From the NCBI RefSeq assembly GCF_000826645.1, contig NZ_JXJP01000014.1, forward strand, positions 186,001 through 250,000: DNA of 64,000 bases, written 5' to 3'. The first letter of the stretch is position 1. Each line of letters starts with the position of its first letter. The stretch comes from Psychroserpens mesophilus. Lineage in GTDB: Bacteria > Bacteroidota > Bacteroidia > Flavobacteriales > Flavobacteriaceae. Both the position numbers and the translations under genes were made by a program. Positions 1 to 64,000 of the stretch are shown here, piece by piece. The notes beneath the pieces were generated by a model. The model was not told the DNA's origin. It saw only the letters and a list, made by a program, of their open reading frames with translations, and ran no database searches.

Positions 1-446
1 TTACCAATGAAGATCAGATTTATGCCTTTGCTGAAAAAGAATTTAATAAACGTGAAAAGCCACTTCCTCAATTTTTTGACTCAGATTCAAAGGTAAGATA
101 TCGGGTTCGTTCAGGTGATTATTTGGGTAAAATTGCACGACAATATGGTGTACGCGTGAGTCAGATAAAACAATGGAACGGCTTACGAAGCAATAATCTT
201 AAAATCGGACAACGTTTAACAATTTACCCTAGGAAACCAGTTGTCTCTCAAAAAACAGCAACGACGTCAACTGTTAAGAAAACGATTAATACTGAAGGAA
301 AATCTACATATAAAGTTCAAAAAGGAGATTCACTCTGGAGCATCTCACAAAAATTTCCAGGTGTTTCTGTTCAAAATATTAAAGATTGGAATGATATTAG
401 CAGTAATAAGCTAAAAATAGGAATGACGCTTATCGTGTCTAATTAG
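1..446 (+). CDS. LysM-containing lytic transglycosylase, C-terminal part (MltD-like)
   Basis: The reading frame is open from the window edge (first full codon at 3), so only the C-terminal end of the gene is present. Two LysM modules are visible: one starts with YRVRSGDYLGKIA (about 99-233) and ends in LKIGQRLTI, the other starts with YKVQKGDSLWSIS (about 309-443) and ends in LKIGMTLIV. LysM modules bind the GlcNAc residues of peptidoglycan. The sequence just before the first module resembles Bacteroidota MltD-type murein transglycosylases that carry C-terminal LysM repeats, so the missing part is probably a transglycosylase catalytic domain acting in the periplasm. That assignment is inferred, since no catalytic residues lie in the window. 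A lipoprotein gene follows 16 bases downstream. Confidence 0.8.
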   Translation, partial: TNEDQIYAFAEKEFNKREKPLPQFFDSDSKVRYRVRSGDYLGKIARQYGVRVSQIKQWNGLRSNNLKIGQRLTIYPRKPVVSQKTATTSTVKKTINTEGKSTYKVQKGDSLWSISQKFPGVSVQNIKDWNDISSNKLKIGMTLIVSN

Positions 447-462
447 TAAATACAAAGATTCA

Positions 463-1440
463 ATGAAAAATATACTCGCATTATTGCTATTAACATTTAC
501 TCTGTTTTATGGATGTAATGATGAAAATGCTAAACGAATTGTTCCAAAATCTTCAGGAGGTAGCCTCAATGATATTACTGTTGTGGTTGATAATTTGCTA
601 TGGGAAAATAATGTAGGAGAAGTTATTAGAGATACACTGGCAGCCTCTGTAGAAGGTCTTTCAATTGATGAACCTCAATTTAGATTAAGACAAATGCCTC
701 CTTCGGTATTTACGGGTTTTGCTACTAAGAACAGAACCGTTTTAAAAATTGAAAAAGGAAAGCCTGCAGGAACTTTATTTCTATCAGATGAGTTTGCTAA
801 ACCTCAAACAGTTGTTGTAATTTCAGGGAACACAAATACCGAAATTATAGATCAAATTAATACTAATTCTGCTAAAATTGTTGATGCTTTTAAAAAGGAA
901 GAGTTAAAAGAAAAACAGCGCAGAATAAAAAAATCACTGTTCAACGATAAAGATATTCAAGAGCAATTAGGTTTGTCTTTGAAGTTTCCTACGGCTTACA
1001 GAATTGCAAAAAATGAGGATGACTTTTTCTGGTTGCGAAGAGATATTGAAACCGGAACTGTTGACATGATGTTGTACGAAGTGCCTTTGTCTTCAGTTAG
1101 AAAAGGAGATAGCACAGTCGTTGATGTCGTGCGCCTAAGAGATTCTGTAGGTAAAATTCATATTGAAGGCCCTTTAGAAGGGTCTTATATGGGAACAGAA
1201 AGTGCGTTTACACCATTCATCTCTGAAACCATTTTAGATAACAAACCGGCTTTTGAAACCAAAGGACTTTGGGATGTTAAAAATGCATACATGTCTGGAC
1301 CTTTTATAAATTATGCTATTGAAGACAAGGTTAACAATAGAATGATAATTGTAGAAGGCTACGTCTTTGCGCCTTCAGTTAATAAACGAGATTATATGTT
1401 CGAATTAGAAGCCATTATAAAATCTATCAGCATTAAATAA
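463..1440 (+). CDS. DUF4837-family lipoprotein
   Basis: The 325-residue protein has a lipoprotein signal: a short basic start, a leucine-rich core and the lipobox LFYGC with Cys18 as the predicted lipidated residue. The mature part is soluble and mixed alpha/beta, with no further membrane segment. I recognise it as the DUF4837 family, which is common in Flavobacteriia and has no known function to my knowledge. It lies 16 bases after the LysM transglycosylase and ends in a strong bidirectional terminator, so the two genes probably share a transcript and an envelope role is plausible. The family name is from memory. Confidence 0.8.
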   Translation: MKNILALLLLTFTLFYGCNDENAKRIVPKSSGGSLNDITVVVDNLLWENNVGEVIRDTLAASVEGLSIDEPQFRLRQMPPSVFTGFATKNRTVLKIEKGKPAGTLFLSDEFAKPQTVVVISGNTNTEIIDQINTNSAKIVDAFKKEELKEKQRRIKKSLFNDKDIQEQLGLSLKFPTAYRIAKNEDDFFWLRRDIETGTVDMMLYEVPLSSVRKGDSTVVDVVRLRDSVGKIHIEGPLEGSYMGTESAFTPFISETILDNKPAFETKGLWDVKNAYMSGPFINYAIEDKVNNRMIIVEGYVFAPSVNKRDYMFELEAIIKSISIK

Positions 1441-1441
1441 A

Positions 1442-1473
1442 AAAAAGCCAACATTTTAAATGTTGGCTTTTTT
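1442..1473. terminator. Bidirectional rho-independent terminator
   Basis: The arms AAAAAGCCAACATTT and AAATGTTGGCTTTTT (1442-1456 and 1458-1472) form a long hairpin with A-runs on the left and T-runs on the right. It lies between the DUF4837 gene on the plus strand and tatA on the minus strand, so it can end both transcripts. Confidence 0.9.
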
Positions 1474-1488
1474 GTTGCTTTATAAACC

Positions 1489-1680
1489 TTAGTCTTTTTT
1501 ATCTGTAGTTGAAGGCTTGTCGTCTTCTTGTTTGCTGGCATCTTTAAATTCTTTAATACCACTGCCAAGACCTCTCATAAGTTCAGGGATTTTCTTCCCT
1601 CCAAACAATAATAATACCACAACAACGATTAAAACAATTTGCCATGCTCCAAAAGCCAAAAATATGCTAGATGCTATCAT
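1489..1680 (-). CDS. tatA: Sec-independent translocase subunit TatA/TatE
   Basis: This 63-residue protein has the TatA layout: one N-terminal membrane helix (about residues 8-27, ending in VLLLFGG), the conserved hinge [13 protein letters not shown], an amphipathic helix ([10 protein letters not shown]) and a short charged tail. TatA oligomers form the translocation path for folded proteins carrying twin-arginine signals, together with TatC. No tatC lies nearby; the gene stands alone, as is usual in Bacteroidota. A -7 element (TAAATTTG) lies 19 bases upstream of its ATG. It converges on the DUF4837 gene across a shared terminator. Confidence 0.95.
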
Positions 1681-1699
1681 AATAATAAATTTTGAATTG

Positions 1700-1707
1700 C
1701 AAATTTA
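1700..1707 (-). promoter_or_regulatory. Bacteroidota -7 element for tatA
   Basis: On the minus strand the sequence reads TAAATTTG, matching TAnnTTTG, 19 bases before the tatA start codon. I found no clear -33 TTG at the usual spacing. Confidence 0.5.
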
Positions 1708-1756
1708 ATAATTAAACTTAAGAATAAACGTTTTAATGCAAACTTTAAGATACTGC

Positions 1757-1789
1757 TTGTTCATGTCCTCTAAATTTTATTTAATTTTG
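1757..1789 (+). promoter_or_regulatory. Promoter of the M23 peptidase gene (TTG-N22-TAATTTTG)
   Basis: A -33 TTG at 1757-1759 and a -7 TAATTTTG at 1782-1789 are 22 bases apart, as in Bacteroidota sigma-A promoters. The element ends 7 bases before the ATG at 1797, so the transcript would have almost no leader. Confidence 0.65.
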
Positions 1790-1796
1790 TTACACA

Positions 1797-2663
1797 ATGG
1801 CAAAAAAACAGAAAGAAAAAAGAATAGCTAGAAAACTGCTTCATAAGTACCGTTTGGTTGTTTTAAATGAGGATACGTTCGAAGAGCGCTTTGCTATCAA
1901 ATTAACGCGATTAAATGTTTTTGTTATTGTATCAATCTCTACAATTTTACTCGTTGCTGGAACTATCTTTTTAATTGCATTTACATCGCTAAAAGAATAT
2001 ATTCCAGGTTATTCCTCAACCGCTTTAAAAAAGAAGGCAACAGAACTCAATTATAAAACCGATTCACTTTTACAGGTTATTGATTTAAATGAACAATATT
2101 ATGCTTCAATCAAGCGAGTGTTAACTGGAGATGTGAGTACTGTTGAGTTTAACAGAGACTCTATAATAGATGCCGCAAGCATTGATGCCGAACAATTAAA
2201 TCTTACACCAACAAAAGAGGATTCACTTTTACGCGAAGCAGTAGAAAAAGAGGATAAGTATAATATATTTGAGTCGGGTTTATCTAACACCAATTTTGTG
2301 CTTTTTCCCCCTGTTAACGGAACCATTTCTGAACCGTACAATATCAAAGAAAAACATTACGCTGTCGATCTTGTAGTTGCTATTGATACACCAGTAAAAG
2401 CAACTGCTGATGGTACTGTTATTTTTGCTGAATGGACAACACAAACTGGCTATGTGGCTATTATAGAACATAGTAACGATCTCATATCTGTTTATAAACA
2501 CAATGCCTCACTTACCAAACAACAAGGAGATTTAGTAAAAGCAGGCGAAGTGATTGCTTTGGCTGGGAACTCAGGTGAATTAACCACTGGTCCTCATCTG
2601 CATTTTGAACTTTGGAATAAAGGCTATCCTGTTAATCCAACTAATTTTATCGACTTTAATTAA
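1797..2663 (+). CDS. Membrane-anchored M23-family peptidoglycan endopeptidase
   Basis: The 288-residue protein has a basic cytosolic start of about 40 residues, one membrane helix (about 42-65), a periplasmic linker and a C-terminal M23 (LytM) domain. The zinc-site residues are present: His187 and Asp191 in HYAVDLV, and the HLH motif (His267, His269) in HLHFELWNKG. Active M23 enzymes cut peptide crosslinks in peptidoglycan, so this one is likely catalytic, unlike the degenerate EnvC-type activators. Its stop codon overlaps the next start (TAATG at 2661-2665), which suggests translational coupling with the GH3 gene. Confidence 0.9.
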   Translation: MAKKQKEKRIARKLLHKYRLVVLNEDTFEERFAIKLTRLNVFVIVSISTILLVAGTIFLIAFTSLKEYIPGYSSTALKKKATELNYKTDSLLQVIDLNEQYYASIKRVLTGDVSTVEFNRDSIIDAASIDAEQLNLTPTKEDSLLREAVEKEDKYNIFESGLSNTNFVLFPPVNGTISEPYNIKEKHYAVDLVVAIDTPVKATADGTVIFAEWTTQTGYVAIIEHSNDLISVYKHNASLTKQQGDLVKAGEVIALAGNSGELTTGPHLHFELWNKGYPVNPTNFIDFN

Positions 2664-4165
2664 TGCTATCTATAAAATCTTTACTCGCAGTACCTTTTGC
2701 TAAATCTGTTAGAAAGTCAGTGTTGAAATGGGTTAATAAGCCCATTGAAACGCAAGACAAAGTCTTTCAGCAATTGATAAAAGATGCGACTAAAACACAA
2801 TTTGGAGTAGATCACAGATTTAATGAGATCACTTCACATGAGGATTTTGTAAAACACGTACCTATTCGAGATTACGAGGAATTAAAACCTTATGTTGAAC
2901 GTGTTGTAGCTGGAGAGGAGAACATCCTTTGGAAAGGAAAACCTATTTACTTTGCAAAAACATCAGGTACTACGTCTGGAGCAAAATATATTCCTATTAC
3001 GAAAGAAAGTATGCCAACTCATATTGAAGCCGCAAGAAATGCCATACTGATGTATATTGCCGAAACCAGAAACAGCAAATTTGTAGATGGAAAAATGATT
3101 TTCCTGCAAGGGAGTCCGGTTTTAAAGGAAGAAAACGGAATTCAATTAGGAAGATTATCAGGAATAGTTGCCCATTACGTACCTAAGTACCTTCAAAAAA
3201 ATAGAATGCCTTCTTGGGAAACCAATTGCATTGAGGATTGGGAAACTAAAGTAGAAGCTATAGTTGACGAAACTTTACCCGAGAATATGACCGTAATTTC
3301 CGGAATTCCATCCTGGGTGCAAATGTATTTTGAAAAAATTCAGGAACGTACAGGACAGAAAGTCGGAGAGGTATTCAAAAACTTTAATCTGTTCATTTTT
3401 GGAGGTGTCAACTACGAGCCTTATCGTGCTAAATTTGAAAACCTTATCGGAAGGAAAGTGGACAGCATTGAGTTGTTTCCTGCAAGTGAAGGATTTTTCG
3501 CTTATCAGGATAAACAAGGAGAGAAAGGTATGTTGCTACAGCTAAATTCAGGTATTTTTTATGAATTCATTAAAGCTGATGAGTTTTTTAATGAAAGTCC
3601 AAATCGATTAACCATAAAAGATGTTGAAATTGGTATTAATTATGTGATGATTATTTCAACCAATGCAGGATTATGGGCTTATAACATTGGTGATACCATT
3701 CAGTTCACAAGTATTGCACCCTATCGTGTTATCGTTTCTGGTCGCATCAAACACTTTATTTCAGCATTTGGAGAACATGTGATTGGAAAAGAAGTTGAAC
3801 AAGCACTTCAGGACGCAATAATAGATACAAACATCCAAGTTTCTGAATTTACAGTGGCACCTCAAATTAATCCAGACTCAGGTTTACCTTTTCACGAGTG
3901 GTTTATTGAGTTTGAAAACGCACCTGAGAACCTTTCCGCATTGGCAGAACAAATAGACAAATCCTTGCAACAGCAAAATAGTTACTATTTGGACTTAATA
4001 AAAGGTAAAGTACTTCAACCTTTAAAAATTAAAAGTGTCCAGAAAAATGGATTTCAGGATTATATGAAATCTATAGGAAAATTAGGAGGGCAAAATAAGC
4101 TTCCAAGACTTTCCAATGACCGAAAAATTGCAGACACTTTATACGCTTTAAAATTGACTAAATAA
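2663..4165 (+). CDS. GH3-family adenylate-forming enzyme
   Basis: This 500-residue protein spans the usual length of the GH3 (auxin-responsive promoter) superfamily. The nucleotide-binding signature TSGTTSGAKYIPIT starts near residue 100, and a later ELFPASEGFFAYQ stretch matches the adenylation core, followed by YNIGDTIQFT. Plant GH3 enzymes activate a carboxylic acid with ATP and couple it to an amino acid. The substrate of the bacterial members is not known to me. The start overlaps the M23 stop by one base and the next gene begins 28 bases after its stop, so the M23, GH3 and following genes may be transcribed together. Confidence 0.85.
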   Translation: MLSIKSLLAVPFAKSVRKSVLKWVNKPIETQDKVFQQLIKDATKTQFGVDHRFNEITSHEDFVKHVPIRDYEELKPYVERVVAGEENILWKGKPIYFAKTSGTTSGAKYIPITKESMPTHIEAARNAILMYIAETRNSKFVDGKMIFLQGSPVLKEENGIQLGRLSGIVAHYVPKYLQKNRMPSWETNCIEDWETKVEAIVDETLPENMTVISGIPSWVQMYFEKIQERTGQKVGEVFKNFNLFIFGGVNYEPYRAKFENLIGRKVDSIELFPASEGFFAYQDKQGEKGMLLQLNSGIFYEFIKADEFFNESPNRLTIKDVEIGINYVMIISTNAGLWAYNIGDTIQFTSIAPYRVIVSGRIKHFISAFGEHVIGKEVEQALQDAIIDTNIQVSEFTVAPQINPDSGLPFHEWFIEFENAPENLSALAEQIDKSLQQQNSYYLDLIKGKVLQPLKIKSVQKNGFQDYMKSIGKLGGQNKLPRLSNDRKIADTLYALKLTK

Positions 4166-4168
4166 TGT

Positions 4169-4176
4169 TATATTTG
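4169..4176 (+). promoter_or_regulatory. Bacteroidota -7 element (TATATTTG)
   Basis: TATATTTG lies 17 bases upstream of the ATG at 4194, in the gap after the GH3 gene. It could give the downstream gene, and perhaps the polysaccharide locus behind it, a promoter of its own. No well-spaced -33 TTG was found. Confidence 0.5.
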
Positions 4177-4193
4177 CTCGCTAAACATTGTAT

Positions 4194-5882
4194 ATGAGTA
4201 AGAAAAAACTTCATGCTAGAACGAGAGCTCAAGAGAGCTCAAATGCCATTGAAAGAATGTACATTACCATGAGGCATTTGTTTAATCGAGGATTTTACAA
4301 ACCCATGGGAGTTTCTGGTGAAACCTTACGAGAAGCGCTTTTGCTTTTAAGACCAGAAATTTATGGTTCTATTTCAGAAGAGAAAGCTGAGTTAGAAGGA
4401 TTATTATATGTAATCGATAGATTGCCAGAAGGCATTGAAGAATGTCGATTTATCAATCTCACAAGTGATGAGGGTTATGGAAATTCTCATTTCAAGGTTA
4501 TTATACCACCAAAAAGGCGACGTAACTGTTATCGCATTGACGATGAGCAGATGAACATCGAAATTACAAGAGGCCGTTCAGAAATTTATGACATTTTAAC
4601 CCACTTAACATTTCTATTTGTTGAGTCGCACAAAATCAGTAAAAGAGTTTTAATCGACGAACAGGGAACAACAACTCGTGACTGGATTAAATTGGAAAAA
4701 GCAGTGCTTTCAGAAGGTAAGCTTAGTCAAAAAGAACGAGAAATAGCAATTACACATACTGCTAACATATTAGGCAGAACTTTTAATGAGCTCACCGAAG
4801 CTCATAAACAATTCACGTCCAGTACAAAGCCAGATCGCTTATTACATATCATATACTGGCTTGGAAAATTAGCTATAGAAGAAGTTATAAATAACGATAA
4901 ACGAACGGTTACTTTTAGTCCAGTTTTAAGAGAGCGTTTAGGGCATCATATTCATGGAGAAGTTTGGGCAGATAACATTAAGGAAGTCTTACATAAAAAC
5001 GGTCTATTAAAGCGACCAATACATGTTATAAGTGCTAATATGCACAGTGTAATGAATTCTGTTTTTGCACCGATGGCATTGAAGAGTTTAACGGCTAAAA
5101 AGAGTATTTTTGAGGTTTATGAAGCCTTGAGTCAAAAAGATAATCAGGCCTTACGCAATAAAGTCACCAAAGAAGCGTTGCAGAAAGGAATGATTTATAT
5201 TGAAGATACCTCAGGAACTAATATTGATGTCCAGATATTTGATACCGACAAAATTGATTTTTCTAAAACAGATATTGAGGTTGGAAAAGATTTTGACAAA
5301 AGCGAAAAGCCAGTTATTTTCGTCATGGATTACGCTTTTGGAGAACAGGCTTATGAGACCATAGATGAGTTATTCAAGCCCGTTAAGGCTAATGGAGAAA
5401 AGGTTCATCTTAATGTCGAATCGGTTTCAATAATGGGTAAAGCCGGTATTTTAGAAGGAGGTAAAGGTGATATTATGATACCTTCAGCACATATTTTTGA
5501 AGGAACAGCAGATAATTATCCGTTCAAAAATGAATTATCTAAATCAGATCTTGAAGGTCAAGGTGTAAATGTATATGAAGGATCAATGATAACCGTTTTG
5601 GGAACATCACTTCAAAATAAAGAAATCTTAAAGTTCTTTTTCAATTCAACATGGAATGTAATTGGACTTGAGATGGAAGGAGCTCATTACCAAAAAGCAA
5701 TTCAGGCAGCTTCAAAAGTTAGAGGAAGTATCAATCCAAATGTAAAAGTAAGATACGCTTATTACGCTAGTGATAATCCGTTAGAAACCGGAAGCACATT
5801 AGCTTCTGGAGGGTTAGGAACTTCAGGTGTAAAACCCACGTATTTAATAACAAGAAAGATATTACAACAAATATTTAATTAA
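4194..5882 (+). CDS. Unknown protein with nucleoside-phosphorylase-like C-terminal region (DUF6909-like)
   Basis: I chose the ATG at 4194 over the TTG two codons upstream because of the -7 element just before it. The 562-residue product has no signal peptide or membrane helix and should be cytosolic. I recognise the whole protein as a conserved Bacteroidota family (DUF6909, from memory). The C-terminal third carries three motifs in the order seen in the nucleoside phosphorylase/MTA nucleosidase superfamily: a glycine-rich GKAGILEGGKGDIMIP (from residue 415), EMEGAH (493-498) and YYASDNP (523-529). In that superfamily EMEGA binds the ribose and the SD aspartate acts on the base. A nucleoside- or nucleotide-processing role is therefore inferred. 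The Wzz-like gene starts 12 bases downstream. Confidence 0.65.
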   Translation: MSKKKLHARTRAQESSNAIERMYITMRHLFNRGFYKPMGVSGETLREALLLLRPEIYGSISEEKAELEGLLYVIDRLPEGIEECRFINLTSDEGYGNSHFKVIIPPKRRRNCYRIDDEQMNIEITRGRSEIYDILTHLTFLFVESHKISKRVLIDEQGTTTRDWIKLEKAVLSEGKLSQKEREIAITHTANILGRTFNELTEAHKQFTSSTKPDRLLHIIYWLGKLAIEEVINNDKRTVTFSPVLRERLGHHIHGEVWADNIKEVLHKNGLLKRPIHVISANMHSVMNSVFAPMALKSLTAKKSIFEVYEALSQKDNQALRNKVTKEALQKGMIYIEDTSGTNIDVQIFDTDKIDFSKTDIEVGKDFDKSEKPVIFVMDYAFGEQAYETIDELFKPVKANGEKVHLNVESVSIMGKAGILEGGKGDIMIPSAHIFEGTADNYPFKNELSKSDLEGQGVNVYEGSMITVLGTSLQNKEILKFFFNSTWNVIGLEMEGAHYQKAIQAASKVRGSINPNVKVRYAYYASDNPLETGSTLASGGLGTSGVKPTYLITRKILQQIFN

Positions 5883-5894
5883 AATTCTCAAAAA

Positions 5895-6968
5895 ATGAGC
5901 GAAAACACACATGATAAAAAAAAGAAGGCCAAGACTCATAAATCGGAAGAGATAGATTTGGTTGTTTTTTTTAATTTAATAGGGAATTTCTTTTTAAAAA
6001 TCATCGACTTCTTTAAATCGATTTTTCAATCTATTATTTCATTTTTCGTATTCATTTTAAGAGCTTTTATTAATAATTTAAAAATTATATCTATTGTTGT
6101 GCTTGTCTCTGCAGCCATAGGTTATGGTTTAGAAAAAATAAAACCTAATATTTATGTGTCTTCAATGTTTGTAAAACCATATTTTGATTCTAAATATCAA
6201 TTGGTTAATAACATTAAATACTTTAATGGCTTATTAGAAAATGGAGAATACCAAGCATTTTCGGAAATATTTGATATTGAAGAAGAGGAAGCAAGAAAAG
6301 TTTTATCATTTGATATTGGTATAGGTCCAGAAAGTGAAAATGACAAAGTAAAAGAATATGACGAATATTTAAAGTCTCTTGATAGTGTACGAGCACAAGA
6401 AATATCTTATTCTGATTTTATTGAAAACAGAAATATTTTTTCATCAAATTTCTTCGAAATCTCAGTAGAATCGATGAAAAAAGATATTTTTAAAAAATTA
6501 GAGAATGGTCTTAATTCGTCCTTTGAGAACACATATTCTGAAAAGAAAATGAAAAAAAGAGACTCGTTAATATACATTCAGAAACAAAATATATTAGCCT
6601 CTATTGGGTCTGTAGATTCTTTACAGAAAGTATACATTAGGGTCTTAGAAGAAGAATCAAAATCTAAAAGTCAAAAAATTGGTATTGGAGAAGGGTTTAC
6701 AATCGAACCTGCTGAAAGTAAAACTAGAGAGTTTGAACTTCTAAATAAGGAATTAGACCTTAGAAAACAATTAAGAGTTTTAGACGAACAAAAAGTTGAA
6801 GAAGATGTGTTTTTTGATACTGTTTCAGGTTTTCAAGAAATAGGAAGTATCTCTAAAAACATATATCAAAGATATTCAGTCATATTTCCTTTGCTTTCAT
6901 TTTTGGTTTTATGCCTAATTTATATTGCAAAACAAACAACAAGATTTGTTAATAATTATGAGCATTAA
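5895..6968 (+). CDS. Wzz-like polysaccharide chain-length determinant
   Basis: The 357-residue protein has a lysine-rich start, a hydrophobic stretch (about 27-60), a membrane helix at about 62-79, a long charged coiled-coil-like periplasmic region (about 170-310) and a closing membrane helix at about 329-346. Two flanking helices around a helical periplasmic domain is the plan of Wzz-type polysaccharide co-polymerases, which set chain length together with Wzy. There is no C-terminal tyrosine-kinase domain with Walker motifs, so it is not a full Wzc. It is the first gene of the polysaccharide locus and overlaps rfbB by 11 bases. Sequence identity to known Wzz is weak, so the call rests on topology and context. 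Confidence 0.65.
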   Translation: MSENTHDKKKKAKTHKSEEIDLVVFFNLIGNFFLKIIDFFKSIFQSIISFFVFILRAFINNLKIISIVVLVSAAIGYGLEKIKPNIYVSSMFVKPYFDSKYQLVNNIKYFNGLLENGEYQAFSEIFDIEEEEARKVLSFDIGIGPESENDKVKEYDEYLKSLDSVRAQEISYSDFIENRNIFSSNFFEISVESMKKDIFKKLENGLNSSFENTYSEKKMKKRDSLIYIQKQNILASIGSVDSLQKVYIRVLEEESKSKSQKIGIGEGFTIEPAESKTREFELLNKELDLRKQLRVLDEQKVEEDVFFDTVSGFQEIGSISKNIYQRYSVIFPLLSFLVLCLIYIAKQTTRFVNNYEH

Positions 6969-8013
6969 AAAAAAAGTTTTAATAACTGGAGGTGCGGGTT
7001 TTATTGGCTCCCACGTTGTGAGACTATTTGTTAAAAAGTATCCAAATTATCATATATTTAATTTAGATGCTCTAACCTATGCTGGAAATCTTGAAAATTT
7101 AACCGATATAGAGAAAGCTCCTAATTATACTTTTATAAAGGGAGATATAACAGACGAAAATTTCATAGAAAAAATTTTCGAATCCCATAAGTTTGATAGT
7201 GTTATTCATCTAGCTGCTGAATCTCACGTAGATAGATCTATCAAAGATCCATTGGCATTTGTTAAGACCAATGTTATCGGAACTATGATTCTACTCAACG
7301 CCTTCAAACGATGTTGGTCTGAAAACTTCAAAGATAAACTTTTTTATCATATTAGTACCGACGAAGTTTATGGTACCTTAGGAGATACTGGGCTGTTTAC
7401 CGAAAGCACATCGTATGACCCAAACTCTCCTTATTCTGCTTCAAAAGCTAGTTCTGATCATTTTGTACGGGCTTATGGAGAAACCTATAACTTGCCTTAT
7501 GTAATTTCTAATTGTTCAAATAATTATGGACAAAATCAATTTCCTGAGAAATTGATTCCGTTGTTTATAAATAACATCATTCACAACAAGCCTTTGCCAG
7601 TTTACGGAGACGGTAACTATACAAGAGATTGGTTGTATGTTAAAGATCATGCTATAGCTATAGACTTGATTTTTCATAATGGTAAAGAAAGTGAAACCTA
7701 CAATATTGGAGGATTTAATGAATGGAAAAATATAGACTTGGTAAAGCTATTGTGTACACAAATGGACACTAAGCTTAATCGTAAAAAGGGAAGCTCAGAA
7801 AAATTAATAACATTTGTGAAAGATAGACCTGGACATGATTTAAGGTATGCTATAGATGCCTCTAAGATTAATAAGGAATTAGGATGGAAACCCTCTGTTA
7901 CTTTTGAGGAAGGTTTGGAAAAAACAATTGAATGGTACTTAAATAATGAAGACTGGTTAAATAGTGTAACCAGTGGATCTTATAAATTGTATTATCAAAA
8001 TCAATACAGTTAG
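6958..8013 (+). CDS. rfbB: dTDP-glucose 4,6-dehydratase
   Basis: This is the second step of dTDP-L-rhamnose synthesis: dTDP-glucose is converted to the 4-keto-6-deoxy sugar with bound NAD. The start ATG at 6958 places the Rossmann motif GGAGFIG at residues 11-17; an upstream in-frame ATG at 6925 would lie inside the Wzz-like gene and add unrelated residues. The catalytic set of the family is present: Thr134-Asp135-Glu136 in STDEVYG and the Tyr159-x3-Lys163 pair in YSASK. The length of 351 residues is normal. It is followed 2 bases later by rfbA in the order B-A-C-D. Confidence 0.97.
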
Positions 8014-8015
8014 AA

Positions 8016-8882
8016 ATGAAAGGAATTATTTTAGCAGGAGGATCAGGAACAAGACTTCATCCATTAACATTGACTATCAGTAAGCAATTAATGCCTGTTT
8101 ATGACAAGCCAATGATTTACTATCCGCTTTCAACATTAATCTACGCTGGAATAAATGAGATATTAATTATTTCGACTCCAAAAGACTTACCCTTGTTTAA
8201 AGAATTACTCGGAGATGGAAAAAAATTAGGGTGTAAATTTGAATATGCAGAGCAAAGTGCTCCAAATGGTTTAGCCGAGGCTTTTATTATTGGAGCTGAT
8301 TTTATTGGAAACGATAAAGTTGCTCTCATTTTAGGCGATAATATTTTTTACGGCTCTGGCTTATCTAAGCTTTTACAGGCTAATAATGACCCTGATGGAG
8401 GTATTATTTATGCATATAGAGTTCATGATCCCGAACGCTATGGTGTGGTTGAGTTTGACGAGAAAGGACAAGTGATGTCTATCGAAGAAAAACCGAAAAA
8501 GCCAAAATCTAATTTTGCAGTACCAGGTATTTATTTCTATGATAATTCAGTTGTTGATATAGCAAAAAACATTACACCTAGTCATCGTGGAGAACTTGAA
8601 ATAACCGACGTTAATAAAGCATATTTAAACCGTAACAAACTACATGTTAGTATACTAGACAGGGGAACAGCATGGCTAGATACAGGAACTTTTCAATCTT
8701 TAATGCAGGCATCACAGTTTGTTGAGGTTATTGAAGAACGCCAAGGACTAAAAATAGGATCTATAGAAGCCGCAGCTTTTGAAATGGGCTTCATTTCAGA
8801 ATCAGATTTTAAAAACTTAGCTCGTCCACTTATGAAAAGTGGATATGGAAAAAATTTATTAGCATTACTTAAAGGCAAATAA
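8016..8882 (+). CDS. rfbA: Glucose-1-phosphate thymidylyltransferase
   Basis: The enzyme couples glucose-1-phosphate and dTTP to give dTDP-glucose, the entry step to dTDP-rhamnose. The 288-residue protein starts with the nucleotide-binding motif [13 protein letters not shown] and contains the metal/substrate motif LGDNIFYG and the sugar-site [15 protein letters not shown]. Length and motifs match RmlA throughout, including the helical C-terminal end. Its stop overlaps the rfbC start by one base (TAATG), so the two are translationally coupled. Confidence 0.97.
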
Positions 8883-9430
8883 TGAAGGTAACAGAAACAA
8901 AACTAGAAGGATGCTTCATTCTTGAGCCTAAAGTTTTTGAAGATAAAAGGGGTTATTTTTTTGAAAGCTTTAATCAAAATGGTTTTAACAAACTTGTTTC
9001 TAAGACGTCTGTCTTTGTTCAAGATAACGAGTCTTATTCTACAAAAGGAGTACTTAGAGGATTACATTATCAAATAGGAGAGCATGCTCAAGCAAAATTA
9101 GTTCGTGTTGTTCAAGGCTCAGTTTTGGACGTTGCGGTTGATTTGAGAAAGAATTCTAAAACCTTCGGAGAGCACATTTCGGTAGAATTATCAAATGATA
9201 ACAAAAAGCAATTATTTGTTCCAAGAGGTTTTGCTCATGGATTTATTGTGTTAAGTGATACTGCAATTTTTTCCTATAAATGTGACAATTATTACCATAA
9301 GGAATCTGAGGAAGGCATCCTCTACAATGATCCAACACTAAATATTGACTGGCAGTTACATAGTAACGAATTCATTGTTTCAGAAAAAGATATGCTATTA
9401 CCTAATTTTGAAGACGCAAAATTATGGTAA
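8882..9430 (+). CDS. rfbC: dTDP-4-dehydrorhamnose 3,5-epimerase
   Basis: The enzyme epimerises C3 and C5 of dTDP-4-keto-6-deoxyglucose in the rhamnose pathway. This 182-residue cupin protein carries the RmlC signature GVLRGLHYQ with the catalytic-position His62, followed by KLVRVVQGSVLDVAVDLR and the FVPRGFAHGF strand. Length is normal for RmlC. It overlaps rfbD by 7 bases and rfbA by one, so the four rhamnose genes form one tightly coupled unit. Confidence 0.97.
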   Translation: MKVTETKLEGCFILEPKVFEDKRGYFFESFNQNGFNKLVSKTSVFVQDNESYSTKGVLRGLHYQIGEHAQAKLVRVVQGSVLDVAVDLRKNSKTFGEHISVELSNDNKKQLFVPRGFAHGFIVLSDTAIFSYKCDNYYHKESEEGILYNDPTLNIDWQLHSNEFIVSEKDMLLPNFEDAKLW

Positions 9431-10290
9431 AGGTCTTAGTCACAGGAGGAGATGGACAGTTAGGTCATTGCTTAAGAGCCATAACAGAAAGGTTTGAAAA
9501 CATTCAATTCTTATTTACAAATAAAACAGAACTTGATATAACTCAAAAGACTAATATCGATGATTTTTTTACACTTAATAATTTTGATTGGTGTATAAAT
9601 TGTGCAGCATATACTGCAGTAGATAAAGCAGAAAGTGAAATAGAATCCTCTAAAAAAATTAACGTTACTGGCGTTAAAAATTTGGCTGAAGCGTGTCTTA
9701 AACATGACATAAAAATAATCCATATATCAACGGATTTTGTATTTGATGGTACACAAAATAGAGCTTATAAAGAAGATGTGCTCACTAATCCTTTAGGAGT
9801 TTATGGTAACACAAAACTTGGAGGAGAAAATGAGTTGAAAAAAATATGTTCAAAGCATTTCATTATTAGAACCTCATGGCTATATTCTGAATTTAATCAG
9901 AATTTTATGAAAACAATGCTTCGTTTGGCAAAAGATAAAGAGGAATTAAATATTGTTTCTGATCAAATTGGGTCACCAACGTATGCTAGAGATTTAGCAG
10001 AAGTTATTATGCTTATTATTAATCGGGATAGTTCAGATTACGGCCTTTATCACTACAGTAATGAAGGTGTGGCTAGCTGGTATGATTTTGCTAAAGCTAT
10101 ATTTGATTTAAACAGCAATACTGTTAAAGTGATTCCTGTTCCCACAGAGTCATATCCAACGCCATCAAAAAGACCACATTTTAGTGTATTAGATAAAACT
10201 AAAATTAAAACCACGTTTAATATAGAAGTTCCGTATTGGAGAGATAGTTTAAAATATGCTTTGTCTAATTTAGAATTAGTTAAAATATAG
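9424..10290 (+). CDS. rfbD: dTDP-4-dehydrorhamnose reductase
   Basis: This last enzyme reduces dTDP-4-keto-rhamnose to dTDP-L-rhamnose with NAD(P)H. The 288-residue protein has the Rossmann motif GGDGQLG (residues 8-14), Thr103-Asp104 in ISTDFVFDG, and the Tyr127-x3-Lys131 pair in YGNTK. Length and motifs match RmlD. With rfbA, rfbB and rfbC present the locus can make dTDP-rhamnose from glucose-1-phosphate on its own. A 177-base gap with a promoter separates it from gmd. Confidence 0.97.
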   Translation: MVKVLVTGGDGQLGHCLRAITERFENIQFLFTNKTELDITQKTNIDDFFTLNNFDWCINCAAYTAVDKAESEIESSKKINVTGVKNLAEACLKHDIKIIHISTDFVFDGTQNRAYKEDVLTNPLGVYGNTKLGGENELKKICSKHFIIRTSWLYSEFNQNFMKTMLRLAKDKEELNIVSDQIGSPTYARDLAEVIMLIINRDSSDYGLYHYSNEGVASWYDFAKAIFDLNSNTVKVIPVPTESYPTPSKRPHFSVLDKTKIKTTFNIEVPYWRDSLKYALSNLELVKI

Positions 10291-10367
10291 ATGCAGAAAC
10301 GAACTAGTACAGCAAATGTGTATGCAAATTCAGTTCAATTAAATAATAGACTAAGCCTCGCTAGTAA

Positions 10368-10400
10368 TTGTTTAATTTCTGTTCAAAAACATTACATTTG
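10368..10400 (+). promoter_or_regulatory. Promoter upstream of gmd (TTG-N22-TACATTTG)
   Basis: A -33 TTG at 10368-10370 and a -7 TACATTTG at 10393-10400 are 22 bases apart. They lie in the 177-base gap between rfbD and gmd, about 67 bases before the gmd ATG. This is the clearest internal promoter in the first half of the polysaccharide locus and would drive the fucose and PAPS genes. Confidence 0.65.
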
Positions 10401-10467
10401 CAAATCAATACAAGCCACAAATTTAATTGGCAATACTTAATCATTTAAGATTTTAAATAATAATAAA

Positions 10468-11586
10468 ATGCAAAAAAAGGTAGCATTAATTACAGGAGTA
10501 ACAGGACAAGATGGCGCATATTTAAGTGAGTTTCTTTTAAAAAAAGGATACGAAGTTCACGGAGTTAAAAGACGATCATCATTATTTAATACAGACCGAA
10601 TTGATCACTTATATCAAGATCCTCACGAAGAAAATCGAAACTTCTTTCTTCATTATGGAGACTTAACAGACAGTACTAATTTAATTAGACTTATTCAGGA
10701 AATTAAGCCTGATGAAATTTATAATTTAGCAGCAATGAGTCATGTTCATGTCTCATTTGAAACTCCTGAATATACAGCAAATGCAGATGGCATAGGTACT
10801 TTAAGAATTTTGGAAGCCATAAGAATCCTGGGCTTAGAAAAAACGACAAGAATATACCAAGCCTCAACTTCTGAACTTTACGGAAAAGTACAAGAAGTAC
10901 CTCAAACAGAAACAACGCCGTTTTACCCAAGAAGCCCTTATGCGGTTGCAAAAATGTACGCATACTGGATAACAGTTAATTATAGAGAAGCTTACGGTAT
11001 TTATGCTTGTAACGGAATTTTATTTAATCATGAATCTCCGATACGTGGAGAAACTTTTGTAACTCGTAAAATAACAAGAGCCACATCAAAAATAGCCTTA
11101 GGCTTACAAGATAAAATCTATCTAGGAAACCTTAATTCTAAAAGAGATTGGGGACATGCAAAAGATTATATTCGAATGATGTGGATGATTCTTCAGGCTG
11201 ATGAAGCAGAAGATTGGGTTATTGCTACTGGAAAAACAACTACAGTTCGTGACTTTGTAAAGATGTGTTTCAATCATATTGGAGTAGAATTAGAGTTTAA
11301 AGGCGAAGGATCTGATGAGAAAGGATACGTAAAATCATGTAGTAATACTGAATATAATTTAGAAATCGGCAAAGAAGTTATTGCTGTTGACGAAAAGTAT
11401 TACAGACCGACTGAAGTTGACTTACTGGTTGGTGATGCAACTAAGGCGAAAGAAAAACTAGGTTGGATTCCTAAATATGATTTACCAGCTCTTGTTGAAG
11501 ATATGATGTCGAGTGACTTAAATCTTATGAAAAAGCAGCAATACCTTAAAGATGGTGGATATAGAATCAAAAATTACTTCGAGTAG
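10468..11586 (+). CDS. gmd: GDP-mannose 4,6-dehydratase
   Basis: The enzyme converts GDP-mannose to GDP-4-keto-6-deoxymannose, the first step to GDP-L-fucose. The 372-residue protein has the NADP-binding motif GVTGQDG (residues 10-16), the catalytic Thr134 and Glu136 in STSELYG, and Tyr158/Lys162 in YAVAK. Length and motifs match Gmd. No manB or manC for GDP-mannose lies in the window, so that precursor must come from genes elsewhere. It sits 8 bases ahead of fcl and behind a promoter of its own. Confidence 0.97.
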
Positions 11587-11594
11587 AATATCTT

Positions 11595-12641
11595 ATGCGA
11601 AAGGAATCTAAAATTTACGTTGCAGGACACAGAGGCTTGGTTGGAAGCGCATTATTGGAGAACCTAAAAAATAAAGGATACCAAAACATAGTCACAAGAA
11701 CTCACAAAGAATTAGATCTTACAAATCAACTTGAAGTTGCTACTTTTTTTGAAACTGAAAAACCAGAATATGTGTTTTTAGCAGCTGCAAAAGTTGGAGG
11801 AATTGTAGCTAATAATGTTTACAGAGGAGAGTTTATCTACGATAATATGATGATTCAAAACAATGTGATTCATCAAAGTTATGTGAACCATGTAAAAAAG
11901 CTATTGTTTTTAGGAAGCACTTGTATATATCCAAAAAATGCAACGCAACCCATGAAAGAGAGCGAACTGCTTACGGATACTTTAGAATACACCAATGAGC
12001 CTTATGCCATAGCGAAAATTGCTGGTATTAAGATGTGTGAAAGTTACAATTTGCAATACAATACAAACTTCATATCAGTAATGCCTACAAATTTGTATGG
12101 ACCTAATGATAATTTTGATTTAGAAAAATCTCATGTGCTTCCTGCATTAATCAGAAAAATACATCTGGCTAAATTATTAAACGAGAACAATGATGACGAG
12201 GTGTTAACAGACACTGGTTTTTCATCTATAGAAGAAGCAAAAAACTATTTATCGTCTTTTGGAGTTTCTAAAAATCAAGTTGAAATTTGGGGAACAGGTA
12301 AGCCAAGACGAGAGTTTTTATGGTCTAAAGACATGGCTGATGCTTGTGTTTTTATTATGGAAAACAGAGATTTTAAGGATACATATTCTGAAGGTCAAAA
12401 AGAAATCCGTAACACACACATCAATATTGGAACTGGAGAAGATATCTCTATTGCTGAGTTAGCTGAAACGATAAAAAACATTATAGGATTTAAAGGTGAT
12501 CTGGTTTACAATACAGAGAAACCTGATGGGACACTCAGAAAGTTGACAGATGTATCAAAATTGAATGCCTTAGGATGGAAACATAAAATGTCATTGGAAG
12601 ATGGAATAAAGAATATGTATGCGTGGTATAGAACTAAATAA
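11595..12641 (+). CDS. fcl: GDP-L-fucose synthase
   Basis: The enzyme epimerises and reduces the Gmd product to GDP-L-fucose. The Rossmann motif GHRGLVG is at residues 11-17, Ser108-Thr109-Cys110 stands before the active site, and Tyr137/Lys141 in YAIAK complete it. At 348 residues it is about 30 longer than the E. coli enzyme as I remember it (about 320). The extra length is an acidic helical insert at about residues 196-228, just before the [14 protein letters not shown] strand. Other Bacteroidota enzymes have a similar insert as I remember them. Its end overlaps the cysQ start by 23 bases. Confidence 0.95.
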
Positions 12642-13425
12642 AAATTTAAAAACAGCTATAGAAGCCTCTTTAAAAGCTGGAGAGGTGATTATGCAGGTTT
12701 ACGACACTGCTTTTGATGTGGAAATTAAAGATGATAAATCACCTTTAACCGAAGCAGATAAAAAAGCAAATGATATTATTAATTCATTTCTGAAGCCGAC
12801 ACCAATTCCAATTATTAGTGAAGAGAATAAACAATTAGATTATTCTATTAGAAAGGAATGGAAAAGCTGTTGGATTGTAGATCCTGTGGATGGTACAAAA
12901 GAATTTATCAAGCGAAATGGCGAATTTACCGTCAATATCGCATTGGTACAAGATGGAAAACCAGAATTAGGAGTTATTTACGTTCCAGCTTCTAAAACAC
13001 TATACTTCGCTGATGTTTTAAATCAGCAAGCCTATAAAACAGAATTAAATTCTCATGACACAGCAATTGAAGACGTATTAAGTAATGCAAAAAAATTGCT
13101 TGTAAAAGACAGAACTAATACAATACAAGTTGTAGGAAGTAGGTCGCATATGAGTCAGGAAACATTAGATTTTGTCGAAGGCTTAAAGGCCTCTGGAAAT
13201 GAAGTTGAAATCGTTTCTAAAGGAAGTTCATTAAAGTTTTGTCTTGTTGCTGAAGGTAATGCAGATATTTATCCGAGATTTGCACCAACTATGGAATGGG
13301 ATACTGCAGCTGGTCAGGCTATTTGTAATGCTGTTGGAGTTGAGGTCATTTCCGAAGCGACTAAAAAACCACTTTTATACAATAAAGAAAACCTACTCAA
13401 CCCTTGGTTTATTGTAAGTAAATAA
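12619..13425 (+). CDS. cysQ: 3'(2'),5'-bisphosphate nucleotidase CysQ
   Basis: CysQ removes the 3'-phosphate of PAP, the by-product of PAPS-dependent sulfation, and so relieves inhibition of sulfotransferases. The 268-residue protein has the metal-site motifs of the lithium-sensitive phosphatase superfamily: SEEN (residues 67-70), [10 protein letters not shown] with Asp88, Asp91 and Thr93, and the C-terminal EWDTAAGQA. The ATG at 12619 lies inside the end of fcl, a 23-base overlap in another frame. Position next to cysC, cysD and cysN supports a role in PAPS turnover. Confidence 0.93.
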
Positions 13426-13880
13426 TGAAAGATCAATCCCATAAGAGGCATATCGCAAAAACGATTACATGGAGAATAGTTGGGACTATAGATACCATAA
13501 TCCTCTCATGGATCATTTCAGGAAACCCTGTAACCGGATTGAAAATTGGATTAGCAGAAGTTATAACAAAAATGCTGCTCTACTATTTACATGAAAGAGC
13601 ATGGTTCAAAATTAATTTATCAAAAGACGGAGAATTGCTTGAGAGCAGAAAACGCCACTTAGCCAAAACATTTACATGGAGGCTTATAGGAACTATTGAC
13701 ACTATGATTCTGGCCTGGGCAATTTCTGGAAACCCGTTAACTGGTTTAAAAATTGGATTTGCTGAAGTCGTAACGAAAATGTTATTATATTATCTGCACG
13801 AGAGAGCTTGGTATAAAGTAAATTACGGACTATCGGATAGAAAAAAATTAAGTAATGGCAAAACACATCATACCTCATAG
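13425..13880 (+). CDS. Tandem DUF2061 membrane protein
   Basis: The 151-residue protein is an internal duplication. Repeat 1 (residues 7-63, KRHIAKTITWRIVGTIDT to LLYYLHERAW) and repeat 2 (residues 76-132, KRHLAKTFTWRLIGTIDT to LLYYLHERAW) are nearly identical, with a charged linker between. Each repeat holds a hydrophobic span after TIDT and a second one before LHERAW, so about four membrane passes are expected. I recognise it as DUF2061, whose function is unknown. The gene starts one base into the cysQ stop and overlaps cysC by 26 bases, so it is locked into the PAPS gene block. A role in sulfate or PAPS handling is inferred from this position only. Confidence 0.88.
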   Translation: MKDQSHKRHIAKTITWRIVGTIDTIILSWIISGNPVTGLKIGLAEVITKMLLYYLHERAWFKINLSKDGELLESRKRHLAKTFTWRLIGTIDTMILAWAISGNPLTGLKIGFAEVVTKMLLYYLHERAWYKVNYGLSDRKKLSNGKTHHTS

Positions 13881-14451
13881 CTATAAAATTTCTAAAGAAG
13901 ATAGATTAGAAGCTAACAAACACAACGCTTTTTTATTGTGGTTTACAGGATTATCAGGTTCTGGTAAATCAACTATTGCCAATGTTGTTGAACAGAAATT
14001 ATTTGAAAAAGGAATAAACACCTATACGCTTGATGGTGACAATATTAGAAAAGGCATAAATAACGACTTATCATTTTCGCCAGAAGACAGAACAGAAAAC
14101 ATAAGACGTATTGCTGAAGTTTCAAATTTAATGGTAGAAGCTGGTCTGGTGGTTTTAGCCGCATTTGTTTCGCCATATAAAAAAGACAGAGAGAATATTA
14201 GAACTATCGTTAAAGATGTTAACTTTGTCGAAGTTTATATCAATGCAAGTGTTGAAGAATGTGAGCGTAGAGATGTAAAAGGACTTTATAAGAAAGCAAG
14301 AGCAGGTGAGATAAAGAACATGACTGGAATATCTGCACCTTATGAAGCACCTGAAAATCCAGATATTGAGATAAACACAGAAACGGAATCGATTGAAGAC
14401 GCTGCAAAACGAATAGTAGATTATATAACACCAAAATTGTCAAGGCAATAA
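13855..14451 (+). CDS. cysC: Adenylyl-sulfate kinase
   Basis: CysC phosphorylates APS at the 3' position to make PAPS, the sulfate donor. The P-loop GLSGSGKST is at residues 32-40, followed by the APS-site segment LDGDNIRKGIN and the SPEDRTENIRRIAEV helix, then FVSPYKKDRE. The length of 198 residues fits a stand-alone APS kinase and there is no fused sulfurylase domain. It overlaps the DUF2061 gene by 26 bases and cysD by one, which points to tight translational coupling. Confidence 0.97.
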   Translation: MAKHIIPHSYKISKEDRLEANKHNAFLLWFTGLSGSGKSTIANVVEQKLFEKGINTYTLDGDNIRKGINNDLSFSPEDRTENIRRIAEVSNLMVEAGLVVLAAFVSPYKKDRENIRTIVKDVNFVEVYINASVEECERRDVKGLYKKARAGEIKNMTGISAPYEAPENPDIEINTETESIEDAAKRIVDYITPKLSRQ

Positions 14452-15356
14452 TGAGTAAATATTATTTAAATTATTTAGACGAATTAGAGAGCGAAGCTAT
14501 TTTCATATTACGTGAAGTTTGGGCTCAATTTGATAACCCTGTAATTCTGTTTTCAGGAGGAAAAGATTCAATTCTTGTAACACATTTAGCAAAAAAAGCA
14601 TTTTATCCTGCTAAAATTCCGTTTCCTTTAATGCACGTAGATACAGGTCATAATTTCCCTGAAACCATTCAGTTTAGAGACGATATTATAAAAGATCTAG
14701 GAGTTGAACTTATTGTAGGTTCTGTTCAAGAGTCTATTGATGAAGGACGTGTTGCTGAAGAAAGAGGGAAAAACGCAACCAGAAATGCACTTCAAATTAC
14801 AACTCTACTTGATGCTATTGAATCTAATAAAATAGATTGCGCAATTGGAGGAGGTCGTCGTGATGAAGAAAAAGCAAGAGCTAAAGAGCGTTTCTTTTCA
14901 CACAGAGATGATTTTGGACAATGGGACCCTAAAAACCAAAGACCTGAACTCTGGAATATATTTAACGGAAGACATTTTGAAGGCGAACACTTTAGAGCAT
15001 TTCCAATAAGTAACTGGACAGAAATGGATGTATGGAATTACATCAAACGTGAAAATATAGCCATTCCATCCTTATACTTCGCTCATGAACGTGAAGTGGT
15101 TTGGAGACAAGACTCTTGGATACCAAATTCTGAGTTCTTAGTTCTTGAAGACCACGAAGAAATCGTCACTAAAAAAATACGCTTTAGAACACTTGGTGAT
15201 ATAACCATTACAGGAGGAATTGAATCTGATGCAGATACTTTAGAGAAAATTGCAGAGGAAGTTTCTGGAATGCGTCAGACTGAAAGGGGAAACCGAAGTG
15301 ATGACAAGCGCTCTGAGTCTGCCATGGAAGATCGAAAGCGTCAAGGTTATTTTTAA
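14451..15356 (+). CDS. cysD: Sulfate adenylyltransferase subunit 2
   Basis: CysD is the catalytic subunit that makes APS from ATP and sulfate. The PP-loop motif SGGKDS is at residues 35-40. Further family landmarks are MHVDTGHNFPET, the arginine-rich GGGRRDEEKARAKERFFS and the C-terminal TERGNRSDDKRSESAMEDRK. The 301-residue length is normal. It works as a heterodimer with CysN, whose gene starts 17 bases downstream. Confidence 0.97.
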   Translation: MSKYYLNYLDELESEAIFILREVWAQFDNPVILFSGGKDSILVTHLAKKAFYPAKIPFPLMHVDTGHNFPETIQFRDDIIKDLGVELIVGSVQESIDEGRVAEERGKNATRNALQITTLLDAIESNKIDCAIGGGRRDEEKARAKERFFSHRDDFGQWDPKNQRPELWNIFNGRHFEGEHFRAFPISNWTEMDVWNYIKRENIAIPSLYFAHEREVVWRQDSWIPNSEFLVLEDHEEIVTKKIRFRTLGDITITGGIESDADTLEKIAEEVSGMRQTERGNRSDDKRSESAMEDRKRQGYF

Positions 15357-15373
15357 AGATTAAACTTATACCA

Positions 15374-16630
15374 ATGTTAGATAACAATCAATTATTACGT
15401 TTTACTACAGCGGGAAGTGTAGATGATGGAAAAAGTACCTTAATAGGTCGTTTGCTATACGATTCAAAATCTATATTTGAAGATCAATTAGAGGCTATTG
15501 AAAATACAAGTAAAAAGAAAGGTCATGAAGGCGTTGACTTGGCTTTATTTACAGATGGTCTGAGAGACGAAAGAGAGCAAGGAATTACCATTGATGTAGC
15601 TTACAGATACTTTACAACACCAAAACGTAAATTTATCATTGCTGATACGCCTGGACATATTCAATACACCAGAAATATGGTAACAGGAGCATCAACAGCT
15701 AATGCCGCTATTATTTTAGTTGATGCACGCCATGGTGTTATTGAACAAACTAGACGACATTCATTTATTGCTTCATTATTACAAATACCACATGTTATCG
15801 TTTGTGTAAATAAAATGGATTTGGTTGATTTTTCTGAAGAAGCTTACAACAAAGTCATTAATCAGTTTGAAGAATTTTCTTCTAAAATGCTCGTAAGAGA
15901 TGTACGTTTTATTCCTATCAGTGCTTTATTAGGTGATAATGTTGTGAATCGCTCTGAAAATATGGATTGGTACCAAGGAGCTCCTTTATTACATACCTTA
16001 GAAACCATGCACATTAGTAGTGATATTAATAAAGTTGATGCACGTTTCCCTGTTCAAACAGTCTTAAGACCACAGAATGATACACATAGAGATTACAGAG
16101 GTTACGCAGGAAGAGTTGCAAGTGGCATTCTAAGAGTTGGTGATGAGGTTACTGTAATGCCATCAGGATTTACATCTGTAATAAAAAGTATAGATACTTT
16201 AGATAAATCATTAAATGAAGCTTACGCACCAATGTCGGTTTCGATAACTTTAGAAGACGATATTGATATCAGTAGAGGCGATATGATTGTAAGGTCTAAC
16301 AATAAACCAGAAGCTCTTCAAGATATTGAAGTTATGTTATGCTGGTTGCATAATGATAGCGCAAAACCAAGAGCAAAATATAGTATTAGGCACACCTCTA
16401 ATGAGCAAAAGGCCATGATTAAAGAGGTGGTTTATAAGATAAATATTGAAACTTTAGATCGAAATACTGAAAACAAAGATCTAAGAATGAACGATATTGC
16501 AAAAGTTAAAATAAGAACTACGAAACCCTTGATGATTGATTCTTATAGAGATAATAAGACCACAGGAAGTATTATTTTAATTGATGACGCAACAAATGAG
16601 ACTGTTGCAGCAGGAATGATTAAATATTAA
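15374..16630 (+). CDS. cysN: Sulfate adenylyltransferase subunit 1 (GTPase)
   Basis: CysN is the EF-Tu-like GTPase that drives APS formation by CysD. Its G-motifs are intact: GSVDDGKST (residues 14-22), DTPGHIQYTRNM and NKMDLVDF, followed by two beta-barrel domains. At 418 residues it ends without a fused APS kinase domain, which agrees with the separate cysC upstream. No PAPS reductase (cysH) or sulfite reductase gene is in the window, so the block as seen makes PAPS and does not reduce it. Confidence 0.97.
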   Translation: MLDNNQLLRFTTAGSVDDGKSTLIGRLLYDSKSIFEDQLEAIENTSKKKGHEGVDLALFTDGLRDEREQGITIDVAYRYFTTPKRKFIIADTPGHIQYTRNMVTGASTANAAIILVDARHGVIEQTRRHSFIASLLQIPHVIVCVNKMDLVDFSEEAYNKVINQFEEFSSKMLVRDVRFIPISALLGDNVVNRSENMDWYQGAPLLHTLETMHISSDINKVDARFPVQTVLRPQNDTHRDYRGYAGRVASGILRVGDEVTVMPSGFTSVIKSIDTLDKSLNEAYAPMSVSITLEDDIDISRGDMIVRSNNKPEALQDIEVMLCWLHNDSAKPRAKYSIRHTSNEQKAMIKEVVYKINIETLDRNTENKDLRMNDIAKVKIRTTKPLMIDSYRDNKTTGSIILIDDATNETVAAGMIKY

Positions 16631-16640
16631 TAATTTAATT

Positions 16641-17177
16641 ATGAGAAATTATTTATTAGTTTTCTTTTTAGTAGCATCTGTTTTTGCTTGTAAAGAGGAG
16701 AAACAAGTAGAAATTAAAAGCACTCAGGAAAAACAACTGGTCAAAAGCAAAGAAGCCTTATCATTTATGCTAGAGGCTATAATTGAAAATAGCGGGACAT
16801 TCACATTATTTTATCTGGAAGAAGGACAAGAACAAATTACTTTAAAAAATTCAAAATCCACTGAGGTCAAGGGTTCTGCAGAGCCTCAAGTAATATCATT
16901 TACAATAAGAGATGAAATTATTCCCGATAAGTTGTTTTTAAGATTTGTAAATGATGAAAAACAACAAACAATTACTGTTAAAACCACATCACTATTTTAT
17001 GGTAAAAAATCTATAGTTATTCAAGATAGCTTGTTTTACCAATATTTTATGCCTAATAAATTTGTTGATTATGATGTCAACAATTTTAAGGCTACAACTA
17101 AGGAAATCGATGGAGAATATCTACCAAGATTTAGCTCAAGAGATGTACTTCTTCAAAAAATGCTCTTAGAGTTTTAG
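16641..17177 (+). CDS. Small lipoprotein of unknown function
   Basis: The 178-residue product has a lipoprotein signal, MRNYLLVFFLVASVFAC, with Cys17 as the likely lipidated residue followed by a charged KEEKQ stretch. The mature part is about 160 residues, soluble, beta-rich in appearance and without recognisable motifs. I do not recognise the family. It starts 10 bases after cysN and precedes the flippase gene, so it is probably transcribed with the PAPS block. It could be an envelope accessory protein of the polysaccharide system, but nothing in its sequence shows this. Confidence 0.75.
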   Translation: MRNYLLVFFLVASVFACKEEKQVEIKSTQEKQLVKSKEALSFMLEAIIENSGTFTLFYLEEGQEQITLKNSKSTEVKGSAEPQVISFTIRDEIIPDKLFLRFVNDEKQQTITVKTTSLFYGKKSIVIQDSLFYQYFMPNKFVDYDVNNFKATTKEIDGEYLPRFSSRDVLLQKMLLEF

Positions 17178-17189
17178 TTTACAATAAAC

Positions 17190-17210
17190 AGTAATGTGTT
17201 ACTTCTTTTT
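17190..17210 (+). terminator. Weak possible terminator after the lipoprotein gene
   Basis: AGTAA (17190-17194) and TTACT (17199-17203) could form a 5-bp stem with a TGTG loop, followed by TCTTTTT. The stem is short, so this may only attenuate transcription into the flippase gene. Confidence 0.3.
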
Positions 17211-17266
17211 AAAATTGCTATAACATGTAATTTGCCAAAAGATTAGTAATACTCAAATAACCAATA

Positions 17267-18586
17267 ATGGCAAAAGCTAGAGACGAAAACTTTATAGAGT
17301 TAATTAAAGGCAGCTCTATTTCGCTTGTCTTAAAAGTTGTAGGCATGCTTTTTGGTTACGTTATAATGCTCTTTATAACCAAATATTATGGCGCTGAAGA
17401 ATGGGGAATCTATTCGCTATGCTTAACTGTTTTAAGTGTCGCACTTTTGCTGCCCAGATTTGGTTTTGATAGCTCTTTGGTGAGAATTATTGCAGAACTG
17501 AATAATGAGAATAAACAATCCAATATTTATGGGGTTTTGTTTAAATCTATAATGATTTCAATAGCTTTATCTTTAACTGTTATTGTTATAGTCACCTTGT
17601 TTTCAGAACTATTAGCCACTAAAGTTATAAAGCAGCAAGAGATGGTTTATTATTTTAAAATAATAAATATAGCCGTTATTCCTATGGCTTTGCTAACCAT
17701 AATTAGTGCAGTATTTCAAGCTTTAAAAAAAACAACGCTTTTTATGTTGTTTCAAACGACATTAATCAATGTGGTATTTTTTATTTTTTTACTTATTTAT
17801 AAATCCTTAGAAATTGATCTTAAAACGTTTAACTTATATGTAATTTCTGTTGTTGTTGTTCTATTAATTTCTTTTTTGTTTTTGTTCAAAACTTTTAAAT
17901 CACTTAATAAGAATTCGACAAAAAGTGAGAAAAAAACAGACTACTCATATACTAAAATTTGTAAAGTATCTTTCCCAATGATGATGTCGAGTTCATTTGC
18001 ATTACTCATGGGTTGGTCAGATATTTTTATGTTGTCTTATTACAAAACCGCAACAGATATTGGTATCTATAATTCTACATTAAAACTGGCTGCTTTGTCT
18101 AGTATTACTCTAATGGCAGTAAACGCCATTGCAACACCTAAATTTGTTGAGTTCTATACGAGTAAGAATATGTTAGGATTAGAAGAAATTGTAAAAAAAT
18201 CTACCAAAATGATTTTCTTAACATCTTTACCAATTCTTTTAGTTCTAATTATTTTTTCAAAACCCATACTCGGATTTTTTGGTGATGAATTTAGATTGGG
18301 TTACTTGGCATTGATATATTTGTGCATTTCAAGATTTGTAAATGCTATCTCGGGATCTGTAGGGTATATAATGCAGATGACTGATCAACAAAAAGTATTT
18401 CAAAACATCCTTATAATAGCCTTTGTAATCAATTTGCTATTAAATTATTTGTTAATACCTAAATACAGTTATGATGGAGCGGCCATTGCAAGTAGTTTAT
18501 CTATGATTTTTTGGAATATAGCTTTGGTGCTTATCATTAAAGCAAAATTAGGATTTTGGACTTTTTATAATCCTTTTACAAAATAA
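17267..18586 (+). CDS. Wzx-type polysaccharide flippase
   Basis: The 439-residue protein is highly hydrophobic with about 12 predicted membrane helices. It begins with the polysaccharide-biosynthesis motif IELIKGSSISLVLKVVGMLF and contains the middle landmark KVSFPMMMSSSFALLMGWSD, both typical of the MATE-like Wzx family. Wzx proteins flip lipid-linked repeat units from the cytosolic to the periplasmic side. It lies 89 bases after the lipoprotein gene and 3 bases before the end of the convergent sulfotransferase gene. Substrate cannot be read from the sequence. Confidence 0.9.
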   Translation: MAKARDENFIELIKGSSISLVLKVVGMLFGYVIMLFITKYYGAEEWGIYSLCLTVLSVALLLPRFGFDSSLVRIIAELNNENKQSNIYGVLFKSIMISIALSLTVIVIVTLFSELLATKVIKQQEMVYYFKIINIAVIPMALLTIISAVFQALKKTTLFMLFQTTLINVVFFIFLLIYKSLEIDLKTFNLYVISVVVVLLISFLFLFKTFKSLNKNSTKSEKKTDYSYTKICKVSFPMMMSSSFALLMGWSDIFMLSYYKTATDIGIYNSTLKLAALSSITLMAVNAIATPKFVEFYTSKNMLGLEEIVKKSTKMIFLTSLPILLVLIIFSKPILGFFGDEFRLGYLALIYLCISRFVNAISGSVGYIMQMTDQQKVFQNILIIAFVINLLLNYLLIPKYSYDGAAIASSLSMIFWNIALVLIIKAKLGFWTFYNPFTK

Positions 18587-18589
18587 CTT

Positions 18590-19516
18590 TTAATAATCTT
18601 GCGACTTCCAGCTATCTAATTTTTTATTTAAGAGAACTTCTAATTTTTTAATGTCATCCTTAAAAACATTGTTTAGATATAATTTAGCGTCGTCCCGTAT
18701 TTCAGGTCTTTCACCTTCTTTGTAAAAAACGTTTTTATTAAAAAATGCTTTGAGTTTGTGAGGCGCAATATTTCTAATAAAACCTAACTTGGTTTTATAT
18801 TGTAAAACATATTTAGATAAACCATTTTTAGGAGCACTATACTTATTGTGTATCTCATCAATATTAATGTTTTGACATGAGTCAATTTCCAAAAATTTAA
18901 AAACGTCGAGTAAGCCTTGTTCCAAATCATTAAAAAACTCCTCATAAATAATAACTTTTATATGTTCTTTTTTAAATGTGTCAAAATAGGTTTTAACTTG
19001 GTTGTGATACATACCTAATTCTTTGTAAAGAAAAACTTTACCATTTCCCCATACCTTTGGTTGGGTGGTTTCATCTCTTTTAACAGCTTTAAAAAAATCG
19101 GTTTCGGTTTCAGTGCCGCTTTTTAAATTCATCAAATAATGAGAAAAAGTCCTCATGACTGGATTCCTCAATATGATAAGAATTTTTGCATTGGGAAAAT
19201 CTGAATATATTCGCTTAGAAGCCTCTATATCCCACAGGTAGGATGGACTAGAATCACCTACTATTTTAAATTTATTTGATGTATTGTAAAGTGAAAAATA
19301 GACTGCTTGATCATTTATAATTTTATTATGGTAAAACACGCCTTCTTTTGGCTTATTGTAAACCAAAGGATCTTCAGATTCAATATTTGAATAATAATTA
19401 GGTTCTTTTACTTTTGGGAAAAACACCTCTGGATGCTGATTTAAATAATTATATAAAGATGTCGTTCCAGATTTGGCAGCACCAACAATAAATAAATTAA
19501 TATTTGGTTTTTTCAT
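18590..19516 (-). CDS. PAPS-dependent sulfotransferase
   Basis: The 308-residue protein carries the 5'-phosphosulfate-binding motif at its start (FIVGAAKSGTTSLYNYL) and a 3'-phosphate motif further on (ILIILRNPVMRTFSHYLM), the order found in sulfotransferase domains that act on carbohydrates or other acceptors. Such enzymes move sulfate from PAPS to a hydroxyl and release PAP. It has no signal peptide, so it should act in the cytosol on nucleotide- or lipid-linked sugars. It is the only gene on the minus strand inside the main block, yet it lies 1.4 kb from the genes that make PAPS and recycle PAP. The acceptor is inferred to be the locus glycan. Confidence 0.9.
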   Translation of the reverse strand: MKKPNINLFIVGAAKSGTTSLYNYLNQHPEVFFPKVKEPNYYSNIESEDPLVYNKPKEGVFYHNKIINDQAVYFSLYNTSNKFKIVGDSSPSYLWDIEASKRIYSDFPNAKILIILRNPVMRTFSHYLMNLKSGTETETDFFKAVKRDETTQPKVWGNGKVFLYKELGMYHNQVKTYFDTFKKEHIKVIIYEEFFNDLEQGLLDVFKFLEIDSCQNINIDEIHNKYSAPKNGLSKYVLQYKTKLGFIRNIAPHKLKAFFNKNVFYKEGERPEIRDDAKLYLNNVFKDDIKKLEVLLNKKLDSWKSQDY

Positions 19517-19624
19517 GTAAAGCGTAATTTAACCCAACAAAACATTAATGAAATAACGCTTTGTTTCAGACTGTAAAGATATTTATTTATAATGCAAATA
19601 TCAGAATAATAGTAATCAAATTAA

Positions 19625-19632
19625 TATCTTTG
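19625..19632 (+). promoter_or_regulatory. -7 element upstream of the family 2 glycosyltransferase
   Basis: TATCTTTG lies in the 165-base divergent gap between the sulfotransferase and glycosyltransferase genes, about 49 bases before the ATG at 19682. It would start the second half of the polysaccharide locus. No clear -33 TTG was found. Confidence 0.5.
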
Positions 19633-19681
19633 GCGCAATAGTAATTGGTATAAATTGCTATTGTTTAGAAATGGAATATCA

Positions 19682-20437
19682 ATGAAACTCTCTATAATAA
19701 CAGCAACATTTAATAGTGAGAAAACACTTGCTGCAACAATTAACTCAATCTTGAAACAAACCCAAGTTAATATTGAGTATATTGTTGTAGATGGAGCTTC
19801 AACAGATCAAACAATTGATATTATTAAAAGTTTTGAAGAAGTGTTTAAATCCAAAGGGATCACTTTCAAATGGATTTCAGAAAAAGATAATGGCATTTAT
19901 GACGCTTGGAACAAGGGCTTACAATTATCAACAGGCGAATGGATTTCATTTTTAGGCTCTGACGATATCTATGTTGACAATGCTCTAAAGTCTTATAGTG
20001 AGTTTATATCTCAACAGGAAAAAGAGATTGATTTAGTATATTCTAATGTTAATATTATTAATGACAATGGCGATGTATTAAGAAAAATTAACGGGAAATG
20101 GTCTTGGAAAGTTTTTAGAAGGAAAATGAATATTGCTCATGTTGGCTCATTTCATAATATGAAGTATTTTGAAAAATATGGAAAATTTAATACAGATTAT
20201 AAAATTGCAGGAGATTATGAATTACTGTTAAGAGCCAGAAAAACATTAAGAACAGCAAAGCTAGATTTGGTAACAGTTATGATGGGTTATGGAGGTATAA
20301 GTAATAATCAAATATTTAAGGTGTTTAGTGAATCAATAAGAGCAAAGCACGAAACAGGTAGAGTACATATCCTTTTGTGTTATGTAGATTTCTTAAAAGA
20401 ATACTTAATCTATATGATTAAAAAGATTCTGTATTAA
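19682..20437 (+). CDS. Family 2 glycosyltransferase
   Basis: The ATG at 19682 gives MKLSIITATFNSEKTL, the usual family start; an in-frame upstream start would add nine residues with no support. The GT-A fold landmarks are present: VVDGASTDQT, EKDNGIYDAWNKG and the metal-binding LGSDD. The product of about 251 residues lacks a clear signal and ends in a hydrophobic helix (KEYLIYMIKKILY) that could tether it to the membrane. GT2 enzymes use nucleotide sugars to build the lipid-linked repeat unit. The donor cannot be told from the sequence. Confidence 0.92.
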   Translation: MKLSIITATFNSEKTLAATINSILKQTQVNIEYIVVDGASTDQTIDIIKSFEEVFKSKGITFKWISEKDNGIYDAWNKGLQLSTGEWISFLGSDDIYVDNALKSYSEFISQQEKEIDLVYSNVNIINDNGDVLRKINGKWSWKVFRRKMNIAHVGSFHNMKYFEKYGKFNTDYKIAGDYELLLRARKTLRTAKLDLVTVMMGYGGISNNQIFKVFSESIRAKHETGRVHILLCYVDFLKEYLIYMIKKILY

Positions 20438-20460
20438 TCTCTTTATGAGGCAAGCAAAAC

Positions 20461-21627
20461 ATGAGTAAAAAAACAATTCTATTTATACACCAGTCTTCAG
20501 AATTATACGGTTCGGATAAAACATTATTCTATTTAGCAAAATGCATTAATGAAAACCCTCAATTTAATGCTATAGTAGTTCTTCCTCATGATGGTCCACT
20601 GAAAAAATTATTAGAAGAAAACGCTATTAAAGTCTTAACAACACCAATAGTAAAAGTATCTCGTAGTATGTTTAATTTTAAAAATATACTTTTACTGCCT
20701 TTTACAATTGTATCATCGGTTTGGAAATTAAGAAAATCTCTTAAAAACGTTAAAATAGATATTATACATTCTAATACTGTTGCGGTATTAGTTGGAGCTT
20801 TTTACTCTAAAACTTATAATATTAAGCATATTTGGCATATTCATGAAATTATTGAAAAACCAAAGCCTGTGAAGTTGGCTTACCCTGTGTTGATGCATTA
20901 TTTTTCAAACAAGGTTGTTTATAATTCTGAAGCCACAAAGAGTTTTTATAATAATGAGAATAAAAAACTCATAAAAAAATCAAACACAATTTTAAATGGA
21001 TTAGATAGAGATCAGCAAATCACACCGTTACATGTTAAAATGAGTATTAAAAAAGAACGCTTTAAGGCTAATGAGAATGATATTATTATTGGATTAGTTG
21101 GAAGAATAAATAAGCGAAAAGGTCATAATTTATTGCTGAACTCTTTTGAGAATCTATTAACTAAGTATGATAATATTAAGCTAGTTTTTGTTGGATCTGC
21201 TCCTCCTGGTCAAGATTTTATTGTTGATGATTTACAAAATCTAATAGCTGAAAAAAACTTAAAAAGTAAATGTATAATATTACCGTTTCAAACCAATATT
21301 TGGAGAATTTATGACAGCATGGATATTGTTGTAGTTCCCTCTACTGAGCCAGAATCTTTTGGACTCGTTGCACTTGAAGCGATGTTATCAAGCAAAGCTG
21401 TTATAGCTTCTAATCATGGTGGAATTAGAGAAATTGTAAGACATAATAAAACAGGGTTTCTTTTTGAACCAGGCAACATGAATGAGCTAATGGCGTTTTT
21501 AGAAGTATTAATTACTGACAAAGCAAAGTGCATTGAGTTTGGGCAAGAGGGAGAAAAAAGAGCCAAGGAAAAGTTTTCGCTTTATGGCTATATGGAAGAA
21601 TTTACTAAATTATACTCAGGTATTTGA
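20461..21627 (+). CDS. Family 4 glycosyltransferase
   Basis: The 388-residue protein begins with TILFIHQSSELYGSDKTL, a GT4-type acceptor-domain start, and has the C-terminal donor-domain signature EPESFGLVALEAMLSSKAVI followed by HGGIREIV. The E-x7-E spacing typical of retaining GT-B enzymes is visible there. It sits between the GT2 gene and a Wzy-like gene with short gaps (23 and 19 bases), so it is part of the same transcript. It should add one sugar of the repeat unit on the cytosolic face. Confidence 0.92.
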   Translation: MSKKTILFIHQSSELYGSDKTLFYLAKCINENPQFNAIVVLPHDGPLKKLLEENAIKVLTTPIVKVSRSMFNFKNILLLPFTIVSSVWKLRKSLKNVKIDIIHSNTVAVLVGAFYSKTYNIKHIWHIHEIIEKPKPVKLAYPVLMHYFSNKVVYNSEATKSFYNNENKKLIKKSNTILNGLDRDQQITPLHVKMSIKKERFKANENDIIIGLVGRINKRKGHNLLLNSFENLLTKYDNIKLVFVGSAPPGQDFIVDDLQNLIAEKNLKSKCIILPFQTNIWRIYDSMDIVVVPSTEPESFGLVALEAMLSSKAVIASNHGGIREIVRHNKTGFLFEPGNMNELMAFLEVLITDKAKCIEFGQEGEKRAKEKFSLYGYMEEFTKLYSGI

Positions 21628-21646
21628 AAACAATAGATTCTAACGG

Positions 21647-22933
21647 ATGAAAATTAAAACCCAAAAACTATTTAAGGCTTCATTTTATATATTGCTTTTT
21701 CTTAGTTTATTTATTAAATCTATTGAATTAAATCTACTTGCAGGGTTTTTAATATTCTTTTTTATTTCATCATTTACGTCAAATAAATATTCAACGACAT
21801 TAATAAATGTAATAACTCCTCTTCTTTTAATCCTGTTGATTTCTTTTGCCTCTGGCCTGTTTTATGATGCGAAACTTTACGACGTCATTAAAGACTTTAG
21901 TTTTTTTCTTAAACCCATTTTATTTATTGTTTTAGGGTTTTTATTGATTTCTAGAATTACGGACAAGAATTTTATCTTTAGAGCCTTAATTTATACGGCA
22001 GTAATATCTGCTACGATTCATTTAGTAGAATTACTAATATTTACCATAAATCATCCGTTTTCAGTAAACAGAATTAGAGGAGATCTTGGTCGAGATAATT
22101 TTATAGAACTTTTTGCCTTAGTCTTACTTTTTGTAAAATCAACAAGAGTTTTCTATTCTGAAGCAATATTAAAACGAATAAATATATTTAAATTCATCCT
22201 TCTGGTGTCTTTTGTTTTTTACTTTTCGAGAACAATGGTTATCTCATTTTTTATTGTCATCATTGCTTTAAATGGTTACGCCAAAATTTCTAGTCGTGGT
22301 TTAATTTACATTACAATATTCAATTTATTAACCATTGCTTTATTTACATCGCTTCAATTTGCGGATTTGAAAAGAGAAAGTAAGGGAGTTGAAGGATTTT
22401 TCTACAAAATTAAAATGGCACCTTCTGAGATTTTTTCTCCAGATATTGATATTAACACCAAAAACCACAGGAGTCTTTGGGATCATTGGAGAGCATACGA
22501 AGCCTTAAAGGCCATTGAAGGAATAAGTGACACAAAATATAAACTAGGCTGGCTTTTTGGAAAAGGACTCGGAGCACAAGTTGATTTGGGTTTTGAGGCA
22601 CCTTTAGACGGTAAAAAATTTCAATACATTCCTATCATCCATAATGGTTATGTTTATGTAATATTTAAGTCTGGAATTATCGGACTTATAATTTATTTGG
22701 TATTTTTATTAATTACCTACATGCAATCCTATAAACAAGGAAATTACCATGTAAGTGTCATAAATAATTTTATTTCTGGTATTGCATTGTTTTTTATGCT
22801 AACATCATTAATTATTACAGGAATTTACAATTCAAGTGACATTATAGTGTTTATTCTTGGAGGTTTATTCGCATTACAATTCTATTATTCTAACCAGCAT
22901 CAAACGAATGAAGATAGGCATATTAGGAACTAG
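21647..22933 (+). CDS. Wzy/O-antigen-ligase-like membrane protein
   Basis: The 428-residue protein has about 10-12 predicted membrane helices with one large periplasmic loop (about residues 235-330, containing NTKNHRSLWDHWRAYEALK and IIHNGYVYVIFK). This arrangement, with a conserved HNGY-type motif after the loop, is typical of the Wzy_C/O-antigen ligase superfamily. It probably polymerises repeat units in the periplasm. A second protein of the same type lies one gene downstream, so which of the two is the polymerase cannot be decided here. Its end overlaps the next glycosyltransferase by 26 bases. Confidence 0.82.
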   Translation: MKIKTQKLFKASFYILLFLSLFIKSIELNLLAGFLIFFFISSFTSNKYSTTLINVITPLLLILLISFASGLFYDAKLYDVIKDFSFFLKPILFIVLGFLLISRITDKNFIFRALIYTAVISATIHLVELLIFTINHPFSVNRIRGDLGRDNFIELFALVLLFVKSTRVFYSEAILKRINIFKFILLVSFVFYFSRTMVISFFIVIIALNGYAKISSRGLIYITIFNLLTIALFTSLQFADLKRESKGVEGFFYKIKMAPSEIFSPDIDINTKNHRSLWDHWRAYEALKAIEGISDTKYKLGWLFGKGLGAQVDLGFEAPLDGKKFQYIPIIHNGYVYVIFKSGIIGLIIYLVFLLITYMQSYKQGNYHVSVINNFISGIALFFMLTSLIITGIYNSSDIIVFILGGLFALQFYYSNQHQTNEDRHIRN

Positions 22934-23999
22934 AGGTATACCCAATTATCATGGAGGTTTTGAGCAATTTGCTGAATTCTTTTCGGTTTATCTAACACAA
23001 AACAATCACGAGGTTTATGTGTATAATTCCAGTAAACACCCTTATCAAAATAAGGTGTTTAAAGGAGTTAATATTATTCACTGTAAAGACCCAGAAGACA
23101 GAGTAGGAACTGCTGGACAATTCATTTATGATTTGAATTGTATTCTAGATGCGAGAAAGCAAAATTTTGATATTTTATTGCAATTAGGATATACCAGTAG
23201 TACAATTTGGCATAAATTTTTACCAAAAAATGCTACTATTATAACGAATATGGATGGTCTTGAATGGAAACGTTCAAAATATTCTAAGAAAGTACAAAGG
23301 TTTTTAAAATATGCTGAAAAGTTGGGTGTGAAATCAAGTGATTATTTAATTTCAGACTCCATTGGTATTCAAAATTATCTGAAAAAAGAGTATGGTGTAG
23401 ATTCAGAATATATAGCTTATGGTGCAGAACTTTTCAATACTCCAAATATTGATTTAATTAAGGAATATCATCTTGAACCTTATAAATATAACATGCTAAT
23501 TGCTCGTTTAGAGCCAGAAAACAACATTGAAACTATTTTAGACGGTGTCGCATTAGCAAAGGAAAAGTCAACGTTTTTAGTGGTAGGGAAACACGATGTT
23601 AATTCATTTGGAGCATACTTAAAGAAAAAATTTAAAGACACGACGAACATTAAGTTTATTGGTGGGATCTATAACTTAGAGCACCTTAATAACTTGAGGT
23701 ATTTTTCTAATTTGTATTTTCATGGTCATTCTGTCGGCGGAACCAATCCTTCATTATTAGAAGCGATGTCTTCAAAAGCTTTAATAGTTGCTAATAATAA
23801 TGAATTTAATAAATCAATATTACAGGATAATGCCTTTTATTTTGAAAGTCCTGAAGACGTAAAATTTCATTTAGAAGAAACACATAAAAAGGAGCATAGT
23901 ATAAAAATCGAAAATTGTTACAATCAAATTGATAAAAAATTTAGTTGGAATATTATTAATAAAAAGTATTTAGACTTCTTTTATGAGTGTAAGAGATAA
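22908..23999 (+). CDS. DUF1972-type glycosyltransferase, possible rhamnosyltransferase
   Basis: The ATG at 22908 gives MKIGILGTRGIPNYHGGFEQ, the signature of the DUF1972 N-terminal domain. An upstream in-frame ATG lies deep in the Wzy-like gene and is unlikely. The 363-residue protein continues with NMDGLEWKRSKYSKKVQRFL and a donor domain with HSVGGTNPSLLEAMSSKALI. Family members I know of include rhamnosyltransferases of streptococcal and S-layer glycans, so rhamnose transfer from the dTDP-rhamnose made upstream is a fair guess. The gene overlaps its neighbours on both sides (26 and 17 bases). Confidence 0.88.
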   Translation: MKIGILGTRGIPNYHGGFEQFAEFFSVYLTQNNHEVYVYNSSKHPYQNKVFKGVNIIHCKDPEDRVGTAGQFIYDLNCILDARKQNFDILLQLGYTSSTIWHKFLPKNATIITNMDGLEWKRSKYSKKVQRFLKYAEKLGVKSSDYLISDSIGIQNYLKKEYGVDSEYIAYGAELFNTPNIDLIKEYHLEPYKYNMLIARLEPENNIETILDGVALAKEKSTFLVVGKHDVNSFGAYLKKKFKDTTNIKFIGGIYNLEHLNNLRYFSNLYFHGHSVGGTNPSLLEAMSSKALIVANNNEFNKSILQDNAFYFESPEDVKFHLEETHKKEHSIKIENCYNQIDKKFSWNIINKKYLDFFYECKR

Positions 24000-25233
24000 A
24001 ATAACACACACGATTAACCATAGAGACTTTTTATCGTATTTAATTGTCTTAGTATTATCTACTTTACTAATTGGCTATGCACCAAGTAGTATATCACTTG
24101 GAATATTTGTGTTCTTTGCTTTTAGACATGCCATTATTAATAAAGTAAAGTTTAGGTTTGAAATTATGATTCTGTTACCTATTACACTTTATATTTTATG
24201 CTGTGTGTCCTATTTTTGGTCTGTAGATCAACAAATTACGTTAAAAGGAATAGGCAGGTTAGTTGCCCTTGTAGTCGTTCCTTTAGCGTTTAGTTGCATT
24301 CCAAAATTTTCTATTAGATCAGTTCGTTTAATTTTTAATTGGTTTTCAATTTCTAATGTCTTATTAGGTGTTTTTTTTATTATTGTTGCTCTTTTAAAGT
24401 ACTTAAAAACAGGTCAGCTATCTGTTTTTACCTATCATAATCTAGTTGAAATTTTAGACCTAAACGCCATATATGTGTCTGTGTTTTACTCCCTGAGCTT
24501 TCTCTTTCTATTAACTAAGAAAAAGAAAAAGCAACGAGACTTTTTGAGCCTGGCTTTTTTAGGGATACTAATTTTTTTACTCTCCTCTAAGATGATAATT
24601 ATCTCATTTATCTTATGCAATTTGATTTATATTCTCTTTTATAAAGGAATACAAACTTTAAAAAGCCCCAAAACTATTGCTTTAATTGTGTTATCGATTG
24701 GTATTGCTACCATTGCATCAAAACAAGTGATTGAAAGGTTTTTAGTAGAATCAACTACTAGTTTTGAGGAGGTGTTTAATAAAGAAAAATTTAATAAAGT
24801 GTATCCTTGGACAGGAACATCCATTAGAATTTTACAATTAAGAAATTTAAAAGGACAACTTGAAGAAGATGATATTTTCTGGAAAGGATTTGGTTTGTTT
24901 GCATCTAGAGAAAACCTAAGAGAACGACACATAGCGTTCAACACCTATTATGGATATCATGGTTATAATTATCATAACATGTATGCTCAAATATTATCTG
25001 AATTAGGCATATTTGGATTGTCGATTTTACTATTAATTTTAGTTCTTGGAATGATTAAAGCTATTAACACTAAATATTTCATATATTTTGCATTTTATTT
25101 ACTTATGACTATGACGTTTTTAACCGAATCTTTCTTATGGGTTCAACGAGGCTTATTTCTATTTATAATAGTACATTGTATGTTCAGTAGAACTGAATTT
25201 ACTGTTTTAAATAAACCAAATACAATTAACTAG
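23983..25233 (+). CDS. Second O-antigen ligase/polymerase-like membrane protein
   Basis: The 416-residue protein has about 10-12 membrane helices and a periplasmic loop that ends in YHGYNYHNMYAQILSELG, matching the HN-containing motif of the Wzy_C superfamily. The N-terminal part FWSVDQQITLKGIGRLVALV is typical of O-antigen ligase family members. It overlaps the preceding glycosyltransferase by 17 bases. With another such protein two genes upstream, one may be a polymerase and the other a ligase or a second polymerase. Confidence 0.82.
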   Translation: MSVRDKITHTINHRDFLSYLIVLVLSTLLIGYAPSSISLGIFVFFAFRHAIINKVKFRFEIMILLPITLYILCCVSYFWSVDQQITLKGIGRLVALVVVPLAFSCIPKFSIRSVRLIFNWFSISNVLLGVFFIIVALLKYLKTGQLSVFTYHNLVEILDLNAIYVSVFYSLSFLFLLTKKKKKQRDFLSLAFLGILIFLLSSKMIIISFILCNLIYILFYKGIQTLKSPKTIALIVLSIGIATIASKQVIERFLVESTTSFEEVFNKEKFNKVYPWTGTSIRILQLRNLKGQLEEDDIFWKGFGLFASRENLRERHIAFNTYYGYHGYNYHNMYAQILSELGIFGLSILLLILVLGMIKAINTKYFIYFAFYLLMTMTFLTESFLWVQRGLFLFIIVHCMFSRTEFTVLNKPNTIN

Positions 25234-25243
25234 TATTATTTTA

Positions 25244-25251
25244 TACTTTTG
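25244..25251 (+). promoter_or_regulatory. -7 element upstream of ugd
   Basis: TACTTTTG lies 20 bases before the ugd ATG at 25272, in a 38-base gap. It fits TAnnTTTG and could give ugd, uxs and the glycosyl-phosphotransferase a separate promoter. Confidence 0.5.
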
Positions 25252-25271
25252 CTCAACAATTTAGATAAAAA

Positions 25272-26579
25272 ATGAAAATATCAGTAATAGGAACAGGATA
25301 CGTTGGATTAGTAACAGGAACTTGTTTGGCAGAAACAGGTAATGAAGTCTTGTGTATTGACATAGATGCTAAAAAAGTAAAACAAATGCAAGATGGGAAA
25401 GTTCCTATCTATGAGCCACATTTAGACGTATTATTCGAGAGAAATATAGAGGCTAACAGACTCAAATTTTCAACCTCTTTAGCAGAAGGCTTAGAGCATG
25501 GTGAAATTATATTTTTAGCATTACCAACACCTGAAGGAGGCGATGGGTCTGCAGATTTGTCTTTTGTTTTAGGCGTAGCCAAAGAAATAGGCAATCAGTT
25601 AAATGAATATAAAGTAATCGTTGATAAAAGTACTGTTCCTGTTGGAACCTCAGACAAAGTAAAAGCGACAATAGCTAATGAAACGGATGTGGAATTTGAC
25701 GTGGTCTCCAATCCCGAATTTTTACGTGAAGGATTTGCAGTAGACGACTTTCTAAAACCAGAACGAATTGTTATTGGGTCAAGTTCGGAACGAGCAACAA
25801 ATCTCATGAAGAAACTATATAAACCTTTTGTGAGATCTGGAAATCCAATTTTAATAATGGATGAACGTTCAGCAGAATTAACCAAATATGCCGCCAATTC
25901 CTTTCTGGCAGCAAAGATTACTTTCATGAATGAAATTGCTAATTTTTGCGAAAAAGTTGGAGCAGATGTTGACATGGTAAGAATTGGTATGGGAACAGAT
26001 TCCAGAATAGGAAAACGTTTCTTGTTTCCTGGAATAGGATACGGTGGATCATGTTTTCCAAAAGATGTGAAAGCTTTACATAAATCAGGACAAGAACATC
26101 ATCACGATTTCGAGATTTTAAGTTCAGTTATTAAAGTTAATAGTAAGCAAAAAACAATTCTAATTCCTAAAATATTATCTAAATATAATAATGAAATAGA
26201 AGGGAAAACTTTTGCAATTTGGGGATTAGCATTCAAACCTGAAACAGATGACATTAGAGAAGCTCCTGCCTTATATATGATCGATGAATTATTAAAACAT
26301 GGTGCTAAAGTAAATGTATTTGATCCAGAAGCGATGCCCAATGTAAAAAGAAAATACGGCGATCAATTGCAATATGCAGATAATATGTACGATACTGTTA
26401 CTGGCGTTGATGCATTGATTATTTGTACCGAATGGAGTATATTTAGAACACCTAATTTCACAAAATTAAAGGCTAGTATGAATGCGCCTATGATTTTTGA
26501 TGGTCGCAACCTTTATGATATCAGCGATGTTGAAAACGAGGGATTTAATTATGTTTCAATAGGACGAAAAAGTATATAA
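25272..26579 (+). CDS. ugd: UDP-glucose 6-dehydrogenase
   Basis: The enzyme oxidises UDP-glucose to UDP-glucuronate with two NAD. The 435-residue protein has the N-terminal Rossmann motif [10 protein letters not shown], the STVPVGT segment, and the catalytic Cys261 in [10 protein letters not shown], followed by the C-terminal domain with [16 protein letters not shown]. All landmarks match Ugd. The next gene, starting one base after its stop, uses UDP-glucuronate as substrate, so the pair likely acts in sequence. Confidence 0.97.
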
Positions 26580-26580
26580 G

Positions 26581-27570
26581 ATGAAGAAAAAGGTACTCAT
26601 AACTGGAGCTGCTGGTTTTTTAGGTTCTCATTTGTGTGATAAGTTCTTGAAAGAAGGCTTTCATGTGACTGGAATGGACAACTTCATAACAGGAGATATT
26701 AAAAACATCAAGCATCTAAATGATAATTCAAGTTTTGAGTTTATTGAACATGATGTCACTGAGCATATTTCTATTGAGGGAGATTTGCACTATATCCTTC
26801 ATTTTGCTTCTCCTGCAAGCCCTATAGATTATCTTAAAATACCAATCCAGACACTTAAGGTAGGTTCTTTGGGAACTCATAATCTCTTGGGATTAGCAAA
26901 AGCAAAAAATGCAAGGATATTAATAGCTTCAACATCTGAAGTGTACGGAGATCCTTTAGTGCATCCACAAACTGAAGATTATTTCGGAAATGTGAACACC
27001 ATTGGGCCCAGAGGTGTATATGATGAAGCAAAACGATTTCAAGAATCTATTACCATGGCATATCATAGATTTCATGGTCTTGAAACAAGAATTGTTCGTA
27101 TATTTAATACATACGGTCCACGTATGAGACTCAATGACGGAAGAGTTATTCCTGCATTTATGGGACAAGCACTAAGAGGTGAAGATCTTACGGTTTTTGG
27201 AGATGGATCGCAAACGCGATCATTTTGCTATGTAGATGATCAAGTTGAAGGAATTTTTAAATTACTTTTTAGTGATTACGTATACCCTGTTAATATTGGT
27301 AATCCAAATGAAATTTCTATATCAGATTTTGCTGAAGAAATTATTAAGCTGACTAATACAACTCAAAAAGTTATTTACAAAGATCTACCGGTTAATGACC
27401 CAATGCAAAGAAAACCAGACATTACCTTGGCTAGAAAATTATTGCAATGGGAGCCTAAAGTGGAAAGATCAGAAGGGATGGAAATAACATTCAACTACTT
27501 CAAAGGACTAACCAAAGAGGAGTTGTACAAGAGTGAACACAGAGATTTTTCTAAACATATAAAGACATAA
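26581..27570 (+). CDS. uxs: UDP-glucuronate decarboxylase (UDP-xylose synthase)
   Basis: This SDR protein of 329 residues has [10 protein letters not shown] at the start, [11 protein letters not shown] in the sugar site, STSEVYGDP, and the YDEAKR active-site pair (Tyr and Lys three apart). It closes with [18 protein letters not shown]. The ASPASP and YDEAKR features separate UDP-xylose synthases from related epimerases. It would turn UDP-glucuronate from Ugd into UDP-xylose. Some glucuronate may still be used directly by a transferase. Confidence 0.93.
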
Positions 27571-27571
27571 G

Positions 27572-28930
27572 TTGAGTTTATTTAAACAAGGACGATATTC
27601 AGGATATTTAAGACCCATTTCATACTTAATCGATTTAAGTATTATAAATGGGCTCGCCATATTCTATTTCTTTAAGGATATAGATCCTAAAATGTTTATC
27701 CTATTTGTTTCAGTGTCCTGGATAATCCTTTCAATTTATTCTGGATTTTATGGTGTGTATCGATATACCAGAGAGGTAACTATTTTCTCTTTAGCCTTGA
27801 GACAAATGGTGCTTTTTACCTTAATTGTTTTTGCTTTTGCAGGATTTTATCATGACCTAGACATTTATCCTGTTACTGTTTTTAATTATGTTTTGGTGAG
27901 TTTTTTAGGTATTATATTTTTCAAATTCGCCTTGTACTATTTACTTCAAAAGTATCGGGTTTCTTTTGGTGGTAACTATAGAAAAACAGTGATTTTTGGT
28001 GTAAATAAGAAAACCCTTGCACTGGAAAATTTCTTTAATAAAAATCCCGAATATGGCTACATTCATAAGAAGACATTTAATTTTAAAGATAAAAAAGCAG
28101 CACACCTAGACAGTTGTTTTCAATACATAAAAGATGAAGCTATTGATGAGATATATTGCTCAATATCCGAACTCACTAATAGCCAGATCAATGAGGTCGC
28201 TGACTTTGCAGATAACAATTTAAAAATTCTAAAGTTTTTACCAGATAATAAAGAAATATATTCTAAAAAGTTAAAATACGAGTATTACGATTACATCCCA
28301 ATATTAACATTGAGAGATATTCCTCTTGAAGAACCAATTAATATGGTTCTTAAAAGAACTTTCGACATTGTCTTTTCTAGTTTAGTCATAATATTTTTAC
28401 TCTCTTGGCTAACGCCTTTAATCGCAATTTTAATAAAGCTAGAATCTAGAGGTCCTGTGTTTTTTAAACAGTCAAGAAACGGATTTAACTATAAAGAATT
28501 TGACTGTTATAAGTTTAGATCTATGACTCCTAACAAAGATGCACATTTGTATCAAGCAACTAGAGGTGACAATAGAATTACTAAAATTGGTAAGTTTATC
28601 CGTAAAACGAGTATAGATGAATTACCTCAATTTTTTAATGTGCTTTTCGGAGATATGTCTGTAGTTGGGCCTCGTCCTCACATGGTAAGTCATACCAATA
28701 TGTATGCAAAAAAAATAGACAAGTTTATGGTACGACATTTTGTTAAACCAGGTATTACTGGACTAGCACAAATAAGCGGATTTAGAGGCGAAGTAGAGTC
28801 TGATAAAGATATTATTGGTCGTGTCAAATATGATATCTTTTATATTGAAAACTGGTCCTTACTTTTAGACTTTAAAATTATTCTTAAAACTTTCATTAAT
28901 GCGATTAAAGGAGAAGATAAAGCTTATTAG
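27572..28930 (+). CDS. Initiating polyprenyl glycosyl-phosphotransferase (WcaJ/WbaP type)
   Basis: The gene starts with TTG at 27572, one base after the uxs stop; no ATG lies near the same point. The 452-residue protein has four N-terminal membrane helices, a nucleotide-binding-like middle part, another membrane helix (about 270-290) and a C-terminal catalytic domain with KRTFDIVFSSL, RGPVFFKQSRNG, CYKFRSM and SVVGPRPH. These match the polyisoprenyl-phosphate hexose-1-phosphate transferases that start repeat-unit synthesis on undecaprenyl phosphate. Its stop overlaps the stop of the convergent glycosyltransferase by four bases (28927-28930). Confidence 0.93.
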   Translation: MSLFKQGRYSGYLRPISYLIDLSIINGLAIFYFFKDIDPKMFILFVSVSWIILSIYSGFYGVYRYTREVTIFSLALRQMVLFTLIVFAFAGFYHDLDIYPVTVFNYVLVSFLGIIFFKFALYYLLQKYRVSFGGNYRKTVIFGVNKKTLALENFFNKNPEYGYIHKKTFNFKDKKAAHLDSCFQYIKDEAIDEIYCSISELTNSQINEVADFADNNLKILKFLPDNKEIYSKKLKYEYYDYIPILTLRDIPLEEPINMVLKRTFDIVFSSLVIIFLLSWLTPLIAILIKLESRGPVFFKQSRNGFNYKEFDCYKFRSMTPNKDAHLYQATRGDNRITKIGKFIRKTSIDELPQFFNVLFGDMSVVGPRPHMVSHTNMYAKKIDKFMVRHFVKPGITGLAQISGFRGEVESDKDIIGRVKYDIFYIENWSLLLDFKIILKTFINAIKGEDKAY

Positions 28931-30087
28931 ATAAGCTCTTTCAACTGAACAAGCTGTGTTTTGAAGTCAAATTCTTTTTTGCCATTTTCTCTAATGTTTT
29001 GACGCATTGATTTTGAAAGCATTTCACTCTCTATTGAAGAAATTACTGCATTTAGTTTTTCATAATTTCCAGCTTCGGCAACCCAACCTAATTTATGCTT
29101 TTTTATTATCATTTCGCCTTCTCCACCTCCAAAATACAACATTGGTAATCCCAATTTTGCATATTCAAAAATTTTAGAAGGCACCGAACCATAAATTCGT
29201 TTTAATAAAGGAATAATCGTAATATCATACTCTAAAAGAACAGTATGTAACTCACTTCTTGAAACCTGACCATGATAAGTAATCGGTAGTTCAGGATGAT
29301 TCGAAATATAGGTTTCAATGTTTATCTGTTCTGCTCCTGATCCATAAATATGAAACTCAACATGTTCATAATCTAATTCCTGACATAGTTTATAAATGCC
29401 TTGTGCGATACCTAATAATCCTGCGTAAACGATTTTTAAGGTTCCATTTGAAGGTTTATGATTCAATTCTGGAACTTCAAATTCTGGATAGTTGCGATAC
29501 AAAAAGGTCTTTTTATCAGATACTATTGATCTAACATGCAGCAATATTTCTTCACTTTGACCTAACACTAAATCAGCTCTTTTATAATTAAAGCGCTCAA
29601 TACGCTCAAGCATTTTATAACTAAAATTTTTCCTGAAGGCACCTAATTCTAAACCAGCTATTGGCCATAAATCACTCACATTTAAAATCAAATGTCGTTT
29701 CTTAGATTTTAGACATAGCATGCAGGTAAAGGCGACTAATAAAGGAGGCGATTGCACAATGACTGTCTTAGGAATCTTATTCCAAATAAAAAACCAGATG
29801 AGACTTAAACTATAAGATAACATGGCCATTAATCTTAATAATTTGTTTTTAGAATTACTAGCATAAATCCAAAGTCTGTGAATTATAATCCCATTCTCAG
29901 TTGAAGTATCTTTAAATTTGCCTTTATAAGCTTTAAAAATTTCACCTGTAGGATAATTAGGTAAAGGCGTTAACACCGAAACCTTAAAACCATGATCTTT
30001 AAGACCTTCAGCCAAATGAAAAATCCTGTTTGAAGCTGCACCTGTTTCAGGTGGAAAGTAGCTGGTAATGATGAGCACATTCTTCAT
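28927..30087 (-). CDS. Family 4 glycosyltransferase (WbuB-like)
   Basis: The 386-residue protein starts with VLIITSYFPPETGAASNR and PLPNYPTGEIFKAYKGK, both typical of WbuB-like GT4 enzymes, which in E. coli O-antigen loci transfer N-acetylfucosamine. A hydrophobic segment near residues 90-125 (AMLSYSLSLIWFFIW) suggests membrane association. The donor domain has PSKIFEYAKLGLPMLYFG and GGEGEMI. It forms a minus-strand pair with a CapK-like gene, overlapping it by one base, and converges on the initiating transferase gene. Confidence 0.9.
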   Translation of the reverse strand: MKNVLIITSYFPPETGAASNRIFHLAEGLKDHGFKVSVLTPLPNYPTGEIFKAYKGKFKDTSTENGIIIHRLWIYASNSKNKLLRLMAMLSYSLSLIWFFIWNKIPKTVIVQSPPLLVAFTCMLCLKSKKRHLILNVSDLWPIAGLELGAFRKNFSYKMLERIERFNYKRADLVLGQSEEILLHVRSIVSDKKTFLYRNYPEFEVPELNHKPSNGTLKIVYAGLLGIAQGIYKLCQELDYEHVEFHIYGSGAEQINIETYISNHPELPITYHGQVSRSELHTVLLEYDITIIPLLKRIYGSVPSKIFEYAKLGLPMLYFGGGEGEMIIKKHKLGWVAEAGNYEKLNAVISSIESEMLSKSMRQNIRENGKKEFDFKTQLVQLKELI

Positions 30088-31406
30088 TAAGAATCTAGTT
30101 TTATATGCGAAGTGAACTGTCTTAATTTTCCGCTTTTAGAACGCTTTAATTTTAGTTCTCTATTGAAAATAATTGTAATTCCAGGTTCTAGATAGCGTTC
30201 CATTTCTTTTTTTATAATATTCTTTTTTTCATGAGATAATTCAACATCACTGGAATAGATGATTTTAAAGGTGTCTTTCTTTAACTGCTCAATAACAAAC
30301 TCTTTTACATTTCCATCATTTTCAATTAGGGTCTTGGTGATATAATAGAAGGTTAGTCCTGCAGCCTTTTTTCCACTAGGTAAAATAGCAATATCATTTG
30401 TTCGTCCAACAAGTTTTTCAAGAATAGGAGTTTTAAATGTACTTGCTTTTGAAAGTATTCCAACATCACCAATATCGTAACGGATAAAAGGATGTGCTTT
30501 ATTATATAACGACGTAATTACAATACGGCCTTCTTCACCATTTGGTAAAGATTGATTCTTTTCATCTAAAATTTCAACGAACAAGGTTTCACTATTCACT
30601 TGCCATTCATCGTCTTTATTTTGAAACGCAATCAAGTCAAGCTCTGAGGCTCCATATTCGTTTACAATAGCAACGCCCATCTGTTTTTCAAGTAAGATTT
30701 TGTCATTGTCGAATAGCATTTCCGAAGTGACGATACAAGCCTTCAAACTTGGACAAACGCTTTTCAAAACAAGATTTTTACGGTTCAAAAATTTAGCAAA
30801 TTGTACAATGGCACTTGTATAACCATTGATGTAATCAAAAGGAATGGTTTTAAATTTCTTCAAAAGATTTTCAAAAGCCTCATCACTCATATCAAATACT
30901 GAAAATCGCAAACGGTTGCTCAACACATCTTTAAAACGTTCTTTGTAATACCCTTTTTTGTCTAATGGAATGCCATAAAAACGCGCTTGTTTTGAGCTGT
31001 TGAAATCTAATCCAAACCAGCTGAATCGATCTTGAATAACTGCCCAAGTTAAGGCGTGAGAGAATTTATCTTTAGCAAAAATAAAAGGATCTCCTGACGA
31101 ACCAGACGTTTTATTGATATAGACATTAGCTTTTGTGTAACCTTGTGATAATCGCTGCTCAAGTGGTTGCTGTAAATCTGATTTGGTCATTATAGGAACC
31201 GTATTCCAGTCGTCTAATGTAATTGATGTTCCTAATGTTTTGTAAAAAGACGTGTATTGTAAGTGATGCTGAACGATTGCTTTTCTTTTGTCTTTGACAT
31301 AATCTTCAAAAGCGGTTTTATCTGTATTCTGAATTTTTGACAAAGCAAGCTTGGCTTTATCTATCGGAAAGCCATTCATTTTTAAAGAAAAATCGAATAA
31401 TCGCAA
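30087..31406 (-). CDS. CapK/PaaK-like adenylate-forming ligase
   Basis: The 439-residue protein resembles the phenylacetate-CoA ligase (PaaK) and CapK group. It has the ATP-binding motif NKTSGSSGDPFIFAKD, VNEYGASELDL, RYDIGDVG and the hinge-region GRTNDIAILPSG. True PaaK enzymes activate aryl acids, whereas CapK homologues sit in capsule loci with no firmly known substrate that I recall. Its coupling to a glycosyltransferase (stop and start share one base) suggests it activates an acid used to decorate the glycan. That function is inferred. Confidence 0.82.
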   Translation of the reverse strand: MRLFDFSLKMNGFPIDKAKLALSKIQNTDKTAFEDYVKDKRKAIVQHHLQYTSFYKTLGTSITLDDWNTVPIMTKSDLQQPLEQRLSQGYTKANVYINKTSGSSGDPFIFAKDKFSHALTWAVIQDRFSWFGLDFNSSKQARFYGIPLDKKGYYKERFKDVLSNRLRFSVFDMSDEAFENLLKKFKTIPFDYINGYTSAIVQFAKFLNRKNLVLKSVCPSLKACIVTSEMLFDNDKILLEKQMGVAIVNEYGASELDLIAFQNKDDEWQVNSETLFVEILDEKNQSLPNGEEGRIVITSLYNKAHPFIRYDIGDVGILSKASTFKTPILEKLVGRTNDIAILPSGKKAAGLTFYYITKTLIENDGNVKEFVIEQLKKDTFKIIYSSDVELSHEKKNIIKKEMERYLEPGITIIFNRELKLKRSKSGKLRQFTSHIKLDS

Positions 31407-31441
31407 GATTGTGAACTACAGTTAAGGTTTGTGTAAAATAA

Positions 31442-31473
31442 TTGTTTTTTCAACTTAAAACCAATTATTTTTG
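31442..31473 (+). promoter_or_regulatory. Promoter of purD (TTG-N21-TATTTTTG)
   Basis: TTG at 31442-31444 and TATTTTTG at 31466-31473 are 21 bases apart, and the ATG of purD follows 17 bases after the -7 element. This marks the end of the polysaccharide locus and the start of housekeeping genes. Confidence 0.65.
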
Positions 31474-31490
31474 TGCAAACAACAAATTAC

Positions 31491-32762
31491 ATGAACATTT
31501 TAATTCTTGGCTCTGGTGGAAGAGAACACACTTTCGCTTGGAAGATAGCTCAAAGTCCGTTATGTGAAACGCTTTATGTCGCTCCTGGAAATTCAGGAAC
31601 TGCAAAAATTGCTAAAAACTTAGATATTAAGGTTACAGATTTTAATGCCATCAAAACTGCTGTCTTAGAGTACACAATTGACATGGTTGTTGTTGGGCCA
31701 GAAGATCCATTGGTTCTAGGTATTCACGATTACTTTTTAAATGATGTGCAACTTAGCCATGTGGCAGTAATCGGACCTCAAAAAGCAGCTGCAGAATTAG
31801 AAGGAAGTAAAGAATTTGCGAAGGAATTTTTATACAGACATCACATTCCTACTGCTGCATATCAAAGTTTTAATGCATCTAATGTTGAAGACGGTTATGC
31901 CTTTCTTGAAACCTTAAAACCTCCTTATGTTTTAAAAGCTGACGGATTGGCTGCTGGTAAGGGCGTTTTAATTCTGAATGATTTAAATGAAGCAAAAGCC
32001 GAACTTAAAAACATGCTGGTTGATGCTAAGTTTGGAGATGCGAGTTCTAAAGTGGTGATCGAAGAGTTTTTAGACGGAATAGAACTAAGTTGTTTTGTGT
32101 TAACCGATGGTAAGCACTATAAAATTTTGCCAACAGCCAAAGACTACAAGCGCATTGGCGAAGGCGATACAGGTTTAAATACTGGTGGAATGGGAGCTGT
32201 GTCTCCAGTGCCTTTTGCTACGGAAGCGTTTTTAAATAAAATTGAAGAACGTATTGTGAAACCAACCATTCTCGGACTTCAAAAAGACAATTTACCATAT
32301 AAAGGGTTTGTATTCATCGGATTGATAAAAGTAGGCGATGACCCAAAAGTCATTGAGTATAATGTTAGAATGGGAGATCCTGAAACCGAAGTGGTTTTAC
32401 CAAGATTGAAAACAGATTTAGTTGAAATTTTTAAAGCAATTTCTGAAGAACGTCTTGATGAAATTAATTTGGAGATAGATGACAGAGCTGCAACTACTGT
32501 CATGTTGGTTTCTGGAGGTTATCCTGAAGCTTATGAAAAAGGAAAAGCAATATCTGGTTTAGAAAACATAAAAGATTCTCTGGTGTTTCATGCTGGAGCA
32601 ACTATAAAAGCGAATCAGGTTGTGACTTCTGGTGGTCGTGTTATGGCGATTACGTCTTATGGTAATACGTATGAAGAAGCCATAAAAAAATCGTATCAAA
32701 ATATAAATCAATTACATTTTGATAAGATGTATTATCGTAAGGATATCGGATTCGATTTATAA
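31491..32762 (+). CDS. purD: Phosphoribosylamine-glycine ligase
   Basis: PurD joins phosphoribosylamine and glycine with ATP in purine synthesis. The ATG at 31491 gives MNILILGSGGREHTFAWKI, the standard N-terminus, and a -7 element lies just upstream; an in-frame TTG six codons earlier falls within that element. The ATP-grasp landmarks VLKADGLAAGKGVLIL, NTGGMGAVSPVPF and EYNVRMGDPETEVVLPRL are intact. The 423-residue length is normal. Its stop region overlaps the convergent DUF6341 gene by 6 bases. Confidence 0.97.
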   Translation: MNILILGSGGREHTFAWKIAQSPLCETLYVAPGNSGTAKIAKNLDIKVTDFNAIKTAVLEYTIDMVVVGPEDPLVLGIHDYFLNDVQLSHVAVIGPQKAAAELEGSKEFAKEFLYRHHIPTAAYQSFNASNVEDGYAFLETLKPPYVLKADGLAAGKGVLILNDLNEAKAELKNMLVDAKFGDASSKVVIEEFLDGIELSCFVLTDGKHYKILPTAKDYKRIGEGDTGLNTGGMGAVSPVPFATEAFLNKIEERIVKPTILGLQKDNLPYKGFVFIGLIKVGDDPKVIEYNVRMGDPETEVVLPRLKTDLVEIFKAISEERLDEINLEIDDRAATTVMLVSGGYPEAYEKGKAISGLENIKDSLVFHAGATIKANQVVTSGGRVMAITSYGNTYEEAIKKSYQNINQLHFDKMYYRKDIGFDL

Positions 32763-32984
32763 ATAAGAATGCGATGTGATGCTCTTATCTTCTTCACCGT
32801 TTGCATTGTATTTTTTCAATTCAAGCATCCAGTAGGTAAAGGCCACTAAGCCAATGATAATAAATATCCAGGATATAAAATTTGCAGACCACCAATTTTC
32901 TAATTCTAGTGCTCTTAAAGCATCAAATGGAGCAAATAAAACGTTTACAAATAAATCCTCTATAGCGTAAAAAAAGTCTTTCAT
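32757..32984 (-). CDS. Small membrane protein, DUF6341-like
   Basis: This 75-residue protein has one clear membrane helix (about 35-55, SWIFIIIGLVAFTYWML) after the acidic, aromatic start FFYAIEDLFVNVLF and ends in EEDKSITSHSYL. I recognise it as a small conserved flavobacterial family (DUF6341, from memory). Function is unknown. A -7 element lies 48 bases upstream on the minus strand. Homologues have sometimes been labelled uracil phosphoribosyltransferase, which is wrong, as the real upp gene is nearby at 34023-34682. Confidence 0.8.
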   Translation of the reverse strand: MKDFFYAIEDLFVNVLFAPFDALRALELENWWSANFISWIFIIIGLVAFTYWMLELKKYNANGEEDKSITSHSYL

Positions 32985-33032
32985 TAGTCTAAAATTAATT
33001 CTGTTGTAGGTTTAAATTATATCTTTACAGTA

Positions 33033-33040
33033 CAAAATTA
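33033..33040 (-). promoter_or_regulatory. -7 element of the DUF6341-like gene
   Basis: The minus strand reads TAATTTTG here, 48 bases before the ATG at 32984, matching TAnnTTTG. Confidence 0.45.
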
Positions 33041-33110
33041 CGTTTTTTCAAATTAAAATTGAAAAAAACTGTAAATATTAGTAGTGTCTTTTTACTTTTT
33101 AACTTAATTA

Positions 33111-34034
33111 ATGATATCTAATTTTTTTAGCCAGTCAAAACCCATAAACTTTGTAGTAGTAAGCGTGATGCTGCTAATAATATTTAGTATTACAAAGTAT
33201 GTGACGCTTGATATCGAACTAAATACGTTTTCAATTGTTAAGCAAATCCTTTTTTTTGCAGTGTGTTTATTTTCGGTCTTTGTGTTGGATTTTCTGGTGA
33301 ATAAAAATAATCTCACAAAAAAAAACAGTTATAAAATCTTATTGTTTGTATTGTTTATTGCAGTATTGCCAGAAACCTTACTCAATTCTAAAACGTTAAT
33401 TGCCAACCTTTTTATACTTTTTGCATTACGACGAATCATTAGTTTAAGATCAAAAAAAGACGTAAAAAAGAAACTATTTGATGCTGCTTTCTGGATCACA
33501 ATAGCCTCATTATTATACTTCTGGTCGTTATTATTTTTTATATTAATTATTGCAGCACTAATTGTATATGTGATTACTGATGTCAAAAACTGGTTAATTC
33601 CAGTATTAGGTATTTTAACTGTAGCTATTATTAGTGCATCAATAATGATTATTTTAAATGTAGATATCTATAATTTCTTTAATGAGCTAATAGACATAAG
33701 TTTCGATTTTAGTTCACTTAATTCAAAACGAATTATCATTGGAGCCACAATTTTATTGTCTTTTGGTATATGGTCGCTGTTTTATTACCTCAAAAATTTG
33801 AAGTCTAAAACCAAAAGCTCTAGGCCTTCATTTTCACTCATTGTCATTGCAGCAATTATTGCAATTTCTATAGTTATTATTGCTCCTGTAAAAAATGGCA
33901 GTGAATTTATTTTTCTATTTGCGCCATTAGCTATTATTATGACGAACTATCTGGAAGTTATCTCTGAAAAATGGTTTAAAGAAAGCTTGCTTTGGGTTCT
34001 TATTTTAACACCAGTAATCACATTACTGTTGTAG
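33111..34034 (+). CDS. Multi-pass membrane protein, DUF6427-like
   Basis: The 307-residue protein is very hydrophobic, with about 8-9 predicted membrane helices and short loops such as LRSKKDVKKK and KNLKSKTKSSRPS. I recognise it as a family restricted to Bacteroidota (DUF6427, from memory). There is no catalytic motif. It diverges from the DUF6341-like gene and its end overlaps the convergent upp gene by 12 bases. Conserved placement next to purD and upp is typical in this group as I remember it, but the function is not known. Confidence 0.78.
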   Translation: MISNFFSQSKPINFVVVSVMLLIIFSITKYVTLDIELNTFSIVKQILFFAVCLFSVFVLDFLVNKNNLTKKNSYKILLFVLFIAVLPETLLNSKTLIANLFILFALRRIISLRSKKDVKKKLFDAAFWITIASLLYFWSLLFFILIIAALIVYVITDVKNWLIPVLGILTVAIISASIMIILNVDIYNFFNELIDISFDFSSLNSKRIIIGATILLSFGIWSLFYYLKNLKSKTKSSRPSFSLIVIAAIIAISIVIIAPVKNGSEFIFLFAPLAIIMTNYLEVISEKWFKESLLWVLILTPVITLLL

Positions 34035-34682
34035 CTTTTTACCAAACGCTAAATCACCAGCATCTCCAAGGCCTGGAATGATATATCCTTTATCATTTAA
34101 TTGTTCATCAATGGTTGCTATCCATAAATGCGAATCACTATTAAAATGTGAAGCTACAAAATCGACACCAGCTTGAGCACCAATAACGCTGATTAAATGG
34201 ATTTCTTTAGGCGTTCCAAAAGGTTTTAATGCTTCAAAAGTTGCCACCATAGATTGTCCGGTTGCAAGCATAGGATCAGCAAGGATTAAGGTTTTTCCGT
34301 TTAAATCCGGACACGCAAGATACTCTACAATAATTTCAAAAGTTTCAGGATTGTGTTTATGATGTCTGTATGCTGAAATAAACGCGTTTTCCGCATCATC
34401 AAAATAATTAAGTAAACCGTTGTGAAGTGGCACACCTGCTCTTAAAATAGAACACAAAACAATATCATTTTGATAAATATCTGTTGGTTTTTCACCTAGA
34501 GGCGTTTGAATGGTTTTAGACTTAAACGCTAGAGTTTTACTCATTTCATAACCTAAAACTTCACCTATACGTTCTATGTTTCGTCTGAAACGCATTCGGT
34601 CTTGCTGAATCGTAACATCTCTTATTTCAGCGATAAAGGAATTTAAAATAGAATTTTCTTCAGATAGATTATGAATATGCAT
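34023..34682 (-). CDS. upp: Uracil phosphoribosyltransferase
   Basis: The enzyme makes UMP from uracil and PRPP in pyrimidine salvage. The 219-residue protein has the PRPP-binding motif ILADPMLATGQSM and the uracil-site end KGYIIPGLGDAGDLAFG. Length fits the family. The gene converges on the DUF6427-like gene with a 12-base overlap and diverges from the DUF4254 gene across a 71-base gap. Confidence 0.96.
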   Translation of the reverse strand: MHIHNLSEENSILNSFIAEIRDVTIQQDRMRFRRNIERIGEVLGYEMSKTLAFKSKTIQTPLGEKPTDIYQNDIVLCSILRAGVPLHNGLLNYFDDAENAFISAYRHHKHNPETFEIIVEYLACPDLNGKTLILADPMLATGQSMVATFEALKPFGTPKEIHLISVIGAQAGVDFVASHFNSDSHLWIATIDEQLNDKGYIIPGLGDAGDLAFGKKLQQ

Positions 34683-34726
34683 AGTGTGTTGTAACTTTTT
34701 TGGAAGCTAAAGTTAATAATTACTTC

Positions 34727-34734
34727 TATATTTG
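34727..34734 (+). promoter_or_regulatory. -7 element of the DUF4254 gene (TATATTTG)
   Basis: TATATTTG lies 19 bases before the ATG at 34754, with a possible -33 TTG at 34700-34702 (24-base spacer). This supports the ATG at 34754 as the start, since an in-frame TTG at 34700 would lie upstream of the transcript. Confidence 0.6.
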
Positions 34735-34753
34735 CACTTTAAATTCAAAGATT

Positions 34754-35362
34754 ATGTTTTCAGAAAAAGCAAATAAAATATTTCAGGAGGTTATTAAAAA
34801 ATACCATGTCGTTAATACTGTTGACCAACCGTTTACGAATGTATATGACAAAGATTCTAACTTGTTAGAGCATTTATTATACAGAAAATGTTGGATAGAT
34901 ACGGTTCAATGGCATTATGAAGATATCATTCGCGATCCTCAAATTGATCCTGTGGCTGCTTTAAAATTGAAACGTCAAATTGATGCTTCAAATCAAGACA
35001 GAACAGATATGGTTGAATTTATTGACAGCTATTTCCTTGAAAAATATAAAAATGTAACTGCAAAGCCTGGCGCAACTATCAATACCGAAAGTCCCGCTTG
35101 GGGAATTGATAGATTATCTATTTTAGCACTTAAAGTATATCATATGGAAGAAGAAGCAACTCGTGAAGATGCTTCAGAAGCTCATAAAGCTGCTTGTCAG
35201 AAAAAATTAGACGTATTACTTGAACAGCGTGTCGATTTATCAACTGCTATTGATACACTTTTAGACGACATAAGTAAAGGTGATAAGTATATGAAAGTGT
35301 ACAAGCAAATGAAAATGTACAACGACGACGAGTTGAATCCTGTACTACGTTCGCAAAAATAA
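34754..35362 (+). CDS. DUF4254 domain protein
   Basis: The product has 202 residues, is soluble and largely helical, rich in charged residues, and has no signal peptide. Landmarks include LLEHLLYRKCWIDTVQWHYE and WGIDRLSILALKVYHME, by which I recognise DUF4254. The function is unknown; the gene commonly precedes an ADP-heptose:LPS heptosyltransferase-like gene in Bacteroidota as I recall, and here a family 9 glycosyltransferase follows after a 93-base gap. A link to lipopolysaccharide core synthesis is therefore possible. Confidence 0.83.
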   Translation: MFSEKANKIFQEVIKKYHVVNTVDQPFTNVYDKDSNLLEHLLYRKCWIDTVQWHYEDIIRDPQIDPVAALKLKRQIDASNQDRTDMVEFIDSYFLEKYKNVTAKPGATINTESPAWGIDRLSILALKVYHMEEEATREDASEAHKAACQKKLDVLLEQRVDLSTAIDTLLDDISKGDKYMKVYKQMKMYNDDELNPVLRSQK

Positions 35363-35373
35363 ATTACTTAATT

Positions 35374-35443
35374 GTCAGTCTGAGCGCAGTCGAAGACTAT
35401 TTGGTAAAATGCTCAAAAGCACTTCGACTGCGCTCAGTGTGAC
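35374..35443. repeat. Near-perfect 22-bp inverted repeat (dispersed palindrome family)
   Basis: The left arm 35374-35395 and right arm 35422-35443 match as reverse complements at 20 of 22 positions around a 26-base loop. Both arms carry the TCTGAGCGCAGTCGAAG-type core seen in single copies further right in the window. It fills the gap before the family 9 glycosyltransferase gene and could fold in the transcript. Confidence 0.85.
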
Positions 35444-35455
35444 GAGAGTTATAAC

Positions 35456-36475
35456 ATGTCAAAACCGAAACACATCCTTGTCATTCGTCTCTCTGCAATG
35501 GGTGACGTTGCCATGACTGTTCCTGTGTTACGAGCATTAACTGAGCAATATCCAGATCTTAAGCTTACCGTTTTAACCAAAGCATTTTTTAAACCGTTGT
35601 TTAGAAATCTTCCTAATGTCACTGTTTTTGAAGCAGACATTAAAGGAAATCACAAAGGTGTTTTTGGTTTGTATAAACTTTCAAAAGCATTAAAAAGAAC
35701 AGGTTTTGATAGTGTTGCAGATTTGCATAATGTATTACGAAGCAATATTTTGAAGTTCTTTTTCTTCGGAAAGAACGTCGTTCAAATAGATAAAGGAAGA
35801 GCTGAGAAAAAGGCTTTAACTTCAGGAAAAATTTTTCAGCAATTAAAAACGACTCACGAACGCTATGCTGATGTTTTTGAACAGTTAGGCTATACAATAG
35901 ATTTATCAAATCCAACATTTCCTGAAGCTTCACAATTAAATTCGAATTGTCTTCAACTCCTTGGAAGGGATTCTAAACCATTGATTGGATTTGCACCTTT
36001 TGCCGCCTTTAAGGGGAAAGCTTACCCATTGCATCACATGGAAACAGTTATTGAAGCGCTTTCAAAGGATTATAGAATACTGCTCTTTGGAGCCAAAGGA
36101 GATGAAGCATATCAACTTGAAACAATTGCAAACAACTATGAGAACATTGTTAATCTTGCTGGAAAACTAAACTTAAGTGATGAACTAGATGTGATTTCAA
36201 ATGTAGAACTGATGATTTCCATGGACTCAGGTAATGCACATTTAGCGGCAATGCAAGGTGTAAAAGTGTTAACCATTTGGGGAGTTACGCATCCTTATGC
36301 TGGGTTTTATCCGTTTCACCAACATGATAATTATGCAGTTTTAGCTGATCGTGCAAGGTTTCCTAAACTACCAACTTCGGTTTACGGAAACACATTTCCA
36401 GAAGGATACGAAGATGTATTCAGTACAATTACGCCAGAAATGATCCTTGAAAAAGTAAAAACGATTCTAAAATAA
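35456..36475 (+). CDS. Family 9 glycosyltransferase (heptosyltransferase-like)
   Basis: The 339-residue protein begins with ILVIRLSAMGDVAMTVPVLR, the signature of GT9 enzymes that transfer ADP-heptose to the lipopolysaccharide core, and has the C-terminal SMDSGNAHLAAMQGVKVLTI donor-site segment. It is cytosolic with peripheral membrane action. It follows the DUF4254 gene and a 70-base palindromic repeat; the ATG lies 12 bases after the repeat. Sugar specificity is not readable. Confidence 0.92.
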   Translation: MSKPKHILVIRLSAMGDVAMTVPVLRALTEQYPDLKLTVLTKAFFKPLFRNLPNVTVFEADIKGNHKGVFGLYKLSKALKRTGFDSVADLHNVLRSNILKFFFFGKNVVQIDKGRAEKKALTSGKIFQQLKTTHERYADVFEQLGYTIDLSNPTFPEASQLNSNCLQLLGRDSKPLIGFAPFAAFKGKAYPLHHMETVIEALSKDYRILLFGAKGDEAYQLETIANNYENIVNLAGKLNLSDELDVISNVELMISMDSGNAHLAAMQGVKVLTIWGVTHPYAGFYPFHQHDNYAVLADRARFPKLPTSVYGNTFPEGYEDVFSTITPEMILEKVKTILK

Positions 36476-36503
36476 AAAAAGCCTCACTCCAAAGAGTAAG
36501 GCT
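36474..36503 (-). terminator. Terminator of the minus-strand reductase gene
   Basis: AGCCTCACTC (36480-36489) and GAGTAAGGCT (36494-36503) form a 9-bp stem with one mismatch. The A-run at 36474-36480 becomes a T-run on the minus strand, so it ends transcripts coming from the reductase gene about 180 bases upstream. No T-run follows on the plus strand. Confidence 0.7.
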
Positions 36504-36679
36504 CTGATTGAGAACGTTTAGATAATCCCAAATATAAATAGCGTCCTAATCTTGCGCTAAGGTATTTTGTTTAAATTTTAGCATCAAATGATTGTAAGAA
36601 TAACTTCCATATATTCGACAAAAAGAACGATTTATGGGATTAAACGCAAATTTATCAGACGAAGTCCGATTTCAAGATA
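36504..36679. other. Gene-free stretch between the convergent GT9 and reductase genes
   Basis: No supported gene lies here. It is the 3' region of the minus-strand reductase transcript before its terminator. A plus-strand open frame begins at 36634 but runs antisense through the reductase and has no family resemblance, so I do not call it. Confidence 0.5.
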
Positions 36680-37735
36680 TTAAACATCATCATAATCAAC
36701 AGTTAGTGTTTCTGTTATTGGTTGTGCCTGGCATGTTAAAACTAAACCTTCGGCTAATTCACCATCAGTTAGAATATTATTTTGTCTCATCACAGCTTTA
36801 CCTTCAGTTATTCTTGCAATGCAACTGCTGCAAATTCCACCTTGACAAGAGTAAGGTGCATCAATATCTTTATCTAAGGCAGCTTCAAGAATGGTTTGTT
36901 TTTGAGGCATTTCAAAAGTGGTGGTCTCATCATCTAAAATCACAGTGACCTTAGAATTTCCACTAGCAATTTTTTCACTGGTAATTGGTGCTACTTTAGA
37001 GGATTTAAAAAGTTCGTAATAAATAGTGCTTTTATCAATATTATGCTCTTCTAACACATCTTTTATCGTGTGAATCATTCCTTCAGGTCCACAAAGATAA
37101 AACGCATCAATATCTAAATGTTTGTATTTATTTTTAACAATCAGATTGACCGTACTTTTTTCAATTCTACCAAATATGGCATCATCTTCCTGAGTTTGAC
37201 TAAATACAAACTGAATTGAAAACCGTTGGCTATATTGATGCTGTAATTGTAATAATTCGTCTAAAAACATGGTGTCATTAGTCGTTTTATTTCCATAAAC
37301 AAGTACCACATGACTTTGTACCTCTTCTTCTAAAGCACATTTTATAATACTCAACACAGGTGTGATTCCACTTCCTGCAGCAAAAGCGGCAATGTGTTTT
37401 GTTTTTGAATCATTAGGCTCAAAGACAAAGTGACCTTTAGGTGTTGCAACATCTAAAACATCGCCAACCTTGAGCTTGTTGTTAGCAAATGAAGAAAATG
37501 TGCCATCTTCAACTTCTTTAACAGCCACTTTTAGTTCACCACTTTTAGGCGATGAACATAAGGAATAATCTCTTCTAATTTCATTGCCGTTTATTGAAGT
37601 TTTTAGCGTAATATATTGTCCCGCTTTAAAGCTAAAGTCAGTTTGTAAAGCTTGAGGAACTTCAAAACTAATTGCAACAGATTCATCAGTTATGCGATCA
37701 ATTTGTTTTATGGTTAAAGAATGAAATTGTGACAT
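36680..37735 (-). CDS. PaaE-like flavin/2Fe-2S oxidoreductase
   Basis: The 351-residue protein has three parts: an FAD-binding barrel with RRDYSLCSSP, an NAD(P)-binding domain with AFAAGSGITPVLSI and the YLCGPEGMI segment, and a C-terminal plant-type ferredoxin domain with YSCQGGICSSC and a distant LTCQAQP, giving the four cysteine ligands. This matches the reductase of phenylacetyl-CoA oxygenase (PaaE) and related enzymes that pass electrons from NADPH to a partner. No paaABCD genes are nearby, so the partner is unknown and I give no symbol. Confidence 0.9.
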   Translation of the reverse strand: MSQFHSLTIKQIDRITDESVAISFEVPQALQTDFSFKAGQYITLKTSINGNEIRRDYSLCSSPKSGELKVAVKEVEDGTFSSFANNKLKVGDVLDVATPKGHFVFEPNDSKTKHIAAFAAGSGITPVLSIIKCALEEEVQSHVVLVYGNKTTNDTMFLDELLQLQHQYSQRFSIQFVFSQTQEDDAIFGRIEKSTVNLIVKNKYKHLDIDAFYLCGPEGMIHTIKDVLEEHNIDKSTIYYELFKSSKVAPITSEKIASGNSKVTVILDDETTTFEMPQKQTILEAALDKDIDAPYSCQGGICSSCIARITEGKAVMRQNNILTDGELAEGLVLTCQAQPITETLTVDYDDV

Positions 37736-37780
37736 TGTTTTGTTTTTAAGGTATTAATTTTTAATTCTTTTTCAGACTTT

Positions 37781-37788
37781 CAAAAATA
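37781..37788 (-). promoter_or_regulatory. -7 element of the reductase gene
   Basis: The minus strand reads TATTTTTG, 45 bases before the ATG at 37735, fitting TAnnTTTG. No convincing -33 TTG at the usual distance. Confidence 0.45.
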
Positions 37789-37868
37789 AGAAATCGAATA
37801 CTGAATTTGGTTTTGTTTGTAACAAAAAAGATATTATTATTACTAATCTATAAAAATCGACCATAACC

Positions 37869-39341
37869 ATGATTAAACATTTTATACGCTTAGAGTGGAA
37901 ACAGTTTTTCAGAGCCTCCTATTTTCAAAAAGGTATTGCCATAAAAATTTTACTGGTCCTGGCTGCGATTTATTTTGGAGCTTTTGCAATTGGAGGAGGA
38001 GTTGCTATGTTTTTCATTGCTGAAAAGGCATTTCCAGATCTCGATCCAATAGTGACTATAAATAACTTTATCATCTACTGGTTTTTGTTTGAAATGGTCT
38101 TTAGGTTTTTCATGCAACAGCTTCCAGTAATGAATGTGAAGCCTTTAATGACGATTCCCATCAAACGAAACACAGTTATTCATTACCTATTAGGAAAAAC
38201 CAGTGTTTCATTTTTCAACTTTTTAGCTATTTTTCTTTTTCTGCCATTTTGTGTGGTACTCTTAGTTGAAGGTTATGCTGTGCTTAATGTATTGTGTTGG
38301 TTTATATCGATTGTTTTTCTGACACTTTCGGTCAACTATCTTAATTTTTTAATTAATAAAAACAATACCATTTTTTATATCATAGCCATTTCCCTTATTT
38401 CACTAATAGGATTAGAATATTATGGCATTTTTGCGATCTCAAAACCTATAGGAGTAGCGTTTAATGCGCTTTACAATCAGCCTTATTTAATGATTGTGCC
38501 TTTCATGCTTGTTATTGGATTGTACTATGTGAATTTTATTTACATCAGAAAAGGATTTTACTTAGATGATGCGGTTTCTAAAAAAATTAAAGAAGTTAAT
38601 GCAACAGATTTATCCTGGATGGATCGCTTTGGCAACGTGGCTCCTTTCTTGAAAAATGACGTGAAGTTGATTTGGAGAAATGCTAGACCAAAACAAGTGA
38701 TGATGATGTCATTTTTATTCTTGTTTTACGGATTGATTTTTTACACACAAGATGCTTATAAAGAGATGCCTGCATTTTTAGCCTTTGCGTCTATGTTTGT
38801 TACTGGTGGATTTTTAATGAGTTTCGGACAATTAGTACCTTCTTGGGATAGTGAATACTACAAATTATTAATGAGCCAGAATATTCCATATAGACAATAT
38901 CTTGAATCTAAGTGGTACCTGATGGTCTTTGCAGTTTCTATATCTTTCGTGTTAAGTATTCCGTATTTATATTTTGGCTGGAAAATCTTCGGAATGATCG
39001 CAGCAGGAGCAATTTTTAATGTCGGTTTAAATTCATTTATCACCTTATTTGGAGGTGCACTTAATCGCGTTCCTATTGAATTAAACGTCAAAGCAAAAGC
39101 ATTTAGTAATACCAATGGGTTTAATCCAACACAAATGCTTATTGCGATGCCTAAAATATTGCTGCCAATCATTTTATTTTACATTCCTTATAAATTTATA
39201 AGCTTTGAAGCTGGTCTTATCGCAATCGCCTTAAGTGGCGTTTTAGGAATTATTTTTAAAAACCAGATTTTCACGTTCATCGAAAACATTTACCAAAAAG
39301 GAAAGTATAAAACTATCGCTGCTTTTGCTGAAAAAAGCTAA
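37869..39341 (+). CDS. ABC-type exporter membrane subunit, DUF5687-like
   Basis: The 490-residue protein has about 10-12 membrane helices in two halves, with a cytosolic stretch near the middle (KKIKEVNATDLSWMDRFG and FLKNDVKLIWRNARPKQVMM). I recognise DUF5687, a Bacteroidota permease-like family. The ABC ATPase gene follows 24 bases downstream, so the two likely form one exporter. The substrate is unknown. Confidence 0.85.
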   Translation: MIKHFIRLEWKQFFRASYFQKGIAIKILLVLAAIYFGAFAIGGGVAMFFIAEKAFPDLDPIVTINNFIIYWFLFEMVFRFFMQQLPVMNVKPLMTIPIKRNTVIHYLLGKTSVSFFNFLAIFLFLPFCVVLLVEGYAVLNVLCWFISIVFLTLSVNYLNFLINKNNTIFYIIAISLISLIGLEYYGIFAISKPIGVAFNALYNQPYLMIVPFMLVIGLYYVNFIYIRKGFYLDDAVSKKIKEVNATDLSWMDRFGNVAPFLKNDVKLIWRNARPKQVMMMSFLFLFYGLIFYTQDAYKEMPAFLAFASMFVTGGFLMSFGQLVPSWDSEYYKLLMSQNIPYRQYLESKWYLMVFAVSISFVLSIPYLYFGWKIFGMIAAGAIFNVGLNSFITLFGGALNRVPIELNVKAKAFSNTNGFNPTQMLIAMPKILLPIILFYIPYKFISFEAGLIAIALSGVLGIIFKNQIFTFIENIYQKGKYKTIAAFAEKS

Positions 39342-39365
39342 ATATAAATTTAATTACAACAAACC

Positions 39366-40073
39366 ATGATTATAACATCAAACCTATCAAAAAAATATAA
39401 CGACACAACAGTTCTACATATCGAAAACCTAGAGATTCCTAAAGGTCAAAGTTTCGGATTAGTTGGTAATAATGGTGCAGGAAAAACAACGTATTTTAGT
39501 TTGTTGTTAGACTTGATTCAGCCTACAACGGGACACATAAAAAATAATGATGTTCTGGTTCATGAAAGTGAAGACTGGAAACCGTTTACGTCATCTTTTA
39601 TTGATGAGAGTTTTTTAATTGGCTATTTAACTGCTGAAGAATATTTTTATTTTATTGGAGAACTTCGCGGACAAAACAAAGCTGATGTCGATGCCTTAGT
39701 AGCTCAGTTTGCTGATTTTTTCCATGGTGAAATTTTAAATCAGAAAAAATACTTACGTGATTTAAGTAAAGGAAATCAGAAAAAAGCAGGAATTGTTGCC
39801 GCACTTATTGGTAATCCTGAAGTTATCATTCTTGATGAGCCCTTTGCTAACTTAGATCCAACCACACAAATCAGACTAAAATCCATCATTAAAAATTTAG
39901 CCGAAAAGCAAGGTGTAACCGTTTTAATTTCTAGTCACGATTTACTACATGTTACAGATGTTTGCGAGCGTATTGTTGTATTAGAAAAAGGTGAAGTAGT
40001 TAAAGATTTAGCAACTAGCACTGAAACATTAAAAGAACTTGAGGCTCACTTTGCAGGTTCTGAAGCTGTATAA
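39366..40073 (+). CDS. ABC transporter ATP-binding protein
   Basis: The 235-residue protein has Walker A GNNGAGKTT (residues 34-42), the signature LRDLSKGNQKKAG with the serine-lysine-glycine core, Walker B VIILDEPFANLDP and the switch histidine in LISSHDLLHV. It is the energy-coupling partner of the preceding DUF5687-like protein, in a two-gene unit. The NatA/CcmA-like type usually powers export. Confidence 0.95.
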   Translation: MIITSNLSKKYNDTTVLHIENLEIPKGQSFGLVGNNGAGKTTYFSLLLDLIQPTTGHIKNNDVLVHESEDWKPFTSSFIDESFLIGYLTAEEYFYFIGELRGQNKADVDALVAQFADFFHGEILNQKKYLRDLSKGNQKKAGIVAALIGNPEVIILDEPFANLDPTTQIRLKSIIKNLAEKQGVTVLISSHDLLHVTDVCERIVVLEKGEVVKDLATSTETLKELEAHFAGSEAV

Positions 40074-40251
40074 TTTGAATATCCTGTTGTAAAGTTGTTT
40101 GTTGTTGAGGTGTAAAACAATTCCTTAGCAACAATCAACGCAGCAAAAAACAACTCCACAACATACCGATAATTCAAAAAGATGCTTATTTTTACAGCAT
40201 TACATAATATTTGTAGTCGTTTTTAGTTATACTTAACCAAATACAACCACG
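40074..40251. other. Intergenic region upstream of sprE
   Basis: The 178 bases hold no gene. An AATATTTG near 40206 is one base off the TAnnTTTG -7 consensus. The stretch has imperfect opposed GTTGTTT/AAACAAC segments at about 40096-40165 that could pair. No clear terminator for the ABC genes was found. Confidence 0.4.
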
Positions 40252-42792
40252 TTGAATACATCGTTTAAAATTATAATTTTTATACTTTTCGTGACCCTTT
40301 TTGTTACAGGTTGCTCTCGAAAAAACAATACATTCATAAATAGAAATTTTCATGCCTTAGGCACCAAATATAATATTCTTTATAATGGTTATATCGCACT
40401 TGAACAAGGCCGTGAGACCGTTGATAATGCAGCAACCGATAACTTCTGGGAACTACTTCCTGTTGAACGCATGCAATTAGAGGAAGATGTTTTTCTTCCA
40501 GGTCAATCACGAAATCAGGATTTTGAACGTGCTGAAGAAAAAGCCATAAAGGCTGTGCAAAAGCATGGTATGAACATCAAAGGGAAAGAATACAATCCGC
40601 AAATTGATGAAGCCTACTTACTTTTAGGTGAAGCGCGTTATTTTGATCAACGATTTGTTCCTGCCTTAGAAGCCTTTAATTATATTTTATACAAGTATCC
40701 TGCAAGTGATAAAATCAATACAGCTAAAGTTTGGAGAGAAAAAACAAACATTCGATTAGAAAATAATGAACTTGCTCTTAAAAACTTAAAACGTCTTTTA
40801 GATCAGGAAGAGCTAGAGGACCAGGATTTGGCTGATGCTACAGCAATGATGGCTCAGGCATACATTAATATTAAAGCAAAAGATAGTGCCTTAGCACAAT
40901 TAAAGGTCGCTGCAGAATACACAAAGAAGAACCGAGAAAAAGCACGATATAATTTTATCATCGGACAACTATACAATGAGTTTGGACAAAAAGATAGTGC
41001 CAACTTAGTGTTTGATAAAATTATTGATATGCATCGTAAAATTCCAAGACCATACTATGTGAACGCTCATTTAGCGAAAATAGTAAACTTTGATATTGAA
41101 AGCGGTGACAAACTGGAGTTTGAAGAGTATCTGACAGACTTGGAAGAAAATCGTGAAAACCGACCGTTTCTGGATAAAATCTACTATCGTATTGCAGAAT
41201 ACCACAGAGCTAATAATTCAGATTCCTTGGCTGTTGTGTATTACAATAAATCATTACGAACTAATACTGGTGACAAGCAATTAAAAGCGTATGATTATTC
41301 TACGCTTGGTGACATGAATTTTGATAGTGCTAACTATAGAGTAGCAGGTGCGTATTACGATAGTACGATGACCAATCAGAAATTAAACTCCAAGCCTTAT
41401 CGAGTTATTAAGAAGAAACGAGAAAATTTAGATGATGTCATCTATTACGAAGACATTGCTCAGGTTAATGATAGTATTTTAAATTTAGTAAGTTTATCTG
41501 AAGCTGATCGATTAGCCGTTTTCACAGCATATACAGACGAACTAAGAACAAAAGCAGAAGAAGCTAAAGAAAAAGCCGAAGCTGCCGAACGTGTCAACTC
41601 AGGAATGACTCAAACCACAAATAAAGTTGGAAATAAAACTCAAAGAGCAGATCCTGGTGGAAAACAAGAATTCTATTTTTACAATGAAACGACGTTGTCG
41701 TTTGGAAGAAATGAATTTGTAAAGATTTGGGGAGATCGTGAACTTAAGGATAATTGGAGGCTTTCAAGCAAAGCGATTAACAAAGCTCAAGGTCAACAAG
41801 GAAATGCTATAGATGCCTTGGCTTCTAATGAAGAGTTATTTGATCCTGAATTTTACATTTCACAAATTCCTACAGACCAAAAAGTAATAGACAGCATTAG
41901 TAAAGACCGAAATTTTGCGTATTACCAATTAGGGTCTATTTATAAGGAAAAGTTTAAAGAGTACGGATTAGCACAGGACAAGCTTGAAAAATTACTACTC
42001 AATAATCCTGAAGAGCGTTTGATACTTCCGTCCAAGTATAATTTGTATAAAATTTATGTTGAACTTGGTTTAGATGCAAAAGCAGACAACATGAAAAATG
42101 AGATTATCACCAATCATTCAGATTCGAGATATGCTCAGATTTTATTAAATCCTTCTTCAGAATTTTCTAAAGACGAAAACAGTCCGGAACGTATTTATGA
42201 ATCCTTGTATGAGAAATTCAATAACCAAGAGTATGCCGAGGTCATTAGTGGTGCAGAAAAGAATATCATAGATTTTGAAGGTGATCCAATTGTTCCAAAA
42301 TTTGAAATTTTAAAAGCTTCAGCAAAAGGACGATTATACGGTTTTGAAGCTTATCAGGAAGGGGTAAATTATATCGCGTTAACCTATCCTAATTCCGTAG
42401 AAGGAAAACGAGCAGAAACCATATTAAGTGAAGTGATTCCTGTTTTAGCAAGAAAAGAATTTGTTGATAATAATGTGGCAAAACACTTTAATGTGTTGTA
42501 TCCTTTTGAAGCTGGTCAAACAGAAGCGATCAATGAGTTTGTTAAAAAACTTAACGACGCTGTTTCTAAAGTAACGTATTTTGATCTTACAACTTCTGTA
42601 GATGTCTACGATGCTAACACAGTTTTTGTGGTGGTTCACGGACTTAAAAGTGCGGAAGGAGCTTCCGGATTTGCAGAAATTCTTGAAGAGAACAAACATA
42701 AAATCGTTCGTGATTTCTATTCAATTTCATCACCTAACTATGAAATTATTCAAAGACATAAAAACTTAAATGACTATTTAGCATCTCAATAA
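40252..42792 (+). CDS. sprE: Type IX secretion/gliding lipoprotein SprE (PorW)
   Basis: The gene starts with TTG at 40252, giving MNTSFKIIIF and a lipobox ending VTGC with Cys21 as the predicted lipidated residue. The 846-residue mature protein is rich in TPR-like helix pairs (for example YLLLGEARYFDQRFVPALEA and YQLGSIYKEKFKEYGLAQDK) and has a low-complexity KAEEAKEKAEAAE segment in the middle. Length, lipoprotein start and the NRNFHALGTKYNILYNGY region match SprE/PorW, needed for type IX secretion and gliding in Bacteroidota. A bactofilin and the ATP synthase genes follow. Confidence 0.9.
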   Translation: MNTSFKIIIFILFVTLFVTGCSRKNNTFINRNFHALGTKYNILYNGYIALEQGRETVDNAATDNFWELLPVERMQLEEDVFLPGQSRNQDFERAEEKAIKAVQKHGMNIKGKEYNPQIDEAYLLLGEARYFDQRFVPALEAFNYILYKYPASDKINTAKVWREKTNIRLENNELALKNLKRLLDQEELEDQDLADATAMMAQAYINIKAKDSALAQLKVAAEYTKKNREKARYNFIIGQLYNEFGQKDSANLVFDKIIDMHRKIPRPYYVNAHLAKIVNFDIESGDKLEFEEYLTDLEENRENRPFLDKIYYRIAEYHRANNSDSLAVVYYNKSLRTNTGDKQLKAYDYSTLGDMNFDSANYRVAGAYYDSTMTNQKLNSKPYRVIKKKRENLDDVIYYEDIAQVNDSILNLVSLSEADRLAVFTAYTDELRTKAEEAKEKAEAAERVNSGMTQTTNKVGNKTQRADPGGKQEFYFYNETTLSFGRNEFVKIWGDRELKDNWRLSSKAINKAQGQQGNAIDALASNEELFDPEFYISQIPTDQKVIDSISKDRNFAYYQLGSIYKEKFKEYGLAQDKLEKLLLNNPEERLILPSKYNLYKIYVELGLDAKADNMKNEIITNHSDSRYAQILLNPSSEFSKDENSPERIYESLYEKFNNQEYAEVISGAEKNIIDFEGDPIVPKFEILKASAKGRLYGFEAYQEGVNYIALTYPNSVEGKRAETILSEVIPVLARKEFVDNNVAKHFNVLYPFEAGQTEAINEFVKKLNDAVSKVTYFDLTTSVDVYDANTVFVVVHGLKSAEGASGFAEILEENKHKIVRDFYSISSPNYEIIQRHKNLNDYLASQ

Positions 42793-42804
42793 AACAAAAA
42801 ACCT

Positions 42805-43266
42805 ATGTTTTCTTCAGATAAAAAAACAGGAAAAATGGCAACAGAAACTATCTCACAGCAAAATACTATTGCTAAAGGAACAACCATTACAGGTGATATT
42901 ATTAGTGAAGGCGATTTTAGAATTGAAGGTTCAGTTCAAGGTAATATAAAAACACCAGGAAAAGTTGTAATCGGCAAAACAGGAAATATCAACGGAACAC
43001 TTAAAAGTGCAAATGCAGATATTGAAGGTAAATTTTCTGGTAAATTATTTTTATCAGATACCTTGTCTTTAAAATCTTCTGCTCACGTCGAAGGAGAAGT
43101 TATTGTGGGTAAATTAGCAGTCGAGCCTGGAGCCACATTTAATGCAACTTGCTCGATGAAAGGTGCTCTAAAAGAACTTAATAATGGCTCAAGAACAGGA
43201 CAGCAATCCACAACTCAAAGACCAGAACAAACAGGAGGACAACCAGAAAAAGGTCAGTCCGCTTAA
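42805..43266 (+). CDS. Bactofilin (polymer-forming cytoskeletal protein)
   Basis: The 153-residue protein has a short disordered start, a central bactofilin beta-helix core (AKGTTITGDIISEGDFRIEG through GKLAVEPGATFN) with regular glycine/valine turns, and a polar glutamine-rich tail. Bactofilins self-assemble into filaments without nucleotide and anchor envelope processes. A second ATG at 42835 (MATETIS) is an alternative start. The tail is coded in the same DNA as the start of the next gene, an 83-base overlap in another frame. Confidence 0.92.
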   Translation: MFSSDKKTGKMATETISQQNTIAKGTTITGDIISEGDFRIEGSVQGNIKTPGKVVIGKTGNINGTLKSANADIEGKFSGKLFLSDTLSLKSSAHVEGEVIVGKLAVEPGATFNATCSMKGALKELNNGSRTGQQSTTQRPEQTGGQPEKGQSA

Positions 43267-43456
43267 AAACGTAGCCATCCTATCTGGAATTGGCATCGAA
43301 ATGGGTGTCATCATCTATGTCTTTGTGATGCTCGGAAAATGGCTGGACACTTCATATAATGATAATGGTAAACTTTTCGTCGTCATCTGCACGCTCTTAG
43401 GCGTTGGGATTTCATTGTTTGTAGTCATAAAACAACTCAACCGAATTAAATATTAA
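43184..43456 (+). CDS. AtpZ/AtpI-family protein
   Basis: This 90-residue protein has a charged, glutamine-rich start and two membrane helices (about 27-50 and 61-83), with the family motif SGIGIEMGVIIYVFVMLGKWLD. Such proteins assist assembly of the ATP synthase rotor or ion uptake. The first 28 codons lie inside the bactofilin gene in another frame; the hydrophobic part begins only after the bactofilin stop. A later start cannot be excluded, but no good ATG follows before the first helix. The next gene starts at the very next base. Confidence 0.85.
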   Translation: MAQEQDSNPQLKDQNKQEDNQKKVSPLKNVAILSGIGIEMGVIIYVFVMLGKWLDTSYNDNGKLFVVICTLLGVGISLFVVIKQLNRIKY

Positions 43457-43843
43457 ATGAAAAACGCATTTACTTTATTCGCTATAAAGCTTATTCTAAT
43501 ACTATCATTTGCTTTAGCAATTCATTTGTTTGTTTTAAGCTCAAAATCATTGCCTTTATACGACAACAAAATTGTGCTTGCTTACATTATTAATGCACTC
43601 TTGGCAATCGTAATATTCGGATTTCTTTTTAAAATGAAAGACAAATACAAAGAACAACTTGGCTTTCTGTTTTTAGGAGGAAGTGTTCTTAAATTTGCTG
43701 TCTTTTTTATTGTATTTTATCCAGTTTATAAAGCCGATGGGTCGATTTCAAAATTGGAGTTTGCCGCTTTTTTTGTGCCTTATATATTGAGCTTGATTCT
43801 CGAAACACTTAGTCTGGCAAAATGGCTCAATAAAATGGAATAA
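43457..43843 (+). CDS. Four-helix membrane protein, DUF6168-like
   Basis: The 128-residue protein has four membrane helices and short loops. It begins directly after the AtpZ stop and precedes atpB by about 110 bases. I recognise a small flavobacterial family (DUF6168, from memory). Its place between atpZ and atpB resembles that of AtpI in other phyla, so a helper role for ATP synthase assembly is possible but not shown. Confidence 0.78.
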   Translation: MKNAFTLFAIKLILILSFALAIHLFVLSSKSLPLYDNKIVLAYIINALLAIVIFGFLFKMKDKYKEQLGFLFLGGSVLKFAVFFIVFYPVYKADGSISKLEFAAFFVPYILSLILETLSLAKWLNKME

Positions 43844-43892
43844 TTACTTTCTTTCTAATTCTAAAAATACCACCCGAAAATAAAGTTTAAAA

Positions 43893-43926
43893 TTGTTTTT
43901 GTTTTTGAGATAAAAACCTACCTTTG
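43893..43926 (+). promoter_or_regulatory. Promoter of the ATP synthase operon (TTG-N23-TACCTTTG)
   Basis: TTG at 43893-43895 and TACCTTTG at 43919-43926 have a 23-base spacer, within the Bacteroidota range. The atpB start lies about 25-35 bases downstream. The atp genes thus appear to have a promoter of their own besides read-through from sprE. Confidence 0.65.
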
Positions 43927-43951
43927 CAGCGATTTTTAGGCCACTATTATT

Positions 43952-45082
43952 TTGAGTGATATGCAAAGAAAAATGACCGTTAAGACAATTACCTTATTAC
44001 TGTGTTTAGTTTCATTCGTTTCGTTTGGCGAAAACAAGGATGCTGCTAAAGGAGATAAAAAAACTGAAATTAAGGAATACATTCAACATCACTTGAAAGA
44101 TTCGTATGATTTTAGTTTAACATCATACACTAATGATGCTGGAGAAAAAGTGCATTGGGGATTTCCTCTGCCTGTTATTCTTTGGGATAATGGTTTGAAA
44201 GTATTTTCATCTTCAAAATTTCATCATGGTGAAACACTTGCTGAGGTTGATGGTAATTATTACAAACAATATCACGGCAAAATTTACAAAACAGACGCTC
44301 AAGGCACAATCAATTATGATGAAGAGCATCATCCAACAAACGTAAAACCTTTAGATTTTTCAATCACTAAAAGTGTGGTAATGATCATCATTACGGGTTT
44401 GCTAATGTTCTTGTTATTTAGAGGCTTAGCTAAATCTTATGCTAATAATGGTGGAATTGCAAAAGGATTTGGACGTTTCTTCGAGCCAATCGTACTATAT
44501 ATTAGAGATGATATCGCGATTCCAAATATTGGTGAGAAAAAATATATGAAGTATATGCCATTTTTATTAACGGTATTCTTTTTTATCTGGTTTTTAAACA
44601 TTTTTGGATTAACACCATTAGGAGTTAATGTTACTGGTAATTTAGCAGTAACTGCTTCTTTAGCGATATTAACATTTTTACTGACAAACTTAACAGGAAC
44701 AAAAGATTACTGGAAGCATATATTTGATCCATTAGGAGATTCTATGCCATGGTATGCTAAAATTCCATTATATATCATATTAATTCCTATTGAAGTATTA
44801 GGAATTTTTATCAAACCGTTTTCATTATTAATACGTCTTTATGCAAACATGCAGGCTGGACACATTGTATTAATGAGTTTAATTGGTTTAATGTTTATTT
44901 TCAAAAGTTGGATTGGAAGTCCGTTATCATTTGGTTTGGCTTTCGCAATTTCACTTATTGAAATATTAGTAGCATTGCTACAAGCATATATTTTTACAAT
45001 GTTATCTGCGCTTTACTTTGGTTTTGCTGCAGAAACTCATGATCACGCTGAAGAGCATGATGGTGAGGTTCAACACTTGTAA
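43952..45082 (+). CDS. atpB: ATP synthase F0 subunit a
   Basis: The start is TTG at 43952 or ATG at 43961 (MQRKMTVKTITLLLCLVSF); both keep the signal-peptide-like segment. After it comes an extension of about 110 residues outside the membrane, typical of Bacteroidota subunit a, then the membrane domain with the proton-channel arginine in RLYANMQAGHIVL and the closing LLQAYIFTMLSALYFG. Subunit a forms the proton path against the c-ring. The tail is histidine-rich (AETHDHAEEHDGE). Confidence 0.96.
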   Translation: MSDMQRKMTVKTITLLLCLVSFVSFGENKDAAKGDKKTEIKEYIQHHLKDSYDFSLTSYTNDAGEKVHWGFPLPVILWDNGLKVFSSSKFHHGETLAEVDGNYYKQYHGKIYKTDAQGTINYDEEHHPTNVKPLDFSITKSVVMIIITGLLMFLLFRGLAKSYANNGGIAKGFGRFFEPIVLYIRDDIAIPNIGEKKYMKYMPFLLTVFFFIWFLNIFGLTPLGVNVTGNLAVTASLAILTFLLTNLTGTKDYWKHIFDPLGDSMPWYAKIPLYIILIPIEVLGIFIKPFSLLIRLYANMQAGHIVLMSLIGLMFIFKSWIGSPLSFGLAFAISLIEILVALLQAYIFTMLSALYFGFAAETHDHAEEHDGEVQHL

Positions 45083-45085
45083 TTA

Positions 45086-45110
45086 GTATCATCCTGAGCA
45101 TATGCAAAGG
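45086..45110. repeat. Degenerate copy of the dispersed palindromic repeat
   Basis: ATCATCCTGAGC followed by ATATGCAAAGG resembles the GTCATTCTGAGC...GCGAAG repeat core. It lies between atpB and atpE. Confidence 0.5.
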
Positions 45111-45146
45111 ATTAATTTGAATGTTTAATTTTTAAATATATTTATT

Positions 45147-45338
45147 ATGGAAATTCCAGTAATGGTAGGTGCAGGTTTAGTTGTAATCGGAGTTGGTATT
45201 GGTATTGGTAAAATTGGTGGTTCTGCTATGGAAGCAATCGCTCGTCAGCCAGAATCTTACGGTAAAATCCAAACAGCTATGCTTATTGCAGCCGCTTTAA
45301 TTGAAGGTATTGGATTTGCTGCATTATTTGCAGTATAA
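45147..45338 (+). CDS. atpE: ATP synthase F0 subunit c
   Basis: The 63-residue protein is a two-helix hairpin. The first helix is glycine-rich (GAGLVVIGVGIGIGKIGGSA), the polar loop is ARQPES, and the second helix carries the ion-binding glutamate in AAALIEGIGFAALF. I see no clear sodium-type ligand set, so proton coupling is the default. A stem-loop follows the gene. Confidence 0.97.
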   Translation: MEIPVMVGAGLVVIGVGIGIGKIGGSAMEAIARQPESYGKIQTAMLIAAALIEGIGFAALFAV

Positions 45339-45348
45339 TCAAAACCCA

Positions 45349-45385
45349 AAAGTAACCTTGTAACGGTTGGTTGCAAGGTTGCTTT
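45349..45385 (+). promoter_or_regulatory. Stem-loop between atpE and atpF
   Basis: AAAGTAACCTTG (45349-45360) and CAAGGTTGCTTT (45374-45385) pair with one mismatch around a 13-base loop. No T-run of terminator type follows directly. It could stabilise or partly end the atpB-atpE message and so raise subunit c relative to the rest. Confidence 0.6.
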
Positions 45386-45420
45386 AATTAAAAATTAAAT
45401 TGATATAACAGTTATTTATT

Positions 45421-45918
45421 ATGAATTTATTAGAAGATTTTTCGATAGGTCTATTTTTCTGGCAAACATTATTATTTGTGTTGTTAGTACTTCTTTTAAA
45501 GAAGTATGCATGGAAACCAATGTTAAATGCAGTTAATGATAGAGAAGAAGGTATTAAAAATGCACTCGATTCTGCTGAAAAAGCAAAGCGTGAGATGGAA
45601 AACCTTCAGGCAGATAACCAAAAATTACTAAAGGAAGCCAGAGCTGAACGTGAAGCAATGCTTAAGGAAGCACGTGATATCAAAAATAAAATGATTGAAG
45701 ATGCTAAAGATCAGGCTAAAGAAGAAGCGGGTAAATTAGTTGCTCAAGCACAAGCTTCAATAGAAACTGAAAAGAAAGCGGCTATTGCCGAATTAAAGTC
45801 GCAAGTAGCTAACCTTTCAATAGAGATTGCAGAAAAAGTAGTTCGTGAAGAACTTTCTAACAAAGACAAGCAAATCAAATTGGTAGAGTCTATGTTAGGT
45901 GAAGCGACATTAAACTAA
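45421..45918 (+). CDS. atpF: ATP synthase F0 subunit b
   Basis: The 165-residue protein has an N-terminal membrane helix (about 10-27), a conserved WKPML after it, and a long charged coiled coil rich in Ala, Glu and Lys. It forms the outer stalk that holds F1 to F0. It is followed 6 bases later by atpH. Only one b-type gene is present. Confidence 0.96.
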   Translation: MNLLEDFSIGLFFWQTLLFVLLVLLLKKYAWKPMLNAVNDREEGIKNALDSAEKAKREMENLQADNQKLLKEARAEREAMLKEARDIKNKMIEDAKDQAKEEAGKLVAQAQASIETEKKAAIAELKSQVANLSIEIAEKVVREELSNKDKQIKLVESMLGEATLN

Positions 45919-45924
45919 AAGATT

Positions 45925-46461
45925 ATGTCAGGAACAAGAGCAGCAATTCGTTACGCAAAAGCAATTTTAAGTTTAGCAGTTGATCAGAAATCTGAAGCCA
46001 CTGTTAATAACGATATGAAATTTATCGCAAAAACGATATCTGAACATACAGATTTAGATATGGCTTTAAAAAATGCAATCACAAAACAAGATGTTAAAAA
46101 AGAGATTTTAAATCAGGTGTTTACAGATTTAAATCCGTTAACTTCAAAGTTGTTCGATGTGTTAGTAGATAATAATCGAATCAATGTAGTCGCTGACGTT
46201 GCAAGTCAATATAATAAGTTATATGACGCTCATATCGGAAAAGAAAAGGCAACAGTGACTACTGCAGTTCCAATGACTGAAGATTTAGAAATCAAAGTGT
46301 TGGCTAAAATAAAAGAATTGACCAGTAAATCTGTTGAATTAGAAAATATAGTTGATGAAAACATCATTGGTGGTTTCATTTTACGTGTTGGAGATATTCA
46401 ATACAATGCAAGTATAGCTAGCAAGCTAAACAAGTTAAAAAGAGAATTTACATTAAACTAA
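45925..46461 (+). CDS. atpH: ATP synthase F1 subunit delta
   Basis: The 178-residue protein begins with GTRAAIRYAKAILSLAVDQ, a typical OSCP/delta start, and ends with NIIGGFILRVGDIQYNASIA, the family's C-terminal signature. It links the outer stalk to the alpha subunits. It lies between atpF (6-base gap) and atpA (59-base gap) in the usual F-H-A order. Confidence 0.96.
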   Translation: MSGTRAAIRYAKAILSLAVDQKSEATVNNDMKFIAKTISEHTDLDMALKNAITKQDVKKEILNQVFTDLNPLTSKLFDVLVDNNRINVVADVASQYNKLYDAHIGKEKATVTTAVPMTEDLEIKVLAKIKELTSKSVELENIVDENIIGGFILRVGDIQYNASIASKLNKLKREFTLN

Positions 46462-46520
46462 ATGAGTTAGAAGAAATGCAATTCGCATTTTAGTATCTAA
46501 CATCTAATATCTAAATAAAG

Positions 46521-48101
46521 ATGGCAGAAGTAAAACCAGCTGAAATTTCAGCAATTTTAAAACAACAACTTTCAGGTTTTGAAGCAGGTGCTTCATTAGA
46601 CGAAGTAGGAACAGTATTAACTGTTGGTGATGGTATCGTACGTGCTTACGGACTTTCAAACGCTCAATACGGAGAATTAGTAGAATTCGAAGGTGGTTTA
46701 GAAGGTATTGTACTTAACCTTGAAGAAGATAACGTAGGTATCGTATTGTTAGGCCCTTCAGTAGGTGTTAAAGAAGGATCAACAGTAAAAAGAACCAATA
46801 GAATCGCATCTATTAACGTAGGTGAAGGAATTGTTGGTCGTGTCGTTGATACTTTAGGAACTCCAATTGATGGTAAAGGTCCTATTTCTGGTGAGACTTA
46901 CCAAATGCCATTAGAGCGTAAGGCTCCAGGTGTTATCTATCGTGAACCTGTAACTGAGCCATTACAAACCGGTATCAAATCTATTGATGCTATGATTCCT
47001 GTTGGTAGAGGTCAACGTGAGTTGGTTATTGGAGATAGACAAACTGGTAAAACAGCTGTTTGTATTGACACGATCTTAAATCAAAAAGAATTTTACGATG
47101 CAGGAGAACCTGTATATTGTATATATGTTGCTGTAGGTCAAAAGGCTTCCACAGTAGCTTTAATTGCTAAAACATTAGAAGAAAAAGGTGCTTTAGCTTA
47201 TACTACTATTGTTGCAGCTAACGCATCAGATCCTGCACCAATGCAAGTTTATGCGCCTTTTGCAGGAGCTGCTATCGGTGAGTACTTTAGAGATACTGGT
47301 CGTCCAGCTTTAATTGTTTATGATGATTTATCTAAACAGGCAGTTGCGTATCGTGAGGTATCTTTATTATTACGTCGTCCACCAGGACGTGAGGCGTATC
47401 CAGGTGACGTTTTCTACTTACACTCTAGATTATTAGAGCGTTCTGCAAAAGTGATTAACGATGATAATATTGCTAAAGAGATGAATGATTTACCAGACAG
47501 CTTAAAGCCTATGGTAAAAGGAGGAGGTTCTTTAACTGCTTTACCTATCATCGAAACACAAGCAGGTGACGTTTCTGCCTATATTCCAACAAACGTAATT
47601 TCGATTACTGATGGACAAATCTTCTTAGATGGTGATTTATTTAACTCTGGTGTACGTCCGGCAATTAACGTGGGTATTTCTGTATCTCGTGTTGGTGGTA
47701 ATGCGCAGATTAAATCCATGAAGAAAGTTGCAGGTACCTTAAAATTAGATCAAGCACAATTCCGTGAATTGGAAGCATTTGCTAAGTTTGGATCAGATTT
47801 AGATGCAGTGACTCTGAACGTAATTGAAAAAGGAAAGCGTAACGTTGAAATCTTAAAACAAGCACAAAATGATCCTTTTACGGTTGAAGATCAAATTGCA
47901 ATCATTTACGCTGGATCGAAAAACTTATTAAGAGATGTTCCTGTTGAAAAAGTAAAAGAATTCGAAAGAGATTACTTAGAATTCCTTAAAGCAAAACACA
48001 ACGACGTGTTAATGACTTTAAAAGCAGGTAAATTAACTGATGAAGTTACAGATACATTAACTGCTGTAGCTAAAGATTTATCAGGTAAATATAGAGCCTA
48101 A
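46521..48101 (+). CDS. atpA: ATP synthase F1 subunit alpha
   Basis: The 526-residue protein has the Walker A motif [10 protein letters not shown], the [20 protein letters not shown] segment and the arginine-finger-bearing [12 protein letters not shown]. Alpha carries the non-catalytic nucleotide sites of the F1 hexamer. The catalytic beta gene (atpD) is not in the window and must be elsewhere. Confidence 0.98.
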
Positions 48102-48163
48102 AAGTTTAAAGTTTAGAGTTAGAAATTGTTTAAAGCTTTCTAACTCTAAACTAAATTTGAATT

Positions 48164-48190
48164 GTCACTCTGAGCATAGTCAAAGAGTTA
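48164..48190. repeat. Copy of the dispersed palindromic repeat
   Basis: GTCACTCTGAGCATAGTCAA continues to AGAGTTA and matches the family core. It lies in the 123-base gap between atpA and atpG. Confidence 0.65.
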
Positions 48191-48224
48191 TTTGAAAAAT
48201 ATAACATTCTAATCAAATAGAAGA

Positions 48225-49085
48225 ATGGCAAACTTAAAAGAAATACGTAATAGAATATCGTCGGTATCTTCAACAATGCAGATCACCAGTGCCATGAAAA
48301 TGGTTTCTGCTGCTAAATTGAAAAAAGCTCAAGATGCTATTACTGCAATGCGTCCTTATTCAGATAAGTTGACAGAGCTTTTACAAAGCTTAAGTGCCAC
48401 TTTAGATGCAGACTCAGGAAGCAAGTATTCAGATCAAAGAGCAGTTAAAAAAGTTCTTCTTGTACCTATTACGTCTAACAGAGGTCTTGCAGGTGCATTT
48501 AATTCTAATATCATTAAAGAAGTTACGAAATTAGCTAAAGAGAAATATGCTAATCAAGAGGTTTCATATTTAGCTATTGGTAAAAAGGCAAACGATGCTT
48601 TCAAAAAAACGAATAAAGTTATAGCCAACAAAAGCGATGTGTATGATGACTTAACTTTTGATAATGTTGCTGAAATTGCTGAAATGTTGATGGAGAAATT
48701 TGTTGATGGCGAATTTGATAAAATTGAAATCGTTTATAACAAATTTAAAAATGCGGCAACTCAAATTGTCATGACTGAACAGTTTCTACCAATCGTACCT
48801 TTTGAAAGTGATTCTAACGTAAACTTAGATTATATTTTTGAACCTTCAAAAGTTGAAATCGTTGAGCAATTAATTCCGAAGTCATTAAAAACACAATTAT
48901 TCAAGAGTATCAGAGATAGTTTTGCCAGCGAACATGGTGCACGTATGACAGCAATGCATAAAGCAACTGATAACGCTACAGAATTAAGAGATCAGTTAAA
49001 ATTAACATACAACAAAGCACGTCAGGCAGCAATTACAAATGAAATCTTAGAAATTGTTGGAGGTGCAGAAGCTCTAAATAATTAA
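48225..49085 (+). CDS. atpG: ATP synthase F1 subunit gamma
   Basis: The 286-residue protein starts with NLKEIRNRISSVSSTMQITS, the gamma N-terminal helix, and ends with the signature RQAAITNEILEIVGGAEAL. Gamma is the rotating shaft of F1. It closes the operon as a repeat copy and a strong terminator follow it, with no atpD or atpC. Confidence 0.97.
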   Translation: MANLKEIRNRISSVSSTMQITSAMKMVSAAKLKKAQDAITAMRPYSDKLTELLQSLSATLDADSGSKYSDQRAVKKVLLVPITSNRGLAGAFNSNIIKEVTKLAKEKYANQEVSYLAIGKKANDAFKKTNKVIANKSDVYDDLTFDNVAEIAEMLMEKFVDGEFDKIEIVYNKFKNAATQIVMTEQFLPIVPFESDSNVNLDYIFEPSKVEIVEQLIPKSLKTQLFKSIRDSFASEHGARMTAMHKATDNATELRDQLKLTYNKARQAAITNEILEIVGGAEALNN

Positions 49086-49098
49086 TTTAAATTAGACT

Positions 49099-49125
49099 GT
49101 CATTCTGAGCGAAAGCGAAGAATCT
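49099..49125. repeat. Copy of the dispersed palindromic repeat
   Basis: GTCATTCTGAGCGAAAGCGA continues to AGAATCT. This is close to the family consensus. It lies between atpG and the operon terminator. Confidence 0.75.
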
Positions 49126-49136
49126 AATATATAAAA

Positions 49137-49165
49137 AACCTAACTTTTTTAAGTTAGGTTTTTTT
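49137..49165 (+). terminator. Terminator of the ATP synthase operon
   Basis: AACCTAACTT (49137-49146) and AAGTTAGGTT (49151-49160) form a perfect 10-bp stem with a TTTT loop, followed by TTTTT. Confidence 0.9.
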
Positions 49166-49236
49166 GTGTACAAAAATTTCTTGTAACATTTTAGTGATTT
49201 TGTATCTAAAAGGAAAAATCAATTAAAATTTAGATT

Positions 49237-50079
49237 ATGAAATCAATTAAACGGATTAGTTTATTAACCTTTTGTATCATTAATTTTTCTTTAGGCGCTC
49301 AAAATCATGCCTTTGATGTAAAGGTCGTAGGCAAAGGTGAACCTGTATTGTTATTTCCAGGTTTTACGTGTACAGGTGATGTTTGGAATGAATTAGTAGC
49401 AGAACTCTCTAAAACAAAGGAATGTCACATCTTTACTTTTGCAGGTTTTGGTGAGGTGCCTCCAATTGAAAAACCATGGCTTTCTAAAATTAAAGAAGAC
49501 ATTTTAAATTATATCTCCAATAAAAACCTTGAAAATGTTATAGTCATTGGCCATAGTCTAGGTGGAACTCTTGGATTGTGGCTAGCTTCTGATAAAAATG
49601 CAGCATACCATAAAATTATTATTATAGATGCTTTACCTTCAACAGGTGCTCTGATGGTACCAAATTTTGATAGTGAAACTATTGTATACGACAATCCATA
49701 TAATCAACGACTTTTAGATATGGACGAGAAAAGCTTTGATGCCATGGCAACACAAATGGCCTTTGGTATGGCTCTAAATAAAGATAAGCATGAACAAATC
49801 AAGGAATGGATAATAAAAACCGATCGTGAAACCTATGTGTATGGTTTTACAGATTTACTTAAATTAGATTTAAGAGAAGCTATTGCTAGAATTACGATTC
49901 CCGTAGTTATTCTTGCTGCAACTAAACCCTACGGAGAAGATGTGGTTAAGATTACTTATGAAGAACAATACAAAAACCTAACAGCATATAGCATTTCATA
50001 CGCTAAGGAGTCTGCACATTTTATTATGTATGATCAACCAGACTGGTTATTACAACATATTAAAAAAGCATTGGAATAA
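49237..50079 (+). CDS. Secreted alpha/beta hydrolase
   Basis: The 280-residue protein has a signal peptide (residues 1 to about 20, ending in SLGAQ) and an alpha/beta-hydrolase fold. The nucleophile elbow GHSLGG contains Ser107, an oxyanion loop LLFPGFTCTGDVW precedes it, and the late ESAHFIMYDQP holds the probable catalytic His. It should act in the periplasm or outside. The substrate is unknown. The next gene, an ECF sigma factor, starts 3 bases after its stop. Confidence 0.88.
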   Translation: MKSIKRISLLTFCIINFSLGAQNHAFDVKVVGKGEPVLLFPGFTCTGDVWNELVAELSKTKECHIFTFAGFGEVPPIEKPWLSKIKEDILNYISNKNLENVIVIGHSLGGTLGLWLASDKNAAYHKIIIIDALPSTGALMVPNFDSETIVYDNPYNQRLLDMDEKSFDAMATQMAFGMALNKDKHEQIKEWIIKTDRETYVYGFTDLLKLDLREAIARITIPVVILAATKPYGEDVVKITYEEQYKNLTAYSISYAKESAHFIMYDQPDWLLQHIKKALE

Positions 50080-50082
50080 ACA

Positions 50083-50571
50083 ATGAGTACATTAGAATCC
50101 AATTTTGATCAAATTTATAAGGATAATTACCCTAAAGTCTTTCGATTATGTCAAGGTTATACCAATGGTAACGAGATTCTGTCTAAAGATTTAGCTCAGG
50201 AAGTCTTTATCAAAGTCTGGCAAAATTTAAATTCTTTTAGAAACGATTCAAGCCTTTCGACATGGATTTACAGAATTACAGTGAACACCTGTCTTATAGA
50301 ACTTCGAAAGAAAAAATCAGTATCAATTAAAGGTCATTTACAACACCTTGAAGAGGATTATGAGGAATGTTCAGTAGAGAAAGAATTACAACTGAATCAA
50401 TTATACAGGTGTATAAATAGCCTAAAAAGTGAAAACAAAAGTATCATTTTACTCGAGCTGGAAGGTTTGCCTCAAAAGGAAATTGCTGACATTATAGGCT
50501 TGAGTCATGAGGTTATTAGAGTGCGATTACATAGAATAAAAAACGAATTAACTAAATGTGTTAAGCAATGA
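50083..50571 (+). CDS. ECF-type RNA polymerase sigma factor
   Basis: The 162-residue protein has sigma region 2 with KDLAQEVFIKVWQNL and TWIYRITVNTCLIELRKKK, and region 4 with LPQKEIADIIGLSHEVIRVR, the helix-turn-helix that reads the -35 region. It lacks regions 1 and 3, as ECF factors do. The stop overlaps the start of the next gene by four bases (ATGA), and that gene encodes a membrane protein that may hold the sigma factor inactive. Confidence 0.94.
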   Translation: MSTLESNFDQIYKDNYPKVFRLCQGYTNGNEILSKDLAQEVFIKVWQNLNSFRNDSSLSTWIYRITVNTCLIELRKKKSVSIKGHLQHLEEDYEECSVEKELQLNQLYRCINSLKSENKSIILLELEGLPQKEIADIIGLSHEVIRVRLHRIKNELTKCVKQ

Positions 50572-51122
50572 CAGAATTTAAAGATTTAAAGTCTAAATGG
50601 GAACAGCAACCAGAGGTTGAAGTACCAAGTAATGGATTAGAAGATATTATAAAGAAGATTACTTTTCTTAAGTATAAACAGCGCATAGGTAATGTGGTTT
50701 TGTTAACTACAGTATCGATTTTAATAGGCTTTTTCTTTTACATCAATGCTTATAGTAATGGTTTAGTAACCTTTGCGCTATCTGTAATGATTGGTAGTTT
50801 GTTGATACGTGTGATTTTAGAATATGTAAGTATCAAAGAACTGAATCAACTTGACGTAACAACCAATACTTCAACTTTTAGTGCTATTATGGCAAGGTAT
50901 TATAAAAGAAGAATTAATATTCACTACATCTTTACACCTATCATAATGCTACTATACATTACAGGATTTGTTATATTATTGCCATTTTTCAAGAGTAGTT
51001 TGTCTGAGGGATTTTACACCTATATACTAGTGTCTTCAATATGCATATTAGTAATTATGGTGTTTTTTATAGGCAGACAAATTCAGAAGGAATTACATAT
51101 TCTGAAACAGATAAAGCATTAA
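50568..51122 (+). CDS. Four-helix membrane protein, possible anti-sigma partner
   Basis: The 184-residue protein has a soluble N-terminal stretch of about 50 residues (MTEFKDLKSKWEQQPEVEVP) followed by four membrane helices in two pairs. The soluble part resembles the short cytosolic segments seen in genes paired with sigma factors in Flavobacteriia. No zinc-type anti-sigma motif is visible. The four-base overlap with the sigma gene is the main reason to suggest an anti-sigma role. Confidence 0.72.
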   Translation: MTEFKDLKSKWEQQPEVEVPSNGLEDIIKKITFLKYKQRIGNVVLLTTVSILIGFFFYINAYSNGLVTFALSVMIGSLLIRVILEYVSIKELNQLDVTTNTSTFSAIMARYYKRRINIHYIFTPIIMLLYITGFVILLPFFKSSLSEGFYTYILVSSICILVIMVFFIGRQIQKELHILKQIKH

Positions 51123-51136
51123 AAATGTAACAAGAA

Positions 51137-51165
51137 AACCTAACCTAAACGAGTTAGGTTTTTTT
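51137..51165 (+). terminator. Terminator after the sigma-factor unit
   Basis: AACCTAAC (51137-51144) and GTTAGGTT (51153-51160) pair perfectly around an 8-base loop, followed by TTTTT. The stem sequence is almost the same as in the terminator at 49137. Confidence 0.88.
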
Positions 51166-51213
51166 ATGGCATTAATTTTGAAATCGTATCTTTATAAACA
51201 TAATAATTGGTCT

Positions 51214-51726
51214 ATGAAATCATTCAATAGGATATCATTTTTAATAGTAATGTTCTTGCTAGTAGCTAGCTTTTCTCAATGCTCAACTGCTCAAAAATTA
51301 CAAAAGAATCCTCCTGTAGAACTCGGACAAGTTTATGCTCAAAATTGGGTTGCTGGCATTAAAGGAGGAGGTTCAGGATTTAACGTTTTTATTCCAGTCA
51401 AAGACACTTCGGTTGTTTTAGATAGTATATTTTTTAGAGGTCAAAAAGCAGGATTAGAATTTAATGATAGTGGTGATCAAACCTTTTACGTAGGGCGATT
51501 TCAATCAGATTTTAACCAAAAAGAAGATCTTATATTGAGTTCTGATATGAAAGAAGAATCCAAAAATAAGCTTCCAACGCTCAAGGATGAAATGCCGTTT
51601 GAATTCCATGATGATGAATGTGTCATTACTTATCGTGAAGGGGATCAGACCCTATACTATAAGATTTCGAATATTAAGATGGAGCAACCACTTCATTATC
51701 CAAGTGCTCCTCCAAACGGTCAATAA
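51214..51726 (+). CDS. Exported protein of unknown function, probable lipoprotein
   Basis: I chose the ATG at 51214 (MKSFNRISFLIVMFLLVAS) because it begins directly at a signal sequence; a start at 51166 would lie in the terminator. The signal ends in SFSQC, with a probable lipidated Cys although Gln at -1 is unusual. The mature part of about 145 residues is soluble and has no motif I recognise. It stands alone between a terminator and a promoter. Confidence 0.75.
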   Translation: MKSFNRISFLIVMFLLVASFSQCSTAQKLQKNPPVELGQVYAQNWVAGIKGGGSGFNVFIPVKDTSVVLDSIFFRGQKAGLEFNDSGDQTFYVGRFQSDFNQKEDLILSSDMKEESKNKLPTLKDEMPFEFHDDECVITYREGDQTLYYKISNIKMEQPLHYPSAPPNGQ

Positions 51727-51728
51727 TA

Positions 51729-51736
51729 TATCTTTG
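51729..51736 (+). promoter_or_regulatory. -7 element of the flippase-dut unit
   Basis: TATCTTTG starts two bases after the preceding stop codon and lies 47 bases before the TTG start of the flippase gene. Confidence 0.5.
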
Positions 51737-51746
51737 GTAAACGTTA

Positions 51747-51766
51747 GCTAAAAACGTATTTTTAGC
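51747..51766. promoter_or_regulatory. Perfect 8-bp palindrome in the flippase leader
   Basis: GCTAAAAA (51747-51754) and TTTTTAGC (51759-51766) are exact reverse complements with a CGTA spacer. It lies just downstream of the -7 element, so it could be an operator or a leader hairpin. Confidence 0.5.
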
Positions 51767-51783
51767 AGAACAAAATTGAACCT

Positions 51784-53220
51784 TTGAGCGTACTAAAAAC
51801 TTTTTTCAAAGACACGGTTATCTATGGTTTGGCCATTGTATTGCCTAGGCTAATTAACTTTCTTTTAGTCCGTTTACACACAGATGTGCTTCCAAACGAA
51901 GGCTATTCAGAAAACACAGAATTTTATGTGGTAGCAGCTTTTTTTAATGTCATTCTTACTTATGGCATGGAGACGTCATTTTTTAGGTTTTTCAGCAAGA
52001 ATAAAGATAAAGATAGTGTACTGTCAACCGCAATGATAACTATTGTTGTAAGTACTTTTATTTTTGGAATTTTACTATTCTTATTTAGAGTTCCAATTTC
52101 TGAAGCCTTACGAATTAATACCGATTTCTATTCGCTTTTAGTTGGCATCACTCTTTTAGATACCTTGATAGTCATTCCGTTTGCCTATTTGAGAGTTACT
52201 GGACGACCAGTAAAATTTGCTGCAATAAAACTGATTAATGTGCTAATCATAGTGCTTCTAAATGTACTGTTATTATCAACAACCTATGGTTCAGATCGAT
52301 TGAAATCATTATTTACTGTTGAAAATAATGTGGAATATATATTTATCGCGAATCTTATTGCAAGTGCAGTTGTTTTGATTTTAGTATTGCCTTATTTCTT
52401 TAAAGCGAAATTAAACTTTGAGGCTAAAATTTTAAAGCAACTTTTAAATTATGGATGGCCAATTATGATTGCTGGCCTCGCCTTTGTCATAAATGAAAAC
52501 TTAGACAAATGGTTGCTTCCGCAAATAGAAGGTGAGTTTGTTAATGGAGCCTATAGTGCGTGTTACAAACTGGCTGTTTTTATGACCCTTTTTATTCAGG
52601 CATTTCGAATGGGAGCAGAACCGTTTTTCTTTAACCATTCAGAAAAAGAAAATGCTACACAAACCTATGCAACCATTTTAAAGTATTTTACCATTGTTGG
52701 TGCATTGGGCTTAATGATCGTTGTCATTTATATCGATTTATTAAGACCTATTTTCATTAAAAAAGAAAGTTATTTACTTGCATTGAATATTGTTCCAATT
52801 GTTTTGTTGGCGAACTTGTGTTTAGGCATTTACCACAACCTTTCTATTTGGTATAAACTTACAGATCGTACGCGTTTCGGCATGTATATTTCTCTTATTG
52901 GAGCAACTATAACTATAGTTTTTAATATCGTTTTTATTCCTGAAATTGGTTTTATGGCTTGTGCTTATGCAACATTAATTGCTTATGGCTTGATGATGTT
53001 AATATCTTATATATTAGGTCGAAAGTATTATCCAGTGCCTTATCAGGTAAATCGAATAGCATTATACCTGTTTGTAAGTACAGTATTAAGTTTTATAACT
53101 TATTATCATTTCGATAGAAATATGTTGTTAGGAACTGTATTTTTGTTACTGTTTGTAGTTCTGGTTGCATTTTTAGAACGAAAGGAATTGAAACTTTTAA
53201 CACAAAAGAAAATTAAATAA
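51784..53220 (+). CDS. Polysaccharide flippase-like membrane protein (MATE-like)
   Basis: The gene starts with TTG at 51784 (MSVLKTFFKDTVIYGLAIVL). The 478-residue protein has about 12-14 membrane helices and the family landmark LKQLLNYGWPIMIAGLAFVI. It resembles the lipid-linked oligosaccharide flippase family but lies far from the main polysaccharide locus, followed by dut and a nucleotidyltransferase. It may serve lipopolysaccharide or another envelope glycan. The substrate is unknown. Confidence 0.85.
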   Translation: MSVLKTFFKDTVIYGLAIVLPRLINFLLVRLHTDVLPNEGYSENTEFYVVAAFFNVILTYGMETSFFRFFSKNKDKDSVLSTAMITIVVSTFIFGILLFLFRVPISEALRINTDFYSLLVGITLLDTLIVIPFAYLRVTGRPVKFAAIKLINVLIIVLLNVLLLSTTYGSDRLKSLFTVENNVEYIFIANLIASAVVLILVLPYFFKAKLNFEAKILKQLLNYGWPIMIAGLAFVINENLDKWLLPQIEGEFVNGAYSACYKLAVFMTLFIQAFRMGAEPFFFNHSEKENATQTYATILKYFTIVGALGLMIVVIYIDLLRPIFIKKESYLLALNIVPIVLLANLCLGIYHNLSIWYKLTDRTRFGMYISLIGATITIVFNIVFIPEIGFMACAYATLIAYGLMMLISYILGRKYYPVPYQVNRIALYLFVSTVLSFITYYHFDRNMLLGTVFLLLFVVLVAFLERKELKLLTQKKIK

Positions 53221-53262
53221 TAATTAAATGTTACCTCAAGTGAAATCGAGAGGTCTTTAAAG

Positions 53263-53697
53263 ATGAACATAAAAATTATCAACAAATCTAATCACGATTT
53301 ACCACACTATGAAACCATTGCTTCAGCTGGAATGGATTTGAGAGCGAGTCTTTCAGAACCTAGAACACTTAAACCTTTAGAGCGAAGTATTGTAGGTACA
53401 GGTCTTTTTATCGAATTACCAGTTGGTATTGAAGCTCAAGTTAGACCAAGAAGTGGTTTAGCTGCAAAAAAAGGTATTACAGTACTTAATGCTCCTGGAA
53501 CAATTGATGCGGATTATAGAGGCGAAATCGGTGTGATTCTGGTTAATTTATCCAGTGAAGATTTTGTCATCAATAATGGTGAACGTATCGCACAATTGAT
53601 TATTGCTAAACACGAACGTGCTGAATGGAAAGAAGTCGATGAACTTTCAGAAACAGACAGAGGCGAAGGTGGTTTTGGAAGCACAGGAGTAAAATAA
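53263..53697 (+). CDS. dut: dUTP diphosphatase
   Basis: The enzyme hydrolyses dUTP to dUMP and keeps uracil out of DNA. All five trimeric dUTPase motifs are visible in the 144 residues, including [41 protein letters not shown] and the C-terminal [10 protein letters not shown]. It follows the flippase gene by 42 bases. A palindrome begins directly at its stop codon. Confidence 0.97.
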
Positions 53698-53720
53698 TTC
53701 CTGCAAAAGCAGGAATCTTT
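53698..53720 (+). repeat. CCTGC palindrome, possible terminator of dut
   Basis: TTCCTGC (53698-53704) and GCAGGAA (53709-53715) pair perfectly around AAAA and are followed by TCTTTT. The same CCTGC...GCAGG core recurs at 54062-54075 on the far side of the nuclease remnant. Confidence 0.75.
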
Positions 53721-53731
53721 TAGTCGATTAA

Positions 53732-54044
53732 ATGAAATTTTGGTATGTCTATATCGTACAAATAAACCTCATAGAGTTATGTGTATTGGAGTAACAGATC
53801 ATAATGAGGAAAGAGTAAAAGAACACAAACTGAAGATTTATACTAAGTCGTTCACTGCAAAATACAATTGTGATAGATTGGTTTATTTTGAAGAGTTTAA
53901 ATGTGGTTCGGAAGCTGAAATGCGAGAAAGACAATTCAAAAAATGGAAAGAGATTGGAAGATTGAATTAATTGAAGAATTGAATCCTAGTTGGTCAAATT
54001 TAAGTGTCAATTGGAATTTTAATTATAATAAAATAAGAAATTAA
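53732..54044 (+). pseudogene. GIY-YIG nuclease-like gene broken by two frameshifts
   Basis: Three consecutive frames join into one GIY-YIG-type protein. The ATG at 53732 reads MKFWYVYIVQ, the next frame continues NKPHRVMCIGVTDHNEERVK and on to EMRERQFKKWK, and a third frame from about 53950 reads RDWKIELIEELNPSW to a stop at 54042-54044. One base is missing near 53760 and one near 53949, both in A-rich runs. Such small stand-alone GIY-YIG proteins are common in Bacteroidota. The Cys in MCIG, where the motif usually has Tyr, is another sign of decay. As it stands, none of the pieces is likely to be functional. Confidence 0.82.
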
Positions 54045-54061
54045 GTTTAATTAAACAGATA

Positions 54062-54075
54062 CCTGCTTTCGCAGG
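54062..54075. repeat. Second CCTGC palindrome
   Basis: CCTGC (54062-54066) and GCAGG (54071-54075) pair around TTTC. It lies 17 bases after the nuclease remnant and 7 bases before the next gene, so the remnant is bracketed by two related palindromes. Confidence 0.7.
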
Positions 54076-54082
54076 CAATTAT

Positions 54083-55102
54083 ATGAAAATAATAGTACCA
54101 ATGGCTGGTCGAGGGTCTCGTCTCAGACCGCATAGTTTAACAGTTCCAAAACCATTAATTCCAGTTGCAGGTCAACCTATCGTTCACAGACTTGTTAAAG
54201 ATATTGCAAAAGTTTTAAAACAGCCTATAGAAGAAATAGCTTTTGTTTTAGGAGATCCAGCCTGGTTTGGAGACGATGTTGTAGAGAGTTTAAAAAGTTT
54301 AGCCGTTAGTTTAGGAGCAAAACCATCTATCTATCGTCAAGATCAACCTTTAGGAACGGGTCACGCTATTATGTGTGCAAAACCCTCATTATCTGGTCCT
54401 GCTGTGATTGCTTATGCAGACACCTTAATTCGTGCAGAGTTTGATTTAGATCCAGATGCTGATAGTGTAATTTGGACCAAACGTGTTGCAAACCCAGAAG
54501 CCTATGGTGTTGTCAAACTTAACGCTAAGGAAGAAATTGTGGAGTTGGTTGAAAAACCTGAAACCTTTGTCAGTGATCAAGCAGTTATCGGAATTTACTA
54601 TTTTAAAGATGTCGCTGTTTTGAAAGGGAAGCTTCAGGAAATTCTTGATGACAACATCATGAATGGAGGCGAATACCAGATTAATGATGGTATCAAACGT
54701 ATGATGGCCGAAGGTAGAATATTCAAAACCGGAACTGTCGATGAATGGATGGACTGCGGGAATAAAAGTGTAACGCTTGAAACAAATGCCAAAATGCTTG
54801 GTTTTTTAGCTTCGGATGGAGAAGAACAGCTAATCGCAGATTCAGTTAAAAATATAAATTCAACTATTATCGAGCCTTGTTGTATTGGAGAAAATGTCGT
54901 CTTGAACAATGCAACTGTAGGTCCCAACGTTAGTATAGGAAATAATTGTACTATCGACAATTCAACCGTTAAAAATAGCTTAATACAAACGCATACAACC
55001 ATTAAAAATGCTAACTTAGACAATGCCATGATTGGTAATCACGTTAGCTATGACGGAAACTTTAAAAGTATTAGTATTGGTGATTATTCAGTTTTGGAAT
55101 AA
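54083..55102 (+). CDS. Sugar-phosphate nucleotidyltransferase with C-terminal beta-helix
   Basis: The 339-residue protein starts with IIVPMAGRGSRLRPHSLTVP, the NTP-binding motif of the RmlA/GlmU group, and has YADTLIRAEF and the sugar-site VEKPETF. After residue 240 a left-handed beta-helix of hexapeptide turns follows (IGENVVLNNATVGPNVSIGN and on). The two-domain plan fits a sugar-1-phosphate nucleotidyltransferase, possibly glucose- or mannose-1-phosphate specific. It is the first gene of a run with a TPR protein, a DUF4292 lipoprotein and an EnvC-like factor. Confidence 0.9.
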   Translation: MKIIVPMAGRGSRLRPHSLTVPKPLIPVAGQPIVHRLVKDIAKVLKQPIEEIAFVLGDPAWFGDDVVESLKSLAVSLGAKPSIYRQDQPLGTGHAIMCAKPSLSGPAVIAYADTLIRAEFDLDPDADSVIWTKRVANPEAYGVVKLNAKEEIVELVEKPETFVSDQAVIGIYYFKDVAVLKGKLQEILDDNIMNGGEYQINDGIKRMMAEGRIFKTGTVDEWMDCGNKSVTLETNAKMLGFLASDGEEQLIADSVKNINSTIIEPCCIGENVVLNNATVGPNVSIGNNCTIDNSTVKNSLIQTHTTIKNANLDNAMIGNHVSYDGNFKSISIGDYSVLE

Positions 55103-55112
55103 AACCTAGTTT

Positions 55113-55138
55113 GTTATTCTGAACTTGTTTCAGAAGCT
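55113..55138. repeat. Copy of the dispersed repeat (CTGAACTTGTTTCAG variant)
   Basis: GTTATTCTGAACTTGTTTCA continues to GAAGCT. The CTGAAC...TTTCAG part is itself palindromic. The same variant recurs at 58577. Confidence 0.7.
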
Positions 55139-55169
55139 GATCATGTTTGGAATAAAATTTGAATTACTT

Positions 55170-55196
55170 GTCATTCAGAGCGCAAGCGAAGAATCT
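55170..55196. repeat. Copy of the dispersed palindromic repeat
   Basis: GTCATTCAGAGCGCAAGCGA continues to AGAATCT, close to the copy at 49099. If read as protein upstream of the TPR gene it gives LSFRAQAKNLK, a known artefact of this repeat type. Confidence 0.75.
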
Positions 55197-55200
55197 CAAA

Positions 55201-56568
55201 ATGCTTATGAATAAAAAAATCTATATACTTGTTTTGCTCATCGGAATCTTTTTGTTTCCGCAGGTTGACTATGCACAAGTCGATTTTAATAAGCGACCAG
55301 ATGACGATTTAGGAAATTATGAAGATGCTTATCAGGAACATTTTTTTGAAGCTTTAAAACAAAAAGGGATTGAAAATTACCAACGCTCGGTTGATGCCTT
55401 GTTGAAATGCATCAAAATTGACGATACAGATCCTGTCTTATATTTTGAATTAGGAAAGAACTATAAAGCGCTTAAAAATTTTGGTGCTGCTGAAGATGCG
55501 CTTAAAGAGGCTATTTCGAAATCACCTGAAAACGAATGGTTTTTAGATGAACTTTATGATCTTTATATGTTACAAAATGATATCGACAAAGCATTAAAGA
55601 CAGTAAAACAACTGGTAAAATTTCATCCGGATTACAAACAAGATTTAGCAAGTCTGTACATTGAAGCTAAAAAGTATAAAAATGCACTTGAAATTCTTGA
55701 CGAACTTGATAAGGAATTTGGCTACAATCAAGATCGAGATTTTTTAAGAAATCAAATCTATGATCTAACAGGTAATGATGATGATCGCATTGAAAACCTT
55801 GAAGCTCGTATTAAAAGTAATCCAGACGATGAAGCGAGTTACCTTAGACTCATTTATAGATATAGTGAAACTGGTAATACTGAAAAGGCATTCGATACTG
55901 CCAAAGAGTTATTAGAATCAAATCCGGAATCTCAGTTGGTTCATTTAGCATTGTATAAATTTTATTTAGATGACAATAAAACTAACGAGGCAATTCAGTC
56001 TATGAAAACTGTTTTGACAAGTGCAACGATAAAACCAGAAGCTAAAACTAAGGTATTAAATGATTTTGTAAACTTTGTGTCGAAGCATCCTGAATATGAG
56101 CATCAACTTCTTGAAATCACAGCTCTAATTGATGACGATAAAAGCGTAAAAACGTTAAGGGAATTAGCACAATACCATTTAAAAACTAATGATAAAGAAA
56201 AGGCATTGGGTTATTTGGAAGATGTCTTAGCAGAAGATCCAAATGATTTTAATACCATCAAGGATGTACTTTTATTGCGCTTAGACCTGAATAAAGATAG
56301 TGAAGCCGCTAAACTAAGTTCTGAAACACTAGAATTGTATCCAGCACAACCTATGTTGTATCTGGTTAATGGTGTCGCCAACAATAAATTAAATCAACCT
56401 AAAAAAGCTATAGAAAGCTTAGAAATGGGACTCGATTATGTTATCGATGATTCTAAACTATTATCTGATTTTTATACCCAATTAAGCATGGCGTACAAGC
56501 AGAATAATAATATTACCAAATCTGAAGCGTTTGCTAAAAAGGCAGAAGCATTGTCTAAACAGCAATAA
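55201..56568 (+). CDS. Exported TPR-repeat protein
   Basis: I chose the ATG at 55201 (MLMNKKIYILVLLIG), with 55207 as an alternative; the in-frame extension to 55159 is only read-through of a dispersed repeat. The protein of about 455 residues has a signal peptide ending near DYAQ, then at least ten TPR-like helix pairs (for example LYFELGKNYKALKNFGAAED). TPR arrays bind other proteins. It is followed 4 bases after its stop by a DUF4292 lipoprotein and may act with it in the periplasm. Confidence 0.88.
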   Translation: MLMNKKIYILVLLIGIFLFPQVDYAQVDFNKRPDDDLGNYEDAYQEHFFEALKQKGIENYQRSVDALLKCIKIDDTDPVLYFELGKNYKALKNFGAAEDALKEAISKSPENEWFLDELYDLYMLQNDIDKALKTVKQLVKFHPDYKQDLASLYIEAKKYKNALEILDELDKEFGYNQDRDFLRNQIYDLTGNDDDRIENLEARIKSNPDDEASYLRLIYRYSETGNTEKAFDTAKELLESNPESQLVHLALYKFYLDDNKTNEAIQSMKTVLTSATIKPEAKTKVLNDFVNFVSKHPEYEHQLLEITALIDDDKSVKTLRELAQYHLKTNDKEKALGYLEDVLAEDPNDFNTIKDVLLLRLDLNKDSEAAKLSSETLELYPAQPMLYLVNGVANNKLNQPKKAIESLEMGLDYVIDDSKLLSDFYTQLSMAYKQNNNITKSEAFAKKAEALSKQQ

Positions 56569-56572
56569 TAGT

Positions 56573-57355
56573 ATGAAAACCTTTAAACTTAGTTTGGTCG
56601 TTCTTTTGATTGGTCTTGCATATTCATGTAAGTCGGCCAGAACAGTTGCGAATTCTGGTAAAATCAACGATAATATTACTGCGAAGCAATTAATAAAGGA
56701 AAATTCAAGACAGGATTCAAAATTTAAAACACTCCAGGCGAGGGTTAAAATAGACTATACACAAGACTTACAAGAACAAGGTTATACTGTTAATCTTAGA
56801 ATGGAAAAAGATAAAACCATCTGGATTAGTGCCACTCTGGGATTAGCGAGAGCTATGATTACACCTGACGAAGTAAGTTTTTACGATAAAATCAACAACC
56901 AGTATTTTAAAGGCGATTACACATTGTTGAGTAATTTGTTAGGTGTTGAACTCAATTTTAAAAAAGTTCAAAGTTTATTATTAGGTGAGTCACTGTTTAA
57001 TTTAAAAGATGGAAGATATATCGCTTCAACAAACGACAAGTCATACGTTTTACAACCAAAAGATCAAACCGCATTATTAGAGCTTTTTCTAATGCTTAAT
57101 CCGTCGCATTTCAAAATGGATTCTCAGCAATTGATGCAACCCTTAAAAAAGCGATTTCTTCAGGTAGATTATCTGGCTTATCAGGATGTAGATAAAGAAA
57201 TTCTACCAAAAGATATTAAAATTATAGCTGTAGAAAATAATGATGAGGTCATTATTGCCATGGAATATAAATCGATTTCCCTTAATGAAGAGGTTCGTTT
57301 TCCATTTAAAATACCTTCAGGATTTAAAGAAATAATATTAGACGATGCGCCATAA
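56573..57355 (+). CDS. DUF4292-family lipoprotein
   Basis: The ATG at 56573 begins a lipoprotein signal, MKTFKLSLVVLLIGLAYSC, with the Cys at residue 19. The mature part of about 240 residues is soluble and beta-rich, with RMEKDKTIWISATLGLARAM, and resembles outer-membrane lipoproteins of the LolB/DUF4292 kind. A role in lipoprotein or lipid handling at the outer membrane is possible but not shown. Its end overlaps the EnvC-like gene by 11 bases. Confidence 0.85.
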   Translation: MKTFKLSLVVLLIGLAYSCKSARTVANSGKINDNITAKQLIKENSRQDSKFKTLQARVKIDYTQDLQEQGYTVNLRMEKDKTIWISATLGLARAMITPDEVSFYDKINNQYFKGDYTLLSNLLGVELNFKKVQSLLLGESLFNLKDGRYIASTNDKSYVLQPKDQTALLELFLMLNPSHFKMDSQQLMQPLKKRFLQVDYLAYQDVDKEILPKDIKIIAVENNDEVIIAMEYKSISLNEEVRFPFKIPSGFKEIILDDAP

Positions 57356-58568
57356 ACCAACCTATCTAATTGTATTGCTATGCTTCTTTTTAAGTATGTC
57401 TTTTGCTAATTCTCAAAGCGATAAACAAAAGGAACTCGAAGCAAAACGTCAAAAGTATCAAAATGAGCTCAAGCAAATTAATGCCTTATTATTTTCAGAC
57501 AGAAAAAAGGAAAAGTCATTGGTTTCTTTAGTTGAAGACTTGAGTTATAAAGTGAGTGTGAGGCAAAATTTAATCAAGGTCACCAACGATCAGGCTAATC
57601 TTTTAACTCGTGAAATCAATGCCAACCAAAACGAGATTAGCAGTTTAAGAGACCAGCTAAAAGAGCTTAAAGAGAGTTATGCAGCAATGGTGGTTAAGTC
57701 TTATAAAAGTAAATCTGAACAAAGTCGTGTCATGTTTTTGTTGTCTTCTGATAATTTTAAACAAGCTTACAAGCGTTTGCAGTATATCAAGCAATATGCT
57801 AATTATCAAAAAGAACAAGGCGAGCTTATAAAATCTAAAACCCTTAAACTTCAAGATCTTAATACTGATTTATTACGTCAAAAGAAGGATAAAGATAAAC
57901 TCGTTCAGGAAAACAAGTTAGTCAAAAAGCAATTAGAGATTGAACTCAAAGAGCAGGAGGAGTTAATGGTCTCTATTCGAAAGAATTTAAATTCTTATGC
58001 TTCACAAGCTAAAAAGAAGCAACAGGAAATAGATAAAATAGATCGTGAAATTGATCGTTTAATTCGTGAGGCTATTGCAGCATCTAATAAAAAAGCAGGA
58101 AACACATCAACTTCTTCAAATACCTTTGTGTTAACTCCTGAAGCTAAAGCCTTAGCTAGAAACTTTGAATCGAACAAAGGAAAACTACCTTGGCCAGTTG
58201 AAAAAGGTGTAGTAAAAGTAAAATACGGAACTCAGCCATCGCCAATTGATAGAAACATATCTATTAAAAGTAATGGTGTTCGTATAGCTACTGAGAAAAA
58301 TGCTGTTGTAAGAGCGGTTTTTAAGGGTACGGTTTTAGCTGTTATTTCACAAAAAAATGGTAATCCAGCTATATTAATTCAACATGGTAATTATATAACC
58401 GTTTACAAAAACCTAAGTAAATTGTATGTAGAAAAAGGAGACGTGGTAGAAACTAAACAACAAATAGGAGAAGTTTCTACAAGTCGAGAAGGTGAAACTA
58501 TGTTGTGGTTTAGTCTTTATGATTCAAATAAACCAATCAATCCAGCAATTTGGGTGTATAAAATGTGA
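57345..58568 (+). CDS. EnvC-like murein hydrolase activator
   Basis: The 407-residue protein has a signal peptide (ending near FANSQ), two long coiled-coil segments (about 25-115 and 155-245) and a C-terminal LytM domain. In the LytM domain the zinc-ligand HxxxD and HxH motifs of active M23 enzymes are not present; the final motif reads MLWFSLYD where an active enzyme has HLHFEL. It is therefore a probable non-catalytic activator of amidases at the division site. Confidence 0.9.
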   Translation: MRHKPTYLIVLLCFFLSMSFANSQSDKQKELEAKRQKYQNELKQINALLFSDRKKEKSLVSLVEDLSYKVSVRQNLIKVTNDQANLLTREINANQNEISSLRDQLKELKESYAAMVVKSYKSKSEQSRVMFLLSSDNFKQAYKRLQYIKQYANYQKEQGELIKSKTLKLQDLNTDLLRQKKDKDKLVQENKLVKKQLEIELKEQEELMVSIRKNLNSYASQAKKKQQEIDKIDREIDRLIREAIAASNKKAGNTSTSSNTFVLTPEAKALARNFESNKGKLPWPVEKGVVKVKYGTQPSPIDRNISIKSNGVRIATEKNAVVRAVFKGTVLAVISQKNGNPAILIQHGNYITVYKNLSKLYVEKGDVVETKQQIGEVSTSREGETMLWFSLYDSNKPINPAIWVYKM

Positions 58569-58576
58569 CATAAAAT

Positions 58577-58602
58577 GTCATCCTGAACTTGTTTCAGGAG
58601 CT
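58577..58602. repeat. Copy of the dispersed repeat (CTGAACTTGTTTCAG variant)
   Basis: GTCATCCTGAACTTGTTTCA continues to GGAGCT, nearly the same as the copy at 55113. It lies just after the EnvC-like gene. Confidence 0.75.
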
Positions 58603-58640
58603 CATATTTTATTTTAGAGTTTCTTAATTACTCTTCAAAT

Positions 58641-58853
58641 TTATACTTTCACCACAATATAACCTTTGCGCGTTTTTTTGTAATGCTTTCCATTCCAGAA
58701 ATAATAACGCTTGTTCTTTACCTTTACAATTTTGTAGTTTTTTGGCGCTGGCTTTACAACAGTAACTGTAGAAGGTGCCACCACAACACGACGAGCACAA
58801 GAGTTGAAACTTAAGAGTCCTATTGCTAACAGAAATATGATACAAGTCTTCAT
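58641..58853 (-). CDS. Small basic lipoprotein
   Basis: The 70-residue protein has a lipoprotein signal, MKTCIIFLLAIGLLSFNSC, with Cys19, and a very basic mature part with repeated short lysine/tyrosine motifs (KVKNKRYYFWNGKHYKKTRK). I do not recognise the family. A positive, aromatic surface suggests contact with nucleic acid, peptidoglycan or acidic glycan, but nothing in the sequence decides this. A frame of similar size on the same strand lies one base apart and is less likely. Confidence 0.65.
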   Translation of the reverse strand: MKTCIIFLLAIGLLSFNSCARRVVVAPSTVTVVKPAPKNYKIVKVKNKRYYFWNGKHYKKTRKGYIVVKV

Positions 58854-58918
58854 AGTGTCTAATATTTGATTCTATGATAAGACCTACATCCTTTATGAAG
58901 GTTTAATATTAAACCAAT

Positions 58919-58946
58919 GTCATGTCGAGCGGAGTCGAGACATCTT
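58919..58946. repeat. Copy of the dispersed palindromic repeat (GTCGAG variant)
   Basis: TGTCATGTCGAGCGGAGTCG continues to AGACATCT. The outer arms TGTC and GACA pair. It lies between the small lipoprotein and thioesterase genes. Confidence 0.65.
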
Positions 58947-59017
58947 TTTAAAATATTCTTACGCTTTAATTAAAAACCAAATATGTCAAATTCGACGAAT
59001 CTGATAAACGGCATTTG

Positions 59018-59527
59018 CTATTCAAACAATGCTTTTAGCTCTGTAGCTTCAGTTGGTTTCATTTTTCCAGCCAGCACTAAACTTAATTGTTTACGACGTA
59101 AAGCACCATCATAACGTTCTTTTTCCAAAGATGTTTCAGCAACGAGCTGAGGCACTTTCACTGGTCGTCCCATTTCATCAACAGCAACAAAGGTATAAAT
59201 AGCCTCATTAGCCTTAATACTTTCTCCAGACTCTCGGTCTTCAATCCAAACATCAAGATACACCTCCATTGAACTACTAAAGGCACGAGACACTTTTGCT
59301 TCAACAGTGACCACACTTCCTAGAGGTATAGATCTATTAAAAGCCACGTGGTTAACAGAAGCTGTTACTACGATGCGTCTGCTATGTCGTCTTGCTGCAA
59401 TACTGGCAGCACGATCCATACGCGCTAAAAGTTCTCCACCAAAGAGGTTGTTAATCGGGTTGGTTTCACTAGGTAAGACCAAATCGGTCATTATGGTTTT
59501 AGATTGAAATGCTGTTTTCGGTTCCAT
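59018..59527 (-). CDS. Acyl-CoA thioesterase (hotdog fold)
   Basis: I chose the ATG at 59527 (MEPKTAFQSKTIMTDLVLPS); a TTG seven codons upstream lies inside the -7 promoter element. The 169-residue protein matches the YciA/acyl-CoA hydrolase group with NPINNLFGGELLARMDRAAS and the basic RRHSRRIVVTAS strand. These cytosolic enzymes hydrolyse acyl-CoA of varied length. Two such domains would normally pair in a dimer or trimer. No operon partner is evident. Confidence 0.9.
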   Translation of the reverse strand: MEPKTAFQSKTIMTDLVLPSETNPINNLFGGELLARMDRAASIAARRHSRRIVVTASVNHVAFNRSIPLGSVVTVEAKVSRAFSSSMEVYLDVWIEDRESGESIKANEAIYTFVAVDEMGRPVKVPQLVAETSLEKERYDGALRRKQLSLVLAGKMKPTEATELKALFE

Positions 59528-59545
59528 GAAGTATTCAATTTCATG

Positions 59546-59553
59546 CAAAGGTA
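59546..59553 (-). promoter_or_regulatory. -7 element of the thioesterase gene
   Basis: The minus strand reads TACCTTTG, 18 bases before the chosen ATG at 59527. It decides that start over the TTG at 59548. Confidence 0.6.
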
Positions 59554-59712
59554 AGATGAATTTAAATCTAAGCTAAACGATTTAATGAATAAAAACTATA
59601 AAAATTTGTGCCTAATTTAAAACCAATGTTTACTCAATGAACAATATATTTAACGGTTTGCTATTTTTTATAATTGACAAACTATATTATGTTTACAGTA
59701 AGCTAAAAAGTC

Positions 59713-60312
59713 ATGAAACGATTTATTTCATCTCTACTAATACTATTAAATATATATTGCTTTAAAGCTCAAACCCCAATGTTATCTTTAGAAAACTCTG
59801 ATGACTTTGTAAATGGCGCATATTATAAAGATTTAAATAACGAACTTAATAAATTTGTTGGAACATGGATTTATAATGACGGAAATACTAGTTTTGTGAT
59901 TCAACTTCAGAAAGTTGAACAATACTATAATGGCGAATGGTATGAAGATTTGTTAATAGGTGAATACCAATATTTAGAAAATGGAGTTGAGGTCATTAAT
60001 TCTCTTTCTAGATTAAGTAGTCCATTAGTTAATAATGCACAACATTATATAGATGGGAACCAACTCTTGAAAAAAATGCAAATTATCCCATGTGACAATT
60101 GTGGTATGGCCGAAAGTCGAGTATTATTATTTTTTACTGATCCACAAAGAAAATATTTACATAATAAATTAGTATTACGCTTTATAGATAACAATGGAGT
60201 TGAAACCATTGAAGTGCAATTGTTTTCTGCGGGAAGTTATATATCTCCTTATGAGAATGCTCCAAAAGAACCTAGAGTTCCTTATGGCTCCTATGAATTA
60301 ATAAAACAGTAA
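59713..60312 (+). CDS. Exported protein of unknown function, DUF6705-like
   Basis: The 199-residue protein has a signal peptide (ending near CFKAQ) and a soluble mature part with NNELNKFVGTWIYNDGNTSF and NNGVETIEVQLFSAG. I recognise it as a flavobacterial exported family (DUF6705, from memory) of unknown function. The FVGTW-type motif recalls small beta-barrel ligand-binding folds. It stands alone before a terminator. Confidence 0.75.
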   Translation: MKRFISSLLILLNIYCFKAQTPMLSLENSDDFVNGAYYKDLNNELNKFVGTWIYNDGNTSFVIQLQKVEQYYNGEWYEDLLIGEYQYLENGVEVINSLSRLSSPLVNNAQHYIDGNQLLKKMQIIPCDNCGMAESRVLLFFTDPQRKYLHNKLVLRFIDNNGVETIEVQLFSAGSYISPYENAPKEPRVPYGSYELIKQ

Positions 60313-60321
60313 ATCTAATCT

Positions 60322-60356
60322 AAAAGCCCAAATTTGATATTTCAATTTGGGCTTTT
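60322..60356. terminator. Bidirectional terminator
   Basis: AAAAGCCCAAATT (60322-60334) and AATTTGGGCTTTT (60344-60356) pair perfectly around a 9-base loop. It ends the DUF6705-like gene and, on the other strand, the HU/SPOR gene that ends at 60406. Confidence 0.9.
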
Positions 60357-60405
60357 ATTAAATTATTATGAGATTCTTAATTCTTCCTCCTGAATCACAA
60401 AGCAA

Positions 60406-61347
60406 TTAATCCAATGCTTTAACCAACAACCAGGCATCTCTGTTGTGCTCACGTTTTACCTGGCGTAAGGCTTGTAATGCTTCTAATCTGTCAGTATAAC
60501 TGGCATAAACCACTTCGTGAAGTCCGTATTTGTTAGCACCAATTTTTCTGGCTTTATATCCTAAAGCTCTCAGTTGGTCAACTTTTTTATCTGAATTATC
60601 TTCAACTCTAAATGCACCAGCAACAATATGGTAGTTACCTGTTTGTTGTTTCTCTACGGATAGCGTAGCTGCTGGCAGCGGATTATCTATAATAAATGTC
60701 GCTTCCTGAACCTTGGTTTCTAACCTTTGATTGGCTTCTTCTTGGGCTAATTGATTATGAGCATCAATTTGATTCATATAATAATTCGAAGCCGTGAAAC
60801 CTCCAACAGTTAAGGCGATCAGTGCAATAGCAGCATACTTTAAATATGGACGAGATTTGCGTTTTTCAGCCGTAACCGCAATAGGAATGACGTTTTCGAT
60901 TGCTTCAACTTCTTCCTTATATACTTCACGAGTAATATCACTTGATGTAAACTGTGATAACCCAAATGCATCTGTTAAATAATTGATATGCAGTGAAGGT
61001 TCAAAATTAATTTTTCCTTCTTTATTTAATAATAGTTCACCAATATTTTCAAATGCAATTATCTCACCTTCAATTAAATATGATTTAATCGATTTGACAT
61101 GCTTTGCTACTTTTTCAACAGCAACTTCATAAGGAATCTTCTCAACATCAGCAATATAGTTTGCTAATAAGCCATCGTTATGTTGTAATTGCTCATTAAA
61201 AGACAGTGCTTTTTTTGGTGGGTAAAACGCATGAGTTGTGTCATGAATTTTTGCTGAAACACGATGCGTTAAAAATGCACCAAACTCAGGTACAGTAACG
61301 CAGTCGTATCTATATAGTAAATCGCTGATGTAAGTCTCTAGTTGCAT
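60406..61347 (-). CDS. HU-like (CCDC81-type) and SPOR domain membrane protein
   Basis: The ATG at 61347 gives MQLETYISDLLYRYDCVTVP; an earlier in-frame start lies upstream of the -7 element. The 313-residue protein has an N-terminal region resembling the HU-CCDC81 fold (PEFGAFLTHRVSAKIHD), one membrane helix (about 165-184, YAAIALIALTVGGFTAS), a linker, and a C-terminal SPOR domain (NYHIVAGAFRVEDNSDKKVD). SPOR domains bind denuded septal peptidoglycan. The N-terminal domain is cytosolic by topology. The link between the two sides is of unknown function. Confidence 0.85.
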   Translation of the reverse strand: MQLETYISDLLYRYDCVTVPEFGAFLTHRVSAKIHDTTHAFYPPKKALSFNEQLQHNDGLLANYIADVEKIPYEVAVEKVAKHVKSIKSYLIEGEIIAFENIGELLLNKEGKINFEPSLHINYLTDAFGLSQFTSSDITREVYKEEVEAIENVIPIAVTAEKRKSRPYLKYAAIALIALTVGGFTASNYYMNQIDAHNQLAQEEANQRLETKVQEATFIIDNPLPAATLSVEKQQTGNYHIVAGAFRVEDNSDKKVDQLRALGYKARKIGANKYGLHEVVYASYTDRLEALQALRQVKREHNRDAWLLVKALD

Positions 61348-61352
61348 AAAAA

Positions 61353-61360
61353 CAAAGTTA
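61353..61360 (-). promoter_or_regulatory. -7 element of the HU/SPOR gene
   Basis: The minus strand reads TAACTTTG, five bases before the ATG at 61347. This fits TAnnTTTG and implies a leaderless or nearly leaderless transcript. Confidence 0.5.
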
Positions 61361-61447
61361 AAAATTTTTGTTCGCGAATAAAACATCCATTGAAGTATTT
61401 ATTAACAAGAGAAAATTTAGTATTTTCATAGAAAATAATCTATAAAA

Positions 61448-62551
61448 ATGACAGAGGACGAATTAATCTATGTTTTAGCATTACAACACGTACCAAAAAT
61501 TGGTGATGTAACGGCTAAAAAATTAATCCATTACTGTGGGTCTGCAGAAGCTGTTTTAAAGGAAAAACGCCAACATCTTCTCAAAATTGAAGGTGTAGGA
61601 ATAACCACTATTAAAGGATTATTTAGCTCAGAACATCTTAAAGCTGCTGAACATGAACTTAAATTCATAAAAGAGAATTCTATTTCTTGCTTGTATTTTA
61701 CCGATGAGTTATATCCTGAAAAACTAAAACATTGTATTGATGCACCAATTTTACTATTTCAAACAGGCCACATCAACTTAAAGCAACAACGACTTATAAG
61801 TATTGTTGGTACTCGAAAAATTACTACTTATGGTATTGCGTTTTGCGAACAATTAATTGAGCAATTAGCGCCTTTTAATCCGATTATTGTCTCTGGTTTT
61901 GCTTACGGAACAGATATTACAGCTCAAAAAGCTGCGATGAAGCATCAATTACAAACGATTGGGTGTTTAGCACACGGATTAAATCAGATTTACCCGAAAA
62001 CACATAAAAAATACATTGCTGAAGTTGAAAAGCATGGTGGATTTCTAACTGATTTCTGGAGTTCAGATACCTTTGATAGAAATAATTTTTTAAAACGTAA
62101 CCGGATTATTGCAGGAATGAGTTCAGCAACTATAGTGATTGAGTCTGCCGAAAAAGGTGGAAGCTTAGTCACTGCAGATATAGCAAATTCATATAATAGA
62201 GATGTGTTTGCCGTTCCAGGACGCGTGACCGACAGCCAAAGTATGGGCTGTAATAATTTGATTAAATTCCAGCAAGCACATGTGTTATCAAACCCTTTAG
62301 ATGTTGCCTATATGTTAAATTGGGAATTAGAATCTAAAGCACAACCAGTGATTCAAAAACAGCTATTTGTTGAGTTAACGTCTGAAGAACAAGTCATTTA
62401 CAATTACTTAAAAGATAACGACAAACAACTTTTAGACGTGATTGCATTAGAATGTCACATGCCCATTTTTAAAGTTGCAAGCTTGTTGTTAACTATGGAA
62501 TTAAAAGGTGTGACTCGGCCACTACCTGGAAAAATATTTGAGCTTGTTTAA
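61448..62551 (+). CDS. dprA: DNA-processing protein DprA
   Basis: DprA loads RecA on single-stranded DNA taken up in natural transformation. The 367-residue protein has an N-terminal helix-hairpin-helix region (IEGVGITTIKGLF), a Rossmann-like core with SIVGTRKITTYG and VSGFAYGTDITAQKAA, the RNRIIAGMSSATIVIESA segment, and a C-terminal winged-helix domain. Length is normal. Its end overlaps the convergent small membrane protein gene by 30 bases. Confidence 0.96.
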   Translation: MTEDELIYVLALQHVPKIGDVTAKKLIHYCGSAEAVLKEKRQHLLKIEGVGITTIKGLFSSEHLKAAEHELKFIKENSISCLYFTDELYPEKLKHCIDAPILLFQTGHINLKQQRLISIVGTRKITTYGIAFCEQLIEQLAPFNPIIVSGFAYGTDITAQKAAMKHQLQTIGCLAHGLNQIYPKTHKKYIAEVEKHGGFLTDFWSSDTFDRNNFLKRNRIIAGMSSATIVIESAEKGGSLVTADIANSYNRDVFAVPGRVTDSQSMGCNNLIKFQQAHVLSNPLDVAYMLNWELESKAQPVIQKQLFVELTSEEQVIYNYLKDNDKQLLDVIALECHMPIFKVASLLLTMELKGVTRPLPGKIFELV

Positions 62552-62713
62552 CTTGTTTCGTTCCCAGAAAAAATGAATCCAGGTTGCAATAATTAGAATT
62601 ATTCCACCAATTAATATCCAATCTATACCTTTACTTTCTGATGGGATTCTTGAAGCTACTAAAAGTAACATACCCACAGTATTTATGATGGAAAACATCA
62701 ATAATTTTTTCAT
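62522..62713 (-). CDS. Small two-helix membrane protein
   Basis: The 63-residue protein has two membrane helices (about 4-21 and 31-50) and a basic tail (ERNKLNKLKYFSR). I do not recognise the family. It starts one base after the trpS stop, so it is probably translated from the trpS transcript, and its end runs 30 bases into the convergent dprA gene. The hydrophobic profile and tight spacing support it as a real gene. Confidence 0.6.
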   Translation of the reverse strand: MKKLLMFSIINTVGMLLLVASRIPSESKGIDWILIGGIILIIATWIHFFWERNKLNKLKYFSR

Positions 62714-62714
62714 T

Positions 62715-63683
62715 TTAATAGCCTGCTTTTTCTCTTACACGTTTAAGAACATTATTTGCTACAGTTTTTGCCTTTTGAGCACCAATAGCTAAGGCATCAT
62801 CAATCTCATTTAAATTTGCCATATAATGGTTGTAACGTTCACGTTGTGTTGCAAATGTAGACAGAATTAATTCGTATAAAGCTTGCTTGGCATGACCATA
62901 ACCATAACCGCCATTGTCGTAATTAGCTTTCATGATTTCTATTTCAGCTTCAGAAGCTAACAACTTATAAATGGCAAAACAATTACATGTTTTCCAGTCT
63001 TTTGGGTCTTCTAAAGGTGTGCTATCGGTTTCGATAGCCATGATTTGCTTGCGTAACTGTTTTTCCGGAAGGAAAATATTGATAAAGTTATTTCGGCTTT
63101 TACTCATTTTTTCACCATCGGTTCCAGGAATGAGTTTCGTGTTTTCTTGAACCTTACCTTCTGGTAAAACAAATGTTTCTCCCATTTTAGCATGAAAACG
63201 CGTTGCCACATCACGTGTCATTTCGATATGCTGTAACTGGTCTTTTCCTACTGGAATAATTTCGGCATCATACAATAAAATATCAGCAGCCATTAACATA
63301 GGATACATAAATAAACCTGAGTTTACATCATCCAAACGATCTGCTTTGTCTTTAAATCCATGAGCAAGCATTAATCGTTTATATGGAAAAAAGCAATCTA
63401 AATACCAGGCCAGTTCTGTGACTTGAGGAATATCACTTTGTCTGTAAAACACCGTTTTGTTAATGTCAAGTCCGAAGGCTAACCAGGTTGCAGCAACCGA
63501 ATAGGTATTGTGACGCAACTCTTCAGCATCTTTAATTTGCGTAAGTGTATGCAGATTAGCGATAAATAAATACGACTCATTTTTTGAATCGTTTGCCATC
63601 TCTATAGCTGGTAAAATTGCGCCTAATATATTTCCTAAATGAGGTGTTCCTGTGCTTTGTATTCCTGTAAGTATTCTTGCCAT
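62715..63683 (-). CDS. trpS: Tryptophanyl-tRNA synthetase
   Basis: The ATG at 63683 gives MARILTGIQSTGTPHLGNIL, the standard start; an ATG two codons upstream is an alternative. The class I motifs are present: the HIGH-type PHLGN and the KMSKS loop in GEKMSKSRNN. At 322 residues it is a normal bacterial TrpRS. A -7 element lies upstream, and a small membrane protein gene follows. Confidence 0.97.
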   Translation of the reverse strand: MARILTGIQSTGTPHLGNILGAILPAIEMANDSKNESYLFIANLHTLTQIKDAEELRHNTYSVAATWLAFGLDINKTVFYRQSDIPQVTELAWYLDCFFPYKRLMLAHGFKDKADRLDDVNSGLFMYPMLMAADILLYDAEIIPVGKDQLQHIEMTRDVATRFHAKMGETFVLPEGKVQENTKLIPGTDGEKMSKSRNNFINIFLPEKQLRKQIMAIETDSTPLEDPKDWKTCNCFAIYKLLASEAEIEIMKANYDNGGYGYGHAKQALYELILSTFATQRERYNHYMANLNEIDDALAIGAQKAKTVANNVLKRVREKAGY

Positions 63684-63741
63684 GTTCACTTTCCGGATGA
63701 ACGGAAATCAATTTAATTAGTATTTCAACTTATATCGTCAG

Positions 63742-63749
63742 CAAAGGTA
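63742..63749 (-). promoter_or_regulatory. -7 element of trpS
   Basis: The minus strand reads TACCTTTG, 58 bases before the trpS ATG at 63683, fitting TAnnTTTG. Confidence 0.55.
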
Positions 63750-63772
63750 ATTTTTTTAGTAGAATTGTTGAA

Positions 63773-63780
63773 TAAATTTG
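63773..63780 (+). promoter_or_regulatory. -7 element of plsC
   Basis: TAAATTTG lies 16 bases before the ATG at 63797. TTG triplets lie at 63765-63770 but are too close to serve as the -33 element. Confidence 0.5.
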
Positions 63781-63796
63781 ACTAGTTTTGAGCCAC

Positions 63797-64000
63797 ATGA
63801 AGCTATTTAAGTACATCTTCTGGATTTTATATCGTATCTGGTTCTACATTTTAGTAGCGCTTCCAATTATTGTTTTATTTCCAATATTGGTGATTTCAAT
63901 TCTTAAAGAATCGTGGTATCCTTTCTTTTTTAAGCTGGCTCGTTTTTGGGCACGTTTTATTTTAATTGGCATGGGTTTTAATGTGAAAATAGAACGAGAG
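63797..64000 (+). CDS. plsC: 1-acyl-sn-glycerol-3-phosphate acyltransferase, N-terminal part
   Basis: The gene runs off the window after 68 codons. The visible part begins MKLFKYIFWILYRIWFYILV and holds a membrane helix of about 25 residues, then WYPFFFKLARFWARFIL and GMGFNVKIERE. This matches the N-terminal membrane segment of Bacteroidota PlsC-type acyltransferases that make phosphatidic acid. The catalytic HxxxxD motif would lie beyond the window, so the assignment rests on the N-terminal region only. Confidence 0.72.
   Translation, partial: MKLFKYIFWILYRIWFYILVALPIIVLFPILVISILKESWYPFFFKLARFWARFILIGMGFNVKIERE

Follow-up and report, generated by a model that had tools for sequence, protein, structure and literature searches.

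Marine sulfated polysaccharides are usually credited to algae, and Bacteroidota are seen as degraders of them. The stretch of DNA analysed here, called the window, comprises 64,000 nucleotides of the flavobacterium Psychroserpens mesophilus (bases 186001-250000 of contig 6; genome 3.68 Mb, 72 contigs, 99.97% complete) and carries sulfate-activation genes inside a polysaccharide locus. The question is whether these genes supply a sulfate donor for the glycan or serve another end. The block is read here, with good confidence, as a self-contained PAPS and sulfation module in a Wzx/Wzy-type surface-polysaccharide locus, and the likely product is very probably a sulfated surface polysaccharide, with the activities, the glycan acceptor and the site of sulfation all predicted from the genes.

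Gene content of the block and its locus

Family models matched CysD, CysN, CysC and CysQ in one place, a gene set for PAPS synthesis and recycling with predicted activities (Table 1). The run cysQ-DUF2061-cysC-cysD-cysN (12619-16630) was placed between gmd-fcl and wzx, and the successive spacings from fcl to cysN were -23, -1, -26, -1, and +17 bp, which bears out the overlapping or close arrangement described in a first-pass annotation of this DNA. The open reading frames of these five genes, of wzx and of the sulfotransferase also lie where that annotation had put them, and their families were matched. The cysN product scored slightly under the PRK05124 equivalog cut-off (589.3 against 590). 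The small protein that follows cysN produced no match in Pfam and NCBIfam scans, and a relative of it was present in 7 other fetched cysC loci. Among the proteins scanned between 463 and 40070 there was no match to the Wza or Wzc families; the locus product may be a capsule, an exopolymer or an O-antigen. The cited text regards PAPS genes together with a sulfotransferase in a polysaccharide cluster as the hallmark of making a sulfated polysaccharide (PMC11641403), and both were found within one such cluster here at gene level.

In the proposed mechanism, CysDN would form APS from sulfate and ATP, and CysC would convert APS to PAPS. With PAPS as the donor, the adjoining sulfotransferase would sulfate a sugar of the repeat unit while the unit is being assembled in the cytoplasm, CysQ would remove the PAP product, and the sulfated repeat would be flipped by Wzx and afterwards polymerised. 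The PAPS pool would also supply the products of the genome's three other sulfotransferase genes, one of which belongs to a second glycan locus.

Table 1. Features of the block and the surrounding polysaccharide locus (window positions).
Feature	Position	Strand	Evidence and remarks
rmlB, rmlA, rmlC, rmlD (dTDP-rhamnose)	6925..10290	+	TIGR01181, TIGR01207, TIGR01221, TIGR01214 above cut-off
gmd + fcl (GDP-fucose)	10468..12641	+	TIGR01472 above cut-off; NF047922 453.8 bits, under cut-off 500
cysQ, 3'(2'),5'-bisphosphate nucleotidase (PAP removal)	12619..13425	+	TIGR01331 266.8 bits, cut-off 228.8
Tandem-DUF2061 membrane-type protein	13425..13880	+	PF09834, two stretches in one protein; possible role in sulfate supply
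cysC, APS kinase	13855..14451	+	PF01583; TIGR00455 256.9 bits, cut-off 138.7; sole genomic copy
cysD, sulfate adenylyltransferase small subunit	14451..15356	+	TIGR02039 above cut-off; module lineage on CysD tree
cysN, sulfate adenylyltransferase large subunit	15374..16630	+	TIGR02034 558.6 bits, cut-off 336.1
Small protein, no assigned family	16641..17177	+	Lipoprotein-like start (read by eye)
wzx-type flippase	17267..18586	+	PF01943 + PF01554 above cut-off
Predicted PAPS-dependent sulfotransferase	18590..19516	-	PF13469 64.0 bits + PF00685 52.1 bits, above cut-off
Remaining polysaccharide locus	19655..28930	+	Family scans; genes itemised below
Glycosyltransferases	start 19655, 20461, 22857	+	
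Wzy-like proteins	start 21647, 23983	+	21647: no Pfam match; 23983: under Wzy_C cut-off
UDP-sugar dehydrogenase	start 25272	+	
UDP-sugar epimerase/decarboxylase-type protein	start 26581	+	
WcaJ-type initiating transferase	start 27572	+	

Sulfur genes in the genome and the predicted sulfotransferase

The genome contained cysC once and no second cysD. PAPS_reduct (PF01507) had two matches genome-wide, the module CysD and, on contig C71, a gene for a CysH-like protein of 233 aa; this was the outcome of the genome search for cysH and a second cysDN set that the first-pass annotation had proposed. Sulfite reductase (PF01077), the criterion used for assimilatory sulfate reduction, had 0 matches genome-wide, with 11 of 14 control genomes positive, and assimilation as the purpose of the module was discarded here on that absence. 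The annotation had named a cysH-cysIJ set dependent on the sole cysDNC copy as evidence that would tell against it; the cysH part was found on C71, and the sulfite reductase part had no match.

The CysH on C71 has Fe-S cysteine pairs and an ECGLH tail. Such pairs presumably mark a CysH as an APS rather than a PAPS reductase, and because of them the sulfotransferases would be the only recognised PAPS users in the genome. The module CysDN may also feed this stray CysH. Such a second duty, with sulfite passing to a sulfonate (for example a sulfonolipid) and not to cysteine, is unlikely yet credible, and it would be a side branch compatible with the sulfation module; the features of this CysH in a genome with no sulfite reductase match, and the two PAPS_reduct genes kept by some other family genomes without sulfite reductase, are in its favour, and the link between CysH and sulfonolipids is a presumed one.

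Four sulfotransferase matches were obtained genome-wide, namely the window gene and one each on C1, C71, and C12. The C71 gene lies in a second glycan locus beside apparent glycosyltransferases and two flippases (read by eye). In the C12 match the sulfotransferase forms the end of a fusion protein of 866 aa (phosphodiesterase-TPR-sulfotransferase). The phosphodiesterase part of this fusion was the only match to the PF00884 sulfatase family, so the genome-wide search for this family returned no dedicated sulfatase. The three sulfotransferase genes outside the block could be the main PAPS users, which counts against the sulfation module.

The window sulfotransferase is convergent with wzx at a distance of 3 bp and stands on the strand opposite to the module, an orientation that also counts against the sulfation module; the first-pass annotation had named no strand for it. 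In a search of the PDB it matched the bacterial structure 3rnl (E 2.8e-39), followed weakly by heparan sulfate N- and 3-O-sulfotransferases. One structure model was moderate (pLDDT 64.6, pTM 0.70) and the other four were poor (pLDDT 42-48). The fold search with the moderate model returned 3rnl (E 2.9e-15, TM 0.78 by target), a sulfotransferase fold, and ranked its targets as the sequence search had done, with heparan sulfate sulfotransferases next and cytosolic SULTs lower. G12, G17, T18, T19, R117, and S125, which we take to be PAPS-binding residues, were invariant across 4 aligned relatives, and Asp88 aligned with the presumed catalytic base of the heparan enzyme, a glutamate. The heparan-enzyme neighbours and the Asp88 alignment suggest a carbohydrate acceptor for the predicted sulfotransferase. 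Three relatives occurred in named genomes, and the nearest relative (88% identical) came from a metagenome bin with an identical locus order.

Across the cysC loci of the family described below, the median identity to the window was 88% for CysD, 82% for CysN, 67% for DUF2061, 63% for CysC, and 60% for CysQ, with 29% for Wzx (15 loci) and 29% for the sulfotransferase (21 loci). Judged by these identities, the donor supply appears to be constant and the decorating enzyme variable across loci. An action of the sulfotransferase on a small molecule or lipid, with the glycan left unsulfated, is improbable: the acceptor is unreadable from sequence, and in the cited passage proposed PAPS enzymes (Bt_0411-0415) adjoin a sulfotransferase, Bt_0416, whose substrate is cholesterol (PMC9417993), but the window gene sits between the flippase and the glycosyltransferases of a polysaccharide locus, its predicted fold ranks heparan sulfate sulfotransferases after 3rnl with cytosolic SULTs lower, and it is as variable across loci as the flippase. 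That the Bacteroides sulfotransferase beside such genes is described as acting on cholesterol and not on a glycan stands as a point against the sulfation module. The sulfated sugar (fucose, rhamnose or xylose) and the "fucoidan-like" polymer proposed in the first-pass annotation were borne out by none of the analyses, and "fucoidan-like" is a guess.

Distribution of the module and of DUF2061 in the family

Co-occurrence was scored in 199 genomes from 198 genera of the family, with thresholds of better than 1e-40 for cysC and 1e-6 for the sulfotransferase (PF13469), and with sulfite reductase as a third marker. At 1e-3, 133 genomes matched cysC; those kept at <1e-40 gave 90 loci in 89 genomes, and the matches left out were weak or partial (for example G058 at 2e-17). 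A strong cysC was thus present in 89 of the 199 genomes and PF13469 in 70. Both were found in 67 genomes, cysC only in 22, the sulfotransferase only in 3, and neither in 107 (odds ratio 109, p=1e-29, a p-value that ignores the kinship of the genomes and is too small). Expressed by gene, 67 of the 70 sulfotransferase genomes have cysC, and 22 of the 89 cysC genomes had no PF13469 match at 1e-6. For cysC and sulfite reductase, 48 genomes had both, 41 cysC only, 66 sulfite reductase only, and 44 neither (p=0.47, likewise too small). Since 66 of the 114 sulfite reductase genomes lack cysC and no association was found, assimilation in the family has no need of cysC; assimilation as the family-wide purpose of cysC was ruled out, as cysC tracks the sulfotransferase and not sulfite reductase. 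A single PAPS_reduct gene, meaning no cysH, was present in 11 of the 41 cysC-positive genomes without sulfite reductase.

The 90 cysC loci (20 kb) were compared with 20 control regions, which were fixed hand-chosen places with no random draw, and with 40 sulfite reductase loci (12 kb), of which 20 were chosen from the 48 cysC-positive and 20 from the 66 cysC-negative genomes. The common gene order among the cysC loci was cysQ-DUF2061-cysC-cysD-cysN, and in several of them rml, gmd, fcl, this run, wzx and a sulfotransferase follow in succession. At least 2 polysaccharide-type genes were found in 69 of the 90 cysC loci, 1 of the 20 control regions and 0 of the 40 sulfite reductase loci; 16 cysC loci had none. 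A purpose-built sulfotransferase model (four rounds, E 1e-4; 72 matches, 38 with the strict motif in the first 60 residues) detected a sulfotransferase in 48 of the 90 cysC loci, 0/20 controls and 0/40 sulfite reductase loci, and found none in the other 42 cysC loci; these 42 loci and the 22 cysC genomes lacking a PF13469 match count against the sulfation module. By Pfam positions alone, 36 of the 90 had a sulfotransferase within 20 kb.

All cysC loci from genomes without sulfite reductase kept cysDN (41/41), whereas it was missing from 17 of the 49 in genomes with sulfite reductase, as expected if APS is borrowed in the latter. Among the 40 chosen sulfite reductase loci cysDN was present in 28 and missing in 12, and the usual assimilatory order was DUF2061-cysH-cysD-cysN-sulfite reductase. 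In nine cysC-positive genomes, including a congener, cysH and sulfite reductase share a locus that lacks cysDN. Exactly two PAPS_reduct genes were present in 8 of these nine, and the module CysDN is therefore probably shared with assimilation there. The type of CysH was considered as a way to tell if assimilation depends on cysC and was set aside, as the Fe-S motif failed to separate the groups: 36 of the 37 CysH in the 40 sulfite reductase loci had no Fe-S cysteine pairs, and these were split evenly between cysC-positive (18) and cysC-negative (18) genomes.

In a tree of 101 CysD proteins, all 28 assimilatory CysD fell in one clade (support 1.0) and all 73 module CysD, the window CysD among them, fell outside it, with none misplaced. 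That the block is an assimilatory sulfate-activation set, present in the polysaccharide locus by chance and sending APS or PAPS to cysteine, is highly improbable, as the CysH-like gene on C71 and the relatives with a cysDN-less assimilatory locus that probably share CysDN are outweighed by the absent sulfite reductase match, the many sulfite reductase genomes that lack cysC and the separate lineage of the module CysD. The single cysC, the lack of a sulfite reductase match, the family co-occurrence and the separate CysD lineage together make a dedicated PAPS module the best reading, and the proposal in the first-pass annotation that the locus makes its own PAPS for glycan sulfation is well supported by these inferences.

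The form of DUF2061 differed between the two locus types. Among the 133 frames in the matches listed, cysC lay no more than 0.8 kb away from 40 of the 41 of tandem length, and sulfite reductase was near none of them; for the 92 short ones the neighbour was sulfite reductase, no more than 8 kb away in 75 cases, and cysC was near none. DUF2061 was present in 67 of 73 cysC loci with cysDN versus 4 of 17 without, and in 27 of 28 sulfite reductase loci with cysDN versus 1 of 12 without. This tracking of cysDN in both locus types makes a role in sulfate supply plausible. A relative of anion permeases occurred in 2 of the 6 cysDN-containing cysC loci without DUF2061 (one of the two about 4.7 kb from cysC) and in 0 of the 71 with DUF2061 (p=0.005); the other 4 of the 6 had no such permease, which counts against a supply role. 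A genome of another family of the same class has a CitMHS/TrkA_C permease directly upstream of cysC. The tracking of cysDN, the occurrence of a permease in some loci without DUF2061 and the published PAPS sets of Cobetia and Bacteroides, which include a sulfate permease or a proposed importer, point to sulfate supply. A more specific reading, in which the tandem DUF2061 protein would be a small membrane protein supplying ATP sulfurylase with sulfate as an importer, a channel or a docking site, duplicated for glycan-sulfation PAPS and single for assimilation, is rather doubtful. In the published excerpts, DUF2061 is iron-responsive in Caulobacter, which counts against a sulfate-supply role, and is among regulated genes in Shewanella. 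As the sole sulfate importer DUF2061 was unsupported, three SulP-type (PF00916) genes and one PF00939 gene being present elsewhere in the window genome; these genes, too, count against a role in sulfate supply. Its structure model (mean pLDDT 60, pTM 0.34) was too poor for a fold search.

Relation to known systems and meaning for the family

The same gene logic is already described for the capsules of Vibrio and Cobetia and, for a different acceptor, in Bacteroides, as far as the cited passages go. The capsule clusters of Vibrio sp. KMM 8419 and Cobetia marina KMM 1449 resemble the window in having cysN, cysD and cysC with sulfotransferases and rhamnose genes (PMC11641403, PMC11766843), and that of Cobetia marina KMM 1449 also has cysQ, as in the window, and a sulfate permease where the window block has the tandem DUF2061. 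These polymers are reported as sulfated by NMR. Both bacteria are Gammaproteobacteria with ABC-transporter capsules, unlike the Wzx/Wzy-type locus here; cysN and cysC are described as fused in Cobetia and are separate in the window, and the Vibrio PAPS genes are described as second copies, whereas cysC and cysD of the window are the only copies.

In Bacteroides thetaiotaomicron (Bt_0411-Bt_0416), which presumably belongs to the same phylum-level group, PAPS genes directly adjoin a sulfotransferase as in the window, but the acceptor is cholesterol, BT_0412 is a proposed sulfate importer and the cited passage does not mention a polysaccharide locus (PMC9417993). The glycosaminoglycan-like cluster of Pontiella sulfatireligans has a PF13469-type sulfotransferase beside glycosyltransferases, like the window, and a sulfated exopolymer that was measured, but belongs to Verrucomicrobiota and is presented in the cited text with no mention of PAPS (PMC7356697). 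The assimilatory locus of the family shares CysDN and a DUF2061 protein with the module and differs in its single-domain DUF2061, its lack of cysC and cysQ and its separate CysD lineage.

Sulfate in a flavobacterial exopolymer is not without precedent, as the Winogradskyella passage of a review names uronic acids and sulfate groups as the cause of metal binding by the exopolysaccharide of an Antarctic sponge isolate (PMC9605250). In the cited part of a Shark Bay study, all of its Bacteroidetes genomes are given as without a sulfotransferase gene when BLAST matches are counted from 30% identity upward (PMC9723792). Searches of the open-licence PMC literature for the module, or for sulfotransferases with exopolysaccharides in flavobacteria, brought up no description of this module. 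As far as searched, three things are new: how widely the module is spread in the family, that it is separate from assimilation, and that it has a tandem DUF2061 where some other lineages have an anion permease.

The link to DUF2061 gives a family lacking an assigned function a testable role, and that reading, if true, together with the separate CysD lineage would mean two separate sulfate routes in one bacterial family. The module offers a simple genomic marker for producers of sulfated polymers. If its products are sulfated, bacteria of this family add to the pool of sulfated polymers, and much of a family noted for consuming sulfated glycans would make them too.

CysH and its possible product in genomes with and without cysC

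The CysH gene of Psychroserpens mesophilus was solitary, close to sucC on contig C71, and despite its presence no match to sulfite reductase was obtained in the same genome. Several further family genomes lacking sulfite reductase also retained two genes of the PAPS_reduct family (PF01507), which is matched by both CysD and CysH. The final product of the lone CysH may be sulfite, for example for sulfonolipids. At the sulfite reductase loci L183-L202, which come from genomes lacking cysC, the Fe-S cysteine pairs were missing in 18 of the 19 CysH found, and these proteins should, judging from gene content, be cluster-free APS reductases, since such genomes would have no PAPS.

Possible glycan modification beyond the module and relatives of its neighbours

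As shown in the table below, a second glycan-type locus of the same genome has its own sulfotransferase, so the PAPS of the window may supply two polymers. In two relatives, one of them a congener, a pair resembling an MBOAT acyltransferase and a partner was located within or directly past the module (cysQ, DUF2061, cysC, cysD and cysN), hinting at O-acylation in addition to sulfation.

Between cysN and wzx, positions 16641-17177 of the window encode a 178-aa protein of unknown family, and related proteins are encoded in 7 of the other cysC loci retrieved. A sulfotransferase with 36% identity to that of the window was observed on a Candidatus Nitrosotenuis (archaeal) contig (L133:10001-10840). 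A metagenome bin sharing the locus order of the window (L132) carries the record title Algicola, which may be wrong because Algicola is a gammaproteobacterial genus (NCBI taxonomy) and a poor match for this locus.

Features located outside the window
Feature	Location	Content
Second glycan-type locus, own genome	contig C71, L127:1-14001	glycosyltransferase-like proteins, two flippases, another sulfotransferase
CysH, own genome	contig C71, L002:1363-2064	Fe-S cysteine pairs
MBOAT acyltransferase-like protein and partner	L056:7445-10341; L089:8240-11281	read by eye
866-aa fusion protein, own genome	contig C12, L128:6002-8602	type I phosphodiesterase, TPR repeats, C-terminal sulfotransferase domain

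Sulfatase content and the fusion protein

Sulfotransferase (PF13469) matches were found in frames of 843-856 aa in four family genomes (G037, G064, G101 and G141). The sole sulfatase (PF00884) match of the P. mesophilus genome falls within its fusion protein, and therefore no dedicated sulfatase of that family was found in the genome. By its PF00884 content, the genome does not look like that of a sulfated-glycan eater, and P. mesophilus is likely a maker of sulfated glycan.
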